A DNA stretch of 43,185 nt. Source: an uncultured SAR116 cluster alpha proteobacterium. GTDB taxonomy: Bacteria > Pseudomonadota > Alphaproteobacteria > Puniceispirillales > Marisalimonadaceae. The stretch lies in contig CABZSR010000012.1 in NCBI GenBank assembly GCA_902528415.1, positions 1-43,185 of the forward strand, in the 5' to 3' direction. The notes below the pieces were generated by a model that saw only the letters and a list, made by a program, of their open reading frames with translations, did not search any database and was not told where the DNA came from. A program made the position numbers and the translations under genes. Below are positions 1-43,185 of this stretch, piece after piece (within the stretch, counting starts at the first letter, position 1; each line of letters begins with the position of its first letter).

Positions 1-155
1 GAAGGTTCATTTGGTTAATAGATGCATTATATGACAAAAATTGCTTTTTAATAGCTAATGCAGAGGCTGATTTTAGAAAAATATATCAAGGAGAAGAATG
101 GGAATTTGAATTTCAAAGAACTATTTCTAGGATAGTAGAAATGTCTCAAGTTTGA
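1..155 (+). CDS. zapE: ZapE (AFG1-like ATPase), C-terminal 50 codons, cut by window edge
   Basis: The frame opens at base 3 and reads 50 residues to a TGA at 153-155. The peptide has the C-terminal signature of the ZapE/AFG1 family: RFIWLIDALYD, then ANAEADFRKIY, then FEFQRTISRIVEM. ZapE is a P-loop ATPase linked to cell division and, in the mitochondrial homologue, to protein turnover. The matching N-terminal part of the same gene is on the opposite strand at 2307-2822, so the gene has been split by an inverted junction. The family is usually 350-390 residues; about 150 residues between the two pieces are not in this window. Its place just upstream of mdh fits the usual alphaproteobacterial order zapE-mdh-sucC. 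Identification is by motif recall. Confidence 0.85.
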   Translation, partial: RFIWLIDALYDKNCFLIANAEADFRKIYQGEEWEFEFQRTISRIVEMSQV

Positions 156-271
156 CAAACATCTAATAATTAATCTTACCTTGATAGCAAAGAAAAAAAA
201 GTTTAAAAGATAAACCAGAAATCATAAAAGTATAGTCAATTTTAAATAATGATTAAACTAACTTTCTTTAA

Positions 272-1252
<981 letters not shown>

Positions 1253-1274
1253 ATATCATAGAGAGGTATAAGTT

Positions 1275-2327
1275 TTGGATATTCATGAACATCAAGCTAA
1301 AGAGCTGTTGAAGGAATATAATATTCCAACTCCAAAAGGAAAAGCTGTTTTTTCAGTTGAGGAGGCTTTAATTGCAGCAAAAGAATTACCTGGTCCAGTT
1401 TATGTCGTGAAAGCACAAATTCATGCAGGTGGCAGGGGCAAAGCTGGTGGTGTAAAAGTTGTAAAGGATTTAGAAGCATTAAAAAATGCAGCTAAAACAA
1501 TCCTTGGCCAAAAGTTAATAACACATCAAACTAGTAGTGAAGGAAAGCTTGTTCAGAGATTATACATAGAAGACGGATGTGATATAGATTCAGAATATTA
1601 TTTTTCAATGGTCATTGATAGAGTCAGCAGTAGAATTTCACTAATAGCTTCAACAGAAGGTGGAATGGATATTGAAAAAGTTGCCGAAGAAAATCCAGAA
1701 AAAATATTATCTTTTAATATTGATCCTACAATAGGCTTTCAACCTTTTCATTCTAGATTGATAGCAAATAGTCTTAACTTAACTGGAACAAGTTTTAAAC
1801 AAGCTGGAGATTTTTTTAGTCAGTTGTATAAGCTTTTTACTGAAAATGATGCAAGTCTATTAGAGATAAACCCCCTAGTTTTAACTTCTGAAAATAACTT
1901 GATAGCCTTAGATGCAAAAATGTCATTTGATAATAACGCACTTTATAGACATCCAAAAATAATGGCTTTAAGAGATGAAACTGAAGAAGATCCCGCGGAA
2001 ATTTTAGCCAGTAAATATGATCTAGCTTATATCAAACTAGATGGGACTATTGGGTGTTTGGTAAATGGTGCTGGTCTTGCAATGGCAACTATGGACATTA
2101 TTAAATTAAAAGGTTCGTCCCCTGCCAATTTCTTAGACGTTGGTGGGAGTGCTACAAAAGAAAAAGTTACAGAAGCATTCAAAATCATACTATCTGATGA
2201 AGCTGTTGAAGGAATTTTAGTAAATATTTTTGGAGGAATAATGCGATGTGACATTATTGCAGAAGGAGTTGTAGCAGCGGCAAAAGCCTTGTCATTAACA
2301 AAACCATTAGTAGTCAGGTTGATTTGA
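1275..2327 (+). CDS. sucC: Succinyl-CoA synthetase beta subunit, C-terminus lost at a junction
   Basis: The protein starts [12 protein letters not shown], the standard SucC start, with an ATP-grasp domain ([12 protein letters not shown]) and the C-terminal ligase domain ([24 protein letters not shown]). It forms succinyl-CoA synthetase with SucD and makes ATP or GTP in the TCA cycle. The start is TTG at 1275 after a GAGAGG ribosome site. The reading frame should continue past KPLVVRL for about 35-40 residues (typical total 386-390), but here it reads one residue further and stops at residue 350, where the DNA switches to zapE in antisense. No sucD follows. The truncation coincides exactly with the zapE break, so it reflects the rearrangement rather than ordinary gene decay. 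Confidence 0.95.
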
Positions 2328-2822
2328 CGTTGTTACTAAAGTTGTTCCTTCAGTAAACATTACATTAAACAGACGTGATAAGATCATAGCGTCAGCAATA
2401 TCTCTAACTTCCATTTCATCGAAGCAAAGTAATTTTGCTGAACTTGCTAAATCTTTACCAACTAAAAGAACACAATCTTTGTTTTTTTCAACTTTACTCT
2501 TCTGTAAAATACGTTGATGAACTTCTTTCATGAAATCGTGAAAGTGTAATCTTCTTTTTTCTTTAATAGGGACATGTTGGAAAAATAAATCCATGATCAT
2601 GGATTTACCCCTTCCAACACCCCCAAACAAGTAGATACCTTTTATATAATCGGAGTTTTTTTTTGAAAATATTTTATTTATAAAATTTTTTTTGGTGTTT
2701 AATTTAACTAATTTTTCATTAAGTTTATCAAAGTAGGAAGCAACAATCAGCTGACCTTTATCTAAATTTATGGAATTACTTAATGCTATATTTTGCAGGT
2801 TTTGTTCTATTACTTTTTCCAA
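2307..2822 (-). CDS. zapE: ZapE (AFG1-like ATPase), N-terminal fragment broken at the junction
   Basis: The fragment encodes about 169 native residues and then two spurious codons before a stop that derives from antisense sucC. The Walker A motif [15 protein letters not shown] and the Walker B-like [11 protein letters not shown] with TTSNQP downstream identify the ZapE/AFG1 ATPase family. The C-terminal third of the family is missing here but found at 1-155 on the other strand. The start is probably TTG at 2822, the first possible start after an in-frame stop; an ATG nearby is out of frame. It lies 34 bases downstream of sdhB in the same direction, the usual neighbourhood. As drawn it could not make a working ATPase. 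Confidence 0.88.
2316..2321. other. Inverted junction sucC/zapE with six-base overlap
   Basis: Up to AGGTTG the plus strand matches sucC (VVRL), and from AGGTTG onward the minus strand matches zapE (SNQP). The six bases AGGTTG can belong to either gene, so the breakpoint is ambiguous within them. This suggests a short microhomology, though the native continuations are not visible here. Both genes lose their 3' parts at this point and face each other. See the findings for the two explanations: true inversion or amplification/assembly chimera. Confidence 0.85.
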
Positions 2823-2856
2823 ACCAGTTAGCCATTTTAAAGGAAACTATTTAAAA

Positions 2857-3636
2857 TTATTTTCTTTCAAGCTGAAGCTTTTTAATCTCTCCAATAGCCT
2901 TTGCAGGATTTAGCCCTTTTGGACAGGTTTTTGTACAGTTCATAATTGTATGACACCTATATAGTTTGAAGGTGTCCTCTAAGTCATTTAATCTTTCTTC
3001 TGTGTTTTCGTCTCTACTATCTGCTATCCATCTATATGCTTGCAGTAAGACAGCTGGGCCTAAATATTTATCACCATTCCACCAATATGAAGGGCAAGAG
3101 GTAGTGCAAGAAAAACATAAAACACATTCCCACAAACCATCAATCTTTTCTCTTTGTTCTGGAGATTGTTTACGAGACTTCCCTTCTTCTGGCCTGCTAT
3201 CAGATTGCAGCCAGGGTTTAACAGATGTTAACTGAGCATAAGCTTTTGATAAATCGGGCACAAGATCTTTTACAACATCCATATGTGGTAAAGGATAAAT
3301 ATTAATATCGCCCTTAATATCGTCAATTGACTTTAAACATGCTAATGTATTAGTACCGTCAATATTCATTGAACACGAACCACATATACCTTCTCTACAT
3401 GAACGTCTAAAAGTAAGGCTTGAGTCAACTTCTTGTTTAATTTTTATCAATGCATCTAAAACCATAGGTCCACAATCATCTAAGTCAATAGTATAACTAT
3501 CAATCCTAGGATTTTCGTCATCGTCCGGAGACCATCTATAAACGTTAACTTTTTTTGGGTTCTTAGACTCTCTCTGTAAAGGATAATCAATACCTTTAAC
3601 AATTTTTGAATGTTTTGGAAGGGCAAATTCAGCCAC
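2857..3636 (-). CDS. sdhB: Succinate dehydrogenase iron-sulfur subunit
   Basis: This 259-residue protein carries electrons from the SdhA flavin to the membrane anchor of complex II. The cysteines of the plant-type [2Fe-2S] centre are C80, C85, C88 and C100 ([13 protein letters not shown]). The bacterial-ferredoxin part shows C171-x2-C174-x2-C177-x3-C181 and C228, C234, C238, which supply the [4Fe-4S] and [3Fe-4S] centres. Length is normal. It is the last gene of the sdhC-sdhD-sdhA-sdhB operon, 17 bases after sdhA, with a GGAG-type ribosome site before the ATG. Confidence 0.98.
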
Positions 3637-3653
3637 AAATAACTCCTTTTAAA

Positions 3654-5444
3654 TTAGTATACTCTTGCTGCTGGAGGAATTGAAGCAACCTCGTTAGTTA
3701 AGGTATTTAAATGAACATCTCTATAATCAAGTTTAGTCTTATTTTTCTCATTTAACCACATGATTGTATGCTTCATCCAATCTTTATCATCCCTATCTGG
3801 ATAATCCTCATGAGAATGAGCACCTCGAGATTCTTTTCTTTGATCAGCAGATTTAATTGTAACTATTGCTTGTTGCATTAAATTTTCAAGTTCTAATGCC
3901 TCAACTAAGTCAGTATTAAATATCAATGACCTATCTTTAATACCAACCCCATCTAAACTATTCGCGATTTTATCAACTTTTTTCACACCTTCATTCATTG
4001 ATGAATTAGACCTGAACACAGCTGCATGTTTTTGCATTGCATTTTGCATTGAATTTCTTATCTCACCAACAGAGACGTCACCTTTAGCATATCTCATTTT
4101 ATCTAGTCTTGCCAAAATCTTATCTGTCACATGCTTTGATAAGGGAGCGTGTGAAGCACCTTTTTCAACTGTTTTTAATGCTCTTTGGGCTGCAGCTCTT
4201 CCAAACACAACTATATCCAGTAATGAGTTTGTGCCCAACCTATTAGCTCCATGAACAGATACACATGCAGCCTCACCAATAGCCATTAATCCTGATACTA
4301 CTGCGTTTTGATCATTACCCTTTCTGGTGACAACTTCACCATTATAATTAGTTGGTATACCACCCATATTGTAATGCACAGTTGGTAAAACAGGAATAGG
4401 CTCCTTAGTTACATCGACACCACAAAATATTTTTGCAGTTTCACTTATTCCTGGCAATCGCATATGTAAGGTTGCAGGATCAATATGTTCAAGATGCATA
4501 AAAATATGATCTTTATTAGGTCCTACACCTCTACCTTCATTAATTTCAATTGTCATTGACCTAGATACAACATCTCTACTTGCTAAATCTTTAGCTGTAG
4601 GGGCATATCTTTCCATAAACCTTTCGCCTTCAGAATTTGTTAGATAACCACCTTCTCCTCGTGAGCCTTCCGTAATTAGAACTCCAGCACCATAAACACC
4701 TGTTGGATGAAATTGCACAAATTCCATATCTTGGAGTGGTAAACCGGCTCTCAAAACCATAGCGTTACCGTCTCCCGTACATGTATGTGCTGAGGTGCAA
4801 GAAAAGTAAACACGTCCATAACCACCAGTAGCTAATACAGTTTGATGACCGCGAAACCTATGAATTTTCCCATCATCCATACACAAAGCTAAAACACCAA
4901 CACATTTACCATTATCATCCATTAACAAATCAAGAGCTATATACTCGACAAAAAATTCAGCTTTGTGTTTTAAACATTGTTGATAAAGAGTATGCAAAAT
5001 TGCGTGACCAGTTCTGTCAGCTGCCGCACATGCTCTTCTAGCCATTTTTTTTCCATAATCTAGGGTGTGTCCACCAAAAGGTCGCTGATAAACTTCACCT
5101 TCTTCTGTTCGAGAAAACGGGACTCCGAAGTTTTCTAATTCTGTGACAGAAGGTATAGCTTCTTTACACATATATTCAATCGCATCTTGATCACCTAGCC
5201 AATCAGATCCTTTTACAGTGTCATACATATGAAATTGCCAACTATCATTTTCACCCATGTTATTCAGTGCAGCACCAATTCCACCTTGTGCTGCTACGGT
5301 GTGACTTCTAGTTGGGAAAACTTTGGTAATACAGGCTGTCTTTAAGCCACCAGATACCATACCTAAAGTTGCCCTTAAACCTGCACCACCAGCACCTACT
5401 ACTACAACATCGTGTTCATGATCTATAATTTCGTATTCAGACAT
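3654..5444 (-). CDS. sdhA: Succinate dehydrogenase flavoprotein subunit
   Basis: The 596-residue flavoprotein oxidises succinate to fumarate in complex II on the inner face of the membrane. It shows the dinucleotide fold [12 protein letters not shown] near residue 14, the covalent FAD histidine in [13 protein letters not shown] (H48), the [10 protein letters not shown] segment and the Y-G-R-V-Y region of the capping domain. The C-terminus ends in IPPAARVY, as in alphaproteobacterial homologues. Full length and intact. It sits between sdhD and sdhB in the operon, with short spacers on both sides. Confidence 0.98.
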
Positions 5445-5460
5445 TAGTAAACTTTCATAA

Positions 5461-5802
5461 TTATAAAAAAATTTTTAATACACATAGAATTGATAGGACA
5501 CCTAAAACTGTCGCTATTAATTTTATAAGTATTAAAGATACAATTTTCAACCCCTCATGATGAACATAATCCTCTATCACCACTTGTAATCCTGAAGCCG
5601 CATGAAAGTAAAGAGTACCAAAAAGAAGTATTAATCCTGTGGCATTAAAAGGACTCTGCAACCATTCAATTGACTGCTCGTAACCATCCATTAATGTTAA
5701 CATAAGTGAAGTTGTGAACCATATCACCAAAGGTATCATAGCAATAGCAGAAATTCTCTGCAATTTCCAGTGACCAACTCCATGTGTTTTTAGAGTTTTC
5801 AT
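5461..5802 (-). CDS. sdhD: Succinate dehydrogenase membrane anchor subunit
   Basis: A 113-residue membrane protein with three hydrophobic helices (about residues 15-35, 50-70 and 85-112). The motif [19 protein letters not shown] contains the histidine expected to coordinate haem b and the aspartate-tyrosine pair near the quinone site, typical of SdhD. With SdhC it anchors SdhAB to the membrane and passes electrons to ubiquinone. It lies between sdhC and sdhA in the operon. The subunit assignment rests on order and on the IEDYVHHE motif. Confidence 0.93.
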
Positions 5803-5848
5803 ATCTTAGACCTTAATAAACTTTTCATCAATATTACTATTCATCCAC

Positions 5849-6235
5849 TTAAATCACACTAAGGTAAATTATTGACCAAGTTAAAATAGTTAAAAGCAAA
5901 GAGCAAAAAACTACTGCCCCGCCCGTAATATAAGCATGCTTCAAATCATAGCCATAGCCGGCATCCCAAAATAAATGTCTTATGCCATTTGATAAATGAT
6001 AAAAAAGACCAAAAGTGAAGCCAAGAAGAACTATGTGACTAAACCAATGATTTACAACTTTAGAGTATAAAAGATATGTTTCTTTGCCAAGTGTAAGTGA
6101 TATTATCCATACTACTAAAATTATACTCCCCATTGATAAAACAATACCTGTACCTCTATGCAGAATTGACAGAATTGAGGTAAGTTGTGGCTTATAAATT
6201 TGGAGATGAGGTGATAGTGGTCTTTGTCTACTCAT
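5849..6235 (-). CDS. sdhC: Succinate dehydrogenase cytochrome b556 subunit
   Basis: The protein starts MSRQRPLSPHLQIYKPQL and contains SILHRGTGIVLS and the haem-binding region HLSNGIRHLFWDAGYG, all standard for SdhC. Three transmembrane helices are visible. The frame also has an ATG four codons upstream (6247), but the family normally begins MSRQRPLSPH, so the start at 6235 is preferred. It is the first gene of the sdhCDAB operon; the AT-rich gap to the upstream transporter gene (6248-6315) probably holds its promoter. Confidence 0.94.
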   Translation of the reverse strand: MSRQRPLSPHLQIYKPQLTSILSILHRGTGIVLSMGSIILVVWIISLTLGKETYLLYSKVVNHWFSHIVLLGFTFGLFYHLSNGIRHLFWDAGYGYDLKHAYITGGAVVFCSLLLTILTWSIIYLSVI

Positions 6236-6315
6236 TATTTTACCCATGATTTTTAATATTTAATAAATGAACTAATAACATAAAAATTTCAATTACAAAT
6301 AAGGAAAATTCTAAC

Positions 6316-7230
6316 TTATTGGTTAATAATTATTAAAATTGACATTCCAAGTAGCATAATACCAATAAATTCAGTTTGTTTAATTTTTTCTTTGAAAAAA
6401 ATCATTGATATTAAAATTGAAAAAATTAACTCAATTTGTCCTACTGCCCTGACTTCTGCAGCTGTAGCCAACCCAAAAGCTACAAACCATCCAAAAGTTG
6501 CACCAGTTCCACACAGCCCAGCGGGCAAACTAGGTTTCCAAAATTTAAAAACAGCTTTTAGTTGGTCTCTTTTAAATACAAACATATATATACCAACAAT
6601 AATTGTTTGAAAGATTATCGCGATAAAAGAAATGAATATTGATCTATCTAAAAGTGGACCATCTACCGAAATTATAGACATTCTAAAAGTTACAACTGAT
6701 GCAGCTAAAAGTAGGCCTGACAAAAGACCAATCAAAGTTCCAATTGACGTTACAGACTTAAATAAAAGTTTTATTGTATCCAGGAAACTTTCTGCTTTTT
6801 TTGCATATGACAATAACAAAACAGATATTACACCTAATAGTATTCCAAGAGTTATCGGCAAAGAAAAAATTTCACTTAATATCAACATCTCCAAAAATGC
6901 TATCAATATTACTTCTGTTTTAGAGAAAGCAATTCCTGCAGCAAAACTTTTATGAGAGAAAACTTTCATGAGAACGTAAGTAAAAAGAACCTGAAAAATA
7001 GATCCTAAAAAACAAAGCATGATAGAATAGTTTGATAAAATAGGTATTGAATTACCAGGAATATTAATCCAGACAAACCATACAAGAGAAGTAAACGGAA
7101 GCGCATAACAAAATCTTATGTAAGCAGCACCGTAATCACCAAGTTTAGATATCATATTTTTCTGAAAAGCTGATCGGGCGGTTTGACAACCCGCAGCAAA
7201 AATTGCTGCTACAATCCATACGTATTCCAT
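6316..7230 (-). CDS. EamA/DMT-family transporter
   Basis: A 304-residue integral membrane protein with about ten hydrophobic segments arranged as two repeats of five, the pattern of EamA (drug/metabolite transporter) proteins. The sequence FSKTEVILIAFLEMLILSE in the first half and GQIELIFSILISMIFFKEKIKQTEFIGIMLL in the second are the typical last-helix pairs of each repeat, with charged KEKI before the final helix. The substrate cannot be told from sequence; metabolite or amino-acid export is common for the family. It lies between asd and sdhC on the same strand with 32- and 68-base gaps, so it may be transcribed alone. Confidence 0.85.
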   Translation of the reverse strand: MEYVWIVAAIFAAGCQTARSAFQKNMISKLGDYGAAYIRFCYALPFTSLVWFVWINIPGNSIPILSNYSIMLCFLGSIFQVLFTYVLMKVFSHKSFAAGIAFSKTEVILIAFLEMLILSEIFSLPITLGILLGVISVLLLSYAKKAESFLDTIKLLFKSVTSIGTLIGLLSGLLLAASVVTFRMSIISVDGPLLDRSIFISFIAIIFQTIIVGIYMFVFKRDQLKAVFKFWKPSLPAGLCGTGATFGWFVAFGLATAAEVRAVGQIELIFSILISMIFFKEKIKQTEFIGIMLLGMSILIIINQ

Positions 7231-7262
7231 TTATTCCGACAAAAAATTAATCAAACAGAGCA

Positions 7263-8291
7263 TTAGAGTGAAGCTCCCTTAAGTTTTTTACTGGCCAATA
7301 ACTCAGCAATCTGAACTGTGTTTAACGCTGCACCTTTTCTTAAATTATCTCCTACACACCAAAAAGCTATTCCATTTTTAACTGATGGATCTTTTCTTAT
7401 ACGACTTATATAAACATCGTCCTCACCAGCAACCTCTACAGGTGTCACATAACCCTCATCAGCCCTATGGTCAACAACTGTAATTCCATTAGCATCCCGT
7501 AATAAGTTTCTAACTTGTCTTTCATCAATATCCTTTTTACATTCGACAAAAACAGCTTCGCTATGACCTATAAAGACAGGAACTCTAACACAATGCGCAA
7601 CTAAATTTATACTGGGGTCTAGTATTTTTTTAGTTTCAACATTCATCTTCCATTCTTCTTTTGTAAATCCATCATCCATAAAAATATCAATATGTGGTAT
7701 AACGTTGAAGGCTATTTTTTTTGTAAATTGTTCAGGTATTGCCTGATCATGCACAAATACACCTTTTGTCTGATTAAATAATTCATCCATAGCTGGTTTT
7801 CCGGCACCAGAAACAGCCTGATAAGTCGAAACAACTACTCTTGATATTTCAAATTTTTTATGAATTGGCTTTAACGCAACAACTAGCTGAATAGTAGAAC
7901 AATTAGGATTAGCTATGATATTTTTTTTATTATAATTATTGATAGCCTCGGGATTAACTTCAGGAACTATTAAGGGAACCTCATCATCCATTCTGAAGCA
8001 AGAAGAATTATCAATAACTATGCAACCTTTGTTTCCTGCAACTGGACCAAATTTTTTAGCAATATTGGAACCTGCTGAAAAAAGAGCTATATCCACATTT
8101 TCAAAATTAAAATCATCAACAGACTTTACTTTTAAAACTTTGTCATCTCCATAAGAGACTTCTTTTCCAATGGATGATTTAGAGGCTAACGCATAAATAT
8201 TTTTTACCGGAAACTTTCTTTCAAACAAAGTTTGAAGCATTTCTCTTCCAACGGCGCCAGTTGCACCAACTACAGCAACATTATAAGCCAT
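7263..8291 (-). CDS. asd: Aspartate-semialdehyde dehydrogenase
   Basis: The 342-residue enzyme reduces aspartyl phosphate to aspartate semialdehyde with NADPH, the branch point to lysine/diaminopimelate and threonine/methionine. It shows the NADP fold VVGATGAVGREMLQ (residues 6-19), the active-site cysteine in NPNCSTIQLV and YQAVSGAGKPAMDEL, and near the C-terminus the WCVGDNLRKGAALN block. Length is normal. The ATG directly abuts the stop codon of leuB, indicating translational coupling in the leuC-leuD-leuB-asd operon common in alphaproteobacteria. Confidence 0.97.
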   Translation of the reverse strand: MAYNVAVVGATGAVGREMLQTLFERKFPVKNIYALASKSSIGKEVSYGDDKVLKVKSVDDFNFENVDIALFSAGSNIAKKFGPVAGNKGCIVIDNSSCFRMDDEVPLIVPEVNPEAINNYNKKNIIANPNCSTIQLVVALKPIHKKFEISRVVVSTYQAVSGAGKPAMDELFNQTKGVFVHDQAIPEQFTKKIAFNVIPHIDIFMDDGFTKEEWKMNVETKKILDPSINLVAHCVRVPVFIGHSEAVFVECKKDIDERQVRNLLRDANGITVVDHRADEGYVTPVEVAGEDDVYISRIRKDPSVKNGIAFWCVGDNLRKGAALNTVQIAELLASKKLKGASL

Positions 8292-9407
8292 TTATTTAGT
8301 TAATTCCTCTAATTTATGTATAACTAAGTCCATCATTCCTGTAGTTCCAACTTTTTCTCTTCCTTTGGCCATTATATCTGGCGTCCTTGGCCCTGCGTCT
8401 AACGCTTTTGAGACAGCTTTGTCGATTAAGTCAGCTTCTTCTTTCATATCAAAGGAATATCTCAATAACATTGATAAACTTAGTAATTCAGCTAAAGGGT
8501 TGGCCAATCCTTTACCTGCTATGTCAGGAGCTGAACCATGAACTGGCTCATACATGGCATATCTCTTTCCAGTGTTTTTATCAACTGAACCTAAACTTGC
8601 AGATGGGAGCATGCCAAGTGAACCAGTTAACATAGCTGCACAATCAGACAAAATATCTCCAAATAAGTTATCAGTTACTATTACGTCAAATTGATTAGGG
8701 TCTCTTACTAATTGCATTGCACAATTATCTGCATACATATGATTTATATCAATACCGGCACCTTCTTTTTTATGAAGGTTTACCATTACTTCTCGCCACA
8801 AAACGCCTGACATCATAACATTCGCCTTTTCAACGGAAGTAACTTTTCCATTTCTTGCCCTTGCCATATCAAAAGCTACCCTTCCAATTCTTTCAATTTC
8901 AGGAGTGGTATATAAGTTGGTATCATATCCTTTTTTTAGCTGTACATTAATTTCATCAATTCCACGTGGCTCAGCAAAATAAATACCACCTGTCAATTCT
9001 CTCAAAATTAATATATCTAAACCAGAAATTATTTCTGGCTTAAGTGAAGAGGCATCAACTAAAGCTGGAAAAACCATTGCCGGTCTAAGATTGGCAAACA
9101 AATCCATTTCTTTTCTTAATCTTAAGAGTCCGTTCTCTGGTCTTTTTTCGAATTCTACACCATCATATTTTGGTCCTCCAACAGCTCCAAATAAAACAGC
9201 GTCTGCATCCATAGTATCTGCCAAAGTTTCATCCGAAAGTGGTGTTCCAAATTTATCAAAAGAAGCTCCACCAACTAACCCTTCTTTGATATTAAAACTA
9301 ATATTTTTGTTTTTAGCCAACCAATCGACCACTCTTAATGTTTCAGTTACTACCTCTGGACCAACTCCGTCTCCAGGTAGCACCATTAATGTTCTATTTG
9401 ACGACAT
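8292..9407 (-). CDS. leuB: 3-isopropylmalate dehydrogenase
   Basis: The 371-residue enzyme oxidatively decarboxylates 3-isopropylmalate with NAD, the third step of leucine synthesis. Typical motifs are LPGDGVGPEVV at the start, the substrate-binding LRLRKEMDLFANLRPA, the metal-binding VTDNLFGDILSDCAAMLTGSLGMLPSASLG and the NAD-binding EPVHGSAPDIAGKGLANP. Full length with no odd features. It lies between leuD and asd on the same strand. Confidence 0.98.
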   Translation of the reverse strand: MSSNRTLMVLPGDGVGPEVVTETLRVVDWLAKNKNISFNIKEGLVGGASFDKFGTPLSDETLADTMDADAVLFGAVGGPKYDGVEFEKRPENGLLRLRKEMDLFANLRPAMVFPALVDASSLKPEIISGLDILILRELTGGIYFAEPRGIDEINVQLKKGYDTNLYTTPEIERIGRVAFDMARARNGKVTSVEKANVMMSGVLWREVMVNLHKKEGAGIDINHMYADNCAMQLVRDPNQFDVIVTDNLFGDILSDCAAMLTGSLGMLPSASLGSVDKNTGKRYAMYEPVHGSAPDIAGKGLANPLAELLSLSMLLRYSFDMKEEADLIDKAVSKALDAGPRTPDIMAKGREKVGTTGMMDLVIHKLEELTK

Positions 9408-9431
9408 TACATTTCCTAGTTTTATTTTTTA

Positions 9432-10037
9432 TTATAACCAAGGTCTTTCAGAAGACATTTTTGTTTCAAAGTTTTGAATTTCACTCGATTTTTGCATGGT
9501 TAAACCAATATCATCTAAACCTTCGAGAAGACATTTTTTTCTAAATGGATCTATATCAAATTTTATCACAGATCCATTTGGCCTCCTAATTTCTTGTGAT
9601 GGTAAATCTATTTCTAGTTCAGGGTTTTCTTTATCTCTAGCATCAGCCATTAAAGCTTCTCTTTGTTCGGGAGTTACTTTTATAGGTAGAAGACCGTTTT
9701 TGAAGGAATTATTATAAAAAATATCTGCAAATGAAGTTGATATAATACATTTTATACCAAAATCAGATAACGCCCAAGGCGCATGCTCTCTACTTGAGCC
9801 ACATCCAAAGTTATCACCCGCAACAATAATATTGCTAGACCTGTAAGGTTCTTCGTTTAATACAAAATCTTTCTTTTCAGTGCCATCGTCATTAAATCTC
9901 ATCTCATCGAATAAATGTTTACCTAAACCTGTTCTCTTAATAGTTTTTAAGAATTGTTTAGGTATTATTTTGTCGGTATCAACATTTATGAAGTTAAAAG
10001 GAGCAGCTATACCTTTGAGATTAGTAAATTTTTCCAT
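9432..10037 (-). CDS. leuD: 3-isopropylmalate dehydratase small subunit
   Basis: The 201-residue protein is the swivel domain of isopropylmalate isomerase, which works with LeuC. Characteristic segments are [26 protein letters not shown] and the substrate-contact loop [16 protein letters not shown]. The motif GLDDIGLTM near the C-terminus is also typical. It follows leuC after 20 bases with an AGGG-type ribosome site and precedes leuB by 24 bases. Length is as in other alphaproteobacteria. Confidence 0.97.
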
Positions 10038-10057
10038 GATATACCCTCTTAAATAAT

Positions 10058-11461
10058 TTAGCTTAATGAATCACAGTCTGTTAATTTTCCAGTTATTGCA
10101 GAAGCAGCGGCTATCTGTGGACTGACTAAATGAGTTCTTCCACCTTTTCCTTGTCTACCTTCAAAATTTCTATTTGAAGTACTGGCGCATCTTTCTCCAG
10201 GCTGTAATTTATCTTCATTCATCGCCAAACACATTGAACAACCAGGCTCTCTCCATTCAAAACCTGCTTCTGTAAACATTAAGTTAAGACCTTCTTCTTC
10301 AGCTTGAGCTTTAACTAATCCTGAGCCAGGAACAACCATAGCTCTTATACCTTGTTTCACTTTTTTACCTTCAATAATTCTAGCTGCTGATCTCAAGTCC
10401 TCTATCCTAGAATTAGTACAAGAACCAATAAATACTGTGTTAATTTCAACATCCGAAATCTTTTGGCCACCTTTCAAACCCATATACTCAAGCGATCTTT
10501 CAACTTTTAGTCGAGCATCGTCGTCTTGAATTTTATTTGGATCAGGGATGAAACCATCAATAGATACAACGTCTTCAGGGCTTGTCCCCCAAGTTACAGT
10601 AGGTTTAATTTTAGTAGCGTCAATGGTTATTCTTTTATCATAAAAAGCACCTTCGTCTGAAGGCAATGACTTCCACCATTCAATTGCAAGGTCCCAATCA
10701 TTGCCTTTAGGTGACATAGGCTTATCTTTTAAATAATCAAAAGTAACTTGGTCAGGTGCTATCATACCAGCTCTGGCACCTGCCTCTATTGACATATTGC
10801 ATACTGTCATTCTACCCTCCATAGAGAGTTTTTTTATTGCCTCTCCCGAATATTCTATGACATGACCTGTTCCACCAGCTGTTCCTATTTCACCAATAAT
10901 GGCGAGAACCAGGTCTTTAGGAGAAACACCAGTTTGAAGCTCTCCCTCTAAATTAATAAGCATATTCTTGGCTGGCTTTTGTATTAAAGTTTGTGTAGCT
11001 AAAACGTGTTCAACCTCTGATGTTCCAATTCCGAAAGCAAGAGCACCAAAGGCTCCATGCGTAGCAGTATGGCTATCTCCACAAACTATTGTCATTCCTG
11101 GCTGAGTAAAACCTTGCTCAGGTCCTATAACGTGAACAATGCCCTGTCTTTTGTCCATCATATTAAAATATGGAATGCCAAAATCTTCAACATTTTTGTC
11201 TAATGCTTCAACTTGGATTCGTGATTCTTCTTCATCTATTCCACCAGCTCTATCAGTAGTAGGGACATTATGATCAGCTACTGCAAGGGTTCTTTTTGGT
11301 GAGTTAACAGTTCTTCCAGATAATCTTAATCCTTCGAAGGCTTGTGGACTAGTTACTTCGTGAACTAAATGCCTATCTATATATATTAATGACGCACCAT
11401 CTTCCTGGGTATCAATAAGATGGTGATCCCAAATCTTGTCAAAAAGTGTTTTAGGTTTCAT
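10058..11461 (-). CDS. leuC: 3-isopropylmalate dehydratase large subunit
   Basis: The 467-residue aconitase-family subunit interconverts 2- and 3-isopropylmalate using a [4Fe-4S] cluster. The cluster cysteines are in [13 protein letters not shown] and in [35 protein letters not shown] and [18 protein letters not shown] are family blocks. It starts [14 protein letters not shown]. Intact. It is the first leu gene, about 70 bases downstream of rplS on the same strand, so it may be co-transcribed with the ribosomal genes. Confidence 0.98.
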
Positions 11462-11532
11462 TTTTTATCTCCATAAAGTTGGAAATCAATTTAAAGACGT
11501 TGAATAAGTGAAAAAAATTTCTAGTTAGCGAT

Positions 11533-11964
11533 TTATAAAGTTTTTTTGTCTGAAGTTTCTTTGATTTCGGACTTTTCAACCTTTGAACTATTATCCTTTT
11601 TATTAACTTGAATTTTCTCAACAATACGTGCTGATTTACCCCTTCTATCTCTAAGATAGTATAGTTTAGCTCTCCTAACTTTTCCTCTTTTAAGGACTGT
11701 GATTGCTGCAATCTTTGGTGAGAAAATTGGAAATATTCTTTCAACACCCTCGCCATATGAAATTTTCCTAACTGTAAAGCTTTCGTTCAATCCTCCACCA
11801 CTTCGAGCAATGCATAATCCCTCAAAGGCTTGTATTCTCTCCTTATCACCTTCTACAATTTTGACGTCAACTTTTATAGTATCACCTGCACCAAATTCTG
11901 GGATAGATCTTTCTGAAGTAATTTTGTCCATCTGATCTTTTTCAATTTTATCAATAACATTCAT
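11533..11964 (-). CDS. rplS: 50S ribosomal protein L19
   Basis: The 143-residue protein holds the L19 core: [34 protein letters not shown], then [13 protein letters not shown] and [21 protein letters not shown]19 sits at the 30S-50S interface. The last 25 residues are a charged lysine/glutamate/serine tail beyond the usual core, common in alphaproteobacteria. It follows trmD on the same strand, as in the conserved rpsP-rimM-trmD-rplS operon. Confidence 0.98.
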
Positions 11965-12018
11965 TTTATTACCCTTTCGTGAAACATCTTCATAGCAAAT
12001 TAATAATTTTTTTTCTAG

Positions 12019-12705
12019 TTAAGATTTTATATATTTAGACCAAAGGTCTGGCCTCTTAGATTTAGTTAATTTTTCTGACATTTCGGTTTTCCACTTTTTT
12101 ATTCTTTTGTGGTCCCCTGAGAGCAACACCTCTGGAACTTCAAGCTCATTCCAAACTCTAGGGTAGGTATATAATGGATACTCTAACAAATTATTTTCAA
12201 AACTTTCCTCAACTAACCCTATGGAATTTCCAATCACATTTGGAAGAAGTCTAACTGTGGCATCAATCATTAATTGAGCACCTATTTCGCCACCAGACAA
12301 AATGAAGTCACCTACACTTACCTCAATGACATTATTATATATTAAAAATCTTTCATCTACTCCTTCATACCTACCACAAATAAATATGGCACCTTGTTCT
12401 TTAGACAAATCTTTTGCAAATGCCTGGTCGAATTTTATTCCTCTTGGTGACAGATATATTCTTGGTCCTTCTTCTGCGGAGGCTGATGACAAAGCTTTGT
12501 CAAGAACTTCAGCATTTATAACCATTCCTGGCCCACCACCAAATTGAACGTCATCAACTTTACCATTTTTATTGTTTGCAAAGTCCCTGATATTGATTTT
12601 ATTAAGGTTCCATAAACCATTTTCTAGGGCCTTACCTGCCAAAGAACAACCTAAGGTTCCAGGAAACATTTCTGGAAACAATGTTAGAACAGTTGCATTC
12701 CACAC
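12019..12705 (-). CDS. trmD: tRNA (guanine-N1)-methyltransferase
   Basis: This 228-residue SPOUT-class enzyme methylates G37 of tRNAs reading CNN and other codons and prevents +1 frameshifting. It starts MWNATVLTLFPEMFPG and has DDVQFGGGPGMVI, the trefoil-knot SAM-binding segments ICGRYEGVDERF and VGDFILSGGEIGAQLMIDA, and the downstream PRVWNELEVPEVLLSGDHKRIKKW. Length and order in the operon are normal; rimM lies 15 bases upstream. Confidence 0.98.
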   Translation of the reverse strand: MWNATVLTLFPEMFPGTLGCSLAGKALENGLWNLNKINIRDFANNKNGKVDDVQFGGGPGMVINAEVLDKALSSASAEEGPRIYLSPRGIKFDQAFAKDLSKEQGAIFICGRYEGVDERFLIYNNVIEVSVGDFILSGGEIGAQLMIDATVRLLPNVIGNSIGLVEESFENNLLEYPLYTYPRVWNELEVPEVLLSGDHKRIKKWKTEMSEKLTKSKRPDLWSKYIKS

Positions 12706-12720
12706 AAAAAACTCCTCTTG

Positions 12721-13230
12721 TTAATCTTTTATAAAATTAAGATCTATGTTTAATACTACCTCTCGTTCCACATAATTAATATCTTCCAAAAAATCTGAAC
12801 TCATCGGCAAATAAAATTTTTTATCATTTTTTTTTACCTCTATTAACAAACCACCACCAAAGTCGTTGAACGTAATAATTTCACCTAAACTGTCTCGATT
12901 TAAGTTATAAACTTGAAAACCTAATAAATCTACTTGATAGAACTCATCATCAGCAAGCTTTGATAATTGATCTCTCTTAATAAGTAATTTTAAACCTCTT
13001 AATTTTTCTGCATCATTTCGTGTGGTAATATTTTCAATTTTACAAATAAGATTTTGTTTAACTTTTCTAATAAATATTAAATTTATTGGTTTACTAGAAT
13101 TGTCTAAATAAAACTCCTTATAAGAAAAAAGATTTTCAGGAACTTCGGTGTAACTCTTTAGCTTCACTTCTCCTTTAACACCTCTAACTCCTACAAAGAG
13201 CCCTATTTCTAAAAAATTTTTATTAGACAA
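12721..13230 (-). CDS. rimM: 16S rRNA processing protein RimM
   Basis: A 169-residue ribosome maturation factor that binds S19 in the 30S head. The N-terminal RimM domain shows GLFVGVRGVKGEVKLKSYTEVPENLF and ITTRNDAEKLRGLKLLIKRDQL; the second part is the PRC-barrel with DEFYQVDLLGFQV, GEIITFNDFGGGLLIEV and YLPMSSDFLEDINY. It lies between rpsP (7-base gap) and trmD in the conserved operon. Confidence 0.96.
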   Translation of the reverse strand: MSNKNFLEIGLFVGVRGVKGEVKLKSYTEVPENLFSYKEFYLDNSSKPINLIFIRKVKQNLICKIENITTRNDAEKLRGLKLLIKRDQLSKLADDEFYQVDLLGFQVYNLNRDSLGEIITFNDFGGGLLIEVKKNDKKFYLPMSSDFLEDINYVEREVVLNIDLNFIKD

Positions 13231-13237
13231 AATTTAT

Positions 13238-13678
13238 TTATTCTTTTTTATCCACTTCAGCTGGTGCTTTCGCTGCTGGTGCTTCTGCTGCTGGTGCTTC
13301 TGCTGCTGGTGCCTCTTCAGCTGGTGCTTCTGCTGCTGAAGCTAATTTTTCAGCTGCCTCTGCCTCTCTTTCTTTTCTTTTCTTTCCTGGAGCACTTTTG
13401 ATAGGCTGGTCTCTAATAACTGGTGCTTTTACCAAACCATCTGAGGACAACATTTTAGCAACCCTTAGAGTAGGCTGAGCTCCTTTTGATATCCAGTATT
13501 TTACTCTTTCTACATCCAATACCAGTCTTTCTGCATGATCTTTAGCCACCATTGGATTGTAAGAACCTAATCTTTCAATAAACTTTCCATCTCGTGGAGA
13601 TAAAGCCTCGGCAACTACAATTTTGTAAAAAGGTCTTTTTTTAGCTCCACCTCTAGACAATCTAATTTTTAAAGCCAT
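13238..13678 (-). CDS. rpsP: 30S ribosomal protein S16 with long Ala/Pro/Glu tail
   Basis: The first 80 or so residues are ordinary S16 ([59 protein letters not shown]). The protein then runs on for about 60 residues, first lysine/arginine-rich (GKKRKERE) and then a low-complexity tail of EAPA-type repeats to residue 146. Alphaproteobacterial S16 proteins often have such tails, presumably disordered. The tail is encoded by five near-identical 15-base units. The gene starts the rpsP-rimM-trmD-rplS run, 29 bases after the ffh stop. Confidence 0.98.
13260..13334 (-). repeat. Five tandem 15-bp units encoding the S16 tail
   Basis: On the plus strand the unit is GCTGGTGCTTCTGCT, repeated at 13260, 13275, 13290, 13305 and 13320 with a few substitutions. 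On the coding strand it specifies an A-E-A-P-A pattern at the end of rpsP. Such in-frame repeats readily change copy number by slippage. Confidence 0.9.
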
Positions 13679-13707
13679 TTTTTTTCCTTATATAAAATTA
13701 ATTAAGT

Positions 13708-15231
13708 TTATCGTCGTTTCTTTGATGGTTTTCCGCCTAAACCAGGTAAACCAGCACCACCAAACCTATTTGCCATGTTTCCTAAATTAGGGATATTTCC
13801 ACCCATCATTTTTTGCAATTCAGACATCTTATTTGCATCCATAACTGGCGGTTGACTTTCTGAAACTTTTTCTGAATTCGAGCTTCCCCCACCTAATGAA
13901 GACATCATATTTTTTAAACCACCTAGGCCACCCATTTTACCCATTTTTTTCATCATACGGGCCATATCTTGTTGCTGTTTTACAAGTCTATTTACATCAG
14001 AAACAGCGGTCCCTGATCCAAACGCAATTCTCTTTCTACGTGAAGCATTTAAAAGGGCGACATTAATTCTTTCCTTCTTAGTCATTGAGTAAATGATAGC
14101 TTCTTGTTTTGAAATAGCTTTATCGTTGAAATTATTTGCTGCCATTTGTTTCTGCAGTTTACCTATGCCAGGTAGCATTGACATAACACCGCCTAAACCA
14201 CCCATTTTTTTAAGTTGGCCTATTTGCTTTAACATATCATTCATATCAAAACTGCCTTGAGACATTCTTTTCATCATGTGGGCAGCATCTTCTTCGGCAA
14301 TAGTTTCGGCTGCTTTCTCAACTAATGAAACGACATCACCCATGTCTAAAATCCTACCAGCTGCTCTGTCTGGATAAAATGGCTCTAATCCATCTAATTT
14401 TTCAGAAACACCAACAAATTTTATGGGACAACCCGTAACCGACCTCATAGATAACGCTGCACCACCTCTTGCATCACCATCAGAACGAGTTAACACAACA
14501 CCTGATATCTTAATCAATTCTGAAAATGCTTTTGCAGTTTGAACAGCATCCTGACCTGTCATTGCATCAGCAACCAATAACGTTTCCGATGGATTTGATA
14601 TTTTAAAAACTTCTTTAGCCTCTGACATCATGGCTGCGTCCAAAGTCGTCCTTCCAGCAGTATCAAGAATCAACACATCTATTGCTTGAATTTTTGAAGA
14701 CGCCATTGCCCTTTTTGCTATTTTTTCTGGACTCTCTCCGTCTATCTCAGGTAGCACTAAAACCTCAGCTTGCTCACCTAGAATTCTAAGTTGTTCTCTT
14801 GCTGCTGGTCTATAAATATCAAGAGAAGCAAGCATTACTTTCTTTCTTTTTTTAGATTTTAAATGTAATGCTAACTTACCTGCTGTTGTTGTTTTTCCTG
14901 AACCTTGAAGGCCAACTAATAAAATAACTGCTGGTGGAGCATGATCTATTAGAAGTTCTGATTCATTTGATCCAAGAACTTCAATTAATACGTCATTTAC
15001 TATCTTTATAACTTGTTGACCAGGAGTTACAGATCTTAATACCTCTTCACCTACTGCTCTAATTCTGACCTTTTCAACGAAATCTCTAACCACTGATAAA
15101 GCAACATCAGCCTCTAAAAGGGCTGAACGAACTTCTTTTAAGGCTGTGTCAACATCACCTTCAGAGAGAGCACCCCTTTTGGTAAGCCCTTTAAAAACAT
15201 TTCCAAGTTTATCTGTTAGGTTTTCAAACAT
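13708..15231 (-). CDS. ffh: Signal recognition particle protein Ffh
   Basis: The SRP GTPase recognises signal sequences on nascent membrane proteins and docks with FtsY. From the ATG at 15231 the protein begins MFENLTDKLGNVFKGL, the normal family start; the open frame extends 18 codons upstream, but those residues do not resemble the family. The N domain is followed by the G domain (GLQGSGKTTTAGKLA near residue 108, DTAGRT, TRSDGDARGGAALS) and a methionine-rich M domain with Gly-rich linkers (about 300-500). At about 507 residues it is slightly longer than usual because of the Gly/Met-rich tail. rpsP follows. Confidence 0.96.
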   Translation of the reverse strand: MFENLTDKLGNVFKGLTKRGALSEGDVDTALKEVRSALLEADVALSVVRDFVEKVRIRAVGEEVLRSVTPGQQVIKIVNDVLIEVLGSNESELLIDHAPPAVILLVGLQGSGKTTTAGKLALHLKSKKRKKVMLASLDIYRPAAREQLRILGEQAEVLVLPEIDGESPEKIAKRAMASSKIQAIDVLILDTAGRTTLDAAMMSEAKEVFKISNPSETLLVADAMTGQDAVQTAKAFSELIKISGVVLTRSDGDARGGAALSMRSVTGCPIKFVGVSEKLDGLEPFYPDRAAGRILDMGDVVSLVEKAAETIAEEDAAHMMKRMSQGSFDMNDMLKQIGQLKKMGGLGGVMSMLPGIGKLQKQMAANNFNDKAISKQEAIIYSMTKKERINVALLNASRRKRIAFGSGTAVSDVNRLVKQQQDMARMMKKMGKMGGLGGLKNMMSSLGGGSSNSEKVSESQPPVMDANKMSELQKMMGGNIPNLGNMANRFGGAGLPGLGGKPSKKRR

Positions 15232-15366
15232 ATTAATACCAGATCTTATATTTAAACCACATATGCGCCCGTGCTTGAAACTCAAGGACGCGCGCTGATT
15301 ATCTTAATAAATAAATATAAGGATCACTTATAGAAATTTAGTATTTAAGTCAAGTTAAAGTAACCT

Positions 15367-16305
15367 CTATATTTCATCTAAGCCAGCTAATGCTCTAGAA
15401 AAAGAAGTGGCTTTAAAAGTTTGAAGATCATCTAACCCTTCTCCAACGCCAACAGCATGTATTGGAATTTTATAACTTTCAGCTAATGAAACAACAACTC
15501 CGCCTTTGGCACTACCATCTAGTTTAGTTATTATCATTCCCGTTAAACCTATTGCTTCATCAAAGCTTTTCAGTTGGGAATGTGCGTTTTGCCCAACAGT
15601 TCCATCTAAAACAACAACTTTTTGATGAGGGGCATTTTCATCTAATTTACTAAGAACTCTGCATGTTTTAGTAAGTTCTTCCATTAGGTCTTTTTTATTT
15701 TGTAACCTTCCAGCTGTATCTATTATGACAATATCTAAACCTTCATTTTTTGCTAATTGCAGGGCTTTAAAAGCAACTGCAGCTGAGTCTCCTCCATCTA
15801 CACCAGAAACAACTTGTGCACCTACTCTTTTGCCCCATGTTTTTAATTGCTCAACAGCTGCAGCTCTAAATGTATCTGATGCTGCCAATACTACTGTTTT
15901 ATTTTGAACTCTAAATTGTTCGGCTATTTTACCAGCAGTAGTTGTCTTCCCAGAGCCATTTACACCAGCCAAAAATATTACGTGTGGTTTAGAAAACACA
16001 TTTTCAAAAAGATTTTTTTCAGATGGCAATAAAATTTGTTCAATTTCAGACGCTAATGTTTTTGCAATATCTAATTTTTCTATTTCTTTATTTTTATTTA
16101 ATTCAAATTTTTGATTTTTAATTTTTTTGGTTATTCTAGCCGCAACTTCAATTCCTAGATCAGCTAAAATCAATTCATCTTCTATGTTATCAATTGTTTC
16201 CTGATCGATAGTTTTTTTTCCAGCTATTGAAGCTATAGCACCTTCTACCTTTGATGCTGATTTACTTAATCCTGTTTTTAATTTTTTAAACCAATTTAAT
16301 GCCAT
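15367..16305 (-). CDS. ftsY: SRP receptor FtsY
   Basis: The 312-residue SRP-receptor GTPase targets ribosomes to the membrane with Ffh. The NG domain is clear: GVNGSGKTTTAGKIAEQ near residue 118, AASDTFRAAAVEQL, DTAGRLQNKKDLMEEL, ITKLDGSAKGG and the closing GVGEGLDDLQTF. The acidic A domain of enteric FtsY is absent, leaving only a short N-terminal part, as in many alphaproteobacteria. It lies between mtaB and ffh on the same strand; the 135-base gap to ffh contains no evident gene. Confidence 0.97.
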   Translation of the reverse strand: MALNWFKKLKTGLSKSASKVEGAIASIAGKKTIDQETIDNIEDELILADLGIEVAARITKKIKNQKFELNKNKEIEKLDIAKTLASEIEQILLPSEKNLFENVFSKPHVIFLAGVNGSGKTTTAGKIAEQFRVQNKTVVLAASDTFRAAAVEQLKTWGKRVGAQVVSGVDGGDSAAVAFKALQLAKNEGLDIVIIDTAGRLQNKKDLMEELTKTCRVLSKLDENAPHQKVVVLDGTVGQNAHSQLKSFDEAIGLTGMIITKLDGSAKGGVVVSLAESYKIPIHAVGVGEGLDDLQTFKATSFSRALAGLDEI

Positions 16306-16322
16306 AAAACTTCACTTATGAT

Positions 16323-17615
16323 TCAATTGAAAACATTACCAACCAAACCTTCAGAATTTATATCTACTATTTTTGTTGATATAATTGAACTAGCCTTTAC
16401 ATCATCGTTCAACTTAACCTTAGAAAAATTTGACGAATAACCAACCGAATTTTTTTCTATTAGAACATTTTGTATAGTACCGATTTGACTTTGCAGAAAG
16501 GTTTCACGTTGTTTTTCTGCTAAATTTCTCAAATCTTTTGCTCTTTTCTTGATGTCAGTACTTAACACTTCAGGCATTTTTGAGGCTGCAGTTTTATCTC
16601 TTTTTGAATACGGAAAAACATGGACATAAGTAATGTTAGCTTCTTTTATAAGTTTTATACTTTTATTATGAGCATTTATATCTTCAGTTGGAAACCCAGC
16701 TATAAAGTCACCGCCAAACACAATATCGCTGCGCCTTCTTCTGGCTTCATTTACAAAATTGATAACGTCTCTATGTAAATGTCTTCTTTTCATTCTTTTT
16801 AGAATTAAGTCATCACCATGTTGAATAGATAAATGTATGTGAGGCATTAATCTTTTTTCATTCTGAAAAGCATCCATTAATTCAAAATCAACTTCAGCAG
16901 GATCAAGAGATGAAAGTCTAAGTCTAGGAAGATCAGGTATGTTTTTCAGTATTTTTTTTACCAATAAACCTAAACTGGGCTTGCCAAAGATATCGTTGCC
17001 CCATGAAGTTAGATCTACTCCTGTAAGAACAACTTCTTTTATGCCATTATCTATAAGCGAATTTATAGAATTTATCACATTTTGCGTTGAAACTGATCTG
17101 CTTGGACCTCTTCCAAATGGAATAACACAAAACGTACACCTGTGGTCACAACCGTTCTGAACTTGGACGAAGCCTCGAGTGTGTTTATTAAATGATTCTA
17201 AAAGATGTTCTGATGTTTTCTTTACTTGCATAATGTTTTGAACAAAAACTTTATCGTTATTTTCAAGATTTACATCTAGATTAAAACTAGCCCAAAATTT
17301 ATCGTCAAGTTTTTCTTTATTACCAATAACAAAGTTAACTTCAGACATGGAACTCCATTTTTCTGGATTAATTTGAGCCGCACAACCAGTTACTAATATT
17401 TTTGCATCGGGTCTGTTATTTTTTGCCGACCTTATTGCCTGTCTTGCTTGACGCTCCGCTTCACTGGTAACCGCACAAGTATTAAAGATTATTAAATCAC
17501 TATGCCCATGCTTACTAACATGATCACTGATAACCTGACTTTCCCAAATATTTAATCTACAACCAAATGTTTTAATTTCTGGTGATGAATTCTTATTTCT
17601 AAATGTTATTGCCAA
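16323..17615 (-). CDS. mtaB: tRNA t6A37 methylthiotransferase MtaB
   Basis: A 430-residue radical-SAM methylthiotransferase that converts t6A to ms2t6A at position 37 of tRNA. The N-terminal UPF0004 domain has cysteines in FGCRLNIWES, NTCAVTSEAE and TGCAAQINPE. The radical SAM triad is in NGCDHRCTFCVIPFGRGPSRS, and a TRAM-like tail follows. The IKTFGCRLN-type start separates MtaB from MiaB and RimO. It directly abuts the dapF stop (no gap), indicating coupling, and ftsY follows after 17 bases. This dapF-mtaB-ftsY order is usual in alphaproteobacteria. Confidence 0.95.
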   Translation of the reverse strand: MAITFRNKNSSPEIKTFGCRLNIWESQVISDHVSKHGHSDLIIFNTCAVTSEAERQARQAIRSAKNNRPDAKILVTGCAAQINPEKWSSMSEVNFVIGNKEKLDDKFWASFNLDVNLENNDKVFVQNIMQVKKTSEHLLESFNKHTRGFVQVQNGCDHRCTFCVIPFGRGPSRSVSTQNVINSINSLIDNGIKEVVLTGVDLTSWGNDIFGKPSLGLLVKKILKNIPDLPRLRLSSLDPAEVDFELMDAFQNEKRLMPHIHLSIQHGDDLILKRMKRRHLHRDVINFVNEARRRRSDIVFGGDFIAGFPTEDINAHNKSIKLIKEANITYVHVFPYSKRDKTAASKMPEVLSTDIKKRAKDLRNLAEKQRETFLQSQIGTIQNVLIEKNSVGYSSNFSKVKLNDDVKASSIISTKIVDINSEGLVGNVFN

Positions 17616-18428
17616 TTAAGCACCTATTATTCCTTCGTAAACTTTTTCAGTTTCACCAGAGAGTGTTACGGTTCCATTATTTAGCCACTCAACAGACAAG
17701 CTTCCACCGTCTAGGATAATTTTATTTGATTTAGAACTTTTATTTTTTTTAAAAGCTGCAACTAGTGTAGCACATGCTCCTGAGCCACAGGCTTTAGTGA
17801 CACCTACGCCTCTTTCCCATACACGCATTCTTATTGTATTATCCTTTAAAACACATACAAACTCTATATTTGCAAATTCAGGAAAATTTACATTTTTTTC
17901 TAGACGAGGACCAACTACATTCAGATTTAAACTTTCAAGTTCATCTAAGTTTTGCATAAAAATAACAGCATGCGGATTACCCATAGATAAACAGAAAGCT
18001 TCAAACTCATCCAAAAAAACCTTTTGAGTATTTTGTTTGCTAGCTAATGGGATATCCTTCCAATCAAATTTAGGTTTACCCATATTTACAGTTACAACAT
18101 TATCATCCCTAGTACATAGCAAATTACCATTAATACTTTCAATAGTTAGAGAGTTCAAATTATCTCTTTTCATTAAATAATCTGCAACACATCTTGTACC
18201 ATTTCCACATGCTCCAGTTTCTGAACCGTCAGAATTGTACATAGTAACCTTATAAGTGTTTGACTTCGCAGTATCTCTAATCATTAAAACTTGATCACAG
18301 CCAATTCCAATTCGTCTGTTACTAATTTTTTTTATAAACTTAATTTCATGAATATTTAAGTCTTCGATATTATCAAAAATAATAAAATCATTGCCTAACC
18401 CATGCATTTTAATAAATGGTATTTTCAA
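17616..18428 (-). CDS. dapF: Diaminopimelate epimerase
   Basis: The 270-residue PLP-independent epimerase converts LL- to meso-diaminopimelate for lysine and peptidoglycan. Both catalytic cysteines are present: C74 in SETGACGNGTRC and C214 in TKACGSGACATL. MHGLGNDFIIFD at the start and LSMGNPHAVIF are other family blocks. Intact. It abuts mtaB and lies 12 bases downstream of xthA. Confidence 0.98.
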   Translation of the reverse strand: MKIPFIKMHGLGNDFIIFDNIEDLNIHEIKFIKKISNRRIGIGCDQVLMIRDTAKSNTYKVTMYNSDGSETGACGNGTRCVADYLMKRDNLNSLTIESINGNLLCTRDDNVVTVNMGKPKFDWKDIPLASKQNTQKVFLDEFEAFCLSMGNPHAVIFMQNLDELESLNLNVVGPRLEKNVNFPEFANIEFVCVLKDNTIRMRVWERGVGVTKACGSGACATLVAAFKKNKSSKSNKIILDGGSLSVEWLNNGTVTLSGETEKVYEGIIGA

Positions 18429-18440
18429 ATAAATTTTCCT

Positions 18441-19226
18441 TCAAATATCAATGTCTACAATAATTGGAACATGATCAGAGGGTCTTTCCCATGCTCTAGT
18501 ATCTTTATAGATAACACCTGATTTAACTTGTGAAAATAATTTTTTAGAAACCCAAAAATGATCTAATCTTCTTCCTCTATTTGAAACCTCCCAGTTCCTG
18601 TTTCTGTAAGACCACCAAGAATATAATTTTTCACTAGATGGAACAATCTCTCTCATTACATCCGCCCATTCACCACTTTGAATAATACCTAATAAAGTAT
18701 CTGTTTCAATTGGTGTATGGGAAACGACATTTAACAACTGTTTATGTGACCAAACATCATGTTCTAAAGGTGCTATGTTTAAGTCTCCGACTAAAATTTT
18801 ATTTGTTGTTTTGTCTTTTAGAAAATATTGTTTCATTTCGTTTAAAAAAGAAATTTTATGACCAAATTTTGGATTGTTTACAATATCAGGTTCATCACCT
18901 CCTGCTGGAATATAAAAATTGTGAAGTTCAATATTTTTGTTTAATTTTACTGAAATATGTCTAGTATCATTTTTCCCGCACCAATTGATAAAGTTTTCAT
19001 CTTCAAGTTTGAAATTGGATAAAATTGCTACACCATTGTATGATTTTTCACCTCTATAATATTGGTAATTCATACCAATTTTTTTAAACGAATCATAAGG
19101 AAAGTATTCGTCTTGAGTTTTTGTTTCTTGCAGACATATGATATTAATATTTTGATCCTTTATTAATCTTAGGACCTGTTTCAATCTTAGTCTTACAGAA
19201 TTTATATTCCAAGTTGCAATTCTCAT
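18441..19226 (-). CDS. xthA: Exodeoxyribonuclease III (AP endonuclease)
   Basis: A 261-residue EEP-fold nuclease for repair of abasic sites and 3' blocks. It shows ATWNINSVRLR (N), CLQETKTQDEYFP (metal-binding Glu), YNGVAILS, the phosphate-binding VGDLNIAPLEHDVW (D and N) and the C-terminal RRLDHFWVS ... SDHVPIIVDI with the catalytic aspartate and histidine. Length and motifs are normal. A 171-base gap to lolA holds no gene that I can see. Confidence 0.97.
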   Translation of the reverse strand: MRIATWNINSVRLRLKQVLRLIKDQNINIICLQETKTQDEYFPYDSFKKIGMNYQYYRGEKSYNGVAILSNFKLEDENFINWCGKNDTRHISVKLNKNIELHNFYIPAGGDEPDIVNNPKFGHKISFLNEMKQYFLKDKTTNKILVGDLNIAPLEHDVWSHKQLLNVVSHTPIETDTLLGIIQSGEWADVMREIVPSSEKLYSWWSYRNRNWEVSNRGRRLDHFWVSKKLFSQVKSGVIYKDTRAWERPSDHVPIIVDIDI

Positions 19227-19397
19227 TTATATAAAAAACCTAATTAATATGATAATAAATTTTAAATGAACGCATAGTCCCCACTTCAATAGACCTAATG
19301 AAAATTTATTTCAATTAATCAATAAACTAATTTTTTTATCATTATTATTATATTCTTTATATTCAAGCTCAATCATGCTTATATTTTTGTATTTGTC

Positions 19398-20045
19398 TTA
19401 ATCAGAATTATTTGGTTCTGGAAAATCATCAGGAAAAAATAATAAGTGTGATAAACTTTCATTATATATTGCTTTTTGAATTAAGACTGTGGTGGATTCC
19501 CCAAAAGTATCTTCTATAATCCATTTTTTTAAATTAAATGGGTTTTCTGAAAATTCTAATGTTAATCCCTCAGCATTATTATTTTCACTTCTTATAATTT
19601 TCAAAGAAATTATTCCTGATTTATTCTTCAAATCAGTAGTTAAATATTCACTATCAAAATCTAACTTTTTTTTAATTAAAATGGAAAATGGTGAGCTATC
19701 GAGGGGTATGTTATTTGTAGTTTTTGAATTTCTATTTTGAATTGTTAACCAAAACCCCTTACTTGTTATGAGGATGTCATTAGGTTTTTCATAGTCAATT
19801 CGCAATTTTCCTGGTAAGTCTAGATATATTTTTCCATTGCTAACTTCACCAGATGGTCCTACTTGTATAAAGTTTGCTTGCATACTGTTTAATGACTTGA
19901 AAAATTTTTCTACTTTTATTTGCGATTCATTAACTTTGTCGGAAGCCTTTAATATTTTAACATTAAAAAATAATAAAATAAAAACCCACAAAGACACCAA
20001 AAAAAAATTGAAATAATTTTCATTATTTTCGTTAATTATCCTCAA
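19398..20045 (-). CDS. lolA: LolA-like outer-membrane lipoprotein carrier
   Basis: A 215-residue periplasmic protein with a hydrophobic N-terminal signal (FFLVSLWVFILLFF). The mature part carries MQANFIQVGPSGEVSNGKIYLDLPGKLRIDYEKPND, the LolA signature of an unclosed beta-barrel that shuttles lipoproteins from the inner membrane to LolB. Its start overlaps the end of ftsK by 14 bases on the same strand; ftsK-lolA-xthA is a frequent order in alphaproteobacteria. The residues after about 200 are poorly conserved. Confidence 0.9.
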   Translation of the reverse strand: MRIINENNENYFNFFLVSLWVFILLFFNVKILKASDKVNESQIKVEKFFKSLNSMQANFIQVGPSGEVSNGKIYLDLPGKLRIDYEKPNDILITSKGFWLTIQNRNSKTTNNIPLDSSPFSILIKKKLDFDSEYLTTDLKNKSGIISLKIIRSENNNAEGLTLEFSENPFNLKKWIIEDTFGESTTVLIQKAIYNESLSHLLFFPDDFPEPNNSD

Positions 20046-22419
20046 TTAAAACTTCTCTTTTCCCTGCTCTACCCGGTTTTGACACAACATTATTTTCTTC
20101 CATTTTTTCAATTATAGTAGCAGCTCTATTATAACCTATTTTAAAGTGTCTTTGAATAAAAGATGTGCTTGCTCTTCTTTCTCTTGCAATTAGAGTTACT
20201 GCTTGATCATATAATTCATCTTCATGTTTATTATTGGATGTTAGATTATTAAAGTTTTCATCATTTAAATTTTCTGGCTCTTCTGTAATACTTTCATCAT
20301 AATCTGGAACTGATTGATCAGAAAGAAATTTAGTAACTTTTTCAACTTCACTATCTTCAACAAATGGACCATGTACTCTAGTAACTTTACCACCACCTGC
20401 CATATATAGCATATCTCCACGTCCAAGAAGTTGTTCGGCACCTTGTTCACCTAGTATGGTTCTACTGTCAATTTTACTTGTTACTTGAAAAGATATTCTT
20501 GTTGGAAAATTGGCTTTAATTGTTCCGGTAATAACATCAACAGATGGTCTTTGGGTAGCCATTACAACGTGAATACCAGCTGCTCTTGCCATTTGGGCCA
20601 ACCTTTGAACAGCTGCTTCAATATCTTTTCCAGCTACTAACATTAAATCTGCCACTTCGTCTATGACAACTACGATAAAAGGTAACGGTGTTAGACTTAT
20701 TTGTTGATCTTCAAAAATTGGCTGACCAGTATCAGGATCAAAGCCAACCTGAATATTTTTTGAGAGTATCTCTCCTTTTTTTCTTGCTTCAATCAGTCTT
20801 TCATTATAACTATCGATATTTCTTACACCTAGTTTACTCATGGACATATATCTAGTTTCCATTTCTCTGACAGCCCATTTCAATGCAACAATTGCTTTTT
20901 TTGGTTCAGTTACAACTGGTGTTAGTAAATGAGGTATACCATCGTAAACAGATAGTTCCAACATTTTAGGATCAATCATTATTAATCTACACGTTTCTGG
21001 TGTATGTTTAAATAAAAGTGATAAAATCATTGCGTTTATACCAACTGATTTACCAGATCCAGTAGTTCCTGCAACTAATAGATGTGGCATTTTAGCTAAG
21101 TCAACTACCACGGGATACCCTGCGATGTTTTTTCCTAAGCACACTGGTAAATTGAAACTTGAACTTTGAAATTCTTGATGTTCCAAAATATTTCTTAATA
21201 TTACTGTCTCTCGCACTTTATTAGGCAATTCTATACCAATAACGTTTTGACCCAGTACCATAGCTACTCTTACAGCTTCTACTGACATTGACCTCGCAAT
21301 ATCATCTGCTAAAGATATAACTCTTTGACTTCTTAAGCCGGGTGCGGGTTGTAAATCATACCTTGTAACCACAGGACCATATCTTACTGAGTCAATATTT
21401 CCATTTATTGAAAAATCTGACAAAACACCTTCAAGAACTTTTGCATTTAAATCCAAAGCTTCCTTACTAGGAGGTTTAATATCCTCAGTAACATTTTTTA
21501 ATAATTTTAGAGAAGGCAATATGAAGCCACTTTCTGAACTTAAAGGTAGTGTGTCTTGAAAAAAATCTTTGTTATTTGATTTACTTTTTAAACTGTCATT
21601 CTTTTCAACATTTTTTATCAGAATTGGATTTTTTCTTATTTTTGGTTTCTTTCTTGGTATAAAATTTCTATTTAAATTTAATAATTTATTTTTTAAATAA
21701 TGTAATAAATTAGGTTCGATTTCAGCTTTAATATCAACGTTTTCGTTATTTTTTTGAATAACGAAAAATAAACTATAAAACATACTTAAAACCCAAATGA
21801 AGGGCATAACTATTGGCCTAGTTATAATTTTAATAAATTTGATTTCAGCAGTATCAAGAGATAATATCCAAATAAATAATATTATTGAAATAATGAACGA
21901 ACTAGCACCTAGTATTAATTCACTCATACTTAAATCAAAACCTAAAATCTTAGATATTTCACTTGAAAAATATAATAAAAACCATTCTGATAAGCCAGTT
22001 TGATTTATAATTGAAAAATTAAGTTTTAAACTGTTAATCAAAATATTTTCTATATAAGTACCACCTAGGGAACTTAAAAAAATCATTATAAAAATCATTA
22101 ATAATTTTGTTTTAAGATGATTTATATTTGAACTATTAAAAAATTTTAAAGACCAGATAAATAAAATTAAAGATGATAATAATCCTGGAAAAATTCCAAA
22201 CTCTTTAATTATGAAGCCTGATAACCAAGCTCCTATTTCTTTATATAAGTTAGTCGGGAGGGTCTCAGAAACAATTCCCCAACCAGTATCAAGAGGATTA
22301 AAAGTAATCAAAATTAAAACAAGTGATATTGAAGAAAATAAAAGTAAAATTGCTAAACTTTTTTTTATTATTTCAGATAAAATTGGGGTTCCAACTATTT
22401 CTTGGTCTTTTTTAACCAT
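20032..22419 (-). CDS. ftsK: DNA translocase FtsK
   Basis: A 795-residue division-linked DNA pump. Four hydrophobic segments fill residues 15-220, followed by a charged linker (to about 300), the alpha/beta motor with Walker A GTTGSGKSVG near residue 450 and Walker B VVVIDEVADLM near 585, then MATQRPSVDVITGTIKANFPTRISF. The C-terminal gamma winged helix (QAVTLIARERRASTSFIQRHFKIGYNRAA) recognises KOPS sequences and activates XerCD. Size is typical for a short-linker FtsK. Its start overlaps the end of the upstream aminotransferase by one base and its end overlaps lolA. Confidence 0.98.
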   Translation of the reverse strand: MVKKDQEIVGTPILSEIIKKSLAILLLFSSISLVLILITFNPLDTGWGIVSETLPTNLYKEIGAWLSGFIIKEFGIFPGLLSSLILFIWSLKFFNSSNINHLKTKLLMIFIMIFLSSLGGTYIENILINSLKLNFSIINQTGLSEWFLLYFSSEISKILGFDLSMSELILGASSFIISIILFIWILSLDTAEIKFIKIITRPIVMPFIWVLSMFYSLFFVIQKNNENVDIKAEIEPNLLHYLKNKLLNLNRNFIPRKKPKIRKNPILIKNVEKNDSLKSKSNNKDFFQDTLPLSSESGFILPSLKLLKNVTEDIKPPSKEALDLNAKVLEGVLSDFSINGNIDSVRYGPVVTRYDLQPAPGLRSQRVISLADDIARSMSVEAVRVAMVLGQNVIGIELPNKVRETVILRNILEHQEFQSSSFNLPVCLGKNIAGYPVVVDLAKMPHLLVAGTTGSGKSVGINAMILSLLFKHTPETCRLIMIDPKMLELSVYDGIPHLLTPVVTEPKKAIVALKWAVREMETRYMSMSKLGVRNIDSYNERLIEARKKGEILSKNIQVGFDPDTGQPIFEDQQISLTPLPFIVVVIDEVADLMLVAGKDIEAAVQRLAQMARAAGIHVVMATQRPSVDVITGTIKANFPTRISFQVTSKIDSRTILGEQGAEQLLGRGDMLYMAGGGKVTRVHGPFVEDSEVEKVTKFLSDQSVPDYDESITEEPENLNDENFNNLTSNNKHEDELYDQAVTLIARERRASTSFIQRHFKIGYNRAATIIEKMEENNVVSKPGRAGKREVLIEDN

Positions 22420-23624
22420 TAAGAAATTTCCGATTGTAAAAATAATTGAATTCTTTTCATTGCTTCCTCAATTACCTCTTTATTATCAACTAAAGAAATT
22501 CTTAAAAAACCTTTACCAGGATTAAATCCTTGAACCTTTATCCCCATAAAACTTCCTGGCATTACTCTCAATGAAAATTTATTCCATAAAATTTTTGCTG
22601 CCTGCTGATCATCTCTCACTTTTAACCATAAGAAAAAACCTGCATCTGGTAACTTAAAATCTTTGTAAAAAGGTTTTAAGTATTTCTCAACAATAGAAAA
22701 ATTTTTATCGTAATGTATACATGCTTTTGTATGGTGTTCTTCGTCCGCATACAAAGATGCCGCTACTTTTTGTATTGGTATTGGAACTGGTGATGCACCA
22801 TTAGATACTAACAACTTATAACTTTCTATTATGTTTTTGTCACCTGCTATAAAACCTGCTCTCATTCCACTAGCATTACTTCTCTTCGAAAGAGAATTAA
22901 AAATTATTAATTTGTCTAATCCCTTTCCTAAACTTGCAGCAGCTTCCAATGCACCGGGTGGTTTAGGTCTGTTCATCCTAAATATATCGCAATAACATTC
23001 ATCAACAGCTAAAATAAAGTTATATTTTCTTGCTAATAATATTGCTTCTTTTAAATAATCAAGACTTGCTACACTTCCATGTGGATTAGATGGTGAGCAA
23101 ATATACATTATCACCGACGAATTTAGTATTTTTTCAGAAATGTTAGATATATTAGGAATATAGTTGTTATCTGGCAATGCATTTAACCAATATATATCAG
23201 ACCCACTTGAAATGCTGCCAGCTCTCCATGCATGGTAAAAAGGATTGGTTACAAGGGCGGTTGTTTTTTCACCTTTCAAATTTTTTGCTAACAAACCAAC
23301 TAAGTGTAATGGCTCTCTAGTACCTGGAACAGGTAAAATATTATTATCTAGTGTTAAAAGATTTTTAGCATTTGGGTATCTTCGTTCTATATATTTTGTT
23401 ATACTATTGCCAAGACTTGGTATAGCAATACTTGGAGGATATTTACCCCAGTCATTAAAATTATCTTCTAAAATATTTTTTGCAAAATTTGGAATATTTA
23501 ATGTAGGCTCACCCAATGACATTTTTAAAATTGGATATTCAGGATTTGGTGATATGTTTTCCAAGAGAGATGTTAACTTACCGAACATCCAATCTTTAAG
23601 TATATTATAATCAGGATTAACCAT
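22419..23624 (-). CDS. dapC: PLP aminotransferase, probably succinyldiaminopimelate transaminase (DapC-like)
   Basis: A 401-residue fold-type I aminotransferase. The PLP lysine is in IIFNSLSKRSNASGMRAGFIAGD, and the substrate/PLP loops are VTNPFYHAWRAG, ICSPSNPHGSVAS and AVDECYCDIFR. The SLSKRSN-G-R-GF variant with CSPNNPTG-like CSPSNPHG is the DapC type that transaminates N-succinyl-amino-ketopimelate in diaminopimelate synthesis. Other aspartate-type aminotransferases are possible. It lies upstream of ftsK, overlapping by one base; the AT-rich gap 23625-23720 to the divergent hydroxylase should hold both promoters. Confidence 0.82.
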   Translation of the reverse strand: MVNPDYNILKDWMFGKLTSLLENISPNPEYPILKMSLGEPTLNIPNFAKNILEDNFNDWGKYPPSIAIPSLGNSITKYIERRYPNAKNLLTLDNNILPVPGTREPLHLVGLLAKNLKGEKTTALVTNPFYHAWRAGSISSGSDIYWLNALPDNNYIPNISNISEKILNSSVIMYICSPSNPHGSVASLDYLKEAILLARKYNFILAVDECYCDIFRMNRPKPPGALEAAASLGKGLDKLIIFNSLSKRSNASGMRAGFIAGDKNIIESYKLLVSNGASPVPIPIQKVAASLYADEEHHTKACIHYDKNFSIVEKYLKPFYKDFKLPDAGFFLWLKVRDDQQAAKILWNKFSLRVMPGSFMGIKVQGFNPGKGFLRISLVDNKEVIEEAMKRIQLFLQSEIS

Positions 23625-23720
23625 TTAAGACCTTCAATATATTTATAATATTTATTTATTTTTTATATTATAATATTAAATATTAAAACTAAAACATGAT
23701 AATTAAATTTGGAAAAGAGC

Positions 23721-24935
23721 ATGAAATCAGCAGAAATTACTAAAAATTCATCACAAGAATTTTTTCATAAAATTTGTGTTGTAGGTGGAGGTTTAACTGG
23801 AGCTATTATGAGCTTACTACTTAAAAACTCTAATTTGTTTAAATCACATGAAATTGGATGGATTAAACCTAAAATTGTAGCACCTGATGATCTACGAACT
23901 ACTTTTTATAACAAAAACAGTTTAGAATTGCTTGAAAGTTTAGGTTTATTAAAAAATCTTAGTAAAAAAGATTATACATTTATAAATAAAATTCAGGTTT
24001 TTGGAATGAATAACTCTTCTCCTTTAGAGTGGGATTATTCCGGTTCAAAATTAAATTTTGGAGCCGTTATTAAAAACAATATAATCTTAAAATCTGCTAC
24101 TGAACAATTAAATGATATAAAACAATACGAGAGTTTAGTCACTAACACTCACCATGACGACTTTGAAAGAACTCTTTATTTAAGTGATAAAGTTCTTATA
24201 AAAACTCACATGGTTTTAGCGGCAGATGGTAAAAATTCTAACCTAAGAAAATTATTATCTATCAAAACAATGAAAAAAAAAGTTAATCACATAGCTGTTT
24301 CCGGATTTTTGCAACAGTCAAAAAATCATAACTCTACTGCTATACAAGCTTTTACAAATCTAGGTCCAATAGGTCTTTTACCTTTCCAAGACAAGAATAT
24401 TGTTAATTTTGTTCAAAGTATTGAAGAAAATAAATATAAACAAATTCTATCAAAGACTAGGCCTGAAAATTATATATGTGATCATTTAAATAGTTTTTTT
24501 TCTAACGTTGATCTCAAATTTCAACCTTTACAAAAAGTAAATCAATTTAAACATAAATTATCTAGTTGGAAACTAGATTTAAACTTTATAGTCAATCCAA
24601 CTGCCTATAGGACAATATTAATTGGTGATGCTGCACATTCTATACATCCTCTCGCAGGACAAGGACTCAACTTAGCTTTAAGAGATTGTACTTCTGTAAT
24701 AAAATCATTAAAAACTAATTTAAAGTTTGGGCAAGATTTAGGAGACTATTCTATTTTAAGTTTTTATAAAAATGATAGGTTACCTAAAACTATGGCAATG
24801 ACTGCAGTAACAGATTTTCTTTTTTATGGATTTACATCAAATTCAAACAAAACAAAGTCATTTTTGACAAAGGGCATGGAGACATTAAATAAAAGTAATC
24901 TAAAAAACATATTTAGAGATATTGCTTCCGCCTAA
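23721..24935 (+). CDS. UbiH/UbiF/UbiL-family FAD-dependent ubiquinone hydroxylase
   Basis: A 404-residue flavoprotein monooxygenase expected to hydroxylate the ubiquinone ring. It shows the FAD fold VVGGGLTGAIMSLLL, the DG motif MVLAADGKNSNLRKLL and the C-terminal GDAAHSIHPLAGQGLNLALRD, the family hallmark. Which ring position it hydroxylates cannot be decided here. The ATG at 23721, after GGAAAAGAG, is preferred over a TTG at 23709. It is divergent from the dapC-like gene and convergent with the broken DUF971 gene, whose end is the next base. Confidence 0.9.
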   Translation: MKSAEITKNSSQEFFHKICVVGGGLTGAIMSLLLKNSNLFKSHEIGWIKPKIVAPDDLRTTFYNKNSLELLESLGLLKNLSKKDYTFINKIQVFGMNNSSPLEWDYSGSKLNFGAVIKNNIILKSATEQLNDIKQYESLVTNTHHDDFERTLYLSDKVLIKTHMVLAADGKNSNLRKLLSIKTMKKKVNHIAVSGFLQQSKNHNSTAIQAFTNLGPIGLLPFQDKNIVNFVQSIEENKYKQILSKTRPENYICDHLNSFFSNVDLKFQPLQKVNQFKHKLSSWKLDLNFIVNPTAYRTILIGDAAHSIHPLAGQGLNLALRDCTSVIKSLKTNLKFGQDLGDYSILSFYKNDRLPKTMAMTAVTDFLFYGFTSNSNKTKSFLTKGMETLNKSNLKNIFRDIASA

Positions 24936-25262
24936 TTATAAAGAATTATAATAATCCGTTATATATTTTTTTTGATTTTTCCCAAAATCATATAATAAAT
25001 CCTAACTAAAAATGCCCGAGCTGTGGTCATCAGAAAAAATTATCCTTATTGCATAATCTCCAACTTCTTCAATTTTATTTATTAATACATTTTTTTTATT
25101 TTTTACAATTATTTTAGGACCTCCATGACCTTGAACATCTGCAGAAGGACATTCTACTCTAAGTAATTAAGCAGAAATTTTAAACTCAGATTTGTCATCG
25201 AATGATATATTTAAACTTTTTCCGTTATCCAATTTTTCAATTGAAACCGGCCAAACTTCCAT
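24936..25262 (-). pseudogene. DUF971-family gene with two in-frame stops
   Basis: From ATG 25262, with AAAGGAAA upstream, the frame reads MEVWPVSIEKLDNGKSLNIS to residue 31, then TAA at 25167-25169. It continues in the same frame as LLRVECPSADVQGHG ... VGDYAIRIIFSDDHSSGIFS, then TAG at 25002-25004, then DLLYDFGKN and a final stop at 24936. The spanning 106-codon sequence matches the DUF971 (gamma-butyrobetaine hydroxylase N-like) domain. The family has Glu and Trp where the two stops lie, each one base change away (GAA to TAA, TGG to TAG). There is no frameshift. It looks like a recent pseudogene, unless there are sequencing errors or readthrough. Confidence 0.8.
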
Positions 25263-25367
25263 ATTAGATTTCCTTTTTCAAAAAAATATTTCTGGTTCTA
25301 ATAAAATTATATAATTAGAAATTAGATGTTAATTCATTTTTAATGGTCACAGCTGAAAGCCTTAACT

Positions 25368-26012
25368 TTAATGTTTAACCACTTTTGCAATATTTTCTTC
25401 ACTGGCATAACTTTCTATAATTGATTTTAATAAATTACCTCTCTTAGATATTGATATTGTTTCCAGCAACAATTGTTTTTCTTCAAATGCAAGTGGACAA
25501 ATCATTGTTATTTGATCAACAAAGTTATAGTCATTACATTTGTCAATTACTTCAAAGTTAACTTTAATATTTTTAATCTTAAAATATTCTTTCAAAGATA
25601 CTTTTAGATTTGTAAATTTTTCCTTTATGTCTTTCTTTTGTAAGTCTTCCCTATATTTATCCCATTTAACTTGGGCTTCTTTAAAATTTTTTCTGTTAGT
25701 TTTTTCAGATATTAACTCAAATCTACTTAGACCTTTTAAGGTTATTAAATACCTTCTATCTGAGGTTTCTTCAAACTTTACAATTTTGCCTGCACAACCA
25801 ACATCACAAAAATTGTTATGATTTGAATTGTTCGGTTGTATCATTCCAACTAATCTACTTTTTGAAGAAATAGCTTTGTTTATCATTTCTAAATAACGCG
25901 GTTCAAAAATATTTAATGGAAGATATGTATCTGGAAACATTACCACACCTTTAAGAGGAAATATTGGTATAATCTCTGGAAAATTATTGTTAGAATTGTT
26001 ATTCATATTCAT
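25368..26012 (-). CDS. LON substrate-binding-domain protein
   Basis: A 214-residue protein matching only the N-terminal (substrate-binding) domain of Lon protease: IPIFPLKGVVMFPDTYLPLNIFEPRYLEMI, then GCAGKIVKFEETSDRRYLITLKGLSRF. No ATPase or protease domain follows, so it is not Lon itself. The function of these stand-alone LON proteins is not well defined. It lies 19 bases downstream of the thioredoxin gene, a pairing usual in alphaproteobacteria. Confidence 0.9.
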   Translation of the reverse strand: MNMNNNSNNNFPEIIPIFPLKGVVMFPDTYLPLNIFEPRYLEMINKAISSKSRLVGMIQPNNSNHNNFCDVGCAGKIVKFEETSDRRYLITLKGLSRFELISEKTNRKNFKEAQVKWDKYREDLQKKDIKEKFTNLKVSLKEYFKIKNIKVNFEVIDKCNDYNFVDQITMICPLAFEEKQLLLETISISKRGNLLKSIIESYASEENIAKVVKH

Positions 26013-26031
26013 TTAATACCTATACTTACTT

Positions 26032-26940
26032 TTATGAAAATAATAAAGTAGCAAGTTTTCTTCTTGCGTTAATTGTTTCTTCAGCCTCAAAACCTGCTGA
26101 TTTAAAAAATTCTAATAATTGTTTTCTGGCTGCTTGATCTTTCCATTCTCTATTTATTTTAATTGATTTTAATAGCATTTCAAAAGAAGCTTCTATTTCA
26201 TTGTTACCAAACAATGCTATAGACATATCTAATAAATAATCTAAATTCTCTGGATCTTTTTTCAAATGTTCTTTTAATGCTTCAATATTTTCTCTCGCTT
26301 TAAATGCCTTTTCAGTAGCATCTAGTGTAGATAAAGCATTTAAAACAGGTTTAGAATTTCTTATTTCAACAGATAATGCATCAATTATTTCTTTTACTTC
26401 GTTGAACTTGTTAAGTCCTATCATTGATCTAATAAGAGTTCCAAAACCTATTTGGTTTTCAGGATCTATTTGTAATATTTTTTGTGAAATTTCAGACGCC
26501 ACAGCCCAATTCCTTTCTTCAATTTTTTGTTGAGAACTTGAGAGCAAGGCTTCAACTTCTTCACCAGGTCCTGATAAATTTGCTGATTTTTTAACAAACT
26601 CTAATATTTCACTATTACTTTTAACACCTTGGAACCCATCTGCTACTTTGCCTTCAAAAAATGTGTAAACTGTAGGTATTGATTGAATTCTTAATTGAGC
26701 AGCAATATCTTGATTTTGATCTATATCAATTTTAGCTAAGGTAATTTTTCCCCTTTGATCTTTTACAGCATTTTCTAATATTGGAGTCAGCTGTTTACAT
26801 GGCTCACACCAAGGAGCCCAAAAATCGACAATTATTGGTTTTTCCTTTGAAGCTTCAATTACTTCTGTCATAAATGTGTCGGCATTAACATCAATAATAT
26901 TTGTTTTTGAGATCATGCTGTCATTGTCAATATTATTCAT
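26032..26940 (-). CDS. Thioredoxin-TPR protein (CnoX/YbbN-like)
   Basis: The 302-residue protein begins with a thioredoxin domain (IIVDFWAPWCEPCKQL, redox cysteines C45 and C48, then RIQSIPTVYTFFEG) and continues with helical repeats from about residue 130 (IEERNWAVASEISQKILQIDPEN, EALKEHLKKDPENLDYLLDMSIALF). This is the YbbN/CnoX architecture, a redox-linked holdase that hands substrates to GroEL and DnaK. The active site is CEPC rather than CGPC. It is followed by the LON-domain gene on the same strand; the 158-base AT-rich gap to the divergent oxidoreductase should contain its promoter. Confidence 0.93.
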   Translation of the reverse strand: MNNIDNDSMISKTNIIDVNADTFMTEVIEASKEKPIIVDFWAPWCEPCKQLTPILENAVKDQRGKITLAKIDIDQNQDIAAQLRIQSIPTVYTFFEGKVADGFQGVKSNSEILEFVKKSANLSGPGEEVEALLSSSQQKIEERNWAVASEISQKILQIDPENQIGFGTLIRSMIGLNKFNEVKEIIDALSVEIRNSKPVLNALSTLDATEKAFKARENIEALKEHLKKDPENLDYLLDMSIALFGNNEIEASFEMLLKSIKINREWKDQAARKQLLEFFKSAGFEAEETINARRKLATLLFS

Positions 26941-27098
26941 TATTTAAACGCTCTCCTTATTATAAAATATTTACATTGTTGTACTTGAATGTTTATTCAA
27001 CAATATATTACAAAATACTACAATTGACCAATCTTGAAAGTCTGTATATTTAAAATGTTATCGTTATATTTAAATCATTATAAAATTGATACTTTGAA

Positions 27099-28058
27099 AT
27101 GACCAAAAAATTGAATATTGCTCTAATCGGGTGTGGTGCCTGGGGGAAAAATATAGCCAGAAACTTGCATCAAATTGGAGCATTAGCTTGCATATATGAT
27201 TCAAACCAAAGTTTATCAAAAAAACTTAATCATGATTTTAAATTACATGACTATACAATTAATGATATTTTTAAAAATGAAAATATACAAGCTTTGGTAA
27301 TAGCGTCATCAGCTAAAACGCATAGAGATATAGCCAAAGAGGCTCTAAAAAATAATAAAGACGTTTTGATAGAAAAACCATTTTGCTTATCTTTAAATGA
27401 CGCTATTACTCTCTCAAGATTAGCCATAAAAAAAAATAAAGTTTTAATGGCTGGACATCTATTAAATTATCATAATGCTTTTATCAAAATGCGGGATCTT
27501 ATTAGAGAAGGTAAAATAGGAGAAACCAAAAATATCCGTGCTCAACGGTTAGCCTTAGGCGCCATACGTTCTCATGAGTCTGTTATACATGACTTAGCTG
27601 TACATGATGTCTCTATGATACTTGCTATAATGCAAGAATTGCCTGTGAATATAAATGCTCATTCAATACATCATAATACCAACATTGGACCAGATGCAGT
27701 AAGTGTTAAACTCACTTTCAAAACAGGTGCTACAGCTTTAATAAGTTGCGATTGGATGTGTCCTTATAAAGAACACAAGTTTTCAGTTATTGGTTCTAAA
27801 GGATCTTTAGTATTTGATGATACACAAGATTGGTCAAAAAAACTTTATTATAATCCGTCAACTATTAACTCCGATAATTCTATTAATTTACTACCCATTG
27901 AAAAAATTAGCCTTACAGAAAATGAACCTCTTAGGAATGAGTTAGAAGAATTTATTAACTGTATACAATCAAGAAAAAAACCTTTAACAGATCATCTAGA
28001 AGCAGTTAATGTACAAAATGTAATGCAAATAATAGAAGAAAAATTACAAAGAAATTAG
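27099..28058 (+). CDS. Gfo/Idh/MocA-family NAD(P) oxidoreductase (WbpB-like)
   Basis: A 319-residue dehydrogenase with the Rossmann start IALIGCGAWGKNIARNLHQIG, the EKPFCLS motif with the conserved lysine near residue 92, and HDLAVHDVSMIL in the second domain. Proteins of this kind often oxidise UDP-sugars at C3 before transamination, as WbpB does. It is followed after 6 bases by a DegT-type aminotransferase, which supports a role in a modified amino sugar for surface polysaccharide. The exact substrate is not evident. Confidence 0.85.
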   Translation: MTKKLNIALIGCGAWGKNIARNLHQIGALACIYDSNQSLSKKLNHDFKLHDYTINDIFKNENIQALVIASSAKTHRDIAKEALKNNKDVLIEKPFCLSLNDAITLSRLAIKKNKVLMAGHLLNYHNAFIKMRDLIREGKIGETKNIRAQRLALGAIRSHESVIHDLAVHDVSMILAIMQELPVNINAHSIHHNTNIGPDAVSVKLTFKTGATALISCDWMCPYKEHKFSVIGSKGSLVFDDTQDWSKKLYYNPSTINSDNSINLLPIEKISLTENEPLRNELEEFINCIQSRKKPLTDHLEAVNVQNVMQIIEEKLQRN

Positions 28059-28064
28059 TTCCCC

Positions 28065-29204
28065 ATGATTCCATTCATTGATTTAAAAGCTCAACAAAAC
28101 CTTATTCGCAACAAAATTGAAGAGCGTATAAAAGCAGTTTTGGATCATGGACAATATATTTTAGGACCAGAAGTAAAGGAACTTGAAAAAAAGCTTAGTA
28201 TTTACACTGGTGCGAAATATGTATTATGTTGTTCGAGCGGCACAGATGCGTTATTACTAGCTCTTTTAGGACTAAAACTCAAAGCAGGTGAGGGCGTCAT
28301 AGTACCTGCGTTTTCATTTGCATCATCTGCAGAAGTTATGCCTCTGCTAGGTGCCATTCCAATCTTTATAGATATAGAAAATGAAACGTTTAATTTAGAT
28401 CCAAGTAAGCTAGCTGATGCTTTAAAAACAGCCACAGAAATGGGAATTAAAGTAAAAGGTATAATGTCTGTTGGGTTATTTGGTCAACCTGCTGATATGA
28501 AGCCAATTAATAAATTTGCTAAAAATAATAATTTATGGGTTCTTGATGATGCAGCCCAGTCATTTGGAGGAAAATATTATGGGAATAATGTTGGAAACCT
28601 TTGTGAAGTATCTGCAACTTCATTTTTCCCAGCAAAACCGCTGGGATGTTATGGTGATGGAGGAGCAATTTTTACAAATGATCCTGAAATATATGAAATA
28701 GCCAACTCTTCTCACGTTCATGGAATGGGGAAAAATAGATATGAATATGATAGAATTGGGATGAATGCTCGCATATCAACTATTCAAGCTGCAATATTAT
28801 TAGAAAAACTTGAAATTTTTCCATCAGAGTTAAGAAAAAGACAGGACATTGCCAATAATTATAATAAACATCTTAATGATTTGAAGCTTAATATAAAATT
28901 ACCTTTAATTAAAAATGAATGTGTAAGTAGTTGGGCCCAATATACTATAATATTACCTGAAAACATTGATAGATCTAAGTTTCAAGAAGAGTTGAAATCT
29001 AACGATATTCCGACCGCAGTATATTATCCCATTCCACTTAATGAACACGAACCTTACAAGAACTTCCCAATATCTAAAAGTGGACTAGCAAATACAAATT
29101 ACCTAGCACAAAACGTTTTATCATTACCTATGCATCCATATTTAACCGAGGATGACATTATCAATATTTCAAAAAATATTCATAAAGCTTTTAAAAATAA
29201 TTAA
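28065..29204 (+). CDS. DegT/DnrJ/EryC1 (WbpE-like) sugar aminotransferase
   Basis: A 379-residue PLP aminotransferase that acts on keto-sugars. It starts MIPFIDLKAQQNLIRNKIEE and has VLCCSSGTDALLLALLGL, VLDDAAQSFGG and the PLP-lysine segment ATSFFPAKPLGCYGDGGAIF, all family hallmarks. With the preceding oxidoreductase it would convert a UDP-3-keto-sugar to a 3-amino sugar (inference). It is the last chromosomal protein gene before tRNA-Gly and the integrated element. Confidence 0.9.
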   Translation: MIPFIDLKAQQNLIRNKIEERIKAVLDHGQYILGPEVKELEKKLSIYTGAKYVLCCSSGTDALLLALLGLKLKAGEGVIVPAFSFASSAEVMPLLGAIPIFIDIENETFNLDPSKLADALKTATEMGIKVKGIMSVGLFGQPADMKPINKFAKNNNLWVLDDAAQSFGGKYYGNNVGNLCEVSATSFFPAKPLGCYGDGGAIFTNDPEIYEIANSSHVHGMGKNRYEYDRIGMNARISTIQAAILLEKLEIFPSELRKRQDIANNYNKHLNDLKLNIKLPLIKNECVSSWAQYTIILPENIDRSKFQEELKSNDIPTAVYYPIPLNEHEPYKNFPISKSGLANTNYLAQNVLSLPMHPYLTEDDIINISKNIHKAFKNN

Positions 29205-29268
29205 GAATAATTAATTTTTGATTTTTCTTGATACTATGAATTAGAATGTTATATTCCATCTAAATTAA

Positions 29269-29343
29269 GCGGGCGTAGCTCAGTGGTAGAGCATCTCGTT
29301 GCCAACGAGAATGTCGAGAGTTCGAATCTCTTCGCCCGCTCCA
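29269..29343 (+). tRNA. tRNA-Gly (anticodon GCC), integration target
   Basis: The cloverleaf is complete: acceptor GCGGGCG pairs with CGCCCGC, the anticodon stem TCTCGTT/AACGAGA carries anticodon GCC, the T arm has GAGAGTTCGAATCTC, and the 3' CCA is encoded at 29341-29343. The 69 bases from 29275 onward recur exactly at 41777-41845. The gene stays functional because the element enters at its 3' side. A small hairpin TCGCC-TTC-GGCGA follows at 29345-29357, without a clear T-run. Confidence 0.97.
29275..29343 (+). repeat. attL: left direct repeat of the integrated element
   Basis: These 69 bases (from GTAGCTCAGTGG to CGCTCCA) are identical to 41777-41845. Sequences outside the repeat differ at both ends, as expected for attachment-site duplication by a tyrosine integrase acting on a tRNA gene. 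The crossover point inside the 69 bases cannot be told from this copy pair; related systems usually use the anticodon or T loop. Confidence 0.93.
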
Positions 29344-29410
29344 TTCGCCTTCGGCGAGATGCCAAGTTTTCCTTAAATATTCAACCTTTTAGAAGTGTTA
29401 ACTTTTGATG

Positions 29411-29432
29411 GGTAGACAAAATGGTAGACAAG
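29411..29432 (+). repeat. Left pair of GGTAGACAA repeats (possible integrase arm sites)
   Basis: GGTAGACAAA (29411-29420) and GGTAGACAAG (29423-29432) are direct repeats spaced 12 bases start to start and overlap the start codon of the integrase. The same word occurs once near the right end at 41693-41702. Position, direction and occurrence at both ends suggest arm-type integrase sites, possibly also autoregulatory. This is inference. Confidence 0.5.
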
Positions 29433-30578
29433 GTTAAGGGGAAATATCTCTTTCAAAAAAGAGGTGTGTATTATTTCTCAAAACAGATTCCCAAAGATGT
29501 ACGCCAACATTATTCGCGAAATCGTATTGTGCAAAGCTTGAAAACTAAATCTGTAAAAGATGCATTTTATCAAAGCCAAAATCTGTTACACAAATTAAAT
29601 CAACACTGGTTTTACTTGCGAGTAAAAGATGAAAATATACTCCTATTTCCTTATCAATTTACCCAGCAAATAACACAAGAAAGAGCGCAAAATCCAAAGC
29701 TCTCAAATGCCCTTCAAACGTATTTTAAATTAAAAGGAAAAGGTAAAGGTGAGATCTTTTTTAGAGCCACCAGAAGGGCTGTAAGGGACGTTATTGCCCT
29801 ATTAAAGGACAGATATTTAAATGATTATTCTACAACTGATGCGGCTCATTTTAGAGATCATTTACTAGATAGGGGTCTTGTCTCTTCAACCGTTAAAAGA
29901 GTATTTGCAATTATACGAGCCATCATAAATTTATCGATACAGGAATACGGATTAAGTTGCAAAAATGCTTTTGCTAGAACCTACATTCCAGATCTTGAAG
30001 ACTCTATAAAACGTCATCCAATACCAATAGACATTATCAGAGACATTCAAAAAGAATGCATAAAGATCAATGATCCTAATAGATGGTTAATTGCACTTAT
30101 ATCAGATACTGGCATGAGATTATCTGAAGCTCTTGGTTTGAAGATTAATGATTTGAAATTAGATAAAGAAATACCTTATTTAAACATCACACCAAATTCA
30201 GCAAGAAGACTTAAAACAAAATCTAGTGAAAGACAGATACCTCTTGTTGGATCATCACTATGGGCTGCTAGACAAATACTTGTGAATGTAAAAGGTGAGT
30301 TTGCTTTTCCACATTATACAATTAAAAGCTATTGCTATACAAATTCAGCAAGTGCTGCATTAAATAAATGGCTTAAAACTAAAATTTCAAAAAACTTCGT
30401 AATGCACAGTTTTAGACATAGTATGAGAGATAGATTACGATCTATTAACTGTCCAACTGAAATGATTGATCAGATTGGTGGATGGTCAAATACAAACGTT
30501 GGATCTAAGTATGGTAAAGGTTATAATTTAATTGAATTAAAGAAAAAACTAAAACTTATTTCTCAAAATTTTCAATGA
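29421..30578 (+). CDS. int: Tyrosine site-specific integrase
   Basis: The 385-residue recombinase has an N-terminal phage-integrase SAM-like/DUF6538-type part (GKYLFQKRGVYYFSKQIPKDVR), a core-binding domain (about 100-190) and the catalytic domain. Catalytic residues visible are R233 (DTGMRLSEA), K267 (TKSSERQIPL), H329 and R332 (HSFRH), W355 (GGW, the His/Trp position) and the nucleophile Y368 (YGKGY). It lies directly downstream of tRNA-Gly and presumably catalysed insertion and excision at the 69-bp repeat. ATG 29421 fits the family start. Its 3' end overlaps the convergent membrane-protein gene by 7 bases. Confidence 0.96.
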   Translation: MVDKVKGKYLFQKRGVYYFSKQIPKDVRQHYSRNRIVQSLKTKSVKDAFYQSQNLLHKLNQHWFYLRVKDENILLFPYQFTQQITQERAQNPKLSNALQTYFKLKGKGKGEIFFRATRRAVRDVIALLKDRYLNDYSTTDAAHFRDHLLDRGLVSSTVKRVFAIIRAIINLSIQEYGLSCKNAFARTYIPDLEDSIKRHPIPIDIIRDIQKECIKINDPNRWLIALISDTGMRLSEALGLKINDLKLDKEIPYLNITPNSARRLKTKSSERQIPLVGSSLWAARQILVNVKGEFAFPHYTIKSYCYTNSASAALNKWLKTKISKNFVMHSFRHSMRDRLRSINCPTEMIDQIGGWSNTNVGSKYGKGYNLIELKKKLKLISQNFQ

Positions 30579-31306
30579 GTTTCAAATGGTGGGTTTCCGT
30601 CTTCATATGTATCTTCAGTTAACTGTGTAATTGAGTCTTCTGGATCAAATATAGATCTTAAAAAATATGCTATGGGAAGTAAAATTGCACCAACACCTAA
30701 AACTGAAAATACATACCATAACCAGCCATCTCTACCTTCAAGAATATTTTCTTCAACTTCATATATGCTAACATCATAAATATGCAATAATATTATAATT
30801 AATGGTGATAATACTAAATGCTTAAAAATACTTATAAGTTGGTCTTTTATATTATATTTCCACATGTGATCTTCACGATTTTTCCAAAACCAGTTTAATG
30901 AAATTTGTCTAGTAGAAAAATCTATAATTAAAAAAGATATGAGGTAAACTTGTAAAATTAAAACTGTTCCTAGAGCAGATGCTAAAGGATACATTAAAAA
31001 AAATAACAAAGAAGTAATCCACCAATAAGACCAAAAAATTGTTTTCATCACGCCTAGAGCTAATTTATTTGCTCTATTAAGCGCCCCTGACAATTCGTCT
31101 CGCACCCACATACTTGAGGTATTTCTAATTATTTTTCTAATAATTTGCATTCCAATTACATAAAAAATAAATAATAGGATAGCAGATGAAAAAAGCGTCA
31201 CTAAGTTTTTATGATCATTTGGATTGTCTCCAAAATAGTAAACACTAAAACTACCTATAATTAGAAGCATGAAACGAAATATATATGTTAATTTATTACT
31301 ATTCAT
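30572..31306 (-). CDS. Hypothetical membrane protein (about six helices)
   Basis: I do not recognise this 244-residue protein. It has hydrophobic segments at about residues 8-25, 35-55, 85-110, 115-130, 165-185 and 200-220, with charged loops between (NRANKLALGVMK; FWKNREDHMWKYN) and an acidic soluble C-terminal tail. It is convergent with the integrase (7-base overlap) and follows the two hypothetical genes at 31330-32599 after 23 bases, so the three may form one transcript. A membrane effector or immunity role is possible but not shown. Confidence 0.75.
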   Translation of the reverse strand: MNSNKLTYIFRFMLLIIGSFSVYYFGDNPNDHKNLVTLFSSAILLFIFYVIGMQIIRKIIRNTSSMWVRDELSGALNRANKLALGVMKTIFWSYWWITSLLFFLMYPLASALGTVLILQVYLISFLIIDFSTRQISLNWFWKNREDHMWKYNIKDQLISIFKHLVLSPLIIILLHIYDVSIYEVEENILEGRDGWLWYVFSVLGVGAILLPIAYFLRSIFDPEDSITQLTEDTYEDGNPPFETH

Positions 31307-31329
31307 GGGTTAAGACTAAATTATTGTTT

Positions 31330-31929
31330 TCACAATTCAACTTCGTCGAAATTTTCATAAGGGATTACTTCTTCAACGGGCTGAGCATAAATCTTCAAAT
31401 ATTTTTTAACAAATACGTCAAGATCAGGTAATTTTAATAAAATTTCATCTCTTTTTAGTCCAGCTGTAAAAATAAAACTTTTAACAAAGCTATTAAGATT
31501 TTTATTTTCCTTTAAAATAGGTTCAGTCTCAAACCCAAGTGAGTTAAAACCAAATTTATTAAAGAAATCATTTAAAACAATACCAATTGCAATTGTGGAG
31601 GAGATAAAATGTTTTCCTTCAAATGTAAGTCGAATGTCATCAGATGGTTCTTCGATCATTGTTTGAAAATCATTCAAATGATTTAATCGTAATTGAACCT
31701 GAGCTAAGTCTCTGATTTCTTTAATAGGGTGATCATTTGAAAAATATCCAATTTTAAAAAACAGATCATCATTATATAACTTATCATTTTGAAAAAAATT
31801 ATCGGGGTAGTCTATTTCTTCAAAAAATTCATTAAATGTGTCTTTTAGAGTAAACGGTAGATCTTTAATTTCAATATTTTTTTTGATATTCTGATAACCT
31901 GTTAAGATTTTTAAAAAAGCCATAGACAT
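31330..31929 (-). CDS. Hypothetical protein, possibly the 3' part of a frameshifted gene
   Basis: This frame of 199 residues begins MSMAFLKILTGYQNIKKN and ends NFDEVEL; I recognise no domain. Its ATG lies 59 bases inside the end of the upstream gene, no ribosome site precedes it, and its frame has a stop two codons earlier. The shared stretch contains a run of eight A on the coding strand (31877-31884), where a one-base slip would join the two frames into one protein of about 420 residues. Either a coupled second gene or the 3' part of one gene. Confidence 0.6.
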   Translation of the reverse strand: MSMAFLKILTGYQNIKKNIEIKDLPFTLKDTFNEFFEEIDYPDNFFQNDKLYNDDLFFKIGYFSNDHPIKEIRDLAQVQLRLNHLNDFQTMIEEPSDDIRLTFEGKHFISSTIAIGIVLNDFFNKFGFNSLGFETEPILKENKNLNSFVKSFIFTAGLKRDEILLKLPDLDVFVKKYLKIYAQPVEEVIPYENFDEVEL

Positions 31930-32599
31930 AATTTAATGGTTTAAAAAATATCGGATCTTGATGTGGTTTTAGGCTCCAATAATTATCCTTAAGTTCAAAA
32001 TTACCACATACTATTGCAAACAAATAATTTTTAATTTTATTAGCAAAAGTTCCCCTGCCATGTAATTCAAAATATTTATTCTTCTTATTTGGATGGTCTA
32101 TTTTATATATTCTTCTATAAGTATTTCTTCTTGAAATAATATGATCTATTAAATTTTCTGTATGAAAAGTTTCAAATATAAAACTCCTAATCTGTTTTGT
32201 AACATTAACAAGCTCTTGATCAGAAATAACATCATTAATGATTAGATCACGTGCAAAAAAAGGATACATTCTTGGGGTGAAAATAAAATCATTAAGAGTA
32301 TCATTAAATAATTGTTCATTATAAAATTTGGATTCTTTAGATAAGGCCTTTAGAAAAATTCCTAATGGATGCATATCTTTAGCATCATTATAAATCTTTT
32401 TTATTTTATCTTCTGGATAGAATTGATGTTCATAAGATAAACATTCTTGATCGGTTTTTAAGGAATCATATTCCTCTAAATAATTTACATAGTTATGAAC
32501 AATGGAGTCGTAGGCAGTTTGACTTCCTAATTGAGCCATTGATAAAATTTTTTTAAATCTATTTCTATTTCTTAAATCTTTTAAATATTTATCAATCAA
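31871..32599 (-). CDS. Hypothetical protein, possibly the 5' part of a frameshifted gene
   Basis: A 242-residue protein without a recognised domain. It is basic at the start (MIDKYLKDLRNRNRFKKIL) and in the region IISRRNTYRRIYKIDHPNKKNKYFELHGRG, and ends LSEYQKKY just after a run of eight A. The neighbouring frame takes over exactly there. The start at 32599 lies about 180 bases from the divergent polymerase-like gene. See the finding on the poly-A run. Confidence 0.6.
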   Translation of the reverse strand: MIDKYLKDLRNRNRFKKILSMAQLGSQTAYDSIVHNYVNYLEEYDSLKTDQECLSYEHQFYPEDKIKKIYNDAKDMHPLGIFLKALSKESKFYNEQLFNDTLNDFIFTPRMYPFFARDLIINDVISDQELVNVTKQIRSFIFETFHTENLIDHIISRRNTYRRIYKIDHPNKKNKYFELHGRGTFANKIKNYLFAIVCGNFELKDNYWSLKPHQDPIFFKPLNYVYGFFKNLNRLSEYQKKY

Positions 32600-32778
32600 A
32601 ACCTAAATCTCTACTGTATTTAATTAAGATATAATAAATGTTAGCTTAAACTTGTTAGAAAGAGAAAAAATATTTAAGTATATTTAATTTTTAACTGTTC
32701 TTAGTATAGACTCGCCGGGTTCTTCTATTAATCAATATAACAATCCTTATTGTTAAAAATTACTCTTTATTGTAGATA

Positions 32779-34143
32779 GTGCGTATGAACTCATTCGAAG
32801 AATTATGCCTAAAAGTATCACATAACATTGATGCAAAAGAACAAAGGATAAGATCACGAACTGAACAAGAACAAGTGAGGTTTAATTACGCTGTAACCTA
32901 TCTTTTAACCGATCTATGGAAAAAACATTTTACACATAGAGATAATCATTCCTCTATACAAAAGAATAAAAACTACTACTCCGCGCTTCAAATATATCAT
33001 GATCCAAACCTTACTTATCGAATGATCATACAAGCCTTTGATGGTCTTCAGAAACTCAATCTAATTCTAGTTACAAAAGAAGGACATTATGATCGTATTA
33101 AAATGGAAGGAAGCTTAACACGCTTTAAAGCAACAGATGATTTATCAGAGCTGTTTGATGAATTAGATAGTCATCCTGCAGTTACTTTAAACCCTAATAT
33201 AAATGCAAACACTATCTTGCTAAGAAACATTGTTGACGGAAGAAGGACATTAGTAACCTACCAAGAGGATAAAGACACAGAACTTTGGAGAGACAACCTT
33301 AAAAAAATAAACACATGCTTTTCACAACATATGATTGATCTAAGAATTAAAGATGAAGAATATCAATCTTTACAAGAAAGATTATTAATGGACAATGATA
33401 AAGAACCAATTGATCTTACGCAAAAAGTCTTAGTTCGTATTTTTATTAATAATTCATTTGCAGATGGTGGTAGATTCTATAGAGGATGGTGGCAAAACGT
33501 TCCAAGTGAATATAGACCATACATAACTATTAATTCAAAACTAACACAAGAACATGATTACTCCCAGCTAAACCCAAATATGATTTACTCACTTTATAAT
33601 CACGAATTGGGAAGTGAGGATGCCTATACTAGAGTTCTAGGTCCAGAACATCGTGAGACTGTTAAAGAAGCATTTAATGCAATGTTTCAAGCTAATACAG
33701 AATTGAACAGTAAACCATCTAAACTAAACCTTGATGAAGTAGGGATGTCTTGGAGAGAATTAAGAGAAGCAATATTAAATGCTCATAAACCTATAAGAAA
33801 TCTATTCTTCACTGGGTTAGGAAATAGATTGCAATTTGAGGATAGTATTATTGCAGAAAGCATAATGTTGCAATTTGCAAAAATGGATTATCCTGCACTA
33901 CCCATTCACGATAGCTTCATAATGCATCATGCTTTTGGTAATTCTGGCGAACTTGAAGAAGCCATGAGGCGTGCTTTTTATGAGAGGTTTAATAGAGATA
34001 TTGGTATATCAAGAGAGTTAGTTACAACACACAGTATATCTGAGATAAATAAAAACGAGGACTTATCTGATGTATTCAAAGCAGACGGACCATATTCTTT
34101 ATACAATAAGAGAAACGACTTATGGTTTAGCAAAAATAGATGA
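32779..34143 (+). CDS. Family-A DNA polymerase palm-domain-like protein
   Basis: This 454-residue protein carries, in the correct order, elements resembling the three polymerase motifs of family A: motif A HDYSQLNPNMIYSLY (D260-Y261-S262), motif B R292-x3-K296-x2-F299-N300 and motif C LPIHDSFIMH (H377-D378). GGRFYRGWWQNVPSEYRPYI (231-250) precedes motif A. No 3'-5' exonuclease domain is visible; the N-terminal 130 residues are helical and charged, with a possible winged-helix part near 62-110. It may replicate or prime the element's DNA. Start is GTG 32779 or ATG 32785. The divergent spacer 32600-32778 should hold promoters. Assignment is by motif reading only. Confidence 0.6.
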   Translation: MRMNSFEELCLKVSHNIDAKEQRIRSRTEQEQVRFNYAVTYLLTDLWKKHFTHRDNHSSIQKNKNYYSALQIYHDPNLTYRMIIQAFDGLQKLNLILVTKEGHYDRIKMEGSLTRFKATDDLSELFDELDSHPAVTLNPNINANTILLRNIVDGRRTLVTYQEDKDTELWRDNLKKINTCFSQHMIDLRIKDEEYQSLQERLLMDNDKEPIDLTQKVLVRIFINNSFADGGRFYRGWWQNVPSEYRPYITINSKLTQEHDYSQLNPNMIYSLYNHELGSEDAYTRVLGPEHRETVKEAFNAMFQANTELNSKPSKLNLDEVGMSWRELREAILNAHKPIRNLFFTGLGNRLQFEDSIIAESIMLQFAKMDYPALPIHDSFIMHHAFGNSGELEEAMRRAFYERFNRDIGISRELVTTHSISEINKNEDLSDVFKADGPYSLYNKRNDLWFSKNR

Positions 34144-34249
34144 ACTTTAGTTGACTGTACCCAAAGCCCAATTTCATTAATTGTACTAGAAACATATACT
34201 TAAAAAATATTTAGTTAGTTCAAGATAAAACTTATTGTAAGCAACTTAT

Positions 34250-34657
34250 CTAAACATTCACTGAATAATCCAATCCATTAAAAGCATATGCATCTAATCC
34301 AAGTTCAGCAATTTCTTGAAGTTTTTTTTCGGGTTGAGGTTGTATATTAAGCCATTCTGGTACTTTAGAGTAGTATTTTGAACAATCATATTTTGAATAA
34401 TCACGGTATTCATAAACATTTAAATAAAAATCGTGAAAATGAATTGTATCATCTATCAATTCTGGAGGTCTAAAACCATAATCAATAAGTCGCTCAACTA
34501 TAATATACATGTACCTTACATCCATTGTGGTAAATCGAGTTAATCTACCATCATCGTCGTCGGACATTTTATCATTAAGCCATCCCACCCAACCATTTGG
34601 ATATTTTGCTCTAACAATATGTTTAGTAGTGAACAAACTTTCAAATAAACTTCTCAT
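34250..34657 (-). CDS. Hypothetical acidic protein
   Basis: About 135 residues starting MRSLFESLFTTKHIVRAKYPNGWVGWLND. ATG 34657 is preferred because AAGGAT lies seven bases upstream; the frame is open 11 codons further. It is rich in Asp, Tyr and Trp (MSDDDDGRLTRFTTMDVRYM; YEYRDYSKYDCSKYYSKVPEWL) and has no recognised domain. A 25-base piece of its 3' region (codons for EWLNIQPQ) recurs near the right end of the element at 41305-41329. It is divergent from the membrane-protein gene that follows. Confidence 0.65.
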   Translation of the reverse strand: MRSLFESLFTTKHIVRAKYPNGWVGWLNDKMSDDDDGRLTRFTTMDVRYMYIIVERLIDYGFRPPELIDDTIHFHDFYLNVYEYRDYSKYDCSKYYSKVPEWLNIQPQPEKKLQEIAELGLDAYAFNGLDYSVNV

Positions 34658-34709
34658 GTTAAAATCCTTAGACTTTTTCAAACAACACATTCATGATAGT
34701 GTGTATATT

Positions 34710-35210
34710 ATGACTGATCAAATATTGATTATGAATAAATTGAAAAGGTGGTTTTGGTACTTTGGAGTTTTACCCTTATTAATATCTTATTTTATGTGCC
34801 TAAACTTTGTAGCTGAGTACATTCAAATAGGTTTAATCTCTAATCCTTCTATTACTATACTTTACATGGGTGAGCTTTTGTTTTTCGTAACTCTTGGTTT
34901 GGTAATGCTTATGGTTTTGTGGTGTAACGTAAATGCTTTTCGAGTTATTAAAATATCATCAGAAATTACATCATCAAAATTTAGATTTAAAAAATATACT
35001 TTGAATACTGCTGTTTTCTTATGTCCTATTGTCGCGATTTTAGGATTTATACCTTTATTAAAGTTAGTTTTAGATAAAGGTTTTTATTTACCTTTATTTC
35101 CTATTATTGAACCGATCGCTCAAAATTTAACGCCATATTTATTTCCTGTTTACTTATTTTTAGTAAATACACTTAGATATTTTTTTGGCAGTCAGTCTTA
35201 TGTTTACTAA
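34710..35210 (+). CDS. Hypothetical membrane protein (four helices)
   Basis: A 166-residue protein with four hydrophobic segments (about 13-33, 48-72, 100-120 and 130-158) joined by short charged loops (NAFRVIKISSEITSSKFRFKKY). The frame extends further upstream over the divergent gene, but that part is its shadow; ATG 34710 (MTDQILIM) or ATG 34731 is likely. I do not recognise a family. Confidence 0.6.
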   Translation: MTDQILIMNKLKRWFWYFGVLPLLISYFMCLNFVAEYIQIGLISNPSITILYMGELLFFVTLGLVMLMVLWCNVNAFRVIKISSEITSSKFRFKKYTLNTAVFLCPIVAILGFIPLLKLVLDKGFYLPLFPIIEPIAQNLTPYLFPVYLFLVNTLRYFFGSQSYVY

Positions 35211-35289
35211 ATATTATTTTAAGTAAGTTGTCACAAACTTACCTCATTTCATACATAATCAAGACTTAATTAAATTCATAATAATCATT

Positions 35290-35967
35290 ATGAACCTAAA
35301 AGTATTTTACGTTTCATTTATAAACCTCCTAGTTGCATTAGCAGTTACTGCTGCTAATGCAAAAACTAGAAACCACCTTACAGATGAATGCTATGAACAT
35401 GCTTCAGCCTTCTTTGGAAATAAAAATATCAAGTTTGAAGACTTTCAAATTATAAAAGAAGATGAACATATTTATGTACCATCAACAATTTTAAAAAGGG
35501 AAGGCGTAGACAAAGTTAATATAAAAGCAGTAAAAATTGAAAATAAAGAAATCCAAAATTTTTATGGTCTTCAGTTTAATTGGAAAAATCAATCAATTAT
35601 TGACTGCAGAAGCTGGTATAATACTCCTCTTATAATTTTAGTAGAAACTTATGATTATTATACTCCCTTCTTGATGGAAGATTTAAATGCAATAAAAGTT
35701 AGTACTCATGATTTAGTTAATTGTGGAAGTCCATGCCATTATGCACAAGTTAATTCTGTATATATAATTGATGATATTTCTTATGAGCCATTTTCTAGAA
35801 CAGAAATTTCTACACCTATATATGAGTATCCATCTAAAATGTTTATAGATTATCTAACTCTTGATGAAGTTTATCAATTTATGAATACTGGAGACGGTTT
35901 TGAGAATTTCATTTGGAGAAATAAAGCTTATAAAACAACAAAATTGAGAAAGATATTTCATAAATAA
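35290..35967 (+). CDS. Hypothetical secreted protein
   Basis: A 225-residue protein with a good Sec signal peptide (MNLKVFYVSFINLLVALAVTAANA, cleavage expected after ANA near residue 24). The mature part has cysteines in ECYEH, DCRSW and NCGSPCH, possibly disulfide-linked in the periplasm, and many tyrosines. No family recognised. It stands alone, 79 bases after the membrane-protein gene and convergent with the zinc-finger gene. Confidence 0.65.
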   Translation: MNLKVFYVSFINLLVALAVTAANAKTRNHLTDECYEHASAFFGNKNIKFEDFQIIKEDEHIYVPSTILKREGVDKVNIKAVKIENKEIQNFYGLQFNWKNQSIIDCRSWYNTPLIILVETYDYYTPFLMEDLNAIKVSTHDLVNCGSPCHYAQVNSVYIIDDISYEPFSRTEISTPIYEYPSKMFIDYLTLDEVYQFMNTGDGFENFIWRNKAYKTTKLRKIFHK

Positions 35968-36036
35968 AAATTCTTTTTACCAACTCTTAATTATATCGAA
36001 ATATTTAATCTAGCATAAATAGTTATAGTTTATATT

Positions 36037-37515
36037 TTACCATTTATGATTTGGATCCCAATCAATATATGTCATGGAAGCTTCTGGTTCTCCATCTCTT
36101 ACAATTGCCTCTCTTATTTCATCAAGGTTTTTGAACAATTTAAAATCTATGCCTAAATGTTCTGCGATAGTTTTATTTGTCGTCCACTTTATGATATTTT
36201 CTAATGTATTTTCTTTTATGTTTGAGAGTGTTTTACTTATTTCCTTATTAGGTAACATTTTTTCTATATCTCTATTGTAGCTATATAATTTTTTTTCGTC
36301 ACCAGTTTGTAATATCTTGTACCATTCTAAAATCAGATTATTAATTGACATTTTACCATTAGGATCTTCGTATCCATATATTAATCTGATATCTTTTCTT
36401 CTTCTGTAAGCTTTATTTCTACAACTACTGCTGCAGTAGACTTTTCCTTTTTTGCCCTGTTCAAGTTTCTCTACCCACTTTTGGCACTCTAAGCATCTTG
36501 TATAATCTTTATCATTTATAATAGCATCCATGAACTGGTAAAATATTTTTTGTAACATTGAATTATAAGACAAATTCATTTCACTTTTCTGATTTGTTAA
36601 AAGCCCTGATCTATATAAACCAGAAGTAAATTCAATATTTGGAGATAATCCTTCAGGTGAAAATATATTATTAATAAAATTTTGAATTAAGTTATTAGCA
36701 AATGTTAAATAAGGATTTGCTGCAGGAATTGAAGATTTAACTAATAAACCTATTCCTAAATTAATATTACTCATATTAAATTCTATCACAGGGGATATAT
36801 TAAATTTTAATTCTTCCTTAAAATCGTTTTCTAAAAACCTTAAATAAGAATCATGTAAAAAATTTATTTCTAAATATTGATTGTTTTCTTCGTCGCTTAA
36901 TAAAATTTTATTATTTTCTTTTTTAAATAAAAGATGAAAATAAGAGTTCTCTGTATCAAAATCAGATGCTTTCAGGTATCTCCATAATCTTATCAAAGTT
37001 CTAATGCGAACTTGGGCCAAAACCCAAAGAGAGATAGGTTCTGAATATAATTTTAAATCTTCATTAATTGTTTCACTATTTTTTTTATGAAAGGGATCAA
37101 TTATATTATAATAATTAACTTGTTGATGATGTAGACTTTGTACATTTGATAGAAAACCAAAATTCTCTAAAAACCAATTTAAATAATCTGACCTAGATAT
37201 AATTAAATCTGCAAATTCTAAAAATAATGTTTGATTTTCTGTATTATCAAATGTTTGTGTTTCTATTTCTTTCGAGCCAATGAACGTGTCAGAAAATTGA
37301 TAACAATTTCTCATATCTAACGGAAAAGAAGGTAAAGATTTAAAATTATTTGATTTTGATTTTTTGATCTCAAAATCAATTGAGGTTTTTATTTCGTGAG
37401 TATCTTGGTCAATATCAGTTACTGAAGATGCTATGACTTGTTGAGATTTTTTAAAAGTAAAATAGTTAGGATCAAGACCCTTACTAGTTCCAAAAACTCC
37501 TCTAAATACAGCCAC
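36037..37515 (-). CDS. Hypothetical protein with CGNR-like zinc finger
   Basis: A 492-residue protein whose only recognisable part is a zinc-ribbon at residues 341-372: C341-x2-C344 ... C361-x3-C365 followed by RNKAYRRRK. This is the C-terminal finger type of ABATE/CGNR proteins (CxxC ... YCSxxCRxxxxRRR), which are often DNA-binding. The 340 residues before it and 120 after it are unknown to me. Ending DWDPNHKW. It is divergent from the leader-controlled transcript that starts near 37631 and could be its regulator (inference). Confidence 0.7.
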   Translation of the reverse strand: MAVFRGVFGTSKGLDPNYFTFKKSQQVIASSVTDIDQDTHEIKTSIDFEIKKSKSNNFKSLPSFPLDMRNCYQFSDTFIGSKEIETQTFDNTENQTLFLEFADLIISRSDYLNWFLENFGFLSNVQSLHHQQVNYYNIIDPFHKKNSETINEDLKLYSEPISLWVLAQVRIRTLIRLWRYLKASDFDTENSYFHLLFKKENNKILLSDEENNQYLEINFLHDSYLRFLENDFKEELKFNISPVIEFNMSNINLGIGLLVKSSIPAANPYLTFANNLIQNFINNIFSPEGLSPNIEFTSGLYRSGLLTNQKSEMNLSYNSMLQKIFYQFMDAIINDKDYTRCLECQKWVEKLEQGKKGKVYCSSSCRNKAYRRRKDIRLIYGYEDPNGKMSINNLILEWYKILQTGDEKKLYSYNRDIEKMLPNKEISKTLSNIKENTLENIIKWTTNKTIAEHLGIDFKLFKNLDEIREAIVRDGEPEASMTYIDWDPNHKW

Positions 37516-37595
37516 TTTTTATCCTATTAAATATTTTATTATGTACAAATTACAAAATGTGAGACGATTATTTTAAAATACATACCATTTATTAT

Positions 37596-37624
37596 TTGAC
37601 AGTAATTATAATAATAATATAGTA
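37596..37624 (+). promoter_or_regulatory. Sigma-70-type promoter for the 37785 unit
   Basis: TTGACA (37596-37601) and TATAGT (37618-37623) are separated by 16 bases, close to the sigma-70 consensus. The start would be near 37631, giving a 5' leader of about 150 bases that includes the inverted repeat at 37641-37661 and leader element 1. Confidence 0.6.
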
Positions 37625-37640
37625 TCATCAAATATAGATA

Positions 37641-37661
37641 TGTCTACTAAAAGTGTAGACA
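37641..37661. repeat. Inverted repeat TGTCTAC-N7-GTAGACA, possible operator
   Basis: Seven-base arms TGTCTAC (37641-37647) and GTAGACA (37655-37661) flank seven bases, just after the predicted start of transcription. An A-run follows, so it is not a terminator for plus-strand genes. The arm word GTAGACA is the core of the repeats at both ends of the element, suggesting one protein could bind all these sites. Confidence 0.45.
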
Positions 37662-37668
37662 AAAAAAA

Positions 37669-37743
37669 ACGACTTAGTCCAATTTGAACTAAGTCGTAAT
37701 TTCAACTGTTATACAGTCTAATGCAATCCCAGTATAGCAGTTG
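37669..37743 (+). promoter_or_regulatory. Structured leader element 1
   Basis: Two hairpins follow a run of nine A. Hairpin 1 has perfect arms ACGACTTAGT (37669-37678) and ACTAAGTCGT (37688-37697). Hairpin 2 has 12-base arms CAACTGTTATAC (37703-37714) and GTATAGCAGTTG (37732-37743) with one G-T wobble and a 17-base loop starting AGTCTAATGC. A strong AAAGGAG ribosome site and the ATG of the 60-residue gene lie about 30-40 bases downstream. A paralogous element with other stem sequences is at 38391-38475. Confidence 0.65.
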
Positions 37744-37784
37744 TTAAATAAATTGAAATATTAATTTAACAAAGGAGTTAAATA

Positions 37785-37967
37785 ATGAAAAATAACCTAA
37801 ATTTTAATAAAGATTTAAGTAATCTTTTCAACTGCTATGAAATGCAACTTTCTAGATCAAAATTTGGATTTAGAAATCATCATAAAGAATTTCTATTGCA
37901 TATTAAAAATGAGAGTATGAGATTACCTAGCTTTTGTGGTGATAGAGTTGTCAAAACCAATCTCTAA
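37785..37967 (+). CDS. Hypothetical 60-residue protein
   Basis: A short basic protein (MKNNLNFNKDLSNLFNCYEM, then RSKFGFRNHHKEFLLHIKNES) of unknown family. AAAGGAG at the correct distance before the ATG and the preceding promoter and leader support translation. It overlaps the next gene by 32 bases, which suggests translational coupling. An antitoxin-like, regulatory or leader-peptide role is conceivable; nothing in the sequence decides it. Confidence 0.6.
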   Translation: MKNNLNFNKDLSNLFNCYEMQLSRSKFGFRNHHKEFLLHIKNESMRLPSFCGDRVVKTNL

Positions 37968-38376
37968 TTTCTTAAACAAAGTGGATAGAAAATTGGTTTG
38001 TGATACATTAGTTTATGTTGCTCAAACTGCTGCTGCGCCTAATTGTACATTTTCAAGAATTACATCTGATGTTTCAGAAGATGGCAATATAGGAACATTT
38101 ACTGTCGAACTTTTTTTAAATGGTGCAAGAGCATCTGAAGAAGATGCCTTAAATGACTTCATTAAAAAAAATAATTACCCTTACAAGTCATCTTTATACA
38201 TTGATCAAAATGGTCAAGTTTATCGATTGTGGGGATACTCAGCTAATGAAAAAGATGCTCCATTTATAATGATGAATCTAAAAAATTATGATCAATTTTT
38301 AGTAACTGATGAATTTGTAAAAAAATTTTTTACTAGAGAGAGTTCAATAGATCCAACTGCAGATAGCAGCAGCTAA
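37936..38376 (+). CDS. Hypothetical 146-residue protein
   Basis: An unrecognised soluble protein. The start is GTG 37936 (or GTG 37939), inside the end of the upstream gene and without its own ribosome site, so it probably depends on coupling. The middle looks like an alpha/beta fold (NIGTFTVELFLNG; SSLYIDQNGQVYRLWGYS) and the end is a Ser/Asp/Thr tail. It is followed after 14 bases by leader element 2. Confidence 0.6.
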   Translation: MVIELSKPISNFLNKVDRKLVCDTLVYVAQTAAAPNCTFSRITSDVSEDGNIGTFTVELFLNGARASEEDALNDFIKKNNYPYKSSLYIDQNGQVYRLWGYSANEKDAPFIMMNLKNYDQFLVTDEFVKKFFTRESSIDPTADSSS

Positions 38377-38390
38377 TTTCTATTAAAAAA

Positions 38391-38475
38391 GGCATGTGCT
38401 GTAACACATGCCTCAACTCTATGACCAAGAAAACTTAGTCCTAGCGTCATACAACTAGTATAGCTTTTCTTGGTC
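38391..38475 (+). promoter_or_regulatory. Structured leader element 2 (attenuator-like)
   Basis: Same layout as element 1: an A-run, hairpin 1 with perfect arms GGCATGTG (38391-38398) and CACATGCC (38405-38412), then hairpin 2 with perfect 11-base arms GACCAAGAAAA (38423-38433) and TTTTCTTGGTC (38465-38475). Its 31-base loop contains TTAGTCCTA and ends AGTATAGC, words shared with element 1. Five T follow, so hairpin 2 could end transcription like an attenuator. AGCAAAGGAG and an ATG come next. The stem sequences differ from those of element 1 but still pair. Confidence 0.65.
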
Positions 38476-38497
38476 TTTTTAGCAAAGGAGAAAATAA

Positions 38498-38545
38498 ATG
38501 CTAAAGAAAAAAAGGCAAAGAGGAGACTATAATGGAACTAAATAG
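38498..38545 (+). CDS. Possible 15-residue leader peptide before the exonuclease gene
   Basis: The AAAGGAG after leader 2 is placed for ATG 38498, which encodes MLKKKRQRGDYNGTK and stops at 38543-38545, 14 bases inside the exonuclease gene in another frame. A second site, AGAGGAG, precedes the exonuclease ATG at 38532. The very basic peptide could couple or attenuate translation; it may also be chance. Confidence 0.4.
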   Translation: MLKKKRQRGDYNGTK

Positions 38546-40028
38546 TAAGTCTTCAAAAATCCAATCTTTTTATGATGATCTTTTCGGTTTTGATACTGAA
38601 ACAACTGGATTGGACAAATTTCCAGATACAAGACCAACTGGTGTTGCATTCCTAAAATATAATAGTGATTTTAAAAACTATTTAAATTTGGATATATCCA
38701 TAAGACTACCTTTTGGTCATTTTCCATCACCGGGGTCAATGATTGTTCAAGATAAATTTTACAGTCAAATTAACAGTAAAGATAACCTTGAATTCTATGA
38801 TGCTATGGCAAAAGTAAAAAACTTTATTAGTTCTAAACTTAGAGGAAAAATCATCTGTGGCCATAACATAAACGGATTTGATACAAAGCAGTTAAATGTT
38901 TGGTTCAACAAAGCTCTTTATGATCCTTATCCATTTCAAAAAAAGTTTGGAAATTATCTAATTGACACTATTCCTGTGGCTAGGTTCGCAAAAGCCATCA
39001 GTGGTGATCATTTTAAATTTCAAAATTTTAGATTGGAAACACTTATGAAATTTTTTTTGGGAGAATCCTACACCCAGCTTCATGGTGCACCAGAAGACGT
39101 TAAAGATGTTTTTACACTCATTGAATTTACAGACAAAAAACTTAGACTGCTTAAAGGTAAAAACTTAGTTGAAATATTACAATGGTATAGCAGTGAAATT
39201 AATAGAAAAAACGTTTTTAGTAATTCTTTAATTTTAAAGCCAAATAATAAAGGAGTGTTTGAATCAGTAATTCCTTTGTCAGATTGTAAAAGTTGGAAAG
39301 GCTATAAAATTGTCATTCCATTTCATAAGGATAAAATTGACTGGAGTGGAAATGATGCTGAGGCAGTAGCTAACCAGATTAAGTCAATATCAAGTCCGAG
39401 CTCGATATCTTCTAAAAAGGAATTTGTCTATCCTGTAGATATGCAAGATAAAATGTCTGATATTGGTGAAAATTTTTTAAATAAATTGCCAATAACAGTA
39501 CAATACTTGAGGTCTGTTGTTAAGCTACTAAGAGAAGACCGAGAGTTTATCAATCAATGTCAAATTTCTGTTGATGAAAGCAGGAGGAAGTCCAAAAAAC
39601 CTGTCTCAGATTATGAGGGACATTATCGTGACGGTGATGGTTTTTTTGATAAAGATTCGGATAGAATGAAGTTTTTTCATCAAGCGATACCAGAAAAAAA
39701 GAGGGAAATTATTCAATCTTTTGAAAATAAAGGTATCCGTAAAAACGCTAAGTTATTTCTATTCAATAAGCACCCGGAGGTACTCTCACAAGCAGAATGG
39801 GATTGCATGTTTGAAGAGATAAGGGACGAATTTCTTGACGATAAAAACACATCTCGCGTTACTTATGCTTCTTGTTACGAAGAATTTGATCAAATAAAAC
39901 AAGATGTAAAAAATGGCAAAAGGGTTTTGTCTGATAGACAAAGAGATATTCTAGACGACTACAAAGTTCGTTTGGAAGCCTTCAAAGCTAATCCAAAAAG
40001 ATTTTGGGAGCAAAGACATGGCTACTAA
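38532..40028 (+). CDS. Exonuclease I (SbcB)-like DEDDh 3'-5' exonuclease
   Basis: A 498-residue protein whose first 200 residues carry the DEDDh exonuclease motifs in the Exonuclease I arrangement: FGFDTETTG (D21, E23) with TRP-G-AFL like the DRPAQFA of ExoI, CGHNINGFDTKQLN (D117), YDPYPF with GNYLIDTIPVAR, and LHGAPEDVKDV (H184, D189). Total length is close to the 475 residues of SbcB, and the C-terminal region (NAKLFLFNKHPEVLSQAEW) faintly resembles the ExoI C-terminal LLFRYRARN block. It should degrade single-stranded DNA from 3' ends. The start overlaps a short upstream peptide; the next gene overlaps its end by 11 bases. Confidence 0.75.
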   Translation: MELNSKSSKIQSFYDDLFGFDTETTGLDKFPDTRPTGVAFLKYNSDFKNYLNLDISIRLPFGHFPSPGSMIVQDKFYSQINSKDNLEFYDAMAKVKNFISSKLRGKIICGHNINGFDTKQLNVWFNKALYDPYPFQKKFGNYLIDTIPVARFAKAISGDHFKFQNFRLETLMKFFLGESYTQLHGAPEDVKDVFTLIEFTDKKLRLLKGKNLVEILQWYSSEINRKNVFSNSLILKPNNKGVFESVIPLSDCKSWKGYKIVIPFHKDKIDWSGNDAEAVANQIKSISSPSSISSKKEFVYPVDMQDKMSDIGENFLNKLPITVQYLRSVVKLLREDREFINQCQISVDESRRKSKKPVSDYEGHYRDGDGFFDKDSDRMKFFHQAIPEKKREIIQSFENKGIRKNAKLFLFNKHPEVLSQAEWDCMFEEIRDEFLDDKNTSRVTYASCYEEFDQIKQDVKNGKRVLSDRQRDILDDYKVRLEAFKANPKRFWEQRHGY

Positions 40029-40770
40029 ATCAATTTGGGGCACAGAAGTTAGAGATAGCTCAGCTTATTTGCGAGGTATCTTGGCATTATACAAAGTAGG
40101 TACTGTTGTAGAAGATGATCATTTTAAGAAGGACATCCTAGAGGTATTTCAAAATCATCCCTACAAAACTGCTTTGCCGCCGTGTGAGGTTGTGGTGACA
40201 CACAACCCACAATATGGCAAACAGTCAAAATGTTTTGGAATAATAGATAGTACGAAAGAAATCATACTTTTTTCAATCCAGAATGTAGCCGTCAAACCGT
40301 TCAATTTATCGGCTGAAATAAATAAGATCCTAAGAGATTTTGTGTCGCATGATGTCAGTCAGAAAAAGGAGAGTTTGATAAAACAATATGGATTGTTTTG
40401 TATGAAAGGTAAGGCTCCTTGTGATAGATCAAACCTTACTCTAAACCACGACCATCCATATGAGTTTAACAAAATTGTTGAGACTTTCTTGAGAAGCAAC
40501 TGCATTGAGGTTGATAAAAATCTTCTTGAAATTTCAGTAAACCAGCAGCTGGTGTTTAAAGACTTAAATATATTGGACAAGTTCAGGGCATACCATAAAA
40601 CCTTCTTAGATGATGGTTATGCAAGCCTAATGTCTAAGAGCAATAATAGTAAACTTGGAACTTCATATAGATTTAAATCAAAATTAATTGAGAAACCAAA
40701 CTTTAATAGTGCTCATGCATGGCAAAAATCACAACTATCTTTATTTGATGGAGTTGCTGATGGAATTTGA
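40018..40770 (+). CDS. DUF3223 (DCL-like) domain protein
   Basis: A 250-residue protein. Residues 15-110 (ILALYKVGTVVEDDHFKKDILEVFQNHP ... KCFGIIDSTKEIILFSIQNVA) resemble the DUF3223/DCL domain, which typically reads as a short motif with vG, D, HP and a cF-i-R-dG-FS core. The rest (FCMKGKAPCDRS; HPYEFNKIVETFL) is unknown. The gene overlaps the exonuclease gene by 11 bases and the next gene by 11 bases, so the three form a tight operon and probably work together. The domain call is moderate; no catalytic residues can be assigned. Confidence 0.55.
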   Translation: MATKSIWGTEVRDSSAYLRGILALYKVGTVVEDDHFKKDILEVFQNHPYKTALPPCEVVVTHNPQYGKQSKCFGIIDSTKEIILFSIQNVAVKPFNLSAEINKILRDFVSHDVSQKKESLIKQYGLFCMKGKAPCDRSNLTLNHDHPYEFNKIVETFLRSNCIEVDKNLLEISVNQQLVFKDLNILDKFRAYHKTFLDDGYASLMSKSNNSKLGTSYRFKSKLIEKPNFNSAHAWQKSQLSLFDGVADGI

Positions 40771-41221
40771 TTTCAAAAAATGGGTTAAGGGCGAAACTCC
40801 TGAAGAAAATACCAAACTTGCTAGAATTGACAGTGAGTTTGGTAAGCTAATTGATCGACTTGATGATGAGGATATTGATAGAGAGTCAATATTCATCTAT
40901 GGGATGTTTAACTTGCTGGAGTACCTTCATTTAAGAAATAATGATCTCTTGCACAGGTTAACTTTACTTTTAGAGTCATACATAATTTTTGTTCGTATGA
41001 GAACTAACTACAAAGATTATCGAGGGTTACCTACAGACATTAAAATAACTGAGTTAGATAAAGAATATGATATTAACATCACTTCAGTTGTAGATTCTAT
41101 GAGTGATGGATCTGCAGAATGTTTTAGTCTTGTTAGGGCAATGAGTGATTATGTACAACTTGTAAACACAGAGAAGGTTAAAAATAAAAAAAAGCATTTC
41201 GGGAATACAACTAAGCACTGA
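40760..41221 (+). CDS. Hypothetical protein, third gene of the exonuclease operon
   Basis: A 153-residue mostly helical, acidic protein (MEFDFKKWVKGETPEENTKL; RLDDEDIDRESIFIYGMF) with a conspicuously basic end (KVKNKKKHFGNTTKH). ATG 40760, with GGAG six bases upstream and lying inside the preceding gene, is preferred; ATG 40748 is an in-frame alternative. No family recognised. It closes the operon and is followed by a strong terminator. Confidence 0.7.
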   Translation: MEFDFKKWVKGETPEENTKLARIDSEFGKLIDRLDDEDIDRESIFIYGMFNLLEYLHLRNNDLLHRLTLLLESYIIFVRMRTNYKDYRGLPTDIKITELDKEYDINITSVVDSMSDGSAECFSLVRAMSDYVQLVNTEKVKNKKKHFGNTTKH

Positions 41222-41248
41222 TCATAAATTTGATAGTCTACGAATTAA

Positions 41249-41277
41249 CCCCATGTATAGCTACGTGGGGTTTTTTA
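41249..41277 (+). terminator. Rho-independent terminator of the exonuclease operon
   Basis: The stem CCCCATGTA/TACGTGGGG (one G-T pair, loop TAGC) is followed by TTTTTT. It lies 28 bases after the stop of the last gene of the operon and is the clearest terminator in the element. Confidence 0.9.
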
Positions 41278-41304
41278 TTTCTATACAAATAATGTGCATC
41301 TGCA

Positions 41305-41329
41305 GTTGAGGTTGTATGTTAAGCCAATC
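41305..41329 (-). pseudogene. Fragment repeating part of the 34250-34657 gene
   Basis: These 25 bases match 34333-34357 at 23 positions. On the minus strand they read SDWLNIQPQ next to the EWLNIQPQ of the complete gene, in the same frame, and run into a stop soon after. No more of the gene is clear here, so it appears to be a small relic of a duplicated or replaced gene copy. Confidence 0.5.
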
Positions 41330-41350
41330 CGACTTGAAAATTTATTTGGC

Positions 41351-41446
41351 TTATACTTTTCCTTTGCCTGACAGATACTTTGGTACTGCTTTTTGTTCAA
41401 AATATGTATCGACAAACTGTTCTATAATTTTTGATAGCCAATCCAT
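41351..41446 (-). CDS. Possible 31-residue peptide
   Basis: ATG 41446 is preceded by AGGAG nine bases upstream and encodes MDWLSKIIEQFVDTYFEQKA..., stopping at 41351. An amphipathic helix is likely. The good ribosome site is the only support; it could also be the start of a truncated gene, since the fragment at 41305-41329 follows on the same strand. The rest of the 41278-41776 gap shows no other gene. Confidence 0.35.
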   Translation of the reverse strand: MDWLSKIIEQFVDTYFEQKAVPKYLSGKGKV

Positions 41447-41621
41447 TATCTTTTTCTCCTTAAAAGTTTACGTTTTACGATTTTATTTAATTACAGATTT
41501 ATTACAGTTTTATTACAAAGATAATAAAGTTTAATACATTCTGTTGAAGCTGAATTAGAAGTAGATTAGTTACTTGTACAACTAACGGTGCAACATAAAA
41601 TGAGATCTAAATTACGTGCCT

Positions 41622-41660
41622 ATGCATACACCCCCCGGGTGGCCCTTGCAGGGTATTTCT
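41622..41660. other. GC-rich foldable patch in AT-rich DNA
   Basis: About 30 bases around CACCCCCCGGGTGG and GGCCCTTGCAGGG are almost pure G and C in a surrounding of about 30% GC. CCCGGG is self-complementary, CACCC pairs with GGGTG and CCC-TTGCA-GGG can form a second hairpin. It lies about 120 bases inside the right attachment site. It may be a protein-binding or structured DNA site of the element; function unknown. Confidence 0.4.
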
Positions 41661-41692
41661 TATCGTAAATTATAAAAAGCAGAATACAAAAA

Positions 41693-41702
41693 GGTAGACA
41701 AA
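41693..41702 (+). repeat. Right-end GGTAGACAAA site (possible integrase arm site)
   Basis: The ten bases equal the left repeat at 29411-29420 and lie 75 bases inside the right direct repeat in the same orientation. Matching sites near both ends of an integrase-borne element suggest arm-type binding sites. Confidence 0.45.
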
Positions 41703-41776
41703 AGATGAGCATCTTTACTCCATTTTCAATCTATTCTAAGGTTGAACTTATGGTTGTATTTTTGATAAAAATGGCA

Positions 41777-41845
41777 GTAGCTCAGTGGTAGAGCATCTCG
41801 TTGCCAACGAGAATGTCGAGAGTTCGAATCTCTTCGCCCGCTCCA
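41777..41845 (+). repeat. attR: 69-bp truncated tRNA-Gly copy
   Basis: The sequence is identical to bases 7-75 of tRNA-Gly(GCC) at 29269-29343, including CCA. The six bases of the 5' acceptor strand (GCGGGC) are replaced by ATGGCA, which cannot pair with the 3' acceptor strand, so this is not a working tRNA. It marks the right boundary of the integrated element. Confidence 0.93.
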
Positions 41846-41959
41846 ATTCCATAACACAAAAATCATAAATATAAATTTAACAATTTATAATTATTTTTAA
41901 GTCAGTTTTAATTTATGTTAAAATTTTATAAATTTTAATTTTATAGGTTTGAATTTATT

Positions 41960-42277
41960 ATGTTTACAAGAATTCATGTTTTGAAATTTCAAAACAAAGT
42001 TGCAAAAGACAGCTTAAAAAATACCTGTAGGCTAATAAATGATAAATTATTGAAAAGAGGACTATATAGTTCAACCTTTGTTGATGTTAATGACACAAAC
42101 CTTTATGTAATCAACACATGGAAAGATGAAAAAACCTCGGATAAAGCTCATTCACAATACACTGATTTTGTAAAACAAGTTAAAGAAATGGGAGTTAATG
42201 TAGTGATTGTAGGTGGAGATACAGAAGTTATATATTCTGATCCTTCCATATTGCAAAAATATACCAAAGTAGAATAA
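41960..42277 (+). CDS. Small protein, possible dimeric alpha-beta barrel (ABM-like)
   Basis: A 105-residue protein with an alternating beta-alpha pattern: MFTRIHVLKFQ, a helix NTCRLINDKLLKRG, LYSSTFVDVND, TNLYVINTWKDEKTSDKAHSQYTDFVKQVKEMG and VNVVIVGGDTEVIYSD. The central YVINTWKDE...A with a following helix is typical of antibiotic-monooxygenase-like or stress-responsive dimeric barrels. No catalytic residue can be assigned. It is the first gene beyond the element's right end. Confidence 0.6.
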   Translation: MFTRIHVLKFQNKVAKDSLKNTCRLINDKLLKRGLYSSTFVDVNDTNLYVINTWKDEKTSDKAHSQYTDFVKQVKEMGVNVVIVGGDTEVIYSDPSILQKYTKVE

Positions 42278-42282
42278 TTAAA

Positions 42283-42831
42283 TTATACTAAAAACTTGCT
42301 CTTTTTATAATCTAGCATCCATTTCTCAAAAACTAATATCGCTTCGTCCATATCAGCAGTTTTGTTTGGATGTTTTTTTGCTCTACCTAACATAGTGGAT
42401 ACAACATTTACTTGATATTTTTTGTCTCTGTCTTTTATTGCATCTATAGTATAAGTTGCTTTTTCTTTATTCTTAAATCCAAGCCCTTTTAAAGTTGTCT
42501 CAGGCTTATAGTCTGAATATAGAGATAGATTAAGAGGTTTTAACTTTCCCCCATAGTTAAACTTACTCATTGGCATAGAATCTATAAGATCAAAAATGTT
42601 ATGAGGTTCTAATGTTAAATATTCTTTTTTTAAAGCACCATCGTAACCAATTAGTTTGATGGAAAACTTAAGACCCTTTTTTCTAAAAGACATTAATTTG
42701 ACATGTCTTTTATGAAACTCTTTTATATGTTTTTGATAAAGTTCTTTTGATTTTTTATAGTTACTATCTCTATAACAAGTGGTACTTAACAAAAGTACCC
42801 TACATTTCCATTTGTATTTTGTTAAATCCAT
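42283..42831 (-). CDS. DUF4174-like protein with extra C-terminal domain
   Basis: A 182-residue protein. Residues 1-95 (YKWKCRVLLLSTT, KRHVKLMSF, IKLIGYDGALK, FDLIDSMPMSK) resemble the DUF4174 fold: beta-strand start, LIG-DG-K and IDxMPM signatures. Residues 120-182 (DAIKDRDKKYQVNVVSTMLGRAKKHPNKTADMDEAI) form a helical module with an HPNKT-x-M-x-A-I motif that I have seen as a separate small protein family but cannot name. Convergent with the preceding gene, five bases apart. Confidence 0.6.
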   Translation of the reverse strand: MDLTKYKWKCRVLLLSTTCYRDSNYKKSKELYQKHIKEFHKRHVKLMSFRKKGLKFSIKLIGYDGALKKEYLTLEPHNIFDLIDSMPMSKFNYGGKLKPLNLSLYSDYKPETTLKGLGFKNKEKATYTIDAIKDRDKKYQVNVVSTMLGRAKKHPNKTADMDEAILVFEKWMLDYKKSKFLV

Positions 42832-42845
42832 TGTTTAATGATTTA

Positions 42846-42998
42846 TTAACTATTTTCTGTATCAACAATATCATTTTCAGTTTTACTAACTTGATCTTTT
42901 TTCTTTTTCATCTTGCAAACTTCTTTTAAAGCCAAGCCTGCCATTACTCCTATACCCATTCCTATAATAGTTCCTTTAATTATTCCTATTGCAAACAT
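42846..42998 (-). CDS. Small glycine-rich membrane protein (50 residues)
   Basis: ATG 42998 follows a strong GGAG ribosome site and encodes MFAIGIIKGTIIGMGIGVMA, a single glycine-zipper-like membrane helix, then a basic stretch (KMKKKK) and an acidic end. It lies 9 bases after the stop of the 38-residue gene and forms a pair with it. No function known to me; single-helix proteins of this size are common in streamlined marine genomes. Confidence 0.6.
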   Translation of the reverse strand: MFAIGIIKGTIIGMGIGVMAGLALKEVCKMKKKKDQVSKTENDIVDTENS

Positions 42999-43007
42999 TT
43001 TAATCTC

Positions 43008-43124
43008 CTAATTTTCAATCCATGAAATAAATTGATAAAAACCAAAAAGAATACCAAAGAAAACATAAAGTCTGACTTGTGATCTTAATATTGGTATAAC
43101 TATGATTTTTTGTATTATTGACAT
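43008..43124 (-). CDS. Small membrane protein (38 residues)
   Basis: ATG 43124 encodes 38 residues with one hydrophobic segment (LYVFFGILFGFYQFI) after a basic stretch. Its stop lies just before the ribosome site of the next small gene, an arrangement of two coupled genes. No clear ribosome site is visible before its own ATG and the family is unknown, so confidence is limited. Confidence 0.45.
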   Translation of the reverse strand: MSIIQKIIVIPILRSQVRLYVFFGILFGFYQFISWIEN

Positions 43125-43185
43125 AATAATTATTTAATCTTTTTAAATTAATATTCAATATCACTATGTAATATTAATAAAATTT

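What the first reader, a model, noticed from the sequence alone, without database searches (positions are those of the whole stretch)
37669..38475. Two paralogous structured leaders with compensating stem changes
Both elements have the order A-run, perfect hairpin 1 (8-10 bp), short spacer, 11-12 bp hairpin 2, loop containing AGTC and followed by AGTATAGC, then AAAGGAG and ATG. The stem sequences are entirely different (CAACTGTTATAC against GACCAAGAAAA) yet still pair, so structure rather than sequence appears to be kept, as in a regulatory RNA. They sit before two separate operons of the same element about 700 bases apart. I know no described RNA family with this layout.
Basis: partly seen in the sequence, partly recalled or inferred. 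Interest (0 to 1): 0.75.

Follow-up and report, generated by a model that had tools for sequence, protein, structure and literature searches.

The report
Twin antisense RNAs on mobile operons
The two folded stretches noticed in this marine-bacterium mobile element look like two small genes for short RNAs made from the opposite DNA strand, each predicted to pair with, and probably silence, the start of the operon it overlaps.

Summary
The two structured leaders are there and fold beyond chance, but 'paralogous sense-strand regulatory RNA' is not the best reading. On the minus strand, hairpin 1 plus the A-run is an intrinsic terminator, the shared AGTATAGC is a -10 box, and the predicted start lies in hairpin 2's loop: each leader would encode a ~65-nt, two-hairpin countertranscript. 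The same operon pair occurs in 3 of 136 genomes of the order, giving six leaders. Five of six carry a strong antisense terminator; the best antisense promoter falls at the same place in all six (0 of 1000 shuffle sets as tight); all six antisense RNAs fold better than shuffles, and the antisense-over-sense excess is beyond composition. The window holds a 12.6-kb tRNA-Gly integrative element of a SAR116 bacterium; the second operon encodes an ExoI/SbcB-like exonuclease and a DUF3223/HamC-like protein. Closest mechanism: plasmid countertranscript attenuation (pSK41, pT181, pMV158). Against: no transcript data; promoters individually weak; one leader lacks the T-tract; antisense-induced closing of the ribosome site is only partly supported.

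The parts
37661..37724 (-). predicted antisense RNA 1 (about 64 nt): 5' tail, hairpin, terminator hairpin, U-tract
   Evidence: best antisense promoter start to end of T-run; z -6.5, 0 of 200 shuffles
   Evidence: -16.8 antisense against -13.3 kcal/mol sense
37731..37758 (-). predicted antisense promoter 1: TTTCAA-16-TATACT with TG-extended -10; contains the shared AGTATAGC
   Evidence: p 0.30 alone; position
37703..37743 (+). hairpin 2 of leader 1 in the sense mRNA; loop holds the start of antisense RNA 1
37596..37623 (+). sense promoter of operon 1, TTGACA-16-TATAGT (11 of 12 matches)
37641..37661 (.). inverted repeat TGTCTAC..GTAGACA just after the sense promoter: possible operator
   Evidence: function inferred
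37785..37967 (+). ORF A, 60 aa, unknown; short ORFs stand at the same place in L012 and L013
   Evidence: no Pfam, PADLOC or PHROGs match
37936..38376 (+). ORF B, 146 aa, unknown; 43% and 27% identical in the two relatives
   Evidence: model too poor to use (pLDDT 50)
38385..38450 (-). predicted antisense RNA 2 (about 66 nt), two hairpins and U-tract
   Evidence: z -6.4, 0 of 200 shuffles
38389..38414 (-). terminator hairpin of antisense RNA 2 followed on the minus strand by a T-tract
38457..38485 (-). predicted antisense promoter 2: TTGCTA-17-TATACT; contains the shared AGTATAGC
   Evidence: p 0.012
38423..38475 (+). hairpin 2 of leader 2, followed by T5; possibly also a sense terminator of operon 1
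   Evidence: terminator role inferred
38498..38545 (+). 15-codon ORF whose stop overlaps the exonuclease start
   Evidence: sequence
38532..40028 (+). ExoI/SbcB-like exonuclease, 498 aa
   Evidence: Pfam RNase_T; PADLOC RTasSbcB 1.1e-13; PDB exonuclease I 1.2e-12 with profile A3
40018..40770 (+). DUF3223 / HamC-like protein, 250 aa
   Evidence: PADLOC HamC2 2.3e-11; Pfam DUF3223 below cut-off here, above it in L012
40688..41221 (+). 177-aa protein, unknown, end of operon 2
   Evidence: no family
29275..29343 (+). left copy of a 69-bp exact direct repeat inside tRNA-Gly (attachment site)
41777..41845 (+). right copy of the 69-bp direct repeat (partial tRNA)
29421..30578 (+). tyrosine integrase of the element
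   Evidence: Pfam Phage_integrase 9.3e-16

Best explanation
Each of the two leaders carries, on its opposite strand, a gene for a cis-encoded antisense RNA (countertranscript) of about 65 nt. In the mRNA, hairpin 2 ties up the 3' arm. The antisense RNA pairs with loop and 5' arm, frees the 3' arm, and lets it pair downstream, in several leaders over the Shine-Dalgarno, so that translation of the operon falls; RNase III decay of the duplex may add to this. Two unlike antisense RNAs set two operons separately. Shown by computation: position, antisense terminators, strand-biased folding, recurrence in three genomes. Inferred: that the RNA is made, that it represses, and by which step.
For: Antisense terminators at both hairpins 1 (3 terminator-like sites found in 1.1 kb, shuffles mean 0.2; two of the three are these). 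In 486 kb scanned with one rule, 12 intergenic terminators point away from the start of an opposite-strand ORF within 200 nt; 5 are in these leaders, 81-117 nt from the start, -13.6 to -18.6 kcal/mol, and of the other 7 only one is below -11.5. Best-scoring antisense promoter ends its -10 at 16, 23, 20, 21, 19 and 22 nt from the loop start in the six leaders; 0 of 1000 shuffle sets are as tight, mean score reached by 3.3%. The 5' part of the predicted RNA folds beyond shuffles (p 0.073, 0.001, 0.011, 0.089, 0.015, 0.009; combined 1e-6). Whole predicted RNAs: z -4.6 to -6.8, 0 of 400 shuffles each; antisense-minus-sense energy summed over six is -44.7 kcal/mol against -19.8 (sd 6.2) in shuffles, 0 of 400. 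Freed 3' arms re-pair downstream more than expected (combined p 0.035; energy p 0.003). Cognate duplexes -102 to -124 kcal/mol, other leaders -12 to -35.
Against: No transcript data. Promoters are weak one by one (p 0.30, 0.012, 0.63, 0.13, 0.72, 0.08; combined 0.039) and their matrix was recalled from memory for E. coli. Leader L12_E2 has no T-tract after hairpin 1, and it failed the terminator scan. Part of the strand bias is composition: G-U pairs are 21 antisense against 1 sense, but shuffles already give a difference of 13.2 (sd 3.9) and reach 20 in 4.25%. Sense strands fold well too (z -2.4 to -6.2). Hairpin 2 shows no steady strand preference (antisense more stable in 4 of 6). Closing of the Shine-Dalgarno on antisense binding is strong in 1 of 6 leaders (0.95 to 0.07 unpaired), slight in three (0.68 to 0.52, 0.24 to 0.20, 0.38 to 0.20) and absent in both window leaders (0.77 to 0.77, 0.96 to 0.91). 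Only three elements, partly related, were found.
Confidence: 0.72

Rival explanations
1. A sense-strand regulatory leader (riboswitch-like or protein-binding RNA) of which E1 and E2 are two copies.
For: Sense leaders fold strongly (z -6.1, -4.5; -4.9, -7.2, -4.0, -4.1); hairpin 2 with a 17-31-nt loop recurs before both operons in the three elements.
Against: No conserved loop sequence across the six; E1/E2 shared word near chance; no Rfam match at gathering score, the nearest being freshwater-2 at 22.7 of 49.9 bits and preQ1-II at 19 of 47; hairpin 1 has its T-tract on the other strand.
Confidence: 0.1
2. Plain transcription punctuation: hairpin 1 only stops stray antisense transcription, and hairpin 2 with its T-run only ends operon 1. 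No regulatory RNA is made.
For: Hairpin 2 of W_E2 is followed by T5 and that of L12_E2 by TCTTTTT; hairpin 1 is a good minus-strand terminator; promoters are weak singly.
Against: E1 has no upstream sense gene to end (the neighbour 36037-37515 is on the minus strand); no ORF of 60 aa or more on the minus strand feeds these terminators except one of 73 aa inside an operon-2 gene; promoter position is fixed in six leaders; the 5' part of the RNA has its own hairpin.
Confidence: 0.15
3. Transcription attenuation: sense hairpin 2 is itself the terminator, and the antisense RNA, by taking its 5' arm, lets transcription through, so that it activates.
For: T-run after hairpin 2 in W_E2 and L12_E2, TTTT in both L13 leaders; the antisense footprint ends inside hairpin 2.
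Against: No T-run after hairpin 2 in W_E1 and L12_E1; loops are long for an intrinsic terminator; known countertranscripts of this layout repress (PMC5703833, passages and section 20).
Confidence: 0.15

Closest known systems
pSK41 RNAI (staphylococcal RepA_N plasmids; PMC5703833, passages and section 20 seen)
   Same: Countertranscript of the leader; two stem-loops and a 5' tail; proposed to induce a stem-loop that hides the ribosome-binding site.
   Different: 83 nt there, about 65 here; controls a rep gene there, accessory operons here; here the RNA lies closer to the start codon; no sequence kinship was tested between them.
pT181 RNAI and pIP501 RNAIII transcription attenuators (PMC5703833, passages)
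   Same: Antisense RNA changes which of two mRNA structures forms in a leader; pIP501 also has a repressor gene beside it.
   Different: There antisense binding forms a terminator; here the sense T-run follows the hairpin that antisense binding would open, and in only some leaders.
pMV158 RNAII (PMC4485353, passages)
   Same: Short (48 nt) countertranscript just upstream of the start signals, ending in an intrinsic terminator, blocks translation.
   Different: One hairpin and a single-stranded tail; here two hairpins; rep control there.
Phage and transposon antisense RNAs: lambda OOP, P22 sar, IS10 RNA-OUT, and hok/sok (all recalled, no call)
   Same: Short antisense RNAs of mobile elements over a leader or start.
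   Different: Different targets; ORF A is not an obvious small membrane toxin (judged by eye).

Membership tests
cis-encoded countertranscript antisense RNA over a leader | promoter on the strand opposite the leader | tested here: inconclusive
   fixed position in six leaders (0 of 1000 shuffle sets) but weak single scores
cis-encoded countertranscript antisense RNA over a leader | intrinsic terminator of the antisense RNA inside the leader | tested here: met
   5 of 6 leaders including both of the window; L12_E2 fails
cis-encoded countertranscript antisense RNA over a leader | a discrete short RNA is made in cells | not testable with these tools
   needs strand-specific RNA data
pSK41-type translational attenuator | antisense binding makes the mRNA hide its ribosome-binding site | tested here: inconclusive
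   strong in 1 of 6, slight in 3, absent in 2 leaders, among them both of the window; in segments cut at the ATG the site is paired in the best fold of 5 of 6
pT181/pIP501-type transcription attenuator | antisense binding makes a terminator form before the gene | tested here: not met
   the T-run follows hairpin 2, whose 5' arm the antisense RNA would take; no such terminator was seen downstream of it in the window
plasmid replication control | target is a replication initiator gene | tested here: not met
   targets are ORF A/B and an exonuclease operon
Rfam families (4227 models) | gathering score | tested here: not met
   only two tRNA matches in the window, none in L012 and L013
defence-associated reverse transcriptase system (RTasSbcB hit) | a reverse transcriptase gene beside the SbcB-like gene | tested here: not met
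   no reverse transcriptase family among the element ORFs scanned in Pfam

The most novel reading that the evidence does not exclude
Two independent antisense RNAs form a two-channel RNA switch over an undescribed anti-phage module (ORF A, ORF B, SbcB-like exonuclease, HamC-like DUF3223 protein, 177-aa protein) of a marine integrative element: each RNA keeps one half of the module silent and is lost or overrun on phage attack or element induction, so that both halves are produced together only then.
Probability: 0.2. Interest if true: 0.75.

Novelty: new variant of a known kind. Interest (0 to 1): 0.5.

Why it matters
Countertranscript control is best known from plasmid rep genes. Here it would guard two cargo operons of a chromosomal integrative element, with two RNAs predicted not to cross-react, in SAR116, an uncultured-rich marine lineage. 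It would give a concrete small-RNA gene to look for in marine strand-specific transcriptomes, a route to the control of a possible defence module, and perhaps a pair of orthogonal antisense/target modules. It also shows how a strong 'structured leader' seen on one strand can be a gene on the other.

Tried and rejected
Known riboswitch or Rfam family: 7 matches up to E 10 in 37000-39000, all below gathering; whole window gave two tRNA matches only; L012 and L013 none.

Covariance model: not built. The six leaders do not align (in which the L013 stretches that I gave were about 10 and 2 bases off the predicted ends), so covariation or a model search would have meant little.

More relatives: viral contigs with the exonuclease, ORF B, the 177-aa protein and alignments A3 and A2 gave no relative; genome contigs with the exonuclease none (the tool may leave out very near records); phages one weak record, E 6e-4. 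In 289 genomes of the class the exonuclease matched 6, own included, all others at E 4e-7 or weaker. In 136 of the order it matched 36, but outside the own genome only two matches are below 1e-20; I take the rest for chromosomal exonuclease I, untested.

Are antisense leaders general for this integrase family? 66 loci (718,860 bases, 795 ORF calls) gave 13 antisense-to-leader terminators at -10 kcal/mol or below within 220 nt; I looked at their table rows only and saw no second set like this one. Many ORF calls there are crude (longest-ORF rule), as.

Own choices that bear on counts: hairpin and loop borders for searches were set by me from the folds; the 3' ends of the predicted RNAs in L12_E1 and L12_E2 (71 and 61 nt) fall where I cut the segment, so the 61-71-nt range is soft at both ends; I had picked promoter candidates by eye before the unbiased scan; shuffles do not keep the shared leader layout, so their 0 of 1000 may be somewhat too kind. 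The first shuffle controls were mononucleotide, and one search used a crude pairwise shuffle; searches kept dinucleotides.

Structure models: ORF B pLDDT 50, DUF3223 protein 67; not searched further. Early guesses rejected by eye without a call: integron attC site, retron msr, IS ends.

Full report
What is there. The finding's two elements are real and fold far better than shuffles. Leader 1 lies between a minus-strand gene (36037-37515) and operon 1 (ORF A 37785-37967, ORF B 37936-38376); leader 2 lies between ORF B and operon 2 (exonuclease 38532-40028, DUF3223 protein 40018-40770, 177-aa protein 40688-41221). A 15-codon ORF at 38498-38545 overlaps the exonuclease start.

Where it is. A 69-bp exact direct repeat, 29275-29343 inside tRNA-Gly and 41777-41845, brackets 12.6 kb with a tyrosine integrase next to the tRNA: an integrative element. 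The integrase's nearest relatives in named genomes are from SAR116 records, the best 86% in AG-893-P05, whose contig has the length of G335:C2. The element also carries a 454-aa protein of PHROG 4756, found in 49 of 136 genomes of the order. The exonuclease matches PADLOC RTasSbcB (1.1e-13) and PDB exonuclease I through a three-row profile (1.2e-12); the 250-aa protein matches PADLOC HamC2 (2.3e-11). These are resemblances, not proof of defence; no reverse transcriptase family turned up among the element ORFs scanned.

Relatives. Profiles of ORF B and of the DUF3223 protein, and the 177-aa protein, each match 3 of 136 genomes of the order: own, G335, G336. In both relatives the order ORF A - ORF B - leader - exonuclease - DUF3223 - 177 aa is kept, with protein identities of 26-43% for exonuclease, ORF B and DUF3223. 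So there are six leaders to compare: W_E1, W_E2, L12_E1, L12_E2, L13_E1, L13_E2. All six sense strands fold beyond 200 shuffles, although the best fold of the whole L13_E1 sense leader uses a competing pairing in place of hairpin 2.

The strand. The terminator scan finds hairpin 1 of both window leaders on the minus strand, 13 and 11 pairs followed by T-tracts; the same scan over 23600-43185 puts these two at the head of 10 sites. My own scan with one rule over 486 kb (20 background stretches of 20 kb from G335 and G332, plus L045-L047 and the window; 492 ORF calls) finds 12 terminators reading away from the start of an opposite-strand ORF within 200 nt; 5 are hairpins 1 of the six leaders, 81-117 nt from the start; the sixth, L12_E2, has no T-tract.

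The start. Scanning loop-to-ATG on the antisense strand with a recalled sigma-70 matrix, the best promoter places the end of its -10 box 16-23 nt from the loop start in all six leaders; none of 1000 dinucleotide-shuffled sets is as tight (median range 33), and their mean score reaches the observed one in 3.3%. Single scores are mostly not significant. That explains why the box is shared while the stems are not, and why it may sit in a stem in one leader and in a loop in the other.

The RNA. From start to T-tract the predicted RNAs are about 65 nt (64, 66, 71, 61, 69, 65; two of the ends are set by my cuts) and all fold into a 5' hairpin and the terminator hairpin. The 5' part alone beats shuffles (combined p 1e-6). 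Antisense is more stable than sense in 6 of 6 for hairpin 1, for the 5' part and for the whole. Since the segments are G+T rich this is partly expected; against composition-preserving shuffles the summed excess still stands out (-44.7 against -19.8, sd 6.2; 0 of 400), while the G-U count is borderline (difference 20 against 13.2, sd 3.9; 4.25%).

How it probably works. The antisense RNA covers loop and 5' arm of sense hairpin 2, leaving the 3' arm. Folding what is left, cut at the ATG, the 3' arm re-pairs downstream more than with shuffled downstream sequence (combined p 0.035) and the energy is lower (p 0.003); in 5 of 6 best folds the Shine-Dalgarno is paired. With 20 more coding bases and the ensemble instead of the best fold, closing is strong only in L12_E2, slight in three, and absent in both window leaders. 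I therefore hold repression by a countertranscript as likely, and Shine-Dalgarno capture as one of several possible final steps, beside RNase III decay and, in leaders with a T-run behind hairpin 2, control of termination. A strong sense promoter (TTGACA-16-TATAGT, 37596-37623) followed by an inverted repeat (37641-37661) next to a divergent gene suggests that operon 1 also has a protein repressor (inference).

Compared with the known. pSK41 RNAI is the nearest in layout: countertranscript of a leader, two stem-loops with a 5' tail, hiding the ribosome-binding site (PMC5703833, section 20 and passages). pT181 and pIP501 attenuate transcription (same review, passages). pMV158 RNAII is a 48-nt countertranscript ending in an intrinsic terminator that blocks translation (PMC4485353, passages). 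Those control rep genes; here the targets are accessory operons and there are two RNAs, with cognate duplex energies of -102 to -124 kcal/mol and -12 to -35 for other leaders. Literature searches on SAR116 with antisense or small RNA, antisense RNA with satellites or integrative elements and with defence showed no title on such a system in the lists that I saw; apart from the two papers named, I saw listings only.

Verdict. It is a new variant of a known kind, countertranscript antisense control, with no transcript yet to prove it.

Noticed in passing
29275-41845: 12.6-kb integrative element between 69-bp direct repeats at tRNA-Gly; related integrases occur in other marine alphaproteobacteria.
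   Followed up: partly
32779-34143: 454-aa protein of PHROG 4756 (unknown function) with DYSQLNP and HDSF motifs that recall family A DNA polymerases (motif names recalled); present in 49 of 136 genomes of the order.
   Followed up: no
37596-37661: Near-consensus sense promoter followed by a 21-bp inverted repeat beside a divergent gene with a CxxC-type zinc-finger-like stretch (36037-37515; judged by eye): possible repressor and operator.
   Followed up: no
38498-38545: 15-codon ORF with its own AAAGGAG whose stop overlaps the exonuclease start; may couple translation.
   Followed up: no
41243-41276 and L046 14084-14117: Identical terminator sequence after the 177-aa gene in the window and in G335, while the operons upstream are only 26-36% identical in protein.
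   Followed up: no
L045 8023-8751: ADP-ribosylglycohydrolase-like gene (Pfam 1.3e-23) near the G336 copy of the operon, beside a PD-(D/E)XK-like nuclease (below cut-off).
   Followed up: no
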